In this document: piece by piece, positions 1-64,000 of the stretch
How positions within the stretch are numbered: position 1 is the stretch's first letter
How the letters are laid out: every line of letters begins with the position of its first letter
NCBI GenBank assembly: GCA_024699855.1
Contig: JAMPIQ010000002.1
Coordinates: 13,392,001-13,456,000, forward strand
Source of the DNA: Aphelenchoides besseyi
Lineage: Eukaryota > Nematoda > Chromadorea > Rhabditida > Aphelenchoididae
Length of the DNA: 64,000 nt
Direction of reading: 5' to 3'
The notes under the pieces: model-generated
What the model saw: the letters and a program-made list of their open reading frames with translations, nothing else
Database searches by the model: none
Told to the model about the DNA's origin: nothing
Program-made: the position numbers and the translations under genes

Positions 1-288
1 CCTTCTCTTTTTTCTTTGTAATAATCGTTTTGATTTTTCAACGGTAATCACTACGCATAGTTCATTTTCTTGTTGGTGCGTTTTGTCGAACTTTTTCTTT
101 CATTAGGTCCTTGTTGTTTGTATTTAACTTCTACTTGAACATAATCGCATTTACCTTCAGCTTTATCGCAAACTTTTATTTTCGAATAAACTCTATACAA
201 TTCAATTACTGGCTATAAAAACTTGAGAGATATAGGGGAGATTAATAAAGACAACTATATACAAAGTAGTTTTGTCGACTCTTTTCGA

Positions 289-3200
289 TTACTGGACCCG
301 CTTCAGAGAGAAGTCGCAACTCGACTCCACTTTGAGTAAGAACGGCGCTTCTTGACCGGCAAGAAATGTGTTGACTCGTAACGAGTAGGTGCCGGACGGA
401 ACACCGCTGAGCTCCAACACCGTACAACCGCAACGATAATCACCGGAGTTTCGGGGTTCGAATTCGTGCTTTCGATGTGATGAAACGAGACTCAAATCGA
501 ATCCCACATTGATTTGTTGCGGACCACGAAGATCAATAAGCAGTGAGTTGTCATCGGAACCGTCTTCAAGCGCAATATGAAACGTTGGATTGTTCCTGCA
601 AATGGACTGTAAACAAAATTCTTTCGTGTTGTTATGTGATGATAAACACGTTGATTAGCGGAGTTGTTTTTGATTTTCTTTTACAAACAAAGACAATCGC
701 TGTCTCGTGTGTTTTTGATCTTTTCGTCGCACATGCATCTCGTGAGTGATCTTTAAAAGTTGTTCACGAGAAAAAGGCGTGATACTCGTGTGTCATCGAC
801 AGACAGCGGATGTGCAAACCGGAACGAACTCGTTGGATTTTCTATTTTAGTTGTGTTGTTTATAGTACAGTAAACACGCAGAATCTTCGAAAGTTTCCAT
901 GACCTTCATTATCTGAACTCACCCGACAGTTTCTCTCGACGTTCCGTTCCCGCAGCCTCCAGCGGTTTTACCTTTCCATTCGCCGGTCGCCTAAAAGTCA
1001 ACAATGAGCGTTGCCAAAAATATCGTATTAAAAACGATCGATTACACAAAAACTCACGCACAACATTACCTTATGGACAAATTTATAGATGGATGCTATT
1101 TTCTTTAGTGTAAACTCGGTTGTAGAGTAAACTTTGAGCGTAAAATAGATTGTGTTCATTTTTTCGTACTAAATCAATTAAACTTGAATTTGAATACAAT
1201 CGACAAACTACCTGAGCCACAACCAATGTGTACTGTGAGATGCCAGGATCCTCGACTTTAAGCTGACACAAATAATGAGGACTATTGACCCGGTATCCAT
1301 CGATCAATGGTTTGGGATGAGCTAAAACAATTTGAACATTAGCTATGCAGCTAGACAATACCTCGCAAATAGATCTTCTTTCCACCTTTGTAGACCATTA
1401 CGGTGATGTATTCTTGATTGTTCGCAAAATCGTTTCTATCCATGATGTGGCGTGTTAACAGGATCCAGACTGACGAAAGACCCAACTTGTTATTGACGCT
1501 CAAGCAAAACTGTGGATTGTCGTTGATTGTGAAGTGATCTTTTTTCGGTCCGGTATTTGAATCCCAGCACGCGTGAATTGTGTACGTAAATGGAAACAAC
1601 TTGGGTTGCCAATTGACATAAACCACATCAAAAAAATGACAAACAGATTCATAGTCGATCCAAAAAACTCCATCGTCGAATTGTTGTGCATCTTCTCGAT
1701 TATAATTCAACGCTGCGGATAATTCGGCGGTCCAACTAGCAGCATCTTTTTCTGAGTATCGACCTGAAGTTTCAGATTTTAAACGGTGTTTTCATTCACA
1801 ATTTACGAACCTTTCCATCGAATATGTGACCATGGGTTTTTCAATAGCAGTAAACGTTTGCTCTAAAATTCAAGTTCTATACAAATGTCAACGTGGACAA
1901 GAAAAACCTGATGTTTTCGTAGATCAAGCACTGCATATGCATGACAATCGACCAGTCCCGTTCGTTCCTGCTCCGGATCTGACATTTTTCCGGTTGCCAA
2001 AGTGATCAAACAATGACCTGTAAAGTAATGTAGATTGCTTTATTTACATTTAAATACCTTGATGAAAGCGTTGAAAGAGCTTTTCGAAAAGGGCATCTTT
2101 ATCAGTTCCAACGTTTTCGGACTTCAAAGGCACACGTTCGGGTATCCAACCCGTAAGAGCGTTTAAATCAATGTTCTGAACAAATTCGATCATTTTGAAT
2201 TCTCAACGATTTCTCACCGAGTTAGATCCCGGAAAATCGTAGCCGCCCATTGTTTTCATGTACGCTTTCTCCAGCAATTGTACCCACAATTCGCTCTTGT
2301 TCTGACTATACGAACACAGCGGTTGCCCGTTCTCGCCGAACGGAAGTAGATCGTCGATAACAACCTTAGAAACGATTAAAACAAGCGTACAGAAACATAC
2401 AAACCTTTCGAAGAATACCATTGAAGTACAATTTCACGACATATTTTCCACAGGGATTGTAAACCGGTTCGCCGTGTTTGTTCTGTGGATAAATGATGCT
2501 AAACGAGAACTAGTGAGTGTCGAGAACCATCGAAGTTACTTAGATATCAACGGAGTATTGAAGCGTCTTTCATATCGAGCGGCAATTGCCAAACTGGCAA
2601 CAAACGAACAATCGGAAACCAAATTCTAAAAACACTACAAGTTGACATTAATTGTACGATGCTTCTAACCTGTTTGATTGTTCCCGAATCGATCTTCTTA
2701 ATGAGCACTGGATCAGAAGAAAACTCGTGCGGTCGCAGCCACGCTTTCAATCGTGTCTTCTGTTTGTCTGCCAAGTTCAAAAGACCGTCCTTGTCAGTAA
2801 AAGGAACAGGATAAGCGAAGCGTTCGTTAACGTCCGAACTAAGAAATGGCACAAATGAGAGATTGTTGATTTTGGAAGTTGTGGCAAGAACACGAAGTTC
2901 GGCGGGATCCAAGCAGCTGGAGCGCGGAACTGGTTGACGAAGATTCGGAACGGCGGGTTGTGAGTTCGCAACATCGTCTCGAGAAATGTATTCACGTTCC
3001 AAATTGTCGTTCGGCACCTCCGGAAACTCGGGCATCTCGGAGACTTGGAGTTGTTTTTTCAATTCTTCTGCACGCTCCAAAGCCGTTGAAGCCAAAACGC
3101 GAAAACGGTTTTTGATTTCTTCATTTTTTGCTTCTTTTGCCTTAAAATACTTTTGTGTTTTCCCATCGAGTCATATCGACTTACACATTTCAAACAATGC

Positions 3201-3625
3201 TCGACACCCTGAGTGTAAAGACTCAGAGCTTCGGCGTACTTTCCCGCCTCGTCTTTGCTGAGTCCTTCGCTGAGCAGAAACTCGACTCTTTCTTCGCACA
3301 TCTTTTCGTTGGATTTGACATCTTTCGAAACCGCGCACTCATCTGAAATCACATGACATTCACCAATACGACGGAAAACAGGTCAACCACCTTCTTTAGA
3401 CAACTTTTGCGCTCTGGCGATGTATTTTCGAACCGTTTCGCTCAAGTTCCCGGGAGCAGAAGCGTTTTGAATTTGACGTTGAAGAGCTTGAGCTGCTTGC
3501 TAAACAAAACAATCACGGACAATTCGATGGCTTACACTTACCAAATAAAAATAAGAGGCCGCTTGTAAATGTCCGGTTTGATCGTACGCAACGGCTAACT
3601 TTGCGTAATGATTGGCCACATCCAT
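289..3625 (-). CDS. CAPN7: Calpain-7 (PalB-type calpain), multi-exon
   Basis: Cytosolic ESCRT-associated cysteine protease. The start ATG at 3625 opens a first MIT domain ([15 protein letters not shown]...), followed by a second MIT around 3350-3060 and a linker. The protease core follows: the catalytic Cys is in SDCSFVAS (about 2610), then [20 protein letters not shown] and [17 protein letters not shown], the His in [10 protein letters not shown] (about 1935) and the Asn in [11 protein letters not shown] (about 1835). All three catalytic residues are therefore present. C-terminal C2-like domains contain [14 protein letters not shown] and [19 protein letters not shown], and the stop TAA is at 289-291. 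Domain order and motifs match animal calpain-7 throughout. Introns are about 40-50 bp and split the frame many times; exact junctions were only partly worked out. It diverges from KTI12 across about 230 bp that probably hold both promoters. Confidence 0.95.
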
Positions 3626-3852
3626 ACGTTCGTCCGCAAGCGATGATTACAAATGAAATGTTTGGCGTTGAAAGTTGTCGGCCAAACCCAAGAACCAATG
3701 AATCAGCAGTTTGAAAGAGGTCATTAATGAAGAGCATATCTCCGAGTCGAAAATACGAAATGCCAAACAACATTCCGAAATAGTTTCCTTCTAATACACG
3801 TGTTTTCGTCTTAATCGCTTGTACGATTATTCATTTTACTTTGTAACTTGAA

Positions 3853-4809
3853 ATGCCTTTCATTGTGATTACCGGGCTTCCTGCATCCGGGAAATCGACG
3901 ATTGCTCAGCGAATAGCCGAGAGTTTTTCTGGACAAAACGTTGTGATTGTAAACGATCGAGAAGTGAATTCGGAGTTTAAACGAGATGCTTCTCATTTTT
4001 TGGATAAAAAGCGAGTATGTAAAGCCTTTATTCTCGATTCACTACTTCCAATCTTTTTAGCAAGTCGATCACATGAATGCGTTGAGATCTGAAGTGCGAC
4101 GCGTGTTGTCGTTGAACAAGAACACGGTGGTCATTTTGGATTCGTTGAACTATGCACGTAGTATGTTCGACAGTTTTTACATGCTTTTGATTTCTGTACT
4201 TCAGGTCAAAGATACGAAATGAGCACAATAGCAAACAATTGCCGAACTTCTTTCGGAATTGTTTGGGTCAATTCGACGTCAGAAACCGCCAAATGGTTGA
4301 ACGATCAAAGAGAAGACGAAAAGTACGAACCTGGGGTTCTGGACGATCTGATAGCACGATACGAACAACCCAAAGCTCATTTGTCCGGCGAAAAACCGCT
4401 GTTCGAGATTTGTATTGGACGTTCCGATGTTGAAGAAGATGAACTGAAAACTGCAAAAATCCCAATGGACGAAATCACGGAGTGGTTTCTCAACGGCAGA
4501 AAGAACATCAAATCGAAATTATCGACAGCAGCCACTCAAAAAGCCTCTTGCTCTTCGGTTTATGAAATCAACAATTGCACTCAAAGAATCGTGAAGCAAA
4601 TTGTGGAGCAACAGAACTCCGTTGGATTTGGTAGCGAACTGATTTTGGAAGACGACATTCGATACAAAGTAAAGAAACTGCACACTCTAGCGAGTTTGGC
4701 TCGTTTGCGTGGACGTTTTCTGGATATGGCACGAAGAGGATTAGTCACGACTGATGATACGATCAACCGTCGATTTGTTGAGTATCTGGACTCCGTTTCA
4801 ATCGATTGA
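3853..4809 (+). CDS. KTI12: KTI12 homolog (Elongator-associated P-loop ATPase)
   Basis: Partner of the Elongator complex in wobble-uridine tRNA modification. Exons 3853-4014, 4061-4160 and 4205-4809 join in frame to 288 codons plus stop TGA. The introns are 46 and 44 bp with GTATGT donors and TTTTTAG or CTTCAG acceptors. The N-terminus MPFIVITGLPASGKST is a P-loop (GLPASGKS). A second family mark is VVILDSLNYAR followed by QRYEM, the Walker-B-like DSLNY segment of the KTI12/PSTK family. The C-terminal part (residues about 190-288) is the family tRNA-binding half. The length is slightly short compared with yeast and human members. A polyadenylation-like AATAAA lies about 25 bp past the stop. 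Confidence 0.9.
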
Positions 4810-5011
4810 TCTTACTTGTTATTTTGTTTCAAATAAAGTTTTAAGAACCAGCCCGACTGTTAACATTTGAATTTTGAAGCTTTTGGTTGCATAGCAACAG
4901 TTTTCAGGTCGAGAAGCGGTTGTATTTCAAGAACTTTAATTTTGCGTGCAGTAATTTGCTTTCATTGACGCTGTCGAGTTGCTTTTAACTAATAACCTCA
5001 TTCAATTAGCC

Positions 5012-6492
5012 ATGGACCCTGATGTGCCGGTAATCGGTCCTTCGCAGCCGAAGAACGTGAACATGTTCGAAGCAGATCGAGAGCTGGTTCTACCGGCCAC
5101 TCCGTCGTTTATGCTCAACAACCTTTCGGTTTTCTATTTCGAACCAAAATTCACAACATACGCGTGTTACTGCAGCAAGAACCTGGTAAGAACGAATTTA
5201 CATTGTCGAAAAATAAAATGAAAAAGGTGCAACTTGTGACGTGGGACATGCAAATGCAGAACGTGACTATGGACTCGTTGCCCTTAAAAGAAAGTGGAAA
5301 AGACAAACCGTTGTCTGTGATGCAATGTCGAATCTGCATGCCATCAAATCGAACTCTACCGGTATTGGTCGTGGCAACTGTACTCAATGTTATGGTAGGT
5401 CATCAGTCAGTTCATTTGTAACATCTTCTTTTTGTAGGTTTTCGACGTAAAGAACTTGAAAATTCTCGCCAGTACACCTGTGGACAACGTCAATCAAAAA
5501 CTAGATATCCACTTGTAAAGCGTATTTTTAGAACGACGACGGACGTGAATCACCTGTCATACCAAAGGGCTACAAATTTGCTCGAGGGATTTCGTGCGTA
5601 GACAACCACATTGTAATCGGTATCATCGTTGTGTAATTATAATACAAACACACTTCTATTTTAGGGACCTATACCGGAGACTTGTTGTTGTTTACGTGTA
5701 CTGGTGAAGTGAGTTTCAATGTGCGAAGCATCGTAAACGAGCACAAAAATGCGCCAATTGCCGATCTAGCGACCTGTGTATACGATTTGATCACGTTGTC
5801 GGCCGACACCAGCGGACATGTTGTAGTTTGGGCCAAGAACATGAAGACCGTAATGAAACGTAAGTAGTGTCTGCAAAACCGAATCGAAATCATTTTAACG
5901 TCTCCAACTAAACAATCTTAACGTTCACTCAATTATTGTAGTTGAAATGTTTTCGGGCAACTGAAGTTCAAAAATAACTTCAAATCAAACATTAATCTGA
6001 ACTTTTATACAACCATTTTTAGGGATTAGTACCGGGTATGTTTTCACAAGTGTAACGCTTTTGATTGTTCCTTTTTTAGACAACAGATCAGCGCAGTGAA
6101 CATTCTACGTAAGCAGGCATTTTGCGGGAACTACTATGGACAAGTTCACGTCTATTCGATTCAATCGGGTGCTCTTTTGGCGGAGCTAAACGTTCATGCA
6201 CGCCAAATCACGGCGATTTCAGTGGCCCCGGAATCCGCCTACATTATGACAGCGAGTGAGGATTGTTACGTTCGGGTGTGGAAGTTGCATTCTCGGAAAC
6301 CAGAGAACTACCAGGTAAGAGATGAAGGTCACCAAAAATACTTTTGATCTACAGATCGAATATCGGTACGCTGAGCAAACGGACAACATTATCGTTGGCG
6401 CACAGTTTTTGAATGGTCGCGGAAGTGGCTACGCACTTTCGCAATTCGAATACGGAAAGTTGGCAATTTACGTGATTCGAAGACAATCCTAA
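5012..6492 (+). CDS. WDR54: WDR54-like WD-repeat protein
   Basis: WD40 beta-propeller protein of unknown biochemical role. Start ATG at 5012 (MDPDVPVIGPSQPKN); the first exon ends near 5185. Family-matching stretches are NNLSVFYFEPKFTTY, GISCVDNHIVIGTYTGDLLLF, NAPIADLATCVYDLITLSAD, GNYYGQVHVYSIQSGALLAEL, VHARQITAISVAPES, the classical WD unit ASEDCYVRVWKLHSRKPE, and GYALSQFEYGKLAIY at the end; stop TAA at 6490-6492. The order and C-terminal signature match WDR54. Introns are short except one of about 200 bp around 5860-6080. The junction around 5186-5226 is uncertain: the best intron there would be only about 41 bp and end in AAAAAG, a poor acceptor. Confidence 0.87.
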
Positions 6493-6886
6493 TGGTTCCA
6501 ATAGCAATGTTTTAAGACGATGTTTTCTATTTCATAAGATGATTTGTTTAAGTAAAACACTTCAATTCCGTGAAATGAGTCATAGTCAATCTTAAGCCTT
6601 TGACCAGTTTGTATTTTGAAAGAAAATATTCGCCAACGTAGTTTACCGTTCGAAGTGTTAACGAGTGCGCGTAGAAAGAAACTTGTCGAAATGGACTGTG
6701 AGATGTTTGTCGGGGGTTATGATGACATAAAGTATTGTTTGCTCAACATTTTATGCTGCGAAAAGTCAAGAGTCAATTGTTCGGGTCGTTAGGGACAATT
6801 GGACGCAACCGCAGTCCAAAAGCTGTTCGTTCTGCAGACATTTTCGTTTAATTTTATAGAACAATTAAACGACTTCTCTTTATCTC
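6493..6886. other. Intergenic region between WDR54 and the K+ channel gene
   Basis: No convincing coding exon or RNA gene is seen in these 394 bp. It should contain the WDR54 3' end (AT-rich, several TTTTATA/AATAAG-like motifs) and the promoter of the downstream channel gene. Confidence 0.5.
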
Positions 6887-9317
6887 ATGGACAACAAAAT
6901 GGAAGACGGCCAAATACGCGATGCATACAAAGTTCTCGAACGATATTGTAAAAAACGATATCAACGTGTGCAGAATCTGTTATCTGTCGGCGGAAATGAA
7001 GAGATTTCAAATCCGTTGACTCCTCGCCATCCCTTCTCACCGCTCATTACAACATCTTCTCGTTTCTTATTTCAACCAACTGACCATCTTCCACCACCTC
7101 AAGGGGGTCAATCTACCATTGGAAGTGTTGTTACGACGCCTGGAACCGTGAGTCTAGATAACGAGAACAAGTAACGCTAAACTTCATACTTTTCCATCTT
7201 GATGTTTTCTGTTTAGTTTTGTTGAATCGGAGAATGTAATCGAAAGTCAAAGAACGCGTATTTGGCATTCGATCAAGTCGATATTGAATCCTGTGTTGAA
7301 ACCAGTTTTGGTTGGCCTCATTATGATTGCTTATGCGTGTCTCGGTGGTCTGATGTTCTATTATTTCGAAGCAGAATTCGATCAAAAGTCAACCGAACGT
7401 AATAAACTGGTGCGTTAATTCGTTCAAAGAATGTTACAGAGCTTATCGTTTAGAAGATTCTTGAGAAACAAAGTCAAACCGCTCAGTCAGTTATTAATCT
7501 TTTGGATGGTCGTAACTGCTACAACAACACAAAACGACAGTTCGTGAGCTCAACAAAAAATGTGACCTTCGAGCAGAAATATCAACTTTGCGAGCTTCAA
7601 ATCAACGAACTGTTGGATCAGCTTGTCAGAACGGTTGAGCTGCAAACCTGTGGTACAAAAAACGCTTGGAAATGGGATTATTTTAATGCGGTTTTCTTCG
7701 CGTTGTCAATTGTTACAACTATTGGTTGTTCATAATCGCTTAATTAGTAATCTTATTTCTTTTAGGTTATGGCAATTTGGCATGTAAAACGGTGATTGGT
7801 CGTGTGTCAACGATCTTTTACGGTCTCATTGGTATTCCGCTCTTTCTTCTTCTACTCAATTTGATCGGTCAATTGTTGTTTCAAAGTTTTGAAGTTATGT
7901 GGAAACGTTTTCAACGGTCAGCGCTTTTCAGTTTTCATTTACTCTTTTGTCCTATTTTAGACGATTCAAACGACGAACACGTCGTATTCGAAAACGTTTA
8001 TTTGCTGTTTCTCTACAAGGCAAATTGAAATGTGGTGCAACGGACTGCAAACCGGAAACGTGCAATCAAACACAAGAGGTCACTGAAGCAACTGTACTTG
8101 CTATCAGTTCGCGCAGGTTTTTACAATGAAAATTTAGGTGAAAGTTGAAGAAGACGAAGATCGAAACATTTTCGAGACTTTTCCTCTTTACTTGGCGTTA
8201 AGTATCGTCTTCTTTTATATATTCGTATCTTCGGTTGTTATTTGTTCTTGGGAAACACATTGGACTTGGTTCGAATCATTTTACTTTTGTTTCATTTCGA
8301 TGAGCACTATCGGTAAGTAACATGAGTCAAACAATAGAGACAATTGAGTTAAGGATTTGGCGACGAGATGCCAGAAAATCCACATTACACGATTGGTAGG
8401 AACAAGAGACTTGTATTGAATGCTTTAAAATTGAAGGGTTTTACATTTTCTTTGTTATCGGCCTTGCACTCGTGGCCATGTGTTTGGAATTGATGCGATT
8501 AAAAGCAGAGAATAAGTTTATGACTGCGTTACAGTTGATTGATGATCAACAAGCAATTTTCGCTGATTATTCCCAACAGCCAATGCCGACGATAACAGTG
8601 GAAGACGACAATTCGCCTGAGACAAACGGCATCAACAACATATCTCCTCAACAATCTCCATCTCACTTTTTATCATATACTGATTTGCCTTTAAGACTAA
8701 ACACTCGATGGCGACACCCGAGTGCTTTAGGAATCAACAACGATGCGGTTATTGCTGAAGGTGCATAGGAACATCGGACTGTAAAACAACTTTGCTTTTC
8801 AGCTGCAGGACGTGGAAATAGCGTGTCTGAAGGCTTCAATCCGGCCAACTTTTATGTTTCACCGATTCTATCTGCAGTTCTCAATCAACGACGTACTTCA
8901 AAACGTCTGAAATCACGAGGTGCTTCTCAGTCTTCGTTTGATGGCGGATCTTCAGTACACACTCCAGTTGGTCAAAGTAACGCCGATGTACGTATGTCTA
9001 ACGATCCGTCTTCTTCAAATGATTTACATATGTCAAGATTGTATGTCTATGCGTGTATGTAACCGGCTATCTTACGATTTAGAAAGCCTGTGCATTTATG
9101 GCGCGATCAACATAATTTCTGTGCCTCTTCGACCGTTTCCGTGAATTCAACAACGCCGTTGACTGTAATTATTGAAAATGGAAATGAATCACGAATACGA
9201 TTATCAGAGGTATCGACTAAAAGGGCTTAATAACAAAAAATCGTTTAGATCGACGACGATTCGGAAGTCGTAAAAAGGCCGCGACCAACTTCTTTACACC
9301 CTGATTCAAAGTCCTAG
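6887..9317 (+). CDS. TWK-type two-pore-domain potassium channel
   Basis: Plasma-membrane K2P leak channel. Translation from ATG 6887 gives a cytosolic N-terminus, then TM1 (PVLVGLIMIAYACLGGLMFYYFEAE), an extracellular cap region with Asn and Cys residues, pore 1 with selectivity filter TTIGYGN, TM2 (FYGLIGIPLFLLLLNLIGQLLF), a basic loop, TM3 (LYLALSIVFFYIFVSSVVI), pore 2 with filter STIGFGD, and TM4 ending LVAMCLELMRLKAE. The first filter is split by an intron: ...TTIG ends at about 7724 and YGN resumes after TTTTAG at 7765. The long C-terminal tail is Ser/Asn-rich and ends ...PTSLHPDSKS, stop TAG 9315-9317. The TM plan and both filters are intact, so the channel should conduct. Which nematode twk paralogue it equals cannot be decided by eye. 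Confidence 0.92.
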
Positions 9318-9574
9318 ACACAATCCAAATGTTTGGATTTGTTGTATGCAGATGGTCGCGAATTGTCTCTTGAATAAAAGTTTATTTTCAATTCTAACAA
9401 TCCATCCTCCATCCAAACCAAAAAAGCCAGAACAGTTTGTCTGTCCGTCTGTGTGCGACCGATTTACTCCGCGTTTATTTTCGAATGAAAAAGAGAGTGC
9501 GATTCATGCTAATTTGACTCTCTGTTTACTCTCCTCTTCTCTCTCAATCTCTTCGAAATTTCTTCAATCAACCA

Positions 9575-10508
9575 CAAAAAACGCAATCCATAAGAATGAT
9601 AATCGTCGAGTAGTTCCGCACAGTTGGTACCTTTTGAAACGTTATCGTTGTCACATTAACGTCGAGATTATCAGTTCCATCAAGAATGTGAAATATCTTT
9701 ACAAATATGCATACAAAGTTACGATGCTGCTTCTTTAGAATTGCAATCTTCGGGAAATATCAACAACGACAAAATAAAAAATTACATTGACACGCGTTAT
9801 GTCAGTCCAGTAGAATCAGGTTTTTGTGTCTTGAAATTGAAAATGCACGACAAAAGTCATCACATCGAACGTTTGTCAATTCACCTCAAAAATCAACAAG
9901 CGGTTTACATCGAAGAAGATTGTGATCCAGAGAAAGCCAAAAAAGCAATGGAAAAACAAACCAAATTGATGGATTACTTTAAGTTGAATGAACGTGATTC
10001 GAATGCACAAAAATATTTGTACTCAGAAATCCCTACGCACTATACATGGAAATCAATCAAGGTTTTTGTCAACAACGAAGAAGAAACGATTACCAATTGG
10101 CAACCTCGAGTCAAAGCGAACAAACGATCGGGCGAATGTATGCAATTAGTCCAAGTCAAGGTGATTTGTGGTACTTACGTCTTTTGCTTCGACACGTCAA
10201 AAGTGCGAAAAGTTTCAAAGAATTGCGAACAGTTGACGGAACTGAATACCAAAATAATGGAGAAGCATGTTTGGCATTGGGTTTGATAGAAGATGATGAG
10301 GAGTATGTAGAATGTATGGAGGAAGCAGTTAAGGTGTTGATGCCACGAAAATTACGTACTCCGTTTGCCAACATACTCATCCATTGCAATCCAGCCGATC
10401 CAAAATTGTTGTGGGGAAAATTCAAACACGATCTGATAAGGAAAGTGCACGAACATAATGTGGAATTTGTGAACGATGTTCGGGTCATCTTGTTCACTTT
10501 GAAAAGTT
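9575..10508 (+). pseudogene. Helitron Rep/helicase fragment, frameshifted and truncated
   Basis: Remnant of a Helitron RepHel protein. Frame 1 carries a Rep-domain core: NRRVVPHSWYLLKRYRCHIN, then INVEIISSIKNVKYLYKYAYK, in which YLYKYAYK is the two-tyrosine Rep motif. A one-base loss near 9717 breaks the frame. It continues as TRYVSPVESGFCVLKLKMHD and SHHIERLSIHLKNQQAVYIEED, breaks again near 10100-10130, and continues as IGRMYAISPSQGDLWYLRLLL and EACLALGLIEDDEEYVECMEEA. It stops about where the helicase domain should begin. The HxH Rep motif and the helicase domains are absent. The 3' end abuts the first palindromic repeat block. Dead copy. Confidence 0.85.
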
Positions 10509-10541
10509 AGTCAACGATTTTGCTTTCCGTTTTTCCAAAAT

Positions 10542-11052
10542 GGCACGCTACAGCACGCTAGAACGCTCCAAAGTTTTGGGCCCTCGTAAAGTCTTCCAGA
10601 TACTGAACAAGGGAAAGTGTGCCGTGATGGTCGCGTGGGTAAGCGGTCTACCTGCAGAAGCTCTCTTCTTTTGGTGGACGCGGGTTCGATTCTTTCGATT
10701 GTCGGGTGCGTTCTGCAGCCTTGTATCCAGAAATCAGAAGGAAAAAGAGCAAGAGGTAGGTGACTGCAAGTGGTTCAATCGGCTTTTTTCGCACTTTTTG
10801 GAGTCGCTTAATAGATCCAATGCGAGCACTTGAAATCACGATTGAAAAACTCGAACCCGCGTCCACCAAAAGAAGAGAGCTTCTGCAGGTAGACCGCTTA
10901 CCACGCGGCCACCACAGCACACTTTCTATGACTCAATTTCTGAAAGTGAATCGTAATGAAATAAGCGCAAACTTGGAGCGTTCTAGCGTGCTGTAGCGTG
11001 CCCTCCGATAAAACGAAGACAACTTTCTAGAAGCAACTTTTTGGGGCGCTTC
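10542..11052. repeat. P block copy 1: palindromic repeat with tRNA-like arms
   Basis: First copy of a foldback repeat found four times in the window. The left arm (GCTACAGCACGCTAGAACGC..., then a tRNA-like stretch with A-box-like TGGTCGCGTGGGTAAGCGG and B-box-like GGGTTCGATTC) is repeated in reverse at the right end, around a non-palindromic spacer of about 175 bp (about 10695-10855). In this copy part of the right arm (about 10926-10970) is replaced by unrelated sequence, so the palindrome is imperfect. It runs straight into T block 1. Confidence 0.85.
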
Positions 11053-11390
11053 GAATGAGCTATCGCTCGTTCCGAAATGCCACCGTAAATTCGTACACTT
11101 CCCTTGTTAGTACGATTGCACATAGAAATATAAAATGGCAAAAATATTCCACGGCACCCGGCGTCGAGCGTTCATCCTAACCCATTTGGGGACGCGTGAG
11201 CTGCCGACTGAGCCATGGGTGCCGCCTCCTGCCTAGGAAGATTTGTCGCCTATCTACCCAGCGCGGTCTGGGAGAGACGCAGAGGCTGCGAGAGAGCGAA
11301 GACGGCAAGAGAGTGTGGGTGCAATAATGTTGTGTTTCCGTCTTCCCCACAAGCAAGTCCATTCCCTTTGGTGTTGTTTCTTGTGTTAGC
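11053..11390 (+). repeat. T block copy 1 (left flank of captured WDR19 segment)
   Basis: Repeat beginning GAATGAGCTATCGCTCGTTCC, containing CCGTAAATTCGTACACTTCCC, a tRNA-like module read on the minus strand (GGCACCCATGGCTCAGT ... GGGTGCCG) and ending TTGTTTCTTGTGTTAGCT. The same block recurs in inverted orientation at the other end of the captured segment (12572-12936), so the pair acts like long terminal inverted repeats. Confidence 0.88.
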
Positions 11391-12571
11391 TGCTTAAATC
11401 ACTATGAACCTTTCAGTTCCACCTGAGTTGTTTGTATTTACGATCGTTATGGTGCGAAAGCAGAAGAAATGCGATTGGGATCGTGAGTTGTTCTTTCGCG
11501 AACGTTTATTTCTTTATGTTCAGCAAAATTGACCGTTTACGTTGGGAACGGAATGGCGAGGTCTTGGCCATCGTGAGCAGCCAAGTGAGCGTCGTAACGC
11601 TCTTTGAGTTGGCGACTCGGCAGATCATTCCGTTGGATGTGGCCATGGGAACCAAGTATGAATTGTACGATAGAAAGATTCGAGGATCTTTTTAGGGGAT
11701 TGCCAACATTTGCCGAGTGGTCCACGGACAAACCGGTGCTTATTATTGGTAACAATCACGGCAACATCCTTCTTTTCAATTACCGGACATCGAGGTTAAT
11801 TGATGGATTCGGCTGTTTTTAAGGTTTTTTGCAGAAAGATTCCACTGATTGGAAAACATCAACGGTCGATCATCACCGGGGCTTTCAATTCGGACATATT
11901 TGCACTGGGTTCCGATGATATGACGGTGACAGTAAACAATCTCGAAGGAGAAACCATTGCAACAATAAGCTCTACGGCAGAGCCCTCCGTTTTGAAGTTG
12001 ATTCGCTTTCATCGTGCCGATGTACAAAGTGATCAGCCGGAAATTTTCGTTTGTTCAAATCCGAAAACTTAAACGAACAATCAGATTTAGTTGAGTTTTG
12101 TTGCCGGTCGTCGAACTTTGAGTGTCGCTTCAATTGCCGATACGAACAATCCAATCAGTTTGCAGTTTCAAGACAAGTACGGGCATATCGTTGATACGGC
12201 TTGGTACGGGAACGGTATGGTGGTCATAGGATTCGAGCACGGATTTCTGGTCGTTTTGTCTGCGCAGAATTGGAACGAAGTGAATCACGAGCTTTTTTCC
12301 GTTCAGGAATTCCATAACACAATCTCGTACATTTGTTTGAATACCGACGTTGGCAAACTGTTCACCGCCGGCGATAATGGACAGTAAGTGCACAGACATC
12401 GAAGGACACGACAATAAGCTTTTAGGATCAAAATCCGCAATTTGGATGAACTCCAAGAGCTGAGTGATATAATTGAAAGCAGTTCTGATGCAAAAGCCGT
12501 CACACGAATCCAATGTACAGAAGACGGAACGTTGACTGCAGTTTCCACTGAAAGTCCCGCACTTTCTGTCT
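11391..12571 (+). pseudogene. Captured N-terminal half of WDR19/IFT144, copy 1
   Basis: About 1.18 kb that is a near-identical reverse-complement copy of 17300-18480 in the intact WDR19 gene. It keeps both exons and introns (for example the introns around 11480-11520 and 11822-11834), so it was captured as DNA, not through RNA. It lacks the WDR19 start codon and the rest of the gene. Its ends fall inside an intron (GCTTAAATCACTATG) and inside a coding exon (CACTTTCTGTCTA), joined directly to T blocks. Frames such as SIADTNNPISLQFQDKYGHI remain open, showing recency. It is unlikely to encode a working protein. Confidence 0.92.
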
Positions 12572-12936
12572 AGCTAACACAAGAAACAACACCAAAGGGA
12601 ATGGACTTGCTTGTGGGGAAGACGGAAACACAACATTATTGCACCCACACTCTCTCTTGCCGTCTTCGCTCTCTCGCAGCCTCATCGTCTGGCTGTCTCT
12701 TGCTTTCCTCTGCGTCTCTCCCAGAGCGCGCTGGGTAGATAGGCGACAAATCTTCCGGGGCGAGAGGCGGCACCCATGGCTCAGTGGACAGCGGGGGCCG
12801 CAATGCGGTTAGGATGACGGTTCGACGCCGGGTGCTGTCAAATATTTTTGCCATTTTATATTTATTTCTTTTTGCAATCGTACTAACAAGGGAAGTGTAC
12901 GAATTTACGGTGGCATTTCGGAACGAGCGATAGCTC
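12572..12936 (-). repeat. T block copy 2 (right flank of captured WDR19 segment)
   Basis: Reverse complement of T block 1: starts AGCTAACACAAGAAACAAC and ends GAACGAGCGATAGCTCA. It carries the longer variant with an extra CATCGTCTGGCTGTCTCTTG segment. It abuts sequence (TGGCTTCCAATTGGTATCTC) that recurs next to the PDCD4 gene at 39.48 kb. Confidence 0.88.
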
Positions 12937-12938
12937 AG

Positions 12939-13489
12939 TGGCTTCCAATTGGTATCTCGCGGTATTGCTTTGTACTTATTTTGTTCTCTTATTTCCTTTA
13001 GTCTACTCCTCTAAAATCAAGTGGTCTGTGTAAATGGGCCGTTTTCGGACAACAGGAATTACTCTACGGCATCTGTGCAAACGGCAACTCTGTTGTTTGC
13101 GATGATTAGCTTTATCTCGCGTTACTTGTTGTACATATTTATTTCGACCTATTTATTTCCTGTTGTTCCGTTCCAATAAACTATTTTTGTTCGAATCTTT
13201 AGCGTGTGCTTAATCCTCCTGAGAATTGTATATAACTCCTCCAGACGACTTTGTTGCCTTTTCCCGTTAACCTTACGCGTTCTTAATAGCCACAATCGGA
13301 TCGTGTACATTCGTTAGTAATCTATTGTATAGTGCATTTCTCTCGAACTAGTTGTTCTCGGCTGTTCAATCGAAACATTTTGTCTTTTTGGAACAAAATG
13401 TATTAAAGATTAGGAATTAACAAGTCATTTGCTGGAACTGTATCTCGATAAGCAACAACCTTCTTAAGTGCGAGTTGTCCATAAGATGA
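12939..13489. other. WDR19 downstream flank with a lone coding-like 3' exon
   Basis: Contains a TTTAG acceptor at 13001 and an open exon 13002-13109 on the plus strand, ending GQQELLYGICANGNSVVCDD then TAG. This looks like the last exon of an unrecognised gene whose upstream part is missing here, because a T block sits directly before it. The whole stretch is duplicated in inverse orientation at about 38930-39487. The rest (13110-13489) looks like convergent 3' untranslated sequence. Confidence 0.45.
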
Positions 13490-16400
13490 CTACTGTTGTT
13501 TCTCGTTTACTCGTGCCATATACTCGGCCCCGTTCGCAGAAACCGGATTCGACAGCAATTTCCCACACATTGGACACGGTTCATTGTTGTTCGAAAGCCT
13601 AAATAAACGTTCCATTTCTGTTGAACTGATTTCACTTACTGTTGGAACTCCGAATAGAAACCTGGCATCCCACAAGAAGCACAAACAGCGAAGTCATTTG
13701 CGATTATGTGTTTTCCCTAATGGAAAAATTTCCTTCAATCTCTCTTCAACTAACCGTCACGATACAATACGGAATCGTGCTTTTACAGCCAGCACAAGCC
13801 AAATCGAACTCTCGAGTATCGGTCGCACATTCCGGGCACGCGGTCATTACTTCCGGCTTGTCACTTACATTATCAGCTTTTCTGTACGGAATTTCAAACA
13901 AATTCTCGAATTTTAGCTTACCGTACGATTGTTTCGAGTTTTCGTCGATACTTCTTGTCCATCTTGTCTTTGTTTCTACCTTGCAGTAAACGAACTGCCA
14001 ACTTGAAAGCTGTTTCCCGCAATCCGGCTTTTGCGCAAGTAATGACCGTTGAAGTCATGATCTCGATTTCATCTACAAACCAGTTTGTTGATTAAACACT
14101 TTGAATTGAGTTGTTTTACGTTGCGGGAAACGACTGATATTCGTTGTAACACGAATCAACAATCTCGCTGCCGTCATATCATTTCCACTTGTAACGTGTT
14201 TCTAAAGAGCGATGACCAAGAGAATAGTTGTACACGTACCTTAACAATAATGTAGCTATGCAGAATCATCAACCAGTCTTCGAGCTCGGTTGGGACATAA
14301 ATTTTTTGCGATTTCAGCGATTGTCGCATACTAAAAAGCAGTTGATGGGCCGTACGATATGAACCACGAGATTGCTGCTCTTGTGCAATAATCATCGCGA
14401 TTTTGGCTGCTTTTGCGTGCATTCCCATTCGCGTGTACATTTGAAACAGATATTTTGGATCCTTAAAAGTCGATTAGTCAGAATAAGCTGAACTAAACTA
14501 CTTTCGGAATTCCATCGGATTCGCCCATAAGAAAATGCACGAGTTTGTCGACAAGAATCGAACTGGACGATTGGGCCGTAAACTCGATAGCATTCAGTAT
14601 TGCAGCATCGTTATCCCCCGCTTGCAACAGATGATTAATGGCCTATGAAAGTAAGCTCAGAATTCTCAACGATGAGATTACCGTATCATAGTCTTTTGCT
14701 AGACCGTAAAATTTTCCTGCTTCAGCATGATCTTGAATTGTACTGAAGTATTCGGCAATTTGAACGAATTGTTGTTGTGATCCAGTTTCCTCTAATGCCG
14801 TTGCGTAAACATTCATCTTCTGACAACCCAAAGCCATGTCGTAGGCTTCCTAAATTATCTTCTGAATGAACATCTCATTTCGCTTACTTGATAGCACTGT
14901 GAGAGTACCAAGAACTCGATAGCTGAAGTTTCATTGCCGATATCAGTAAAGAACCTAAACAATTTCGATAGCTAATAACAATTCAATGCTTTACATTGCC
15001 ACAAGACGAGCTCCCTCAGCGCTTCGACATTCTCGAGCAATTCGAACTGCTTCGTCGGCACGATTCAAATTTTTCAGTAGAACAGAAATCATTTGATCGT
15101 AGTTTCTTGCGCGTTCAAACATCTGATACGCTTGTTCGTATTTCTTATCCGCCAACAACAGTTTGCCGTACTGTGAAAGGACTTTAGGTGAACGAATGTT
15201 TTCTTCGATTTGAACAATTCGAACCCTAAACATCCAATGACCATCAAAACATTTTTGACCTACCAGTTTTTGGCACGAATAAATGCTGCTGCTGCTCGAT
15301 CGTAAAACTCTCCCGCTTCGTAGACTCGAGCAGCTTCGTTGAAAAGTTTGGTTTGCTCCAAAATCACTCCACAATCACGTTTGATCAATCGACCGGGCAC
15401 TTCGATGGCCAATTGAACACCACTGAACAAGAACTGAGAATTTGATGTTAATTCGATTCTTACCGTTGAATATCGCCGGTCTTCAAACACATACGTGCAA
15501 TTCCTGAACGACAAGCAATGTTGTGTTCTTCAACTTCTTCGAGATTCTCATCATTTTCTGTCAACAACGCTTGTTCGTAATAATGTAGAGCTTCGGCGTG
15601 TTGTCCTCTACAATCGAAGATATCTTTTCTGACTTTAAACAACTCACGTAAACTCCAATTGAGTAGCGTACTCCAATGAGACATACGGTTGTTGGTCTTG
15701 AGCGATTTCTTGTGCCAACTTCAATGCACGATCCCAATCCAAAATATTTCGGCGCATCTACAAGGTAACAGTTCAGTTGAATTTTAGAGTTTTCGGCACT
15801 TCTAATGCACGATTGGGTTCGGATGAAAGACAAAACAACTCATCTGCCTTGTCAAATTCTCCCAACATTGACAACACGTGACCACTAAGCAGATTCTCTT
15901 CTTCAATTCCACGCAAACTCTCTAGTGCAAGAACCATACTCACTTTTCCGACATGTCGATAGATACGAATAGCTAAAACGAGATGCTAAGGTTATCATAT
16001 TCTATTACCGAGTTCTAAGTTCAAGTCCCGCATTGCTGCGGTGGCCAAAACATTCCATGCGGATTCATCGTTCATTCTATCGCACAATTTCCAACCGTTA
16101 CGCCAACGCTTCAATTTCACTGACTGTTCAAGAGATTCGAACAACTAGAAAGAACTTTTGTTTAATCCATTTACTAAACAAAATTCACTTGTTCGCGTGT
16201 TTTACCCTCTACCGTGATATCGGTTTTATGGGAGCTTAGTAGCATCGTATTCAGTTTTCCGTTGGCAGTATGGCAATAGACGATCCCTTTAGATAAGGAT
16301 AATGGGATGTTACCATAAGGTATTTTCAATGTTCCAATGTGATTTAACAATTGTCCTGAAAGATGGTGATGAGAAGGATGTTCAAAATCGATTATTTATG

Positions 16401-18642
16401 CCTCCATTACTATTCCGTGAAGTCACATAAACATACGCAGCCGCTACATCAGCAAGCAGCAGTGAGTCCTTATCGACCGTAAAGGTTTCCCACAAACAAG
16501 TTTTGTACTGTAAAGTAAGTTCAAAATACCCCTTATATTTGTAATTACACTTGAAGCGGTTTGCATTTCTGGAAAAGCATAGGCATCGTCGTCTGCTGGA
16601 TGATACAAAAAAGCGTTGTAGTACTCGTCGAAGAACACCGAACGAATTCCATTTGGTTCACCGAAAAGTGCGGTAATCGCACGATTGTGTTTGAAATCAC
16701 TTGCATACGCCCAATCAACTAACGAGAAATAGCGAATACGATGTTTCTGTAGGTCAACTTGAACACTCTGTCATTGAATAGGAAACTCACATCTGTACTG
16801 TAAACAAGGAACTTCTCGAGCAAATCGGCTTTCTCCAAACGTTCACTCGATTTCCCTTCTTCCGGGAACATTCGACGTTTGTTCTCGTTTTCTGGTTTGA
16901 TCTTAACCCAATTCATTCAACACAAGCATCCACATCACTTACAGAGTGCAACAGGACTCCGCGTTCCATTTCGATCATCACGAAGTCCCGATTCATTTTC
17001 ATTCCGTTTATTGTTGTGATGTATTCTTGTTCAAAGAGAAAAGTAACGGCTAAACAATGGTTGAGAGCAAAATATTGAAATGGTTACCGTTTTTACGCAG
17101 CTCGTAGAACCACACGCGATTGTTGAATGCCACGGCGATGTGTTTCAGTCCGATGCTGATAATCGAGGGTTCAAGCTTGGCATTGAAGCTTATCGGATTG
17201 TGCGTATTACCGTCTTCGTATACCAAGATCTCAGTTAGTGAAGACAAGATCATGACTCGATTCCGATACGCAGCCGCACGAACGGGAATTTTGGTCAAAT
17301 AGACAGAAAGTGCGGGACTTTCAGTGGAAACTGCAGTCAACGTTCCGTCTTCTGTACATTGGATTCGTGTGACGGCTTTTGCATCAGAACTGCTTTCAAT
17401 TATATCACTCAGCTCTTGGAGCTCATCCAAATTGCGGATTTTGATCCTAAAAGCTTATTGTCGTGTCCTTCGATGTCTGTGCACTTACTGTCCATTATCG
17501 CCGGCGGTGAACAGTTTGCCAACGTCGGTATTCAAACAAATGTACGAGATTGTGTTATGGAATTCCTGAACGGAAAAAAGCTCGTGATTCACTTCGTTCC
17601 AATTCTGCGCAGACAAAACGACCAGAAATCCGTGCTCGAATCCTATGACCACCATACCGTTCCCGTACCAAGCCGTATCAACGATATGCCCGTACTTGTC
17701 TTGAAACTGCAAACTGATTGGATTGTTCGTATCGGCAATTGAAGCGACACTCAAAGTTCGACGACCGGCAACAAAACTCAACTAAATCTGATTGTTCGTT
17801 TAAGTTTTCGGATTTGAACAAACGAAAATTTCCGGCTGATCACTTTGTACATCGGCACGATGAAAGCGAATCAACTTCAAAACGGAGGGCTCTGCCGTAG
17901 AGCTTATTGTTGCAATGGTTTCTCCTTCGAGATTGTTTACTGTCACCGTCATATCATCGGAACCCAGTGCAAATATGTCCGAATTGAAAGCCCCGGTGAT
18001 GATCGACCGTTGATGTTTTCCAATCAGTGGAATCTTTCTGCAAAAAACCTTAAAAACAGCCGAATCCATCAATTAACCTCGATGTCCGGTAATTGAAAAG
18101 AAGAATGTTGCCGTGATTGTTACCAATAATAAGCACCGGTTTGTCCGTGGACCACTCGGCAAATGTTGGCAATCCCCTAAAAAGATCCTCGAATCTTTCT
18201 ATCGTACAATTCATACTTGGTTCCCATGGCCACATCCAACGGAATGATCTGCCGGGTCGCCAACTCAAAGAGCGTTACGACGCTCACTTGGCTGCTCACG
18301 ATGGCCAAGACCTCGCCATTCCGTTCCCAACGTAAACGGTCAATTTTGCTGAACATAAAGAAATAAACGTTCGCGAAAGAACAACTCACGATCCCAATCG
18401 CATTTCTTCTGCTTTCGCACCATAACGATCGTAAATACAAACAACTCCGGTGGAGCTGAAATGTGCATAGTGATTTAAGCGAAACGTTAAATCAATTCAC
18501 CCTCCAATCGCAATGTGATTTCCACCGGGACGCCACTCGAAAACTACTGGACCTTCGCCCGTGACTGACGGGTCTGTTTCTTTGAATAACAACTGAAACA
18601 AGAATACAAACAATTATTCCCGACTGCTTTTGTCACCTTCAT
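13490..18642 (-). CDS. WDR19: WDR19/IFT144, intraflagellar transport complex A subunit
   Basis: Core IFT-A protein for retrograde ciliary transport and membrane-receptor import into cilia. ATG at 18642; a short first exon (MK) splices to LLFKETDPSVTGEGPVVFEW. N-terminal WD40 propellers contain TGVVCIYDRYGAKAEE, NGEVLAIVSSQVSVVTLFEL, RKIPLIGKHQRSIITGAFN and WYGNGMVVIGFEHGFLVVLS. A long TPR-like solenoid follows (GVLKRDCGVILEQTKLFNEA-type repeats about 15.0-15.8 kb, and KSQKIYVPTELEDWLMILHS at 14.3 kb). The C-terminus is zinc-binding (CPECATDTREFDLACAGC, CPMCGKLL), stop TAG 13490-13492. The order matches the family (about 1,340 residues) end to end, so this is the complete parent of the fragments elsewhere in the window. 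Introns are mostly 40-55 bp. Confidence 0.94.
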
Positions 18643-18885
18643 TACTTAATTAGTTAGATTACTAGAAGACACAATGATCAAAACCTCACAAATTCTGCAC
18701 TCGAACAAAAATTCACAGCCACCCAGTTGCCATAGAGACACTTCGAAGACGATGAAAAAAGAAAGTTGTTATCAATAAAGTTTATTTTATCAAAAGCACC
18801 CGATATTAACACAAGAGATTCTGTAGTCAACACTATTCTGATATATAAGAGCGATAATCGAAAGAATACTGGTAGAGTTGAGGTA

Positions 18886-20495
18886 TCACCAATCTGTGTC
18901 GTCTTGGAACTTTGTTTTTGCGGTGCGACGACGTTTAGGTTGTGGAGCATCATTTGCGTTTTGCCGGTCTTCTGGTCGTTTCAACTTATCCATTTTGATC
19001 AAATCGACCTTCTGATGACGTTTGTGAACCTTCGAATGTCCGGCCAAACTGAGAACCGATCCGAAACGTCGACCACAATCTTCGCACTTGTACTGATTCA
19101 CGAGAGCGTTTTGGTCGTCGGACTTTTCGTGCTTGTTTTTCCGATGTTTCAACATGTACGAGTTACAACCGAACACCTGTTTACAAACTGCGCAAACTCG
19201 ACCTGAAAGCACAAACTAAAAGACAATTCGAAATCAAGAGTTACCTTCGTCAGTCGCTACGTAATTGCTATTTTCCGGATTATTTGAACAGACCATGTTA
19301 TGAAGCTAAAATAAAATGAAATAAAGCGCACCAGAGTTGAGTGCTTACCGCATACTCATCGCTAGTAAAAGTAGTGAAGGAACAGAAATCACAGACGAGT
19401 TTCAGACGAGCACATTGTTCGAGTTTGTGGGTTTTGGCGTGTTCTTCGTTCGCTTCTTCGATTCCACAAAACGAACAATTTGACGATTCGACAAAATGAT
19501 TGTCCACGTGAACTTTGAGTTTGTCGGCGTTCTCGAATTCCTCCGAACAAGCCACACAAAACAATTTCTTCTACAACACCAATCGTTTTAACTCAACGAA
19601 TCGCTTACCGTTGAAGTTACGTGTCGAGTGATCAAATGGTTAAGGAAATGAACGGAATCATGGCAATCCAAATTGCAATACACACACAAACAAGAACGCT
19701 TCTAAAATACGAGAATAAACCAAATTGAAAGGTAGATAGCTCACTTTGTTTGTCGTTTTGTTGACCAGCAGCTCATCAACTTTGCTGCTGTTCATGTCGA
19801 TTATTCCGTTCATCAAATCGTCGGTGTACTTCGTCAGATTGTCCAATTGATCCAAAGTAGCGTTGATTCCGTCAAGGTCCTTCAGCTGCCTATCCAATGC
19901 CTTGTTGACTGCCGTTGTTTTTGGGTCTTCTTTGTGTTTCGGCGTTGTCCATTCATCCAAAGCATTCAAGCCGTCAAAGAGTGGGTCTGAGTCGAAATCA
20001 AGTTGGGAGAATTCGAGGAGTTGTGGTTTTCCGTTGTCGTTTGTCGAAACTTCGGGTCGAAGAGCTGCGCTTTTCGGCGCTGAATTCGAGTTTCGGCATT
20101 TCGGCTTGTCGACGTTGAGCAACTGAAATAAAAAGAAATAAAGATCGGGACGCCCAGCTTGCACTGTGGCGGTCATTTCATCGAAATACCGCACAGAGCC
20201 GAGAGATCTTGCGGTTCGAAGCCGCACGATCGGTCTATAACCCAAATCTGAAGTCAGCCAGCTGGTGATTTAGCTCATTTCTGCTGTTCGAGGTTAGCTC
20301 ATTGAGGTTTAGCTCATTTTGTGGTTTATTGTTGCCAAGTTTGAGGTTTTCACCGTTAAACACGCAAATCACGAAACAACTCGAAAGCGAAAATCCCAGC
20401 AAAACTGAACGCAAATTTGGCCCAACCCGTACATCATCGTCGATTGTCGACACCTCGGAATCCATGTCAAGAAACGCGGCAATCAATTCCTGCAT
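18886..20495 (-). CDS. C2H2 zinc-finger protein
   Basis: Probably a nuclear nucleic-acid-binding protein; no orthologue recognised. C2H2 or C2H2-like units read toward the C-terminus are CVYCNLDCHDSVHFLNHLITRH, CVACSEEFENADKLKVHVDNH, CSFCGIEEANEEHAKTH, CDFCSFTTFTSDEY, CAVCKQVFGCNSYMLKHRKNKH and CEDCGRRFGSVLSLAGHSKVH. A basic tail (PQPKRRRTAKTK) follows, likely a nuclear localisation signal, and the stop is at 18886-18888. The N-terminal part is acidic and low in complexity (LDFDSDPLFDGLNALDEW). The start is uncertain: MQELIAAFLDMDSEVSTIDD at 20495 is proposed, and an in-frame ATG further out at 20594 is possible. It lies 243 bp upstream of WDR19 on the same strand. Confidence 0.75.
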
Positions 20496-20672
20496 CAAGG
20501 GAACTCGTCGGAACAAACAAAAAACGTCCAAGACCTCCAGGAATTGCAATCGATAACAGAGCAGACGGCTGTCGAAAGCAGCGGAACTCGACACGACACT
20601 CAGTCACTGAGCGCCAGTTTGAACGGGAATAAACTACAGAAATAGAAATAAGAAAGAATTCGGTTCAGACTG

Positions 20673-21735
20673 ATGGCTACAAGGATTCGTTTGCTTTCTG
20701 CTTTTGGCAAATCGACGAGTTCGCTTCGCTCGTTACGATGCTCGTCGAGCCAAACCGCAAAAACCACAAGCAACGATGTTCTGGGTCGTGAATTGTATTT
20801 GAACAATCAGGTGGTTCGTCTAATTTTCAATTCACCAAAGAATCGAAATGCTCTTTCTTTGGACTTCATGTCTTTGTTGCACAAAGAACTGACGGAAATC
20901 GACAAAATCGAGAAGCTTCGCGCAGTGATTTTGGCTGCCGAAGGTCCGGCGTTCTCCGCTGGTCATAATCTTAAGGAACTGGTTTGTTTGTTAACTAAAC
21001 TAAACGCTCATATTCATCAATATTTAGACCAGTGAATCGGGAAAACAAAAACACAAAGAAGTTTTTGCCAAATGCACTCAACTTCTATCTTTCATTCGAC
21101 AAATGCAATTGCCCGTGATAGCCGAAGTTGAAGGTGTTTCAGCGGCAGCCGGAACTCAACTCGTCTCTACGTGCGACGTTGTTGTGGCTTCTGAAAGTGC
21201 AACCTTCTCTGTACCTGGGTGAGTTGAACCTCTGGAATAAGAAACGATTGTATTGTAGACTGAAAGCAGGATTGTTTTGTTCTACTCCGGGAATTCCGCT
21301 CAGTCGCAGCATTCCGCACAAATTGGCTATGGATATGCTACTGACTGCTCGTTCCATTAACGCACAAGGTTGAGATATTTCATTTGATTTCACTGTTGTG
21401 TTTAGAAGCCTTAAGTGCCGGTCTCGTTTCTCGTGTGGTTTCAAAAGGTGAAGCCCGAATCGAAGCTTTGCGTGTCGCTGAAGAAATCACAAAAATGAGT
21501 CGTAGTGTGACGGCCTTAGGAAAAGCATTTTATTACACGCAGTCGGAACTTAGACTTTCGGAAGCTTATCGGTGAGTGTTTCCGATTATGTGCGACTTTT
21601 GAGTTTCTGCTTTTCAGATTGGGAGAATCAGTTATGACTGAGAACTTGAAATACAAAGATTGTCAGGAAGGAATTGATTCGTTTATCAAAAAGCGACAAC
21701 CCGAATGGACACACGGCGATGAACGTGTTTTATAG
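20673..21735 (+). CDS. ECHDC3: Enoyl-CoA hydratase domain-containing protein 3, mitochondrial
   Basis: Crotonase-fold protein. The N-terminus MATRIRLLSAFGKSTSSLRS is Ser/Arg-rich without acids, as in mitochondrial presequences. Crotonase marks follow: VRLIFNSPKNRNALSLDFM, the oxyanion-hole segment GPAFSAGHNLKEL, IAEVEGVSAAAGTQLVSTCD, FSVPGLKAGLFCSTPGIPLS and DMLLTARSINAQEALSAGLV. The C-terminus is FIKKRQPEWTHGDERVL, stop TAG 21733-21735. The SPKNRNALSLDFM and CSTPGIPLSR signatures are specific to the ECHDC3 branch, whose members lack the usual hydratase glutamate; function is inferred only. Introns at about 20981-21026, 21220-21258, 21366-21405 and 21571-21618 are short. It is divergent from the zinc-finger gene. 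Confidence 0.9.
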
Positions 21736-22204
21736 TTCGTTCTTAATTAATTGTTCCAATTCACACCGAGCATCGATGCCATGATCTTATTCTATACTTG
21801 CCCAATTTCAAAAAGTTTCTGTCTCGACACGATTATGGCAATCGCTCTCTACCGTTTCACGTCACAACAGAGGCTACTGAATGTTGTTATTTTTACTCGT
21901 TTTACCCTACTCCCTACATTTCTAATCGGTCCGTTTAATTGAAGAAATTGTCTAGTGAAATAAATTCTTTTCTAAATCCAAGTTCTGAGACAGAACAACT
22001 TCTTTTATCTTCTAACAAACTGAAACGACGATAAAAAACACAATTTTTTATTTCCCAATAACAGAAAACAACAATTTTAACTACAATCTAACAACAATCT
22101 TACATCAATTATAAGAACAAAAAAGACGAGCATTAATCATGTGGACGACGGTGTTGCGGTGGTGTTATGATGTTCATAAGATGATCGTCGGCGCGAAGAC
22201 CATT
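21736..22204. other. Convergent 3' region
   Basis: Between ECHDC3 (+) and the next minus-strand gene. Several AATAAA-like and long AT tracts (for example near 21958 and 22033-22110) fit polyadenylation regions. No gene seen. Confidence 0.5.
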
Positions 22205-23045
22205 TTATTCGTTCACTTCGTAGCGGCTTACCGTGATGGTATCCGGCAAGCGGAAACGTCCATGAATTCTAACTTGTTGGCCGGTCACCATCGGAACTTC
22301 CATGTCTTGCATTTCTATCATGCACATGCTTGAGCCATGTACAACCGTACCAAGATGAACGCCATTTTTGGAGCGCGGTACTTTTTGAACGAAAGCCGTG
22401 GTAACTGAAATATGACAATAGATTGCGTGATATGGTTTTCGAAAACATACCGATATCTTCTTCAATGGCATTCGGCAAATCATCCAAAGTAACTTCCTTG
22501 ACATCACGTTGCGTCTTCTCTGCTGGATCATGGTCGATAATTTCAAAACGGCTCGAAAGAGTTGGTTCGTACAGAAAATCGCCATTTTGAAGCTCTTGTT
22601 GACGGGCGTACAACGCAGGAAATCGATGGTGATCTTGCGGTCGAGTCGACATGGAGTCGCAAGTTGACTGGCCATTTTGCGCCAAGCTTTGATTTGAATA
22701 GAACGTCCATGGACAAGCGATCCGAGAATCACCGTAACCGGAATTCCATTGATAGTTTTCTTAATGCCATCGGTACGGATTACGTTGACCGTGACTTCGC
22801 TGAAATGTGATGTTGTTTAGTAATAAATGTAAAGGTAGAACTTACACTGTTTCAAGACCAGTGGTCGTATCGACCTGTTCGATGTAGCCGGTCGATGTAA
22901 GGAGCGGAATCGTGCCATCTCCATTCACAGGCGGTATGTTGTTACCTCCATTCATAGCATAGAAAGGCGATAGTGGTGGTGGTTCTGAAATCACACGACG
23001 CTTGTTTGTCGGCATTTGTAAAGACGCTTTCGGACACTTCTCCAT
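22205..23045 (-). CDS. Unrecognised protein, possibly OB-fold, with an unexplained frame shift
   Basis: ATG at 23045 gives MEKCPKASLQMPTNKRRV and a Pro-rich N-terminus. After an intron comes VNVIRTDGIKKTINGIPV, then LGSLVHGRSIQIKAWRKMA, which alternates hydrophobic strands like an OB fold. The frame must then change between about 22690 and 22620, because the natural continuation (FPALYARQQELQNGDF, then LDDLPNAIEEDIG) is in another frame and no good GT-AG pair lies between. The C-terminus (VHLGTVVHGSSMCMIEM, then VRIHGRFRLPDTITVSRYEV) again looks beta-rich. Stop TAA 22205-22207. I do not recognise the family. The break could be a sequencing indel, a very small intron or decay. Confidence 0.5.
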
Positions 23046-23246
23046 GTTGATTGATTCGAAGAATTCAACACAAATGAAAAAATTAAAATCCTTTGCTTAG
23101 ATACCCTTCGATTTTCCACGTGGTTCAAAATTTGAAACGTGTCCGGTGTTGATTGGTTGTGAACAAATTTGCATAGAGCACTCATTCAAAAAAAACATCG
23201 TCCACTTTCGGTCCCATTCTGCACACATAAAATACAGAGTGTCCCA

Positions 23247-23465
23247 GCTGGGTAGATAGGCGACAAATCTTCCTAGACAAGAGGCGGCACGCATGGCTCA
23301 GTGGGCAAGGAGGGCCGCAGGGATGGCCGCAATGCAGTTAGGATGTACGCTCGACGCCGGGTGCCGTGGAATATTTTTGCCATTTTATATTTCTATGTGC
23401 AATCGTACTAATAAGGGAAGTGTACGAATTTACGGTGGCATTTCGGAACGAGCGATAGCTCATTC
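23247..23465 (-). repeat. T block copy 3, truncated
   Basis: Inverted T block starting inside it at GCTGGGTAGATAGGCGAC, with the tRNA-like variant carrying GGGCAAGGAGGGCCGCAGG. Just upstream (23232-23246) is AATACAGAGTGTCCCA, close to the mariner end sequence seen at 24651, so this T block was probably cut by or joined to a mariner terminus. Confidence 0.8.
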
Positions 23466-24022
23466 GAAGCGCCCCAAAAAGTTGCTTCTAGAAAGTTGTC
23501 TTCGTTTTATCGGAGGTCATGCTACAGCACGCTAGAACGCTCCAAAGTTTTGGGCCCTCGTAAAGTCTTCCAGATGATGAACAAGGGAAAGTGTGCTGTG
23601 ATGGCCGCGTGGGTAAGCGGTCTACCTGCAGAAGCTCTCTTCTTTTGGTGGACGCGGGTTCGATTCTTTCGATTGTCGGGTGCGTTCTGCAGCCTTGTAT
23701 CCAGAAATCAGAAGGAAAAAGAGCAAGAGGTAGGTGACTGCAAGTGGTTCAATCGGCTTTTTTCGCACTTTTTGGAGTCGCTTAATAGATCCAATGCGAG
23801 CACTTGAAATCACGATTGAAAAACTCGAACCCGCGTCCACCAAAAGAAGAGAGCTTCTGCAGGTAGACCGCTTACCCACGCGGCCATCACAGCACACTTT
23901 CCCTTGTTCATCATCTGGAAGACTTTACGAGGGCTCAAAACTTTGGAGCGTTCTAGCGTGCTGTAGCATGACCTCCGATAAAACGAAGACAACTTTCTAG
24001 AAGCAACTTTTTGGGGCGCTTT
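23466..24022. repeat. P block copy 2: near-perfect palindrome
   Basis: Arms run from CGAAGCGCCCCAAAAAGTTG inward through AGTTTTGGGCCCTCGTAAAG and the tRNA-like module. The spacer (TTCGATTGTCGGGTGCG ... AATCACGATTGAAAAACTC) is in the same orientation as in copy 1. With T blocks 3 and 4 on either side it forms a palindrome of about 1.1 kb. Confidence 0.88.
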
Positions 24023-24363
24023 GAATGAGCTATCGCTCGTTCCGAAATGCCACCGTAAATTCGTACACTTCCCTTAGTACGATTGTAAAAAGAAATGAAT
24101 ATAAAATGGCAAAAATATTCCACGGCACCCGGAGTCGAACTCTCATCCTAGACCCATTTGGGAACGCATTCAGCCGACTGAGCCATGGGTGCCGCCTCCT
24201 GCCTAGGAAGATTTGTCGCCTATCTACCCAGCGCGGTCGGGGAGAGACGCAGAGACTGCGAGAGAGCGAAGACGGCAGGAGAGAGTGTGGGTGCAATGAT
24301 GTTGTGTTTCCCTCTTCCCCAAAAGCAAGTCCATTCCCTTTGATGTTGTTTCTTGTGTTAGCT
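24023..24363 (+). repeat. T block copy 4
   Basis: Plus-orientation T block. Its tRNA-like module has complementary ends GGCACCC/GGGTGCC, an A-box-like TGGCTCAGTCGGCTG and a B-box-like GTTCGACTCC, but no good D or anticodon stem, so I call it tRNA-derived rather than a working tRNA. Confidence 0.85.
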
Positions 24364-24505
24364 ACTATGACAACTCATTGGTGTTGTTGTCCCAAAAAAA
24401 GTGATAATCACACGATGAGTCATGCGTGCTCCTATGGCGCAGTGGTATGCGCGGCGGGTTGAGGACCGAAAGGTCGCAGGTTCGACTCCCGATCATTACA
24501 AACAA
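24364..24505. repeat. Left inverted arm of the mariner cassette, with tRNA-like sequence
   Basis: Contains a second, different tRNA-like module: TATGGCGCAGTGGTATGCGC (a D arm with perfect GCGC/GCGC pairing), then GGACCGAAAGGTCGCAGG and TTCGACTCCC. The acceptor stem does not pair. The whole arm returns inverted at 25761-25911. Confidence 0.8.
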
Positions 24506-24650
24506 AAACGCACGCGCAGATTCACGAACCTTGAAGAAATCGTCATCCTTCTGAGGGCGTAGGGGCACAATTTTTGACGTTTTTTATCTTTTAAAATTAC
24601 TCATTTTTGTCAATTTTAGCCTTCTTTTCAACATTCAAAAAATGAAAAAA

Positions 24651-25735
24651 TACAGGGTGTCCCAGCACAACCGGAAGATTTTGAAAGCTTATTTCTCGGC
24701 GATTTCTGAACCGTTTTTTATGCGGTTTTTTGTTGTTGATAAATAAGACAAAGCAATTTTGTTTGGCGTCGAGAAAAGTTGCAAAATTCCATCGGAATTG
24801 CTCGAAAATTGCATCTTGGCCAAAGGATGCAGAAATTGACGAAATTTTCCAATGATGAGCATTTTGGACAGTCATTTTTTCAATTGTTTATCCGTTAAAT
24901 TTCAACACTTTTTCCGTTGTTTTCAATGACTTTGTGCATTCGTCGTTCAAAATCGTCCACTGCTCGATCAATCAATTCTCGATCCAAAATTTGCAAATTC
25001 CCGTTCGATTTGTGCTTCCAAGTCGTTCAAGTTTTCTGGCTCCGTCCGATAGACCCGATCTTTAAAATGACTCCAAAGAAAGAAGTCACACGGGGTTAAA
25101 TCCGGGCTGTAAGATGGCTACGGATATGGAGCAACAGAATTGTCTCCTCGCCGACCCATCCAACGCCCCGGGAACTAATTGTTCAACCAATCACGGACTC
25201 AAAATGTGAAATGGGCCGGGGCCCCATCGTGCATAAACACGACGAGGTCTTGAAGTCCCCATGATTCGAGAGTGAGGTAGAACCGATCTTGGAACAACCG
25301 AAGATACGAATCGCCGTTCACGTTGTCTTGCGTGAAAAACGGCCAACAACTCCCATTTTCCCGATAGCTGCCTAAATAGTCAATCGAGGAGAATGGAGAG
25401 AAGCTTCTCGGTACCTGAATTGCGAGATTACAATCTCGGTGTTGATTAAGACTTGCCAGTTGGGATTCATGTCCGACCAATAACAAAAGTTATGGCGATT
25501 GACGGCGCCTTGAACAGCGAAGTGGGTCTCGTCGGAAAACAGCAAATTCGAGAGGAAGCCGGGATTGTTGACGATAACTTCCAATTGAGAACGAGCAAAA
25601 TCAAAACGAGTAACCCAATTTGCAGGAGTTAACGCTTGAAGCAAACGGAGCTTGTACGGATGATAACTTTCATTCTGAACAAACACATGATTCGAATGTT
25701 TGAATAGCTTACCGTTGGAATTCGATGAATCGTCG
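24651..25735 (-). mobile_element. Decayed mariner-type element, 5'-truncated
   Basis: One end is intact in style (TACAGGGTGTCCCAGCACAA at 24651). Transposase coding runs on the minus strand, about 25735 to 24895: FHPYKIQ-like YHPYKLRLLQALTPANWVTR, NLLFSDETHFAVQG (first Asp), VFMHDGAPAHFT (second Asp), FPGRWMGRRGD, and SYSPDLTPCDFFLW (third Asp). Stops interrupt the last third, for example a TAG just before PSYSPDL. The N-terminal helix-turn-helix half is missing. It belongs to the mariner relatives with HDGAPxHF and SPDLTPCDFF motifs. It sits between inverted arms as cargo of the T-block cassette. Confidence 0.85.
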
Positions 25736-25760
25736 GTTCGTGAATCTGAGCACACGTCTT

Positions 25761-25911
25761 TGTTTGTAATGATCGGGAGTCGAACCTGCGACCTTTCGGT
25801 CCTCAACCCGCCGCGCATACCACTGCGCCATAGGAGCACGCATGACTCATCGTGTGATTATCACTTTTTTTGGGACAACAACACCAATGAGTTGTCATAG
25901 TAGCTAACACA
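25761..25911. repeat. Right inverted arm of the mariner cassette
   Basis: Reverse complement of 24364-24505, including the tRNA-like module, ending GTTGTCATAGTAG where the next T block starts. Confidence 0.8.
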
Positions 25912-26247
25912 AGAAACAACATCAAAGGGAATGGACTTGCTTTTGGGGAAGAGGGAAACACAACATCATTGCACCCACACTCTCTCCTGCCGTCTTCGCT
26001 CTCTCGCAGCCTCTGCGTCTCTCCCCGACCGCGCTGGGTAGATAGGCGACAAATCTTCCGAGTCAGGAGGCGGCACCCATGGCTCAGTCGGCAGTACGCG
26101 TCCCCAAGTGGGTTAGGATGAAAAAAGTTCGACGCCGGGAGCCGTCGAATACTTTTGCCATTTTATATTCATTTCTTTTTGCAATCGTACTAACAAGGGA
26201 AGTATACGAATTTACGGTGGCATTTCGGAACGAGCGATAGCTCATTC
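25912..26247 (-). repeat. T block copy 5
   Basis: Inverted T block, with the CCGACCGCGCTGGGTAG form and tRNA-like module GGCACCCATGGCTCAGTCGG. It forms the inverted partner of T block 4 around the mariner cassette. Confidence 0.86.
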
Positions 26248-26804
26248 GAAGCGCCCCAAAAAGTTGCTTCTAGAAAGTTGTCTTCGTTTTATCGGAGGTC
26301 ATGCTACAGCACGCTAGAACGCTCCAAAGTTTTGGGCCCTCGTAAAGTCTTCCAGATGATGAACAAGGGAAAGTGTGCTGTGATGGCCGCGTGGGTAAGC
26401 GGTCTACCTGCAGAAGCTCTCTTCTTTTGGTGGACGCGGGTTCGAGTTTTTCAATCGTGATTTCAAGTGCTCGCATTGGATCTATTAAGCGACTCCAACA
26501 AGTGCGAAAAAAGCCGATTGAACCACTTGCAGTCACCTACCTCTTGCTCTTTTTCCTTCTGATTTCTGGATACAAGGCTGCAGAACGCACCCGACAATCG
26601 AAAGAATCGAACTCGTAACCCGCAAAAGAAGAGAGCTTCTGCAGGTAGACCGCTTACCCACGCGGCCATCACAGCACACTTTCCCTTGTTCAGTATCTGG
26701 AAGACTTTACGAGGGCCCAAAACTTTGGAGCGTTCTAGCGTGCTGTAGCATGCCCTCCGATAAAACGAAGACAACTTTCTAAGAGCAACTTTTTGAGGCG
26801 TTTC
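26248..26804. repeat. P block copy 3, spacer inverted relative to copies 1 and 2
   Basis: Same palindromic arms as the other P blocks. The spacer reads GAGTTTTTCAATCGTGATTTC ... CCCGACAATCGAAAG, the reverse of copies 1 and 2. Confidence 0.87.
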
Positions 26805-26816
26805 GAATGAGCTATC
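26805..26816 (+). repeat. Start of T block copy 6, cut by the BEL/Pao insertion
   Basis: GAATGAGCTATC is the first 12 bases of a T block; its remainder resumes at 35519. The 5 bases CTATC (26812-26816) are repeated at 35519-35523 as target-site duplication. Confidence 0.85.
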
Positions 26817-27020
26817 TATAGAGGAATTTGTTCCGTTAGATATTTATTGATAGTAAAACTGATGAACAACTAGTGAAAGTATAACACTTAATTAGAAACG
26901 AGCAAACTCGTGAATTTATAGGCTACTGATAAGACGGGAACAAAGGGTTGTAAATGTCTGGTGCCGATGACGGGCTTCAATTTACGACTCTTTCATTAAT
27001 TGATAAGGGTTCCGTTCACA
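26817..27020 (-). repeat. BEL/Pao LTR, 3' copy
   Basis: 204 bp. In element sense it begins TGTGAACGGAACCC and ends GGAACAAATTCCTCTATA. It differs from the 5' copy at about three positions. The 3' end TA, in place of the usual CA, is a little unusual. Confidence 0.9.
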
Positions 27021-27049
27021 CTCCCGAGGCGAAACTGGAACGGGATTAC

Positions 27050-27925
27050 TCAGTTTTGATGAGGTTTAATCTGAACGAATCGCCGGATGAATTGAATAGG
27101 TGAGACAAGAGTTGTCCACGCAAGCATGATAAAGAAAATCAAACAGAGAGCAACGATTATGAGTGGTGCGTGAAGCAAATAGTAAAACAAGGATTCAAAG
27201 GCAATACGCAAATTGGGTTGATTGAATAATCCATTCAAGAAGTGAATGCGAACTGTTCCAATTGAGAGCTTCGGTCCTTGTAATGTGCCACTGAGAATTT
27301 GTCTCTGGGTCGACTTGGGGCATTGAACCATGCAAAATTCGTTGACCGAGGTTGCGGGGAGATGTAGTCGAACTTCATTTGTTTTATTGTTGCAGCGAAT
27401 TACGAAGTTTATAGAGGCGCAATCGACTCGAGCCATTACTTCTGAAGTTGATGTTTCACATTGATATTTCAAAAGTGCTCCGGGTTGACAGGCGGCGCAT
27501 CCTTTCATTTCCTCGAAGGTGGCACTGCATTTTGCAGTTGAGTCCAAAATTTGAAATTTGTGATCAAATGACAATGAGAGTGTTGTTATGGCATGATCGA
27601 TGTGGCGTCGGACGGTGGAGTTTGAACCGTATTCGAAGTCAATTGTTGGCAATGATTTGTTGAGATTGGTTGGAGGGTTAGAGTCGCATTGCACCAAATC
27701 CTGTCGAGTATCACATTGGCAGTCATGATAAAAACGACAGTGTGATGATCCAACCTTCGCGTCCTGTTCAGTTAGACAATGAACTTTGGTTCTTGATTCG
27801 TCCTTGACGATGTAGATCTTGTCTTTGATCTGTGCGAAGTTGGTGGTTGATGGGTGATGTGGTAGACTCAACTTCGTGATTTGCAACGTTCCTTGCTGGA
27901 ATTTAACCGTGTTGCCACTTGACAC
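27050..27925 (-). CDS. BEL/Pao envelope-like, C-terminal part
   Basis: An open frame of 291 codons, cysteine-rich (for example CRFYHDCQCDTR, MKGCAACQPG, FCMVQCPKST), with a single strong C-terminal membrane segment (PLIIVALCLIFFIMLAWTTL) and a short basic tail. Layout and cysteine spacing suggest the membrane-proximal portion of a class II fusion glycoprotein of the phlebovirus G2 (Gc) type known in nematode BEL elements; this assignment is inference. It lies downstream of the pol-env frame, separated by stops and a frame change, so the envelope is interrupted in this copy. Confidence 0.65.
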   Translation of the reverse strand: MSSGNTVKFQQGTLQITKLSLPHHPSTTNFAQIKDKIYIVKDESRTKVHCLTEQDAKVGSSHCRFYHDCQCDTRQDLVQCDSNPPTNLNKSLPTIDFEYGSNSTVRRHIDHAITTLSLSFDHKFQILDSTAKCSATFEEMKGCAACQPGALLKYQCETSTSEVMARVDCASINFVIRCNNKTNEVRLHLPATSVNEFCMVQCPKSTQRQILSGTLQGPKLSIGTVRIHFLNGLFNQPNLRIAFESLFYYLLHAPLIIVALCLIFFIMLAWTTLVSPIQFIRRFVQIKPHQN

Positions 27926-27991
27926 TTGAACGGTTTGTTGTGTTGTTGTGTTGAGCGTGTGAGTTGTGATGTTGAAAATGGCAACGTTGAA

Positions 27992-28300
27992 TCACTCTTG
28001 ACAATTGAAATGAGTGTGATCCTCGTTTGACTTTCGATGTGGGCAGATCTTATAGAACATGCACGATGGAGAAGTTAATAGGCATCCACATAAATAACCG
28101 ATACATCCGTTGGTGCAGTGTGTATGTCCAAGGATCTCGTTGACTTCAGTTCCAAATTCGGGCACCTTCTGTTTGATTTCAATGCTTTCACAGAAGCTTA
28201 CTTTGCATGAGCCTGCAAGAGGACATCGTCGAACTGCGTGCGTTGCAGGATAAAAATCAAATGAGTAATGTCGAATATTCGTGACACAAGTTGACATCAC
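27992..28300 (-). CDS. BEL/Pao envelope-like, middle fragment
   Basis: Cysteine-rich 102-codon frame (CPLAGSCKVSFCES, CTNGCIGYLCGC, CMFYKICPH) between the end of the long pol-env frame and the C-terminal envelope frame. It fits as the middle of the Gc-like ectodomain, out of frame with both neighbours. Confidence 0.55.
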   Translation of the reverse strand: MMSTCVTNIRHYSFDFYPATHAVRRCPLAGSCKVSFCESIEIKQKVPEFGTEVNEILGHTHCTNGCIGYLCGCLLTSPSCMFYKICPHRKSNEDHTHFNCQE

Positions 28301-28321
28301 ATCGACTAGTTGAACTTCAAT

Positions 28322-31300
28322 CTATTGACTGAGTTGTTTCTTGGGATTGGTCAGTCGAAAGCATACTCGTTCATGTAGTCGTATTGAGCTAATGGCGTTG
28401 TATTTGATTCGACAACTGTTGTCTTCACAATTCTCGGTGCTGGAAGTTAATACGATCGTCTGAGTGCATGCTGAGGCGGAAGAAATCAAAATCAGGATGA
28501 CGAGCAGTAATGTCTTCTTTCGATTGGCTGCAGATGCTGGAAACGAATATTGATTTGGTCGTGTAGTCGTTGTGTTGGTTGTTTTCCACGTTATCCATTT
28601 GAAGCAATTCCAGATGATACGTAGCGGAATTCGGACAATTTGTAAGGCTGCTGTGACGAATGAGAGAACCATCAGGAATGTGGTTAAGAAGAGGAAGAGG
28701 ATGATTGACTCGATTATTCGTCGAAAGGTCGGAAAACATTGTAGGTTGTGCAGCAACTGTGTACAGAGAGTACATTGGATTTGTTCGCAGAAATTGTGTG
28801 CTTGACACATTTTTGACGTGTTGGTCACAATGCGCCCTTCCCGCCAGGCAAATACGACGATGTTGTGTTCCGCTGCACTGATTTCTGCCGGTAGGAGCAT
28901 TGATTCGGTCTTCTTTGGTGATTCGATATGATAGTGTTTCGTGGGCACTGTAATTTCAAACAGATCGAATTGTGCGTCTGAATTGATGATAAATCCGGAG
29001 GTGTTGCACGTAATTGAAACCGTGGATTCCTCACCGGAGGTTGAACGGTGATTATAGGTTGTAATCGTACTGGATCCGTAAGCGATGATGGGTATCTCAG
29101 TATTGTTGATGTGATAAATCAGTTGTTCATATGATGGAGCGAAGCAGAATTTGGTACCGTTTCGGTAGCATGTGTTTTGAGCACAGCAATTTTCGAGCCC
29201 AGTTGGTAGACCAATCCCAACGCACTTTCTCCAATGATTTCGATGGCTTACAGTTAGTGATTTGACCAAGTGACTGGTACCGTCGTTAAGCCAAATTTTG
29301 TGAACGAGCCGAGTGACTGGAGTCGGATCACATTTGACCGTCGGCGTTGTTGAGCAGAAGTCTGGTGCTTGAAGACTGATGTTGTAGAGAGTTTTGGCAG
29401 TTGCGGACTTATCGTTTGGCACGGAATGATCAGCACAATGTGTTTGTTCCTTTGTGCAAGTGCACGGACTACCACAAGCAAATTGAAATTGTTTGTTGGT
29501 GTCGATCGTGGCGTGTACCACCTTTCCCGGTTCATTGAAGCATTCCTGTAGTCTATAACACAGCGTTCGGTCTGTTTTGAGGTAGACGGCGATTGAAACT
29601 AGTGTGCATTGATCTACGTGATAAGCGGTTGTTATGTCTTCGTTTCGACAGTTGGGAATGTGGTTTTGTGCGAATCCAAAATTTGCGAAAAAGGAGAGGA
29701 TAGCCATGATGACAAACGTTTGAAGCTTTCGAGGGCGTAGGTTGTATCCTCGTGTAGTTGGTCTTATGTCAGTTTCTTCCCCTTTTGTTTGGGGAGTTTC
29801 CTTTTTTATTGTCGTCCAACGGATTTCCAATGGGAAGGCGTGGTTCAGCGAACGTTGAGTTACGTTTCCTTTGGAATTCTTCAAGGTGACGCCTCGTATT
29901 TCGTTGTCAACCGACTTGTTAAGTGCGATAATTAACCCGGTTTTCCAGTTGATTTTTGGTTCATTTTCGTCGTGTATGAGAACGACTTCACCCACTTCGG
30001 GGCTTCGCTTCAGGCTACGATGAGCATCTTTGAGACTCAGTTGATGGTGTTGACGTAGTGATTGTAGGTAAAGTTCTCTCCACACATTCCAAAATGATTG
30101 ACGGATTGCTTGTGTTAGTCTGATGCGCTCCCTGAGACTTTCTCTTGATGATGCTTCTTGGGGTAAATACGGTTCGTCTTCATCGAAGTCGGTTGCGAAC
30201 TCTGGTGAGTTAAAGTTTGTCATGATTAGATCGATGGGTCGAATGATGTTTTCTTCAGAAGAGAAAAGTGGTCGTGTGTTGATGACGGAGGAAATTTCGG
30301 CGACGATTGTGATGTATTCGTCAAACGTTGGTATTTTCCGTGATAGTGCGGCTTTGTAGGCTGACTTGAAGGTGCCGACAAGCCGTTCGTAGTATCCACC
30401 TTTCCAGGGACTATAAGGTGTGATGAAGTTCCACTGGAGCTTGTGACCAAAGCGTTTTTGTAACAAAATGAATTGTGGAGCGTTGTCGCAGTAAGTTTTG
30501 GATGGCATTCCATACTTGGTGACGAATCGTCGGAAGGCGTTAAGCGTCGCTTCGGCAGTAGTTTCCAACGTTGCTTCGATGTGTATCGTTCTGGTTACGA
30601 GGCAAGTAAATAGCAGTGACCAGGATTTGATTCGATTGTTTAGCAGTCGCACCCTGGTTGGTCCGAAGTAATCTATTCCCACGTGCTTGAATGCTGTTGA
30701 TGGATTGAATCTTTCCGCTGGTAGCGCAGGCATTGTTGGTCTCGCGAACGGTTTGCTCTTGAGTCGATTACACCGATTGCAATTCCGTATCATTGCTTTT
30801 ACGACTGAAGTGAGTCCGGGGATCCAGAAATATTGTCGAACGGCTGCTGTTGTTTGGTCTCTGCCGCAATGAAATCGTTTGACATGGAGGTGTTCGACTA
30901 GTAGTTTAGTGATGCTGTGATGATTCGGCAAATATATTGGTGTTTTTGCACTAGCTCTGAGGTTGGAATTTTGAAGTCTCGTGGTGTAGATTCCATCCTC
31001 TTCCCTCATCTGGTATTGCCTGATAGATTGTTGACTTGGTGGGATATCTCGAGTTGCTGTTTTGATCAACATTGGAATGATGAGCTGATCCGTGATAGCA
31101 GATGTTTGAAGTGTCTTCAGTTTATCTCTGAATTTGATAGTTTTGGCCGCAGTAATCGCGAAGATAACTACTAATCGGATTACGTTCACGAGTTTTTGCC
31201 AGTTTGAGAGTCGGACGGCGACTTGGGAAATCCAATGGGGTGGTTCGTTGTGGTCCACTTGTTGGGTGTGTAGAGTTGTCGCTTTCTCGAGTGGCAGTAA

Positions 31301-32590
31301 CTGCGTTGTTGGTTGAATGGACCATGATTCCCTTGGTTGAGTGATGAAATCTGTTTCTTGCCACCACAGCTTGTTGTCTTGTAATTCCACCAAGTTCATT
31401 CCTCTGGTGGGTAGATCAGCTGGATTGAATGTGGTTGGCACGAATTTGTATTCCGTTGTGTGAGCGTTTTGTAGGATCTCTAACCGATTGGCCACGAACC
31501 TGATTACTCCTTCCAAAGTCGGTACTTTTATCCACGATAAGACGCATTTTGAATCGATCCAGTGTATGGTCTTCTCAATTTTCAGATGCTTCAGCTCTTC
31601 TGTGACAAACTTAGTGAGTTTGCAAGCAAGGGAGGCGGCTGTCAGTTCGAGTTTCGGAATGTTCATCATTTGCCACGGCGTGACAAGACTTTTTGCCATG
31701 ATGACCGAAGAGATGTTGTTTTGTTGAATATAGATTGCCATTCCAAAGGCACGTTCACTAGCATCTGAGAAAACGTGTAAGTTTACTGGTTGTCGAACGT
31801 CAACCTTGATGTGTCGTTTAACAGTTAGAGTTCGATCGTCATTCCCGATGAGTGCAAATTTCCAAGCCTTTGTTATCGATTCGTCAAGTACTTCGGTATC
31901 CCAATCGTAGAGCTTACTCGGTTTGTCTTTAGTTTTCGTTTCCGTTGCATGGCAGATTCGATGGAAAACGTATTTTGCTTCCAATGATGCAGGAGAAGCA
32001 ATGCCGAACGGGTCGTAGACCGCGGAATAGTGTTTGGAGACTTGTCGTTTTGTGAGTTTAGCCGATTCTCCGAATTTTGGCCATTTGATGGTGAACTCGT
32101 CGGTGTCCAAGAACCATTTCATACCAAACAAATTGCCAATATGATGACCATCTTGTTGTTTGAAGGTAGATCCAAAGTGTTTGTTGACGTTTTCATCACT
32201 TGAAGTGATTTCGTGCAATTGTAGTTGGGCTGCTTTGAAGATCTCAATTGCCGATGACATCCGTTTTATCCCTGTCGTCAAGTTTTCACTTAGTAGCATC
32301 AGGTTGTCAACGTAGATGTTGTCTTGGATTTCGCGCGCGACTTCGTCGTTGACTGTCGATAAGTGATGCTGCACGGTTGCATTGAGTATGAATGGACTTG
32401 AGATGATTCCAAATGGAATTCTGGTGAATTTCAAGTGCAGCAAGTTTGTTGAACTTGGAGGTTGTAGAGGATCCTTCAACCATAGGTATCTTACTGAGTC
32501 CCGATCGTCTTCAGCAAGGCTGATTTTCAAGAATGCCGATTTGAGGTCTTCGAAGGTGACGGCCTTTCCGAATCGAGCTCTTAAGAGCAT
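28322..32590 (-). CDS. BEL/Pao polyprotein: RT, RNase H, integrase, then envelope-like N-terminal part
   Basis: An open frame of 1,422 codons. Residues 1-300 hold reverse transcriptase (FGIISSPFILNATVQHHL, then IYVDNLMLL near residue 93; upstream fingers lie outside this frame). RNase H starts at about 270 (LHVFSDASERAFGMAIYI). The integrase has HHCC zinc finger HCGRDQ...RNCNRCNRLKSK (about 600-640) and DDE residues in HVGIDYFGP, TYCDNAPQFI and YYERLVGTFKSAYKA. From about residue 962 a signal-peptide-like stretch (MAILSFFANFGFAQ) begins a cysteine-rich envelope region with a membrane segment (IILFLFLTTFLMVLSFV) and a second hydrophobic leader (LLLVILILISSASA) before a Gc-like start. Pol and envelope thus share one frame. 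Confidence 0.88.
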   Translation of the reverse strand: MLLRARFGKAVTFEDLKSAFLKISLAEDDRDSVRYLWLKDPLQPPSSTNLLHLKFTRIPFGIISSPFILNATVQHHLSTVNDEVAREIQDNIYVDNLMLLSENLTTGIKRMSSAIEIFKAAQLQLHEITSSDENVNKHFGSTFKQQDGHHIGNLFGMKWFLDTDEFTIKWPKFGESAKLTKRQVSKHYSAVYDPFGIASPASLEAKYVFHRICHATETKTKDKPSKLYDWDTEVLDESITKAWKFALIGNDDRTLTVKRHIKVDVRQPVNLHVFSDASERAFGMAIYIQQNNISSVIMAKSLVTPWQMMNIPKLELTAASLACKLTKFVTEELKHLKIEKTIHWIDSKCVLSWIKVPTLEGVIRFVANRLEILQNAHTTEYKFVPTTFNPADLPTRGMNLVELQDNKLWWQETDFITQPRESWSIQPTTQLLPLEKATTLHTQQVDHNEPPHWISQVAVRLSNWQKLVNVIRLVVIFAITAAKTIKFRDKLKTLQTSAITDQLIIPMLIKTATRDIPPSQQSIRQYQMREEDGIYTTRLQNSNLRASAKTPIYLPNHHSITKLLVEHLHVKRFHCGRDQTTAAVRQYFWIPGLTSVVKAMIRNCNRCNRLKSKPFARPTMPALPAERFNPSTAFKHVGIDYFGPTRVRLLNNRIKSWSLLFTCLVTRTIHIEATLETTAEATLNAFRRFVTKYGMPSKTYCDNAPQFILLQKRFGHKLQWNFITPYSPWKGGYYERLVGTFKSAYKAALSRKIPTFDEYITIVAEISSVINTRPLFSSEENIIRPIDLIMTNFNSPEFATDFDEDEPYLPQEASSRESLRERIRLTQAIRQSFWNVWRELYLQSLRQHHQLSLKDAHRSLKRSPEVGEVVLIHDENEPKINWKTGLIIALNKSVDNEIRGVTLKNSKGNVTQRSLNHAFPLEIRWTTIKKETPQTKGEETDIRPTTRGYNLRPRKLQTFVIMAILSFFANFGFAQNHIPNCRNEDITTAYHVDQCTLVSIAVYLKTDRTLCYRLQECFNEPGKVVHATIDTNKQFQFACGSPCTCTKEQTHCADHSVPNDKSATAKTLYNISLQAPDFCSTTPTVKCDPTPVTRLVHKIWLNDGTSHLVKSLTVSHRNHWRKCVGIGLPTGLENCCAQNTCYRNGTKFCFAPSYEQLIYHINNTEIPIIAYGSSTITTYNHRSTSGEESTVSITCNTSGFIINSDAQFDLFEITVPTKHYHIESPKKTESMLLPAEISAAEHNIVVFAWREGRIVTNTSKMCQAHNFCEQIQCTLCTQLLHNLQCFPTFRRIIESIILFLFLTTFLMVLSFVTAALQIVRIPLRIIWNCFKWITWKTTNTTTTRPNQYSFPASAANRKKTLLLVILILISSASACTQTIVLTSSTENCEDNSCRIKYNAISSIRLHERVCFRLTNPKKQLSQ

Positions 32591-33140
32591 TCCAACCAGG
32601 TTTGCAATAAGAGTCGGCCCTCGGTAAAGATATCTGTTAAGAGAGTCGTCAGAACGTAGCGTGGCACTGGCATCGTGTACTACTCGTAGCTTTTGTTTGT
32701 CGACTCGAAAGACTCCATGATGTGGGAGATAACGATTTTTCAGTTAAACGTTATCCTTTGGTGCTACTTCTATGATCCCTTCTTGGAGTTGGAGTTAAAT
32801 GATTTGGTCGTAGCGTTTCAACCTTTCTGGGTGCTTGGATAGTGAATTCCAAACGGAAGTCAAGCGGCCGAGACTCATCTAGAAGTGATCACTTTTGAGT
32901 GGATAGGCTTCTTTCCATGGCCATGCGGCTTCGTAGCGTCCATCAGGAAGACGTCGAAGTGTTTTTTTGGAATAGTTGAAGTGCCTCTTCATCATCATTA
33001 GAGGGCACATCGGTTAATCCCAAGGTTTCCAAATTCCATTCAAACTTCAGTTGTTTGGCATCCGTTTTGGCGGTTGTTTTGAATATTATTTGGTCCTTTT
33101 CTTGGGGATCTTCTTCGTTTGTTGTGGCGTTTGCGATGTG
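32591..33140 (-). pseudogene. BEL/Pao reverse transcriptase N-terminal part, frame-broken
   Basis: The stretch between protease and the long pol frame should encode the RT fingers. Readable pieces (for example WRYLPHHGVFRV-like and VRVVHDASATLRSDDSLN-like segments on the minus strand) are spread over more than one frame with stops, so this part of the copy is disrupted. Confidence 0.55.
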
Positions 33141-33788
33141 CTAACTAGTTGATTCTGGGGTAGACCCATGTACAATTGGTCCAAATTGAGTGTGCCAGAG
33201 GGTGTGTCCGGATCGCAGCTTGGAGACGCGTTGCAATACTTGATGATCATTGCCGATTAAAATGTTGGGTGTGAGTGTTTTCGTCTTCCAGGTTGTTTGG
33301 CCATTGGGTGTGTACCGTTCGATAACACCGGCGGTGACTTCGTCATTGATAGTGTCGACTCTTGTCAAAACATATTCGTGCGATGTTTTGTCGCTATGTT
33401 GGATGACTACTTTGTACTTTTCGGTGCGAACGGTTTTGCTGTTTCCACCGAAGGTTTGAATTGTGCATCTTGTGAATGATGCCGGTTCCAATTGAAGTTG
33501 ATTTACCAATGAAGTAGAGATATACGATGCTGTGCTCCCGTTGTCAAGAAAGATGTTCGTTGAGATGGAGGCCTCTTGATTTCCCTGCTTCCATACAGGT
33601 CGTTGCATTACAGGGAGTAGAGTCTTGTTGTGTTTTCGGACCGAGTTTGAAAACTCCCAATCGACATGCGTTTTTCCGATACTTGATCTTTTGGTTTTTT
33701 CTTTCTTTGTTGAGCGGACGACGTTTGCTGATTGGTGTTGCCTTCGCATAACGCTGTATGGTGATTCGGATTCTTGCAGTGATAGCAT
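33141..33788 (-). CDS. BEL/Pao protease region (DUF1758-like)
   Basis: Open frame with the retropepsin-like core IFLDNGSTASYISTSLVNQL, followed by TVRTEKYKVVIQHSDKTSHE and ILIGNDHQVL. This is the aspartyl-protease layout of BEL/Pao elements. It is in a different frame from both the gag-like region and pol. Confidence 0.75.
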   Translation of the reverse strand: MLSLQESESPYSVMRRQHQSANVVRSTKKEKTKRSSIGKTHVDWEFSNSVRKHNKTLLPVMQRPVWKQGNQEASISTNIFLDNGSTASYISTSLVNQLQLEPASFTRCTIQTFGGNSKTVRTEKYKVVIQHSDKTSHEYVLTRVDTINDEVTAGVIERYTPNGQTTWKTKTLTPNILIGNDHQVLQRVSKLRSGHTLWHTQFGPIVHGSTPESTS

Positions 33789-35301
33789 GAAAACTTCGAT
33801 TTGCAGCTCTTGGTGTCATGATCACCTTTCAAACATTTGGTGCAAAGCTTGAGGTGTTGCGCTCTCTTCTTCCTTGCTCCAACGGTTTGTGAGTTGAACA
33901 ATTAGAGGTGTAGTGTTCTTCCGTACATAAGGCGCATACTGGTACGATTGTTCGGCGAGACTTCGATATCGCCTGCGGCGTGGTTGATTTTTTCGTGTGT
34001 TGAGCATCGTGATTGTTGTATTTTTGATTTTTATTTGCTCTGTTGTTGTTTTGGTTGTTGGAATTTTTGTCGCTGCGGTTGTTGTTGACTGCGATTGATG
34101 AGTGAACGTACTCGTTGATTTTCAGTATAGCGTTCATCATTGCTAGTCTCTTGGCCACACTCCACGCAGCATCGTTCAGTCGCGCGGAAGTTACTCGCGT
34201 TAGCATTGCTGATGGAAGTTTGTCTTCGATGCAAATTTGAACAAGATGATGTTCAGGATTATCTCCTGCTAATTTGAGCATTCGATAAATTCTCGCTGCT
34301 TCATCGTGTAGTTGTCGCAGAGAAGCGGTTGAGTCGTTGGCTTGTGGTAGATCCTTCAGTTGTTGATGCAAACTTTGACGTAGAAGCGTGGCGTCACCGA
34401 ATCGTTCCTTGAGAAGAGAGACGACCATGTAGTAGTTGTTGTCTGTGACGTCATAGCCTTCGATCACTGCTAATGCGGTGCCAGAGAGTAGTGACCTTAA
34501 ATAAGAAAATTTAAGACTGGTTGGTATCGCTTGTTCATCCACCGTATTCTGGAAATCGTTCCAGAAACTCAACCATTTTTATGGGTTTTCCATCAAATCT
34601 TTCGAGTTGAAGGACTGGGAGTTGTGCCATTTGTGAGCGATTCCACATTGTTGAGTCCATTGCCAGCGGTCGTTGTGACGGAGCTAGAAACGACCCACCT
34701 CCCAGCACCGAAGAGACAAGCGGATTGGCAGTAGTTGTTCTGGGACTGGGAGATGTAAAAATGCTCGATGTACTTGTGGGTCCCAATGTTGGTGCGGTGG
34801 TAGTTGACGTTATTGTAGGTGTAGTAGTGGTGACGGGCACCAACGGATCGTTGAATTGAAAGTTGTTTCGTGTGGAGCTCATCAACGGATTAAGAGTTGT
34901 GTTGATGTCAGCGAGAGTTAGTTCCGTTTGATTAGTGATCTTTCCAAGTTTAATGTCAATGCCGCAGCTGAGTCAATAAAATGTTGGTATCCATTTGGCT
35001 CTCGTACGCGTTCATCATACTTCTGTTGCTCCTCTAATTTCGCGACAACGGTTGGCAAGAGTTTAATTGCCTCGCGCCATTGTTCTAAGAGACTCTCTAC
35101 GAAAGATCTTCTCTGTTGGAGACGTAGTTGCAGGTTGATGATTGGTTTTTGTAGCGCCAAGATGTCGATCTTGACGTCGAGCGGTGGTCTGTTCGTTTGA
35201 TGTATACGAGTATCCAAACTGTCGGCATCTTGGACGGCGGCCTCAAGTTGGTACGAGGCTGGGCCTAGTGGACGTCTAATTTCGGCACATGTTCGAGACA
35301 T
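33608..35301 (-). pseudogene. BEL/Pao gag-like region, several frame changes
   Basis: Starts MSRTCAEIRRPLGPASYQLE near 35301, just after the primer site. It passes through a Thr/Ser/Pro linker (about 34885-34600), a capsid-like part (NDFQNTVDEQAIPTSLKFSY, LKDLPQANDS), and ends with CCHC-type knuckles (CTKCLKGDHDTKSC and CYHCKNPNHHTALC). At least three frame changes separate the pieces (near 34900, 34560 and 33870). Confidence 0.75.
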
Positions 35302-35314
35302 TGCTAGCGGACCA

Positions 35315-35518
35315 TATAAAGGAATTTGTTCCTTTAGATATTTATTGATAGTAAAACTGATGAACAACTAGTGAAAGTATAACACTTAATTAGAAACGAG
35401 CAAACTCGTGAATTTATAGGCTACTGATAAGACGGGAGCAAAGGGTTGTAAATGTCTGGTGCCGATGACGGGCTTCAATTTACGACTCTTTCATTAATTG
35501 ATAAGGGTTCCGTTCACA
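35315..35518 (-). repeat. BEL/Pao LTR, 5' copy
   Basis: 204 bp, partner of 26817-27020. Directly followed, in element sense, by the primer-binding-site-like TGGTCCGCTAGC. Confidence 0.9.
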
Positions 35519-35885
35519 CTATCGCTCGTTCCGAAATGCCACCGTAAATTCGTACACTTCCCTTGTTAGTACGATTGCACATAGAAATATAAAATCGCAA
35601 AAATATTCCACGGCACCCGGCGTCGAGCGCTCATCCTAACTGCATTGCGGCCATCCCTGCGGCCCTCCTTGCCCACTGAGCCATGCGTGCCGCTTCCTGC
35701 CTAGGAAGATTTGTCGCCTATCTACCCAGCGCGATCTGGGAAAGACGCAGAGGAAAGCAAGAGACAGCCAGACGATGAGGCTGCGAGAGAGCGAAGACGG
35801 CAAGAGAGTGTGGGTGCAATAATGTTGTGTTTCCGTCTTCCCCAAAAGCAAGTCCATTCCCTTTGATGTTGTTTCTTGTGTTAGC
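35519..35885 (+). repeat. T block copy 6, main part
   Basis: Continues the T block interrupted at 26816. Same long variant (extra GACAGCCAGACGATGAGG region) as T block 2. It leads into the second captured WDR19 segment. Confidence 0.88.
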
Positions 35886-37068
35886 TGCTTAAATCACTAT
35901 GAACCTTTCAGTTCCACCTGAGTTGTTTGTATTTACGATCGTTATGGTGCGAAAGCAGAAGAAATGCGATTGGGATCGTGAGTTGTTCTTTTACGAACGT
36001 TTATTTCTTTATGTTCAGCAAAATTGACCGTTTACGTTGGGAACGGAATGGCGAGGTCTTGGCCATCGTGAGCAGCCAAGTGAGCGTCGTAACGCTCTTT
36101 GAGTTGGCGACTCGGCAGATCATTCCGTTGGATGTGGCCATGGGAACCAAGTATGAATTGTACGATAGAACGATTCGAGGATCTTTTTAGGGGATTGCCA
36201 ACATTTGCCGAGTGGTCCACGGACAAACCGGTGCTTATTATTGGTAACAATCACGGCAACATCCTTCTTTTCAATTACCGGACATCGAGGTTAATTGATG
36301 GATTCGGCTGTTTTTAAGGTTTTTTGCAGAAAGATTCCACTGATTGGAAAACATCAACGGTCGATCATCACCGGGGCTTTCAATTCGGACATATTTGCAC
36401 TGGGTTCCGATGATATGACGGTGACAGTAAACAATCTCGAAGGAGAAACCATTGCAACAATAAGCTCTACGGCAGAGCCCTCCGTTTTGAAGTTGATTCG
36501 CTTTCATCGTGCCGATGTACAAAGTGATCAGCCGGAAATTTTCGTTTGTTCAAATCCGAAAACTTAAACGAACAATCAGATTTAGTTGAGTTTTGTTGCC
36601 GGTCGTCGAACTTTGAGTGTCGCTTCAATTGCCGATACGAACAATCCAATCAGTTTGCAGTTTCAAGACAAGTACGGGCATATCGTTGATACGGCTTGGT
36701 ACGGGAACGGTATGGTGGTCATAGGATTCGAGCACGGATTTCTGGTCGTTTTGTCTGCGCAGAATTGGAACGAAGTGAATCACGAGCTTTTTTCCGTTCA
36801 GGAATTCCATAACACAATCTCGTACATTTGTTTGAATACCGACGTTGGCAAACTGTTCACCGCCGGCGATAATGGACAGTAAGTGCACAGACATCGAAGG
36901 ACACGACAATAAGCTTTTAGGATCAAAATCCGCAATTTGGATGAACTCCAAGAGCTGAGTGATATAATTGAAAGCAGTTCTGATGCAAAAGCCGTCACAC
37001 GAATCCAATGTACAGAAGACGGAACGTTGACTGCAGTTTCCACTGAAAGTCCCGCACTTTCTGTCTAG
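35886..37068 (+). pseudogene. Captured N-terminal half of WDR19/IFT144, copy 2
   Basis: Almost identical to 11391-12571 with the same two end points and the same T-block junctions. It shares with copy 1 several changes relative to the parent gene (for example GCGACTCGGCAG against parent GCGACCCGGCAG, and GATGAACTCC against GATGAGCTCC), and has a few private ones (TTTTACGAACG, AGAACGATTCG). Introns are retained. No start codon or 3' half, so non-functional as IFT144. Confidence 0.92.
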
Positions 37069-37436
37069 CTAACACAAGAAACAACACCAAAGGGAATGGA
37101 CTTGCTTGTGGGGAAGACGGAAACACAACATTATTGCACACACACCCTCTCCTGCCGTCTTCGCTCTCTCGCAGCCTCTGCGTCTGGCTGTCTCTAGCTT
37201 TCCTCTGCGTCTTTCCCAGATCGCGCTGGGTAGATAGGCGACAAATCTTCCTAGGCAGGAGGCGGCACCCATGGCTCAGTCGGCAGCTCACGCGTCCCCA
37301 AATGGGTTAGGATGAAAAAGTTCGACTCCGGGTGCCGTGGAGTATTTTTGCCATTTTATATTTCTATGTGCAATCGTACTAACAAGGGAAGTATACGAAT
37401 TTACGGTGGCATTTCGGAACGAGCGATAGCTCATTC
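37069..37436 (-). repeat. T block copy 7
   Basis: Inverted partner of T block 6. The tRNA-like module here has ends GGCACCC and GGGTGCC and TTCGACTCC at 37320-37335. Confidence 0.88.
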
Positions 37437-37992
37437 GAAGCGCCGCAAAAAGTTGCTCTTAGAAAGTTGTCTTCGTTTTATCGGAGGGCACGCTACAGCA
37501 CGCTAGAACGCTCCAAAGTTTTGGGCCCTCGTAAAGTCTTCCAGATGATGAACAAGGGAAAGTGTGCTGTGATGGCCGCGTGGGTAAGCGGTCTACCTGC
37601 AGAAGCTCTCTTCTTTTGGTGGACGCGGGTTCGAGTTTTTCAATCGTGATTTCAAGTGCTCGCATTGGATCTATTAAGCGACTCCAACAAGTGCGAAAAA
37701 AGCCGATTGAACCACTTGCAGTCACCTATCTCTTGCTCTTTTTCCTTCTGATTTCTGGATACAAGGCTGCAGAACGCACCCGACAATCGAAAGAATCGAA
37801 CCCGCGTCCACCAAAAGAAGAGAGCTTCTGCAGGTAGACCGCTTACCACGCGGCCATCACAGCACACTTTCCCTTGTTCATCATCTGGAAGACTTTACGA
37901 GGGCCCAAAACTTTGGAGCGTTCTAGCGTGCTGTAGCATGCCCTCCGATAAAACGAAGACAACTTTCTAAGAGCAACTTTTTGGGGCGCTTC
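37437..37992. repeat. P block copy 4, spacer orientation as in copy 3
   Basis: Palindromic arms as in the other P blocks. The spacer GAGTTTTTCAATCGTGATTTC runs in the same direction as copy 3 and opposite to copies 1 and 2. Confidence 0.88.
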
Positions 37993-38253
37993 GAATGAGC
38001 TATCGCTCGTTCCGAAATGCCACCGTAAATTCGTACACTTCCCTTGTTAGTACGATTGCACATAGAAATATAAAATGGCAAAAATATTCCACGGCACCCG
38101 GCGTCGAGCGATCATCCTAACCGTATTGCGGCCATCCCTGCGGCCCTCCTTGCCCACTGAGCCATGCGTGCCGCTTCCTGCCTAGAAAGATTTGTCGCCT
38201 ATCTACCCAGCGCGGTCGGGGAGAGACGCAGAGGCTGCGAGAGAGCGAAGACG
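37993..38253 (+). repeat. T block copy 8, truncated at a WDR19 junction
   Basis: Breaks off at GAGAGCGAAGACG, where the sequence switches to WDR19 (ACAGCGAGATTG). Both parents contain GACGGC at this point, so the joint lies on about 6 bp of microhomology. Confidence 0.85.
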
Positions 38254-39487
38254 ACAGCGAGATTGTTGATTCGTGTTACAACGAATATCAGTCGTTTCCC
38301 GCAACGTAAAACAACTCAATTCAAAGTGTTTAATCAACAAACTGGTTTGTAGATGAAATCGAGATCATGACTTCAACGGTCATTACTTGCGCAAAAGCCG
38401 GATTGCGGGAAACAGCTTTCAAGTTGGCAGTTCGTTTACTGCAAGGTAGAAACAAAGACAAGATGGACAAGAAGTACCGACGAAAACTCGAAACAATCGT
38501 ACGGTAAGCTAAAGTTCGAGAATTTGTTTGAAATTCCGTACAGAAAAGCTGATAATGTAAGTGACAAGCCGGAAGTAATGACCGCGTGCCCGGAATGTGC
38601 GACCGATACTCGAGAGTTTGATTTGGCTTGTGCTGGCTGTAAAAGCACGATTCCGTATTGTATCGTGACGGTTAGTTGAAGAGAGATTGAAGGAAATTTT
38701 TCCATTAGGGAAAACACATAATCGCAAATGACTTCGCTGTTTGTGCTTCTTGTGGGATGCCAGGTTTCTATTCGGAGTTCCAACAGTAAGTGAAATCAGT
38801 TCAACAGAAATGGAACGTTTATTTAGGCTTTCGAACAACAATGAACCGTGTCCAATGTGTGGGAAATTGCTGTCGAATCCGGTTTCTGCGAACGGAGCCG
38901 AGTATATGGCACGAGTAAACGAGAAACAACAGTAGTCATCTTATGGACAACTCGCACTTGAGAAGGTTGTTGCTTATCGAGATACAGTTCCAGCAAATGA
39001 CTTGTTAATTCCTAATCTTTAATACATTTTGTTCCAAAAAGACAAAATGTTTCGATTGAACAGCCGAGAACAACTAGTTCGAGAGAAATGCACTATACAA
39101 TAGATTACTAACGAATGTACACGATCCGATTGTGGCTATTAAGAACGCGTAAGGTTAACGGGAAAAGGCAACAAAGTCGTCTGGAGGAGTTATATACAAT
39201 TCTCAGGAGGATTAAGCACACGCTAAAGATTAGAACAAAAATAGTTTATTGGAACGGAACAACAGGAAATAAATAGGTCGAAATAAATATGTACAACAAG
39301 TAACGCGAGATAAAGCTAATCATCGCAAACAACAGAGTTGCCGTTTGCACAGATGCCGTAGAGTAATTCCTGTTGTCCGAAAACGGCCCATTTACACAGA
39401 CCACTTGATTTTAGAGAAGTAGACTAAAGGAAATAAGAGAACAAAATAAGTACAAAGCAATACCGCGAGATACCAATTGGAAGCCAT
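38254..39487 (+). pseudogene. Inverted copy of the WDR19 3' end and its downstream flank
   Basis: Reverse-complement copy of about 12939-14176. It contains the last WDR19 exons, including zinc-binding segments CPECATDTREFDLACAGC and CPMCGKLLSNPV, the stop codon, the 3' flank and the lone coding-like exon (here 39317-39424, minus). It differs from the parent at scattered bases (for example TCTACTTCTC against TCTACTCCTC). It has no upstream WDR19 exons. It ends at AAGCCA, beyond which the sequence continues into the PDCD4 3' region, whereas the parent copy meets a T block at the same point. Confidence 0.9.
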
Positions 39488-39511
39488 TAGCACGTCATGG
39501 ATTAGTCCGAT

Positions 39512-41232
39512 GAGACCACACGTTAAGCCTGAGTGTCCGTAACACGAAGTTCATTCATTTCAATACAACTAAACTTTCCATCCGCTCCAGCAGACAAAGT
39601 ACGAGCTCGTTGAGCAGATCTGCAAAATGATTGAATTCATATCCTCTTTCATACAAATACGACTTACGGCTTTGGCAGTTCATTAGCGATTTCTTGATTC
39701 AAAAATCCATACTTCACGCATTTTTCCACCCACAATTTGCACAAAGTGAATGCTGCCGGCAAGTCAAGACAACGATCTTCCAGCGAATAATACAGACGAC
39801 GAAAGCCGTCCTTAAGGCACGATTCCAACAAATATCCCGTATCAAGCAAATGCTGAGAGAAAACAAACGTAACAAACAGTTCAGTCTGAAATCACATACC
39901 TTCAACAATTTTGCCAACTTTTCCATTGTTGAGTTTTGCATTTGTTCCATGGCGTAAAAGCCAATCAAATAAACAAGTTGATGATGGAAATGAATCACAT
40001 GAAGTGCACGCAAACGCTCCACAACTTCTTCAGCGTCTTCGCTCAACAAGAACTCGCAAAGAATCTTTTCCATTTGATCTTGCAAGACATCCAACGGATC
40101 GCATGGTCCAACCGTTTGGAACTTGCTCTTAAGCAACGAATGGTTGTTCAAGTACATGTAAACTTCCAGAGCACATGACCTTTAAAACGAAATTCCCAAT
40201 TGTTTGTAAACAGTTTCAGCATACATCGCTTGGCGATTCGCATTCAGTTTGCTGGTGATATCATCGAAAACAATGCGCGCCATAGTACCATCAGCCACCG
40301 TCTTTGCAATGAACAACGCCAAGTACTCGCGTGCACGTGGCGCATCTTTGATCAAGTTGTCCAAGTCGGGTAAAATGTCTTCAATAGCAATCGCAACAGC
40401 CTTTTCAGTGATGTATTTGCTCTTGAGCAACGAGTTCATGAGTTTGTAGCCGAGAACAAGACGATTATTATCGTAGTCCAACGATTGACGAATAACCTCC
40501 TTCGTAAGACGAAGAATCGAGTCGTTGTTGTACAAGTGAATTGTAAGTTCGCTCTGCAATCGAAAGAAATGCATTTGGCTAACATATTCAAGACCTACCA
40601 GTGCATACTCACAACTTCCGTTCGAAAAGTACTCACTCAACGCACCACGAACTTTTTCGGCATCAAAATGAAAAACCACATCTTCGTATTCGTCGATAAG
40701 ATTGTCGTCCAAATCGTTTGCAGTCAAATCGTCCTCAAAATCATCTCCGAAATAGTCCTCCATTCCATATTCGAATCGTTTGTCTGAAATCAAAGCGTAC
40801 ACCGAAATCAAGAAATCAAAAGTTCTTACCGTCTTTTCGCGAGTAAGTACCACTCACTCCACGACTACGAGCCTTACGATCCGCTTTGCACATCTTCAAC
40901 TTCGGCGATGTTTTCAGTTCCGATGTACTCTTCGATCCTAAACAATCTCGTTGACCATAATTTTGGAATGAGCACTCACGATTGCGTTGACTCAAAGCTT
41001 GCGGTTTGCGACTGTTCGCCACGGGTTGAACAACTTCCGACGGCAAGTCCTTCGGAATCTCCAATCCGTTTTCTTTGGCGTAGCGAACTTCGGCTTCGAG
41101 CTTAAATGACAACTGTAAAATTGGCTACAAAATTGTATCTTACTTCGGGATCATCGTAGCGTTGGATTTGTTTCTTCTTCAGGAACACAGTTCCATCCTT
41201 GGCGAAAGCAATGCCGTTGACGCTGCTCATCG
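39512..41232 (-). CDS. PDCD4: PDCD4-like protein with two MA3 domains
   Basis: Translation inhibitor that binds eIF4A through MA3 domains. The N-terminus MSSVNGIAFAKDGTVFLKKK starts at about 41232, followed by a basic Ser-rich region (KMCKADRKARSRGVSGTYSR) and an acidic stretch (DYFGDDFEDDL). MA3-1 is KVRGALSEYFSNGSCEYALV to KTVADGTMARIVFDD. MA3-2 is MEKILCEFLLSEDAEEVVER, HVIHFHHQLVYLIGFYAMEQ, and FRRLYYSLEDRCLDLPAAF. The C-terminus ARTLSAGADGKFSCIEMNEL ends at a TAA near 39512-39515. Both MA3 domains look complete. The 5' exon carries the initiator in a 5' region with AT-rich promoter sequence. Confidence 0.9.
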
Positions 41233-41585
41233 TTCGATGTTGGGAATCAGAAATTGGTAATACTGAAAAAGAAGTTCGGTCAATTTAATAATGAAAAAGA
41301 TAAAATCAACGAGAGAAACGGCGAAGCAATCATGTGAGGGACCGTGTAGAAAAAGCCGAATCGACTCGTGTGAGAAAAAAGAATCGGACCCTTAGCGTTT
41401 TTTACACCAATCGAAGCGGCGCACCAAAAGCTCATGGACAACGACAACGATCACGCATAGTTGAAAATAAGGGAGGAGGGATTTTATTTACAAAATGGGT
41501 CAGCTGATCGAAGCTGTGCAGCTGCGAGCTTTTCGTTCGTTACGATGAAAACAAGTGCGGTGGTTGAAAGCGACGAGGTTCCCGT

Positions 41586-42093
41586 TTGGCCGCTTTATCG
41601 CCATCTTTCGCCCTCGTCTCCTCTTCGCGTTGCAGAAGAGGGCAAACCGACGCTCGTTCACAACGGACATTCGCTTTCAAAGAACGTCACGTGGTTGGTT
41701 GCAGCGAAAACACTACGACGGCAATCGCCGGAGATACGAATCGTTTCCTGCAATCGGCATCAAAAAGCAATACGATTGTACAAAATATACGCAAACCCTC
41801 TGGAATTTTCGCGAATTTCTCGGTCGATCGGGAAGTTTCGAGTGAACGGTTATGCAACGATTTGAAGACTAACAGAAGAATACAATCGAAACTGTCCGAT
41901 AAAGTGACCTCCGTCAGCGCAAATTACACAAACAACTTGACATCAATAAATTAATGCTGCCAATTGCAAATGGCTCGTGGCATAGCCGGCGAGCAAAAGT
42001 TCTGAAAAGTTGACGATACTAAACGATTCCTTTCAGCGTTTGCATTTGCTCAAAGAAAACAGCAACGACGTTGATTGTGCTCCGAAGCGATAA
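41586..42093 (+). CDS. Possible unrecognised gene fragment
   Basis: The open stretch NIRKPSGIFANFSVDREVSS continues as ERLCNDLKTNRRIQSKLSDK. A separate frame downstream (KLHKQLDINKLMLPIANGS) can be spliced over a short CCTTTCAG acceptor to RLHLLKENSNDVDCAPKR and stop. Composition is coding-like and mildly coiled-coil, but exon joins are guesses and no family is recognised. Confidence 0.3.
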
Positions 42094-42308
42094 ATTGCCA
42101 ACTGAGACCTCAAGCGCCGTTATCTGCCCGAAGAGATAGGAGTTATCGTGCAAATCGTAATCTAATTTGGCAAATTTTCTTGCGTTTATAAACAAAGAAG
42201 CTTGTCAACCGATTTCCATTGGACGAGGGCTCGATATGCGACAAAACCTTTTCATGATAAAATTCCATTCATTTAAAGTTCAAATAAAAAACGCCAACAC
42301 AGTCGACG

Positions 42309-43235
42309 ATGTTCGGAGCTTGCAGTCCAACGAAAAGTAGCTCTTCGAGGCTCGCAAATGTTCGAACGAAAAAGGAAAACGACCGGGCAATTCGACACTT
42401 CCGTGTCTCCAACGAAAAATCAGGAGAAGCTGAAACAAGCAGTCACGAGGGTAAGCGCGTGATTTTATGTGACCTCCCGCCATTTTTCATGAGCTGGTAT
42501 TAATCACATGCAACAGACGACGCTCGAGGAGTGTCGGTGAAAAAGGCCGAACAGAAACTCGCTTTTGAGCTCAAGGGTCCAAGTAGTTTTTTTAAACTTG
42601 AAAACAAAATTTGCCTTCCAGTTTCTCGATTAAGCAACAGCGTAATAGCATTCTGCTTTGACCTTACGAGTAACTGAATTACATGTGCTCAAACAGTTGG
42701 ATCTTATCGATGCGGATAGAAACCGCATCTGAGTTCCTGGCTCAGATTGTACGTTCAAGAACGGTCATCATAACATACGAATATGAATTCGAGAATATGC
42801 AGAATGAAATGACAACAAATGAGTCCAAAAGTTGCTAGCAGTTGATGTCGATTTCGAATCAATAGTTCTCGATGCAAAAAAACTCGTTAAAATGCTCAGA
42901 AAAACGAACGTGCACAACGGACGCTCTTTTTTGCTTCCAGAAGTTCCATTTTTGCTGTTTGCTCAAATACTCTGAAAACTCAAAAAACCGAGTTTTTGCT
43001 TTGCGAGACTTCGTTCTTACGCTATCAACGGGTAAGATAACATTCTGTTTACGGCATCGATGTGACTGTGTATTGTTGTTCTTTAGCAGGTACATTCAAC
43101 TTGAGTCGGAGCACTCGCTATTCGCATCGTTCAAACAAATTGCCGAAGAACAAGTTACAACAAGTTACAGTTACAAGTTTATTCGTTTCAATCAACTATC
43201 AATACAATGTGAAATAAGAGGCAGGTTGGATTAAA
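42309..43235 (+). CDS. Possible unrecognised multi-exon gene
   Basis: ATG 42309 starts MFGACSPTKSSSSRLANVRT; a GTAAGC donor near 42450 and CAACAG acceptor at 42514 join to DDARGVSVKKAEQKLAFELK. Further coding-like pieces are LLAVDVDFESIVLDAKKLVK, MLRKTNVHNGRSFLLP and FHFCCLLKYSENSKNRVFAL. The later pieces faintly recall the C-terminal part of a formin FH2 domain, but the match is weak and stops intervene. It could be a decayed gene. Confidence 0.3.
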
Positions 43236-43342
43236 TGATAAGTTGATGCGAATACTTCGACCTCTGTTTCCATTCGCTCCGGTCTTGGGCGATTTGTGGC
43301 CATGACGTTCCCATCGTGCGCTCCAAGTCTTTTCGCCATCTA
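43236..43342 (-). pseudogene. Non-LTR retrotransposon (LINE) 3' end fragment
   Basis: The minus strand reads RWRKDLERTMGTSWPQIAQD then RSEWKQR, the usual last segment of many LINE ORF2 proteins (RW..D......W...A.DR..W). It is cut at 43342 by the mariner and was already joined to the KRBA2-like gene before that insertion. Confidence 0.65.
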
Positions 43343-44728
43343 TTGGGTTGTTACTAAAGTTTTGTCTGATTGCGCAATGCATTTTCTAAAATTGGAACGA
43401 AAGAAATTGACCGATCGATTGGAAATTAAACGAAGTGTCAAATTTGATTTATTGGATCTGCTGTTTCTCGACATCGCTACTCCTGTTTCCTTGACTAATT
43501 TCGTCAAATGGGCCTCACTCGTGAACAAGTGCGACTTCTGCTTCTCAACGAATATCGTCTCCATCACTCGCCCGCCAAAGCCGCCGCCATCATCAACTTG
43601 GCACATGGAACGCGAACGACCACCGAGAGGACGGCATGTCGATGGTTCAAAAAGTTCGACGATTGACTCGAGGATTTGGCCGATCAACCACGAACAGGAC
43701 GTCCGCCAACGGTTCATCAACCGACGATTCTCAACGCTGTGTCCAATCGATCTGCGCAATCAACTCGCGAATTGGCCAATGGTTGTTGCCATGTAACCGT
43801 TTGGAGAACATTAAGACGAGCGGGCAAGCAATTCTTTATGTCTACAATCACTAATGGTTATTCTCGTTTAGGTCTCCGGCATCGACGAGGACGGTGGGTA
43901 CCCCACGAGTTGACGGACCTGCAGAAGCAACGGCGAATCCGGGCTGCCGAAAATCTCCTCCAGCAGCAACGTGCCAACCCGTTCGTCCACCGGCTCCTAA
44001 CCTGCGACGAAACATGGGTCCAACTTGACAATCCATATCGCCGTGGACAATGGTTGCGTCCCAGTCAGCGACCGGGTGGTACACCCCGGCCGAATCTTTT
44101 CCAAACAAAAGTTATGCTTTCTGTTTGGTGGAATCGGTTAGGTGTTGTGCACTGGGAGTTGTTGGACCGCGGGCAGACGATCACTTCGGAACTGTACTGT
44201 GCCCAAATGGATCGAGTCGCCGCCGCCCTTCGTCATCGCCACGACGTTCTACTGCTCCAGGACAACGCGCGATCGCACACCGCCCGAAGAACTCAACAGC
44301 ACCTGAGGACTTTGGGTTGGACGGCCATCGAGCACCCGCCGTACTCTCCGGACCTTTCGCCAACGGACTACCATCTCTTCCGTTCGCTAAAGACGTGGAT
44401 ACGAGGACGCCGATTCAACGACGTCGATCATCTCTGCCGGTCCCTCAACTCGTTCTTCGCCTCCCGTCATCGATCCTTCTACACGCGCGGAATCACCCAA
44501 TTGCCCGGACGGTGGCGCCGAACTATCAACTCAAATGGCGAGTATTTTTGATGATTTGTGTTAATTTTAATAAATGAATTCTAATCTACAACGAAAACCA
44601 TACTTAGGACAGTAGGCAGCTGAACAACCGAACTTCGTTCACACACTTCCAACCGACCGGTCAATTTCTTTCATTCCTAATTTAGGTCACTCATGACGCA
44701 ATCGGACAAAACTTTAGTAACAACCCAA
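43343..44728 (+). mobile_element. mariner element with intact TIRs and TA target duplication
   Basis: 1,386 bp. The terminal inverted repeats TTGGGTTGTTACTAAAGTTT / AAACTTTAGTAACAACCCAA are flanked by TA on both sides (43341-43342 and 44729-44730). Another inverted stretch (GAAATTGACCGATCG and CGACCGGTCAATTTC) lies just inside. Confidence 0.95.
43508..44551 (+). pseudogene. mariner transposase, one in-frame stop
   Basis: MGLTREQVRLLLLNEYRLHH opens the helix-turn-helix half; TGA at 43664-43666 interrupts after RWFKKFDD. The rest is open: TGRPPTVHQ, LLTCDETWVQL (first Asp), VLLLQDNARSHTARR (second Asp), YSPDLSPTDYHLFRSL (third Asp), ending NGEYF TGA. DD34D-type catalytic residues are present. 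A 48-bp in-frame insert (about 43826-43873, GCAAGC...TTTAG) sits before GLRHRRGRWVPHEL and looks like an intron with a GC donor. With the stop, this copy is inactive. Confidence 0.88.
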
Positions 44729-45364
44729 TACTTGCCTTTGATGTAAAGTCCACTAAATCTAATTGGTAACGAGAATTAAACTCTCTTTCCACCATGGGCT
44801 TGACAATCACTCCACGTTTGACTTTTGATTGCTTTAATTTGCACACTTCGCAGCAGTTAAAAAATGACAAAATCAAATCTCTAAAGCGACAAAAACAATG
44901 CAAAAACAGAAGAAGAGCTAATCTACTTGCTCAATCCACCATATCCTTGACTCTTCAACTCGCGCAACATGATGTTACGGCCGATGTGTCCCTTCGATGT
45001 GTGGACAGACCACAGTATTTGAAGGCACTTGTCCGATCGAACGACGAGTAGATCTTTTTTAAACAGTTTGTACTTGCGACCAACACGTCTTCGTTTGTAC
45101 CTAAAAGAAAACCAAATGTTAAATGTTTCGACGCAAAACTTACCGCTTGATCAGATTGTAGTCATTTGCGTGTTGGACCTTCAATCCTTCTTCGTGTCTT
45201 TTCAAGACACTCAGCGTTTTCTTGTACTCGGTTTCTGTTTTCACAGCACAACACTTCTTAGCAGCAATGAACGTTGTCAAAGCGTCTTCAAAACGCTGCA
45301 CCGCTTCTAATCGAAATCGCTCGTCTAAGTTCTCTGACTCCTCTGCTTTTCCCGACGTGTCCAT
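44729..45364 (-). pseudogene. KRBA2-like, integrase-derived gene, 3'-truncated
   Basis: ATG 45364, MDTSGKAEESENLDERFRLE. After a short intron comes LLVVRSDKCLQILWSVHTSK with GHIGRNIMLRELKSQGYGGL, the first part of an integrase-type H2C2 zinc finger. After a second intron (GTAGAT...CTTTAG) come CCEVCKLKQSKVKRG and FNSRYQLDLVDFTSK, where an integrase catalytic core should start with the Asp of DLVDF. The reading then ends at the mariner and LINE fragment, so most of the core is missing. Such genes are common in invertebrates as domesticated or mobile Ginger/retroviral-type integrases. Confidence 0.7.
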
Positions 45365-45599
45365 GCCTCTATGAAATTACCGTATCATACAATACAAGAT
45401 CTTATAACCTACCAAATTTACTTAAAGCGCAAACAAATGACTACGGGAAAACGAAAAATTGATCAACATGAATAGCAAATGTGCGGCCAAATTTCCGCAA
45501 GTGTTTGTTCTCACGACGGTCAATCGAACTCCAATTTTTGTCCAAATTCATTTGTATTATTTCTTCAGATATCGTGTTTAAATTGAATAATTGACTTGA

Positions 45600-45700
45600 A
45601 AATAGTTATTGAACATTTGTCCCGGGACATTTGACAAAAGGGCCGGGACTTTTACAAATGGACCGGTCTTTCTACAAAAGGGCCGTAACATATATATTAC
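45600..45700. repeat. Short degenerate repeat with AAAAGGGCCG motifs
   Basis: The words GACAAAAGGGCCGGGAC, TACAAATGGACCGG and TACAAAAGGGCCGTAAC occur within about 80 bp, where the PP2C fragment stops. Confidence 0.5.
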
Positions 45701-46394
45701 CATCGGCTTAAAGATGTCTTGGCTTACAACTCCGCCCGCATCGTTGATCCGGCTTTTTTCAATTGGATCTTTAGCTTCGTGCAATGTGGTTGAGGTGCTG
45801 TTCGGATTTCCTAAAACCTTTCTTTATTGCTTTTAAACTAATAACAAACCTGTTTTAGGCACAATTACAACCTGAGAATTACCCACATGTGCGATGTAAA
45901 GTCGTTTGTTGCGAATAAGCGTACAACTGCACGTCGTTCCGGACATTGATGGTGCTCCCCATATTGTATTCGGCCAATTGGCGACCTCCTCTCGCATATC
46001 CTTGTGAATCTTCCAAAACGCGGTCTTCATAGCATCCAAAACATCCTGGTCATTGGCAGTTTCAAAATTTACCATCTTCTATAAAAACACGAATACCGAA
46101 ACATTTGAAAAATAATATACCTTGATTGTTGGCCACAGCTCCTTTTCAACGTATTCAGCTGCTTGCGATCCATTGTGTCCTACAATACAAACATTACGAA
46201 CAAACTCTAACGATTACTTCTTACCCGATAACATGCCAAGAAAAATGATCGCTGTGTTGCTGCGATCCACAAGACGTTCGATGACCATCCGATCTTCCTG
46301 ATCAATGTCGCGGCCCTACAAATAGGTGGGATTAATAAAGTTTGAATCTTTTTTAACCAACCTTGGTCGACGCTATCGTCAATGACGTGAACAT
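45701..46394 (-). pseudogene. PPM1D-like PP2C phosphatase, truncated, metal-binding Asp lost
   Basis: Proposed start MFTSLTIASTKGRDIDQEDR at 46394. HNGSQAAEYVEKELWPTIKK follows after an intron, then EVANWPNTIWGAPSMSGTTC with RNKRLYIAHVGNSQVVIV, which is closest to PPM1D/Wip1, and HEAKDPIEKSRINDAGGVV. Two conserved metal-site aspartates are changed: the usual DGHGG reads SGHNG, and HVGDS reads HVGNS. After FKPM (45701) no further exons are seen, so the C-terminal third (with the remaining metal-binding Asp residues) is absent. Downstream is a low-complexity repeat. Most likely a decayed duplicate. Confidence 0.72.
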
Positions 46395-46475
46395 CGTTGG
46401 TACCGTCGAAGTGCTGAAATAGTGAATGTTAGTAATCGCGATACGAACAAAAACGTCGAATATCCGGTGATATTC

Positions 46476-46525
46476 TTCACGAACACGAAAACCACGAACA
46501 CGAATACAAAAAGCACGAACCCGCT
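46476..46525. repeat. CACGAA-type simple repeat
   Basis: TTCACGAACACGAAAACCAC, then CACGAATAC and GCACGAACCC: imperfect CACGAA repeats upstream of the PP2C fragment. The rest of 46395-46798 shows no gene. Confidence 0.5.
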
Positions 46526-46799
46526 CACAAATCATGTTGATTGCCGCAGAAATGCACGGCGAATCTCAGCACTCAACTTTCATTTCAAGATCAAAACGAC
46601 GTCCCTGCATTCTTGTTAGTTGCACAACCACAGAGTTTTCGTCTGTTGAACGAAGTTTATTAGCTTGCTATTATAGCACTCATGCATCTTGTTGAACAGA
46701 CAACCTCCCACTTGCAATTGAATTGATTGAAATGCCTAAGATCTTTGTGTTTATTGCTTCTCGATCTTGCAGAAAAACGACTCAATACTCGTAGTTTAT

Positions 46800-47806
46800 T
46801 ACCACATGAACCGTTGCACATTCTCCGGCTCGTTGGCCCACACAAATGGCCGATTCAGAAACAAATCGATGGTAAAAAAGTTCACAACAAGATGGGCGAG
46901 AAACTCCAGACAAACAAGAAGTGTGTTATTCCGGTGGAAGTTGATTCGAACTATGTTGTGCGGAATGATATAATATCGGAACTCGACCAAATGAGCGGGA
47001 ATAAGACACAAACAGACGGAGATTACACCGCAGAGTAGGGTGAACAAACGAACATGTTTTAGGGCGACGTAAATGAAGGCAAAAGAAACAATGTAGAAAG
47101 AAATCGGAACAAACTTGTAGATCGGATCGCTGAGGAAGCAGTTCGATCACCGAGTACGACACCGTTATTGGTCAACATAAACAAAAGAAAACCAAACCCG
47201 AGGACGGCGAAAGCCCGATGGCGGAGAACACAACGAAAAGTCGACGTGAACGGTTTTTTCGCATCGAATTCGTTTTGTAGATTACAAAGACAGTAGAAAG
47301 CAGCCCAAACAATGTTGGTCTGCCGACTGAAAACAAAGAATGTGAAGATTAAAGCAGTTAACGCAGGGCTCGAAGTGCAGAGACCATAGATAACAAGTGT
47401 TGAGGAGAGTAGATCGGTGTAGGACAAAATCGATGTTTCGAACAAAGCGGGCAACAACAGAATGCCAATGGAGCACAAAATCGCATCTTGGAAGTTGTTC
47501 CGCGTACTTCGGCTCAGACGTAAACTTGTCAATCCAACGAACGTGAGTGGAATGATTGCCGAGCTGAGAAAGCGTTCTCGTCCACAGAAGCCAGTAAACG
47601 CGGCTAACGTAAATGAGTGGCGCTGTGGTGATCATTTTATTCCAGTAAGTGAAGTTGCCGTTGCAATACTCTCGAGTTTGATTGACGTGAAAGATCTCGT
47701 CCATGTACGCATCGCGCACGCGTTTGTAGAAGAGGTTGACGAGAAACGTGTGTAGAATTCCGAAGCTGAATGCAGCCATCCATTTGATTAAGTAGATTTG
47801 AGCCAA
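46800..47806 (-). pseudogene. ALG10: ALG10 alpha-1,2-glucosyltransferase, damaged copy
   Basis: ER enzyme that adds the last glucose to the dolichol-linked oligosaccharide. The N-terminus MAQIYLIKWMAAFSFGILHT leads to AYMDEIFHVNQTREYCNGNF, a family signature, then KMITTAP. The next family-like stretch (FVGLTSLRLSRSTRNNFQ, SRQTNIVWAAFYCL, NNGVVLGDRTA) lies in another frame without a clear intron, implying a one-base break near 47620. After GDRTA the reading goes almost directly to the C-terminus (EFRYYIIPHNIV, NEPENVQRFMW), skipping roughly 75 residues that other ALG10 proteins have, including the HYTFY motif. Either a pseudogene or an assembly-damaged gene. Confidence 0.75.
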
Positions 47807-47856
47807 TTTGCGCGATGAATACGATGAGCCGCTAGTTTGTCCGCCATTCCTCTAGA

Positions 47857-48019
47857 CCTTGATCGTGTCTCCATCAATGATCGCCATGAAGTGGAAACTG
47901 AAAACGAACGAAGTAGGAACTCGGGATCTGGCAAATAACACGGAGATCGAAAGACGAAGAAGTGACAAAATTGCGATAAAATTTCTTCCATTTCCAATCG
48001 CACTAATCAGTTCTGACAT
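47857..48019 (-). CDS. Possible small membrane protein or terminal exon
   Basis: A 53-codon frame, MSELISAIGNGRNFIAILSL continuing hydrophobic, ending FMAIIDGDTIKV and stop. One likely membrane helix. It lies just upstream of ALG10 on the same strand. It could be the last exon of a gene whose upstream exons I cannot find, or chance. Confidence 0.25.
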
Positions 48020-48142
48020 GAAATTGAGGTTGTTGTTGAGATCCGTCGGAGTTTGCCGCAGTGTAAAAGTCAGTGAATCAGAAGGCTAATCGATCGTGTA
48101 ATTCGGCCTCTCTACAATAGAGTTCCGACGGGTTTTCATCAG

Positions 48143-48583
48143 GTGCAATCAAAGAAGTTCGCTGTGTCAAATTCAAAATTAATAAAAGAACTGAAATTTA
48201 AATCTTAACACCCTGAACTTGTTTAAAAAGAAACGGCGCTCGGTAATAAAACCATTAGCCTTTCGGACAGTTAAGTGAGTTGATAATACTATAGATATAC
48301 TGATGGTAAGATGACCACTTGGATTTATATGGTCGAAGAATATAGACGATTTACTGCAGTGGAACCACAAACATGCAACCTAGTACGCTATAAAAAGGGA
48401 CAATCACTGAAACGTTATCATGACATTGTAGTCATTAAATTACCACTAGTTTTGGTTGAGAATAAACTCCACGTGACAAAACTGAGCGCCGTTTCTTTTT
48501 TAAACAAGTTCAAAGTTTTAAGATTTGAATTTCAGTTCTTTTATTGATTCTAATTGGGAAACAGCGAACTTCTTTAATTGCAC
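48143..48583. mobile_element. Foldback MITE, about 440 bp
   Basis: Long imperfect inverted repeats of about 100 bp: the left arm GTGCAATCAAAGAAGTTCGC ... AAGAAACGGCGCTC is mirrored by the right arm GAGCGCCGTTTCTTTTTTAA ... AGCGAACTTCTTTAATTGCAC. No transposase inside. Confidence 0.8.
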
Positions 48584-48730
48584 TACCATCTTTTTTCATT
48601 GCATTTCAGTTTCATTAAATTGAGAACTTAAAAGTCTGTCTTTGAGCTCCGTCTGATCGGTGTCTTCAACCGATTTGCTTTCACTACCAGCTACTCACTT
48701 GTTAGGTCTTCTCTTCCACGGCCTGAGTGT

Positions 48731-48845
48731 GTTCGTCCATATCTCGTTGAATGCACGCCATCCCGTCCGATCTGGCAAGTTAAGCAACGGTGAGCTTGAT
48801 TAGTACATGGATCGGAGACGTCCTTGGAATCTCAAGTGACGAACG
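48731..48845 (+). rRNA. 5S ribosomal RNA gene
   Basis: The helix I ends GTTCGTC (48731-48737) and GACGAAC (48838-48844) are exactly complementary. Inside are the 5S hallmarks CGTTGAATGCACGCCATCCCG, GTCCGATCTGGCAAGTTAAGC, and the internal control region GATTAGTACATGGATCGGAG. A T-run (GCTTTTTCGG) right after the 3' end fits a pol III terminator. Some stem positions differ from usual metazoan 5S, so expression is not certain. Confidence 0.88.
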
Positions 48846-48851
48846 CTTTTT

Positions 48852-49375
48852 CGGTATTCAACTTTTAAGTTTATTGGAACTTCACTTTACCGGTATTCAT
48901 TTATGACTGCTTGTAATGACTTCACGTTGTGCCTTCTTTCCGTCTGCTTAGTTGACATCAAACATAAGGGTTGCTTTTAGACTTTCTTTTACTGCACATC
49001 GATTGTCCTCACGAATCTACACACTTCGTCAGGATGCTCACAGAATTGCTTTCTCAATAAACACCATCTGATAATAGTTGTCTTCAAAAGTGGAAGAGTT
49101 TGAGTTCGCTAGAATTGAAGTTAAATGCTCCTCCTGCTTATGGTCTCATCTGTAATTTGGACTACTTGTTAATGCGCAGGTGGTAGTAAGAATACAAGCT
49201 TCGAAAGCTGAAGTTGGTCAGGAACAAAATCGATGCCTTGATTGCTAGCCCTTGAGAGTTAAGATCAAAAGCATCACAACGAAAATCGAATGCAGTTGTT
49301 GGAAATCGATATTCGAAGATTGCGTTTTGTTGTCTTAGCGTCTTTTCGCAAGCCCTTGCTGACGGATGTGCGAGT
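48852..49375. other. Unassigned interval after the 5S gene
   Basis: No coding exon, repeat copy or RNA recognised here. Confidence 0.4.
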
Positions 49376-49455
49376 GTAAAGCAACTTGCTAGCATGTCTT
49401 CAAAAAAAAAGATGTTAATAAGTCGATCGTTTGCATATGAGAAATTTTGGATCTT
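49376..49455 (+). repeat. Direct copy of exon 1 region of the gene at 52277
   Basis: AAGCAACTTGCTAGCATGTC with TTCAAAA and TCGTTTGCATATGAGAAATT recur at 52262-52340 in the same orientation, i.e. on the far side of the TIR element. The copy here is diverged (poly-A run in place of ATGGATG) and leads nowhere. Confidence 0.75.
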
Positions 49456-49459
49456 TTGT

Positions 49460-52212
49460 TCTAGTTCCCCTCTTCTTGACCTTTTGCTGATCGCATGAGG
49501 GAGGAGAGCAACAGCAAAGGCTGAATTTTCTTAATCCGGGGCACACCGGGCAGACGACAGCTAAAGCCGGCGTTAGCTTTTCGCTCTTTGAAAATGCGCG
49601 CCAATTCAAACGGGATTTTTTTGGTCCGCTTGGAAGCGTCTTTTTTGCTTTGACAACAATTTATTTTATCGTTTATTTATTCATTAAAAACAACTAATGA
49701 ACGGTCCGCTAACACAAGACGGAGATGATCGGTCAGAAAATGCTGGAGCCGCTTGTTTTCATTGAAGCCGAAGTTTAGATCGTCGCTTCTGTTCCCATAT
49801 TTGTGAACGTGCTCGATGATCTGTTCACCAAATCGGCCCCATGATCCGAATCGCTTAACAAAATCCAACAAATGAGCTTCGACAAAGTGGAGCATGTTGA
49901 TGGACGGCAAATTGTTGTTTCGCCATGATGTGGCAACGTGAACAATTGTTTCGTCCAAATACAACAATTCGTCTTCTGTGAAACTTCTGTCGATGACTAA
50001 AGCATACTTGCTCAAACGCCCAATGTCCAAGAAGACTTCATGGTATTCGAGATCGTTGAAATTGCTAGTCGATCGGTCAGTTTCCCATCGTTCGTGCGTA
50101 TCGATGATGAAGTTCAAGAATTTTTGACAATCACCACCATTGAGCAACGACTTCGTTTTGTGAGTTAGTTGGACTCCGGCAAGACGGAAAATCGACTTCA
50201 GCTGGTTCTTCTGCTCTTCGTTTTTCCACATTTGCTCCAAAGGGCCGTTGACCAAACGCATCAGAACGTGAAGAGGTGGAACAGCAAAGTTGATAAGCGG
50301 CAAATTGATGAGACGATTTGGGTGTTGATCATCAATCCATGGAACGCATTCAGCTTCTTGAAGTCGATGTTCATGTCGATCCACATTCCCCCATGGGCAA
50401 AAGAATCGAGCACCTGGTGGGTTTGTGCCGGCAACGATGCTCAACATTTTGATGTCAGACGAGAAGAGTGGGACGACGTTCAGTTGTTTACCATCGATCT
50501 CCAAGCCATGTTGAGCAACTTCCGCGGCAAACTCGAAGATCTTTGAAGCTGCCACCTTCAAAACTTCAGTTTGCTCTGGTCCATCGTATGCTGCAACAAC
50601 AACCAAGTTGCGAGGTGATCCCGGGTTCGCCACTCGAGTTGAGCAGAAAAATCCGATCTTGACGTATCGACCACCTCCATCTGCGGTGAAAAACCAAATT
50701 GATTGCTTCTGGCGTTTCATCATTCCATTCGTAATGCACAAGTCTTTCGATGTACTTGACGGCCAAACAACGAACATCCTTGGCAAAACAAATTGACACC
50801 ACTCGATTCTTGTTGTCCCGAATTTCCGTTGAACCAAATCCACCAATCTCCTCGACCTGATTCAATTGAGCTAATCGAACAGATTCGTAAGACATCAGTT
50901 TTGGCCAAAGTTTTGCCAAAGCTCCATACTGACGCTTACGCAAGTTGAGGAGACGGCGGATATCTCGACATTGTCCAGCGGTGAACTTTACTTTGTCGGT
51001 GGTATCAATCGGAACCCCAAGTTCTCGAAGACGTTTCGTCCATTCATTCTTCTGCCGAATTTTCAGGTTTCCAAATACTTTTCGTACTCCACTGAACAGA
51101 GTATTGCGGCTTGAGGACGGTGCTGGATTTTGAGAAGTTGAAGCACCAAAAGTGACGTTTGAATCAGATGCCGATTGTTGTGCTGTTTGACCAGAAGTTT
51201 GTCGAGATCTCGGAGTTGAACTGCTTGAAGATTGTTGAGACGGCGTTTCTTGTAAGAGCGACCATGTCTCATTGATCAACGTAAGTTCCGAGTTCTCTTG
51301 ACGAAGTTCGGCAATCTCACGACGCAATTCAACGTTTTCTTCGGTCAAAGTTGCAATCGTTTCTAAAGAATCGACATTAAACTAACAGATTAACTTCTAA
51401 AAATACCGTTGATGTTCCAAGATTTGAATGCGAGCATTAACAAGTTCGTTGGACACATTGGAACGAGTGACAACTGGAGGAGCTGGCGGTTGTTGCATCG
51501 AAGGTCCAGCAACTAGTCCATCGTCCATTGATCGTCGTCGGCGTTTCTCGTTCATCCTTTCGCCCTGCTGACGTCGTCGTTCCACTTCTTGTTGCCGTTT
51601 TTGAATTCCGGCTCGAGCAGCAGCCTGTTTTTGAGCGTTTTTCTCCATATCTGTAATAGAAAAGTTGCTAAATAACTGTCAAAAGTGCTCCTATCGACAC
51701 GAAATTTGCAACATAGATACGGCACGTCATAACGAACAATTCTACACGCTGAAATTGAAATACGCGCGACGCAACCTTTTTTACAACGACTTAAAGTTGA
51801 CCACCGCAAAGCGGGACCGAGAAAATGATCGAAAAAACGACCAAAAACAGAATGCCATGATGAGTGTTTGGTATCATTCGATAGCCCGAAAGCTCTTTAA
51901 CATTTCGTTCTTCATGCAAATTGGACTATTTTTGTCAAATTTATTTATCTCTTAAGGCGAACAATTTATTCAGACACAATGCCACATCAGGGAAAAAGTT
52001 TCAGGGTAACGCCCGATTCTGCCCGGTGTGCCGGGGACTATAACAAAAGATCCCTGATTTACGACTCTTTTTCGGTGGTACTGTTCGCGTCGAATGGTCG
52101 TCGGCTATCTGGCGCTCGATTGAGCAAAATGGTTTGCGGCGAAATGTCCTGCTGGGGTCATTTGCTGTTGCTCTCCTCCCTCATGCGACCAGCAAAAGGT
52201 CAAGAAAGGAGG
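49460..52212 (-). mobile_element. Large TIR DNA transposon encoding an unrecognised transposase-like protein
   Basis: Imperfect terminal inverted repeats. The left end has TTGACCTTTTGCTGATCGCA, GGGAGGAGAGCAACAGCAAA and CCGGGGCACACCGGGCAG. The right end carries the reverse complements (TTTGCTGTTGCTCTCCTCCC, ATGCGACCAGCAAAAGGTCAA, TGCCCGGTGTGCCGGGG). A two- to three-exon gene lies between. No short target duplication was identified with confidence. Confidence 0.7.
49677..51648 (-). pseudogene. Transposase-like protein of the TIR element, one frame break
   Basis: Exon 1 (from 51648) MEKNAQKQAAARAGIQKRQQ is basic and coiled. The next exon (from about 51360) has a coiled coil (EENVELRREIAELRQENSEL), a Ser-rich linker and a basic part (NLKIRQKNEWTKRLRELGVP). 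A one-base frame change near 50720 leads into WFFTADGGGRYVKIGFFCST, then NVVPLFSSDIKMLSIVAGTN and ARFFCPWGNVDRHEHRLQE, and a helical C-terminus ending RLVLADRSLVVFNE. The xDGGGxxxK and SDIKMLSxxxGxxxxxxFFCPWG order recalls transposase-like proteins scattered in invertebrate genomes, but I cannot name the superfamily. Confidence 0.6.
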
Positions 52213-52459
52213 AACTACAGCAAAAGACACTCCTGCGCCGTTAGTGTCCGAATTTGCAATTGTGAAGCAACTTGCTAGCATGTCTTCAAAAATGGATGTT
52301 GATGAAAACGTTAGTCAATCGTTTGCACATGAGAAATTTTGTTTCTTAGGTCGGAAATGAACCGTTGGATGAATCCGATGTCCAAGCTGGAGAGTCAAGT
52401 GCGTCTAAACGTCGTCGATTGAACGAAGATGGATCTCATGAAAACTATGTGAATGCAAA

Positions 52460-52993
52460 GGTAAGAAGCTTCACAAGTTCTATTTTTGTTCCCGTCCAAC
52501 ATCTCACTGTTGAAAACTGGTTCAAGTCGAATTCAAGGGACAACTGGGTCGGGGGTTTGTCATTTGGGGGCGAAGAAAAAGTAAATCGAACAAACAGCGC
52601 TGATACCTCGGTTTTTGGGTGTTCAGTTTGCCTTTCCTTCCCTGTGATCGGACGACCGGTCGTGATTTTACCGACTTTTTGTCTCTCCAACCTCACAGAT
52701 TTGATCTCTGACTGTTGAGCGTTTACCGAACACGTTGGGCGCCGTGGGTGTGTGAGATGTAGGGAAATATAAGTGGACGGACTGTGTAACTTTTCCTCTC
52801 CGTCAATAGCAAACCCAGTTTTCCGTGAACAAATGAAGGGCGAGCATTGTAGTCTTTCTTCATCCACTTAATGGTGGAGAAGGTCTTGGCCGCTTGTTCA
52901 GCACGTGCGAGCTTTGACAAGCCGATTTGACCTTTTCACTAGACTTTGCGTAGCTGTCTAGAACGTTGCTTGTGTTTCAAAATTCGATTTCAG
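52460..52993 (-). other. Long intron with a possible LTR-element remnant
   Basis: Unlike the neighbouring 40-50 bp introns. On the minus strand it reads LSKLARAEQAAKTFSTIKWM-like sequence and CACGGCGCCCAACGTG, which resembles an LTR-retrotransposon primer-binding region (GGCGCCCAAC). Probably an inserted, decayed LTR fragment; low confidence. Confidence 0.3.
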
Positions 52994-53999
52994 AACACAG
53001 CAGCAAAAACCGATCATTTCATATTCAAACGCGAAATAGAATACCACCAATTATTATCAGGGACTGAGGCTTATTCCTTCGATGGACGGTTTTTTTTCAA
53101 TCACGACAAACAGTTTGTTGAAGTGGTTGATGTGCTATACAAGAAACAAAGTTAAGTTACAGATACTATTTTCCACTATAGTTTCTGTGATGTTTAGAAA
53201 ATTCAAGTTCGATTTTTCGGCAGTAACTTACGATGGAAAGCCGTTGAAAGAAGATTTTCATGTGCTGGACTACTGTGCATTTAATTTGGAGACAGCTCTG
53301 ATCGTCTTTGAAAGCGAAACTATGCGCTATTGTGTGGGAATTGGAGTGACGAACTTCGAACAGTCGACTGTTGTTATCGGACAGTCAATTAAGATATCAG
53401 GATTGCCACTTAACAGCAACATTCATGTTTTCCCAAAATCTTACCCAGCCAATTTGGAAGATGGAGTTGTTTTAAACATTTTTGTGGTATTTGGATCTCT
53501 TTACTTTGAGATTAAATTGGATGGTCAAAAGCAAATTCAAGCTACAAAACTAGATTTCTTGTTTAATAAGAAAATTGCGACGATCGATGGAGAATTTGCG
53601 TACAATTTGGACGTGAAACGGACAGATGACAAAGACGAAGACAAACGAGAAATATCATCAGTTGAGTTGCTCAAAATGTCATTTGGAACTGGCGAGTCGT
53701 CTAGATATCCAACGACCAATTGGGAGGCTATTAAATTGGGTGTAAGATGCCTTGTTCTGTATATTTTCATTTGTATATTTATAGCATTTTTATTCTTTCC
53801 ATGGTCGTCGTTTTGGAAATCATATTATTTTTCCCGTTGCCAATCGATGGACAGACGAAGTTCAACTTATGTCGTTGAATTTGGACACATTGGAGTGGAA
53901 GGAAACTGGGATCAAGCTGAATGGTTATATTGAAAAAATGTCAACTGATGGAGAAGGCGGCTTGATGATTTGCATGAGCCGCAGTAATCATTTTTACTA

Positions 54000-55499
54000 C
54001 ACTGGTGGACAAAAGTTTTCACCACCCACTTTTCTCGGAGATTACTGATCCAATTTGGCTCAAATTTTCACCAATTATGAACAAGATACAGTACATATCA
54101 TACCCCCAAAATCAATAACTAACAGGCAGAAACAATTTTAAAAATACAAGAATGAATGTTTTCGGCCGGTCAAAAGTTTTCGCCAGTGCGCGGTTTTTGA
54201 CGGTTTCTCTCGTTTCTTCTTTAGGTTAGTTGTTTTTTCAACAGTATCAGTTACTCTAATATGTTTACAGTCTTTAAAAATGATCACCGAGCAACAGCGA
54301 GCTCAAATATTGCGACTGTTTGAGAGGGACAATAACATTAGTGCGATTGCTCGTGAGATGGGAATGGACCGTTTGACGGTGCGGAAAGTTGTACGAAACG
54401 TTCAACCGAAGAAAATGGGACGTCCTCGACTGATTTCTGACCGAAGTGTTCGCCAAATGAAAAGGCACATCACATCTTTTGTTCGTCGCGGTCAAAGGGT
54501 CACGTCTACGATCATCCAAAAAACGTTTCAAATACCAGCTTCTTGCCGTACAATTCGTCGGACGTTGAACAGCAATGGGGCCTTTTACCAATTGACTAAG
54601 AAAGTTCTACCGCTGAAACCTTCTCACAAGCTTGCACGTCTCAAATTCGCGCTTCGTCACCTCGAGCTGAAGACTGATTTCGAATCGTGGATTTTCACTG
54701 ACGAAAAAAGGTTTTCATACGATGGTCCTGACAGTATGGGTTCCTGGGGCGTTGGGAACACTCGTCTGCAGAGGATCAAACGGCAACAAGGAGGTGGAAG
54801 TGTCATGGTGTTCGGCGCGATCTGTGCGAATGGCGAATTTTTGATTAAGGTTTGTGCAACCAATCTCAAAACCAAATTGCTTACTTTTGGCTATGATTTT
54901 TAGATTATAGACGGTACTTATAAGTCTGCGCAGTATGTGAAGGATTTGAAAGACGTCTACATCCGTGGTGCAATCGCCAAATGGGAGGACGTCCGTGGAC
55001 GTGGCAACAAGACAACTGCAGCATCCACAAAGCGAAGATCGTAATGGACTTTTTGAAGCGTCAGAAAGTCTCTACCGTCGAGTGGCCTGCATGTTCACCC
55101 GATTTGTCGATCATCAAAAATGTGTGGCATCTGCTATCAGACCTTGTCTACGCCGATGGACAGTTCACGAATTCAATCGCGTTGACTGAAAAGATCGTCG
55201 AATGTGCAAGCCGATTTTCGGCGGACACAGTCAAGGAACTCTACTCATCAATTGCCAATCGTTTGGTCAAACTAAAGGCCGCAAAAGGAGGAGAAATTCG
55301 GTGTTGAAAGTGAGTGGTGAATACTTTTGACCGCCTCAAAATCGATTTTTGATTGCAGCTTCGGTTGGACTTCGCAAGACCAGTTGTTTTTTTGTTAATT
55401 AAAGGTTAACGATCTAATAAAACCAGGGTAAAAATTTGAGCCGAATTGGATCAGTAATCTCCGAGAAAAGTGGGTGGTGAAAACTTTTGTCCACCAGTG
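54000..55499 (+). mobile_element. Tc1-like element with intact TIRs and TA duplication
   Basis: 1,500 bp. The ends CACTGGTGGACAAAAGTTTT and AAAACTTTTGTCCACCAGTG are perfectly inverted, the repeat continuing for about 70 bp (CACCACCCACTTTTCTCGGA, GATTACTGATCCAATT). TA at 53998-53999 and 55500-55501. Inserted in a coding exon. Confidence 0.95.
54280..55307 (+). pseudogene. Tc1-like transposase, frame break and catalytic Glu replaced
   Basis: MITEQQRAQILRLFERDNNI opens paired-type HTH domains (AIAREMGMDRLTVRKVVRN). The catalytic segment has WIFTDEKRFSYDGPD (first Asp) and, after an intron of about 54 bp ending TTTTTAG at 54903, WTWQQDNCSIHKAKI (second Asp). A one-base frame change occurs near 54982. 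The third-residue region reads SPDLSIIKNVW, where Tc1 transposases normally have SPDLNPIENVW: the catalytic Glu is Lys. This copy should be unable to transpose by itself, even though its TIRs are good. Confidence 0.88.
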
Positions 55500-55711
55500 T
55501 ATTACCACTTCGTAGTCAAGTAAGTTAGCCGGCTAGAACAATCTGAAGTTGCGTTTTCAGCAAACCATACTCGCTATCCACTTGTGCTTGGCATAAGTTG
55601 ACGAGCTTAAGCGATACCCGACAAGACGCCTACGACTTCATTCTCAGCAAACTTCCGACGAATTTCAGACCACCGCGTCCTATTGAGCACTCTGTTCCAC
55701 TTTATTCTGCA

Positions 55712-56751
55712 CCATGAGACTCTTTTCTACTATACGTAAATAAATAAACTTGTTGTTATAAGTTGTGAAGATAAACCTCGAGTTTGAGATTCCAAAGAAA
55801 TCGAACGTAACCTGGAAGCTAAACGATCACCTCACATGGAATTGAGACAATGAAGACGTACGAAATCTTGTTAATAAAACAACTTCTCAAGGTTAACTGA
55901 CGAGAGTCGTGATGTTTGTTTGTGTCGTATAGTTCGGTCGACATGAGAACTTCTTGTGTAAAGATGATCATTTACAGCTCATATTTGATTGTGGTTTGTT
56001 CTTGTTGTTACAAGCGAATCTTTTGCGTGGATTACAGTTCGACGTTCAGGCCATCGAACAACAAAATAATATGTTGGTGTCTTTAGCTTCTGGAGCAGTT
56101 CTTCCACTTCCTTTCTATTCTAAGATCTTCTTTTGTTGGATTCAAAGTTAAATCTGCAAAGTAGAGACCACAAGAATCGCCATTGCCGAAACGGACGATT
56201 CGTTCCAAGTTGCGAATACCATCTTTCGTGTGCAAATCCGAACTTTAACACACAAATCCATTGTGCACCATTGACCCGACGTGATGAAACTATCGGCCGA
56301 AAACATTAGAACATATCGCTTACTCTCTACGCCTTAGGAACATACGTTCATCTTCAGCCACTTGAGAGGTCGGAACGGTGGGCTTCGAATAAACAGTGAA
56401 ATCGCCACCCGTTTTGTTTGTTTGGGAGAAGGACGATTTGCTGGCGTATCGCCGACACATTCAACTGCTTCTCGGTTTCTGGGCATTTAAATACGATTCG
56501 CCTGAAAACAACTGGGCAGGCAAAGGCAAACGAGTCGAAGCGTGCAGTTTGCATTTGAGTTGGTGCAATTCGAATTGTTTTTCCGCATGACAAACCCGAA
56601 CGACGTTTTTGTTGATTTCACGAACAACCAGTTGACGTCTCATTCCTGACTGTTTGATTCCAATCTTTTGATCGCATTCTTCTGCAGCAACATAAAAGTC
56701 ACGTTGAATATCGAGCTTGTTTGATTTCCTACTTTATGCAAAGGTTTCGAG
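55712..56751. other. Unassigned interval upstream of the NDR kinase gene
   Basis: Starts with polyadenylation-like AATAAATAAA (55738). Two open stretches exist (55954-56151 plus; 56396-56643 either strand) but neither shows a recognisable motif or sensible splice links. The 3' part should hold the kinase promoter and 5' leader. Confidence 0.4.
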
Positions 56752-58625
<1,874 letters not shown>

Positions 58626-59093
58626 CCAAAAAGTGTATAAAACTGCGTAATCTGGTACACTGCTCTCGTATTTTCATTTGTATCTGACACATTCAATAGT
58701 TAGAATTGTAACGGTTTTAAGCTTTTTGGTTGTAGATTTGTAAATACAGAAATCATTTTATCCGTCTTCTTTAAGTCAACAAACGATAACGAACTAACAT
58801 TTTATGTCGTTACAAACAAGTTATCAAGTTGGGTTATGCATCAAATTAAAAGGTTTTCGTGAGATCAACGAAAACAACCAGGAAACAGGCGATTTCTCTG
58901 TCGATTGTTTTTGATTAAGCGAGAGACATTGAAGGGATTAAATGAGAAACAATCAAACACCCGTTTTGACATACTACCTTTCTGTAGTCGTGTGTGTCAC
59001 CTGTTTTGTCATAATCATAAAAAGACCAAAAATATCGTTAGAAAAGGTTCCTGAGTGAGTGGAAAAGATGAGCATTAAGAAGAGGAATAGAAG
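58626..59093. other. Convergent 3' region
   Basis: AT-rich sequence between the kinase (+) and integrin (-) genes; no gene recognised. Confidence 0.5.
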
Positions 59094-62000
59094 TTATCTC
59101 GCATGATAGTAGTTAGTGGACGGCGTACTATACATCTCCCGTTGGTGTTTGTATTCCGCTTGATGAAGAAGATTTTGCTGTGGACGTTTTCGTATAAAGA
59201 ATCCACACTGATAGGCAATCAGAATCAAAAGACCAAGAAGAATAAGGCCGACGATAACAGCAAGAATGAGAATCCAAATGTTGAGTTTGTCTTGTTGAAG
59301 TGGACGATCGGGATACGCGTGTGTTGTCGCAATGGCAAAGTTGTTCTTAACGTCTTCGATAATTCCTTGCTGAGGATCGACTTCAACAACGCCCTGTGAT
59401 GTGATAGCAATGTATTCGATTCGTTGATAATCCTACAATTCAAAATGTCATTTCGATTAAGAAACTCCATAACTCACGGCAGAAAACGTGTAATTCCAGA
59501 GACGAGCCCGAATTTCGATAAGCGCAGATTCTTTGGTACCAATATAATCGAAATGACAAGTTAGCGGAACACAAGTTGCCGAATTATCTTTGCAATTCTG
59601 TAGTTGAAATATTAAACTTGGTATCTTATTTGCAAACACTCACGATATCGACGATTCGAACTTTCGCACCGGAAGACTCCATCACATCCTTGGTGCGAAT
59701 GTATTGGCTATCGAAAATCGAAGACTGTCGAAGAGACGATTCCACTTCCGGTTTAGTGTGTTCGTAGTTTCTTTCGAATTGAACGGATCTCTAAATTTGA
59801 AGAATCAAGTTTTTCTATCTTTTTCTTTTGGAACTCACCCGTTCGCGAGGATCCGACTTCAGGAGTCCGTAGGTGCTGTAGGCCAACTTAAGAATCTCGT
59901 CATTATAAATGTCAAGTGGATTGACGGCTTTTAGTTCCCGATTGATTGAACATTTGCGCACTTCGCCTCCATGTCTGACAACAGGTTCTTCCAACGTGTA
60001 CAAGACCCATTCGCTGTCCGGAGTATTCAGTTTAAGTGGCCAATTGATCTAAGCCACGAATAAAGAGTATCGAATAGTTTCAACATACCGTAACGGTTAC
60101 GTTTTTAGCGTAAAACGGACCGTGATTTGTAACAGTATAGGCATGAACAACTTGTGGACCGATATCTTCTTCGTCGGTTGCTCGCCGATTTCCTTTACTG
60201 AATCGTATGATAGATGGACGTGATACACCTTCCAACTGTAAATCGGCTTCCTTGATGAGTTTGACTTCTCCTCGCCATTGATTGTCTTCCGGATACTCTT
60301 CGATAGAAGTGCTGTTGACAAGAATGTCGAAAATCAGCTCGGTGCTCACACGCTCCGAACTTCCGCGAACCAACTTGAAACTCAAATCAAAACTCAGCTT
60401 CTGATTTTCTTCGAGTGGGTTGCCCAAAGCAACAACTGCCACTCCATTTCGCTTCTGCTCCAAATCCATTCCATTTGGATTATTCGAAATTTGCGGTTCG
60501 TCCAATTCGTCTTGATTGTAAGTCACGTAGAGTTTAGCCAAGAACGCTCTTTCTTTCGTGTTCTCAACCACAAATCGAATGACAATTGAGTCGCGTTCTG
60601 TCACCTTCGAAACGTAAGTGCCGTTGCTATCACGTCTAAAAAAAGAATTTGATTGTCCATTAGTTTCAAATTGTTTACGTCATGTTGAGCAGAATCGGTT
60701 TCACAATGAGATCCGTATGACAGTCGTTATCATCACCGCATTTTCTATCAAACGTTGTTTCGAATACATGAAACTTGGCGGTATCTCGAACGATTGGTGC
60801 TAATTCGCGACGTGAACGTCTTGCCATGCGAACAGTAAAATTGAAAGTAATCGGATTGACCCAATCTTGATTCGTGAATGGCACATAAACTTCGTGATCC
60901 TTTCGTTGATCGTATCGCACCGAATCGCGTCCACATGCCCATGAAACGGAAGCCGTACCACTGGCTTTAAAAACGGCACGAGGTGGTGATCCTTTAGCGA
61001 ACGGAATAACCTTCAGTTCACATTGATATGGTTCTTCGTTGAGGTTAAGAACAGAACCGATCTCATTGCGATTGTTTGTTTGAACGACAGTTTGAATCAC
61101 AAAACTGAACAGTAAACTTCAGATTAGTAAACAAGCATTTGAACTGACCATGTACGGAAATTTCGTGGACAAGAACCACCGCCATTAATTCGAATGTATC
61201 GTTGATTGAGACTGTGACTTAATTCGACTTCCACAACGGGCCGTGCGCGAAGTAGAACGGCAACATCAGAAGCAAATGCTCCAATTGCCAGGTCGGGATA
61301 ACCGTTTCCGTCCAAATCGACGCCGCCAGTCAACGACGAACCAAACGTTTGTAGTGGTTGTGAGCCCAAATGAGAATCGAAATTTCGACCATAAATCGCT
61401 TGAACGGGTTCCGTTGAAAAGCGATTTGGTTCATTTCCATGATAAATGAAAACAGCGCCACGTTTACCATCAGCATATGGTGCTCCGACGGCAAAATCGT
61501 TGTAACCTTGCTTGTCGCTGTCCACGTTGCCAAGTGCTGCCAAACTCATTCCAAACTGCGAGTACAAATCGCCACTACTACGCAACACAATTGGATCACG
61601 AAACACCTTCTCTTCATCACCACGAGCTTGCTTCTTTCCATTTGAAAAGAAAACGTAAACAGCACCACCGTGTTCAAGATCTTCGTCAAAGTGAAACTCG
61701 AATGGAGCACTGACAATCAAATCATCAAAACTGGAAATAATCGGTACATAAATCACTTCTTCAGTTCTTACCCATCATTATTCAAATCAACCACTTCGAT
61801 GCTGTAGCCAAATCCGGAGCCCAATTGTCGTCCCATTAAACGAAAACCCGATTCGTCCAAACCAAGTTGTCGTTCTTCTTCCGGTCGAGATTTCTTGCGA
61901 AATGGTAAAAACAAAACGGCTCCCATTTGATTGTATCTCGTAGCACCACTGACCACAGTGAAGTTCTCACGAGTCGCTTCTTCATACCTGCAATCATAAT

Positions 62001-63222
62001 CCAATGAAAATGATTTAGTTTTGCTTAATACCAGAAACCAAAACGGCCATAGCGGACTGAATATCCGAGATAGTCGTGGGAAGCGAGCAGATTGATGATT
62101 CCGTTTTGTTGTTTACTCACTTCCATTGTCCATCGATCCACAGAATCGGGGAATCCGTCCACGTTGAACGTGTAGCGACCAAAAACTCCACCGGTCCATT
62201 TGCGAGCTCCGGGTAATCCGGTTAAGATCACGTTCTGAAATTGATTGTCGTTTTGATTCTTTTCACCGATTCTACCTCGTCCATAAAACCCGAAAATCCT
62301 TGCTCACAAGCACCGTACTCGTTATGTCGATCTTTTTTCGGTAACGGATTGCATGTGCTAATTACACCCGAATGATTCAAGTCGTTGCGTAGCAAATAAC
62401 ATGCACCATCCGTATACGCGTTCTTGTCGTAACGTAGTAGAGGAGCACATGCCTGAAATACAAGAGGTTAAGCAGAATTCAGTTATCAGAAGCCTAACCA
62501 TTGCATTTCCATTCAAAGTGCCGGTCGATTGGACAACAAAACCCAAAAGCTGATGGTTTTTGCCTTCTTTGTGCAACGGCTTACTGCCCAGTAGTTCTGG
62601 CGGTCGTAGGAATTTGTCGGTTGTTGGATATTCGATCATCAATTGCTTGCATTGCCGATTAATACCCGGTTGTATTCCACAAGCAAAAACGGCACCCGCA
62701 CGATCGGTTCCCGGTTGCGAGGATTGAGCTCGAGGGGCGCCAACAAGAAGTCTGAAATCGATGGTTACTTTTGATCGAACGTTTTTGAGATTCATTTTTT
62801 TCTTTTCTACTGAACGAACAACATTTCTCAATGTTTTTTGTCGCTCCCTGGGAACGCGACTATTAAAGATGAGAGTCAAATGTATTTTACAAACACTCAT
62901 TGTATTCGTTTTTGACATTTAAAAGTATGTCAGTGGTTTTGGCTCCTAATATTTGCGACTTCCAGACCTCAGTCTTTGACTTTTGAGCTCGTAAATCAAG
63001 TGGACGCCAAATGCCGACAAAAACAATGGCGCCGTTGTGTCGGAGACAAAAATTTTAATTGAAAACTCACTTTGGTTGACCATTCTGAAAATGTTGTGCC
63101 ATTGAGAAGCCAAAGTACGAGCCATTGGGACCGAGACTGAGTGACGGCTGGTCGATGTCGATATTGAAACCGTGGGTGGTTGTGTAGATAAGTAGAAAAG
63201 GCAGAAGGTACCCGAATATCAT
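59094..63222 (-). CDS. Integrin alpha subunit without I domain
   Basis: Cell-surface adhesion receptor subunit. ATG 63222; signal peptide [18 protein letters not shown] followed by [20 protein letters not shown]. Seven-bladed FG-GAP propeller: [20 protein letters not shown], then calcium-binding repeats [39 protein letters not shown] and [18 protein letters not shown]. Beta-sandwich thigh/calf domains follow (59.9-61.1 kb). The membrane helix is [20 protein letters not shown] and the tail [20 protein letters not shown] ends NYYHAR, TAA 59094-59096. There is no I domain, and a dibasic patch (RRSRRELAP) before the calf region fits heavy/light chain cleavage. The tail suits the laminin-receptor (PS1/ina-1/alpha-3/6/7) branch. 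The GFFKR motif is altered to GFFIRKR. Confidence 0.92.
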
Positions 63223-63811
63223 TATTTCAACCAATTGAGGTCAAAGGCAGTGGTTAATAAAAAGGAATCGTATGTTTTCGGACTCTACGACATCGTCCTG
63301 AAATTGAACGGATTGTTTAAAATGACCAATTCACACGCACAAAAACTATCGATAGCACAAAAAACTGCGGGCGATCGTTATTGAAGGCAAGGACGTGATC
63401 GTAAAACCGAATAAACGACGCGTTTAACGCGATTGCTGTTCGAGCAGCGCATTCAAATATTCAGGAGGAACGGACGAGCAATATTTTTTCGTATACTCGT
63501 AAGAAGCTAATTTCCTCGACTTTATCGCTCACTGTTTGTTGGCTTATCGTTCATTGTAAAACGGAAATCGATCTTCGATTAAAGTGTTGTATTTGACTTT
63601 AAGCTGTGACTTGGCCGTATACGGGACTAGAAGCAAGTACACGAAGACATCAAGAGATCTGCAGGATGTCAACTTATGCTTAACTTCTTAAGTCAACCAC
63701 AAGCTCACAAGTAATTCGATTGAAAGTACTACAGGACACATCAAAAATGTTCAGTTCCTAGTGAATACCAGCTTTCAAAACACGTGCAATGATTGCGGTA
63801 AAAGGTGCCAA
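63223..63811. other. Intergenic region, probably shared promoter
   Basis: Upstream of the integrin gene (-) and a possible plus-strand gene. No RNA or repeat recognised. Confidence 0.45.
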
Positions 63812-64000
63812 CAATGAGCTCGAATTACGTGCCTTCGCAGTCGAAGCGGCTACAAGAGGGCGAACAAACGCGCGAATTCCTTCGCTTTGTCCGAATTCTT
63901 CGCGGTGAGCAAAAATAAACGTCGATGAATTCCTGCAGTGTTTGCCACAGTGTGCAACATGGAAAAAACGGTTCGCCGCGACGCCAACAACGCGCAATAG
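63812..64000 (+). CDS. Possible first exon of an unrecognised gene, runs off the window
   Basis: ATG 63812 gives MSSNYVPSQSKRLQEGEQTR then EFLRFVRILR with a GTGAGC donor at about 63903 and CAG acceptors at about 63939 or 63951. Codon usage looks coding. Too short to identify. Confidence 0.4.

What the first reader, a model, noticed from the sequence alone, without database searches (positions are those of the whole stretch)
23247..39487. Array of large palindromes alternating with cargo, one cargo being exons of a host ciliary gene
Once the later BEL insertion is set aside, the order is T'-P-T, mariner cargo, T'-P-T, WDR19 N-terminal cargo, T'-P-T, WDR19 C-terminal cargo. Each T'-P-T is a palindrome of about 1.1-1.3 kb with tRNA-like modules, and cargo 1 and cargo 2 are each bounded by inverted T blocks. 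The same P-T-WDR19-T' unit also sits at 10542-12936. I know of no named element family with this layout. It could be a foldback (Pack-type) DNA element spreading host exons, or the product of hairpin-primed replication.
Basis: partly seen in the sequence, partly recalled or inferred. Interest (0 to 1): 0.88.

Follow-up and report, generated by a model that had tools for sequence, protein, structure and literature searches.

The report
Fold-back transposon seeding inverted gene duplications
A hairpin-shaped jumping gene in a nematode, probably a plant parasite, appears to have triggered mirror-image copying of its surroundings and the local spread of pieces of a nearby cilia gene, and the same trace is visible at two other places in the genome.

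Summary
The layout is real. It is not a new dispersed element family. The palindrome centre ("P") is a non-autonomous fold-back member of a Tc4/Tc5-type DNA transposon: five ~2.3-kb relatives have ~330-bp inverted ends, CTNAG/TNA target sites and Tc5-type transposase sequence. The outer "T" sequence was found only at C2:13.403-13.590 Mb (10 matches). The host cargo is unspliced DNA of the adjacent WDR19 gene; W has four near-identical copies, gene included, all there.

Key evidence is the target site. Of 26 two-ended insertions found elsewhere, 23 carry direct TNA repeats, 2 inverted, 1 neither. The two inverted cases have 99 and 100 of 100 flank bases mirrored, against 17-35 in the other 24; their mirror tract starts inside the fold-back arm. 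Local cores 2 and 3 show inverted TNA too; core 1 and the first unit do not. Best reading: hairpin or template-switch copying across the transposon made one founder palindrome; recombination multiplied it and WDR19 pieces were joined in. Window units lack paired Tc5 ends, so Tc5-driven Pack-type transposition is not supported. tRNA-like modules were not confirmed. Host: probably Aphelenchoides besseyi.

The parts
10437..11106 (+). fold-back core of the first unit, chimeric (outer left 105 bp like another subfamily; its other end like the local cores); left end preceded by CTGA, right end followed by TTAG, so neither a direct nor an inverted duplication
11110..11391 (+). O block (part of 'T'), b-type
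11392..12572 (+). W: WDR19 N-terminal genomic segment, introns kept, 99.4% to the gene
12571..12883 (-). O block, inverted, grouping with the a side
12887..12937 (+). outer 51 bp of a fold-back arm, broken at the WDR19 locus boundary
12939..14175 (-). 3' end of the resident WDR19 gene, source of cargo C
17300..18480 (-). part of the resident WDR19 gene that is the source of W (the copy in L040 corresponds to 17300-19193)
23247..23408 (-). O block, inverted, a-type, truncated
23412..24076 (+). fold-back core 1 (Tc4/Tc5-type); right end lacks bases present in the other cores
24077..24364 (+). O block, b-type
24365..24534 (+). X block
24535..25734 (+). M: contains a piece of a dispersed Tc1/mariner-type element (from about 24640 on)
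25735..25900 (-). X block, inverted
25901..26190 (-). O block, inverted, b-type
26194..26816 (-). fold-back core 2, left portion
26817..35518 (-). later BEL/Pao insertion inside core 2, 5-bp CTATC duplication (observed only)
35519..35565 (-). fold-back core 2, right portion
35569..35886 (+). O block, a-type
35887..37067 (+). W copy, 99.7% to the 11392 copy
37066..37379 (-). O block, inverted, b-type
37383..38046 (-). fold-back core 3
38050..38262 (+). O block, a-type, truncated; joined to C where O and gene share GACGGCA (the joined copy reads GACGACA)
38250..39486 (+). C': copy of the WDR19 3' end (14175 to 12939), 99.35%

Best explanation
A Tc4/Tc5-type fold-back transposon (core) lies at the centre of each palindrome. 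Shown: the core family is dispersed, has relatives with Tc5 transposase sequence and normally sits in CTNAG with a direct TNA duplication; at local cores 2 and 3 the flanks are mirror images and the trinucleotide is inverted; two loci elsewhere show the same, with the mirrored tract starting inside a fold-back arm and running through the end of the element and the target site into host DNA. Inferred: replication or break repair switched template from one fold-back arm to the other (hairpin or fold-back priming) and copied the flank back on the opposite side, giving one founder palindrome O'-core-O near WDR19. Its two arms diverged (now 78-85% alike in their core-proximal parts). The palindrome was then copied several times by recombination between cores and O blocks, and WDR19 and Tc1/mariner-type pieces were joined in, in part perhaps by template switching at short homologies. 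One composite now sits about 0.18 Mb from the gene between mariner ends flanked by TA, perhaps moved by mariner transposase.
For: Core = Tc5 family: PF04236 7.8e-17, PF03184 2.6e-06, PF03221 just below its cut-off; nearest named relatives are nematode, weaker ones insect and tardigrade; CTNAG/TNA ends. Target-site test: elsewhere 23 of 26 adjacent end pairs direct, 2 inverted, 1 neither; local pairs 3 of 5 inverted (core 3 and the two near-identical cores of L040), 2 neither; core 2, split by BEL/Pao and so not in that tally, reads TAA|TTA, inverted. Mirror test on 100 bp of flank: 22-35 matches in 23 direct-repeat loci, 17 in the 'neither' locus, 99 and 100 in the two inverted ones. Switch points inside the arm: identity ends about 121 bp in at L047; first difference about 200 bp in at L050. 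Founder: core-proximal O arms fall into two clades (support 0.986) and cores 1-3 each have one arm of each clade. Recombination inside a core: chimera at 10437-11106. Locality of O, X, W, C. In 3 of 4 cargo units the two cargo-side ends of O are 99-100% alike, as exchange between them would give (96% in the fourth). Shared bases at joints: GACGGCA at O|C, TA at W|O'.
Against: No reads could be examined. L050's flanks differ only by a few indels, so that case alone could be very recent or partly an assembly product. Only two cases outside the local family. Core 1 and the first unit do not show an inverted trinucleotide, and L040's cores, though inverted at TNA, are flanked outside by mariner, not by mirrored O (ungapped matches 33 and 30 of 100); ungapped mirror counts for cores 1, 2 and 3 are only 35, 39 and 70 of 100 because the arms differ by indels (gapped O identities 83, 89 and 86%). 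Gene conversion between arms running on into the flank would leave much the same trace. A 2-bp shared joint is expected by chance, and the O|W joint shows none that is clear. The decline of O similarity away from W is seen in pairs without W too, so it does not show how W spread. L040's palindrome is centred on cargo and needs another step.
Confidence: 0.7

Rival explanations
1. Pack-TIR element: WDR19 pieces were captured inside a Tc4/Tc5-type element and the whole unit was moved by Tc5 transposase.
For: W is bounded by inverted blocks next to fold-back ends and exists in three copies plus the gene. Pack-TIRs exist in animals (PMC8277862, abstract and results sections 7-9 read). The first unit has a true Tc5 end with CTGA on its left.
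Against: No unit in the window ends in paired Tc5 ends with a TNA duplication: the right end at 12937 breaks inside an arm, 23247 and 38262 break inside O; Tc5 ends of the cores also face the cargo. The copies found lie within about 187 kb. The only outer ends that look like a transposition are mariner ends with TA in L040.
Confidence: 0.1
2. Only ectopic recombination and gene conversion between fold-backs, with no hairpin or template-switch step.
For: Chimeric core, mosaic O blocks; Galileo in Drosophila has chimeric copies with non-matching duplications and lengthens inverted repeats, conversion being proposed (PMC3573991, passages read).
Against: Two solo copies with mirrored flanks (L047, L050) need flank sequence copied to the other side of the same element, beyond the homology. 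Conversion that runs past homology is then close to break-induced copying.
Confidence: 0.14
3. Assembly artefact: reads folded back at a palindrome.
For: Palindromes are hard to assemble (general knowledge), and L050's flanks are almost perfectly mirrored.
Against: Local arms differ by 11-17% over O; core arms at L047 and L050 diverge inside the element, where a read folded at the loop would keep them identical up to the loop; each window core carries two diverged arm types.
Confidence: 0.04
4. The core inserted into the centre of a pre-existing palindrome.
For: CTNAG is itself palindromic, so a palindrome centre could be a target.
Against: A TNA duplication would be direct even in a palindromic target, barring later substitution; it is inverted at L047, L050 and local cores 2 and 3, and the mirror tract starts inside the element at L047 and L050.
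Confidence: 0.02

Closest known systems
Tc4 (C. elegans fold-back) and Tc5 transposons
   Same: Fold-back architecture, CTNAG target with TNA duplication (Tc4 facts from passages of PMC11071193; its fold-back structure from a cited title there and from recall), Tc5-type transposase domains
   Different: Here some copies sit at the centres of larger palindromes in which the flanks, not only the element, are inverted
Pack-TIRs of animals, including Ssk-FB4 in Drosophila (PMC8277862)
   Same: Host gene DNA from nearby (56.9% of 281 unique Pack-TIRs lie within 15 kb of the parent), short shared bases at joints (median 2 bp), a fold-back element, FB4, in the Ssk case; template switching proposed there
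   Different: Cargo lies between palindromes, Tc5 ends of the cores face it, and no window unit has the element's own outer ends and duplications; that paper assigns FB4 to MULEs, not to the Tc family
Palindrome-induced inverted duplications (E. coli, PMC3315005, abstract and outline; human PMC3907307 and yeast PMC10622511, search listing only)
   Same: Duplication centred on a pre-existing inverted repeat
   Different: Here the repeat is a transposon with a readable target site, so the event can be recognised by an inverted trinucleotide in a natural genome
Galileo (Drosophila) inverted-repeat expansion and chimeric copies (PMC3573991, passages)
   Same: Expansion of inverted repeats by copying one end to the other; chimeric copies with non-matching duplications
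   Different: In the passages seen the Galileo expansion runs inward into the element; here the copying runs outward into host DNA

Membership tests
Tc4/Tc5-type DNA transposon (for the cores) | DDE transposase with Tc5 C-terminal domain in longer relatives | tested here: met
   PF04236 61.8 bits (cut-off 27.4), PF03184 27.6 (cut-off 22); PF03221 20.9, just below 22.2
Tc4/Tc5-type DNA transposon (for the cores) | CTNAG target with TNA duplication | tested here: met
   direct TNA in 23 of 26 non-local pairs; flanking C and G in 22 of those 23 (read; L042 has A in place of G)
Tc4/Tc5-type DNA transposon (for the cores) | ends shared with the transposase-bearing relatives | tested here: met
   same outer ends; arms of window cores 1-3 79-83% alike to the L037 copy
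Pack-TIR / Pack-TYPE element (for the cargo units) | host sequence between the two ends of one TIR element | tested here: not met
   for Tc5 ends: cargo lies between two cores; in L040 it does lie between two mariner copies
Pack-TIR / Pack-TYPE element (for the cargo units) | target duplication at the outer ends | tested here: not met
   for both window units; L040 has TA at its mariner ends, too short to be telling
Pack-TIR / Pack-TYPE element (for the cargo units) | host DNA copy with a parent elsewhere | tested here: met
   99.2-99.4% to the resident WDR19 locus
Inverted duplication centred on a palindrome | flanks mirrored about a pre-existing inverted repeat | tested here: met
   not met outside the two L040 cores, where mariner adjoins
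Inverted duplication centred on a palindrome | hairpin or fold-back intermediate | not testable with these tools
   needs experiment

The most novel reading that the evidence does not exclude
Tc4/Tc5-type fold-back transposons in this nematode recurrently seed inverted duplications of host DNA beside them, an inverted target-site trinucleotide being the molecular signature. It was seen at two solo loci and one local founder, duplicated a 205-codon open frame in one case, and at WDR19 grew into an array that traps and multiplies gene segments. This would be a general, directly countable route from fold-back transposons to gene duplication.
Probability: 0.5. Interest if true: 0.68.

Novelty: new variant of a known kind. 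Interest (0 to 1): 0.56.

Why it matters
How natural palindromes and inverted duplications arise is largely inferred from yeast, bacteria and tumours. A transposon whose target site can be read gives each event a before-and-after mark: a direct TNA means simple insertion, an inverted TNA means the flank was copied back across the element. That makes the question countable in any genome with fold-back transposons, and it links such elements to local gene duplication without transposition.

Tried and rejected
A dispersed composite element: rejected, O and X were found only locally. tRNA genes in the T blocks: none by ARAGORN, by cmscan at curated cut-offs, at E<=1 on L001, L037, L041 and L049 or at E<=10 over 23200-26820; the MIR841 matches there lie below that family's cut-off (75 against 200 bits) and I read them as the long hairpin. 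Helitron left of 10437: suspected by eye from a recalled motif; Pfam showed none in three frames; dropped. Retrocopy: rejected, introns are kept and W ends mid-exon (my reading). Original neighbour of the C copy beyond 39486: no match in the window. Decline of O similarity with distance from W, first taken as a sign of W transfer, is equal in pairs without W and was dropped. The 205-codon frame at L050 has no Pfam match and is only an open frame. Paper searches: searches returned nothing; the rows shown (15 of 52; 15 of 17; 8 of 206; 6 of 6; 4 of 4; 6 of 1,172; 12 of 12) did not name an inverted target-site trinucleotide beside fold-back transposons; that does not show that it is not in print.
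Full report
1. The observation. With modules named by what they turned out to be, the order is O'(23247-23408) - core1(23412-24076) - O(24077-24364) - X - M(24535-25734) - X' - O'(25901-26190) - core2(26194-26816 and 35519-35565, split by BEL/Pao) - O(35569-35886) - W(35887-37067) - O'(37066-37379) - core3(37383-38046) - O(38050-38262) - C'(38250-39486). A related unit lies at 10437-12937. The BEL/Pao copy has end repeats 98.5% alike and a 5-bp CTATC duplication inside core 2, so it is a later insertion.

2. Where it is. The genome has 47.4 Mb in 31 contigs, and the window is C2:13392001-13456000. A KTI12 frame in the window matches an Aphelenchoides besseyi protein at 96% identity whose longest contig has the length of C2, 17,779,264. 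I take the organism to be A. besseyi.

3. The core. A query made of core 1 with its flanks has 86 matches in the genome (40 of 93 candidates scored), those away from the WDR19 region covering the core. Five ~2.3-kb copies with ~330-bp inverted ends, 96.7-98.6% alike in full length, carry transposase sequence; the one frame scanned, from L037, matches the Tc5 C-terminal domain and DDE_1, with the Tc5 DNA-binding domain just under its cut-off. Copies sit in C|TNA|...|TNA|G, as described for Tc4 (passages of PMC11071193). The cores are short fold-back members of this family.

4. The T blocks are local. O gave 10 matches, all at C2:13.403-13.590 Mb; X gave 3, in the same region. W occurs four times counting the gene, C twice. 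No dispersed T-P-cargo family was found.

5. The target-site test. If a core simply inserts, its two TNA are direct repeats. Among the 94 end matches (13 expected-type matches in the reversed control pattern), 31 pairs of adjacent facing ends lie within 3 kb. Of 26 outside the WDR19 region, 23 are direct, 2 inverted (C2:5461663 = L047; C3:2252183 = L050) and 1 neither (C1:17233160 = L053). Of 5 local pairs, 3 are inverted (core 3 and the two cores of L040, which are near-identical copies of each other) and 2 neither (core 1, whose right end has lost bases, and the chimeric core at 10437). Core 2, split by BEL/Pao, was not in that tally; read directly it is inverted. I then counted matches in mirror register over 100 bp of flank: 22-35 at the 23 direct loci, 99 and 100 at the two inverted ones, 17 at L053. 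L038/L039 and, by their flanks, L066/L067 look like segmental duplicates, so about 21 direct loci are independent. For the local cores the same ungapped count gives 35 (core 1), 39 (core 2), 70 (core 3), 24 (first unit), 33 and 30 (L040): the window arms differ by indels (gapped O identity 83, 89 and 86%), and L040's cores adjoin mariner outside. An inverted TNA would not come from insertion into a palindromic target, barring later substitution.

6. Switch points. At L047 the two sides are identical from the flank through the element's end to about 121 bp inside the arm, then diverge abruptly; the mirrored flank is about 120 bp. At L050 the first difference lies about 200 bp inside the arm, and the mirrored flank is about 2.64 kb with only a few indels and contains a 205-codon open frame. 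In the three ordinary solo copies checked, the arms are nearly identical over the outer 100 bp and drop to about 80% in the next 50 (ungapped). A tract that starts inside one arm and ends in host DNA is what template switching or hairpin-primed copying between arms predicts; a read folded at the loop would be identical up to the loop.

7. One founder here. The core-proximal halves of the O blocks form two clades (support 0.986), and cores 1, 2 and 3 each have one arm from each clade, 82, 78 and 85% alike across the core. So a single O'-core-O palindrome probably formed, aged, and was then copied as a block. Recombination went on: the core at 10437-11106 is a chimera with another fold-back subfamily, and in 3 of 4 cargo units the two cargo-side O ends are 99-100% alike, 96% in the fourth.

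8. Cargo. W and C are WDR19 by Pfam and PDB sequence matches. By my reading W begins in an intron and ends mid-exon. The three W copies share their right joint to O' and three differences from the gene, so W was probably captured once. The longest copy, in L040, is a continuous 1,894-bp piece (window 19193 to 17300) that by my reading includes the end of a neighbouring zinc-finger gene. W copies are 99.1-99.7% alike although their O flanks differ more; how W came to lie between different O blocks is not settled. Joints: GACGGCA shared at O|C with one base changed in the joined copy, TA at W|O', none clear at O|W.

9. L040. At C2:13.585-13.593 Mb, mariner-core-O-X-M(part)-WDR19 piece-O'-core-mariner' has 2.37-kb arms 99.8% alike and ends at mariner ends with TA (sequence; a 96% copy of that mariner in the window has a Transposase_1 match). 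Movement by mariner transposase is an inference.

10. Known neighbours. [quoted passage not shown] Palindrome-centred inverted duplication is known in E. coli (PMC3315005, abstract and outline). Galileo lengthens inverted repeats and has chimeric copies with non-matching duplications (PMC3573991, passages). The present case works like these, but the cargo units fail two of three defining tests of a Pack-TIR. What is added is outward copying from a fold-back transposon into host DNA, marked by an inverted target site.

11. Limits. No reads were available. The outside sample has two positive loci. Counts from the genome search are lower bounds.

Noticed in passing
window 26817-35518: The BEL/Pao insertion carries, in its long frame, a stretch matching the Phlebovirus G1 glycoprotein model (1.6e-06), i.e. 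an envelope-like domain.
   Followed up: no
L038 and L039 (C2:16527500-16541000): Two ~2.3-kb Tc5-family copies lie in the arms of a separate inverted duplication of at least 5.3 kb at 99.2% with about 2.9 kb between the arms, not centred on a core.
   Followed up: partly
L050, C3:2249521-2255523: Mirror-image duplication on both sides of a fold-back core, with a 205-codon open frame without Pfam match in each arm.
   Followed up: partly
L054 and L071 (C2:13998500 and C2:13923100): Two fold-back copies about 77 kb apart, in opposite orientation and each with one recognised end, share flank sequence, suggesting another inverted segmental duplication.
   Followed up: no
window 48729-48847: A 5S rRNA gene (97.7 bits).
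   Followed up: no
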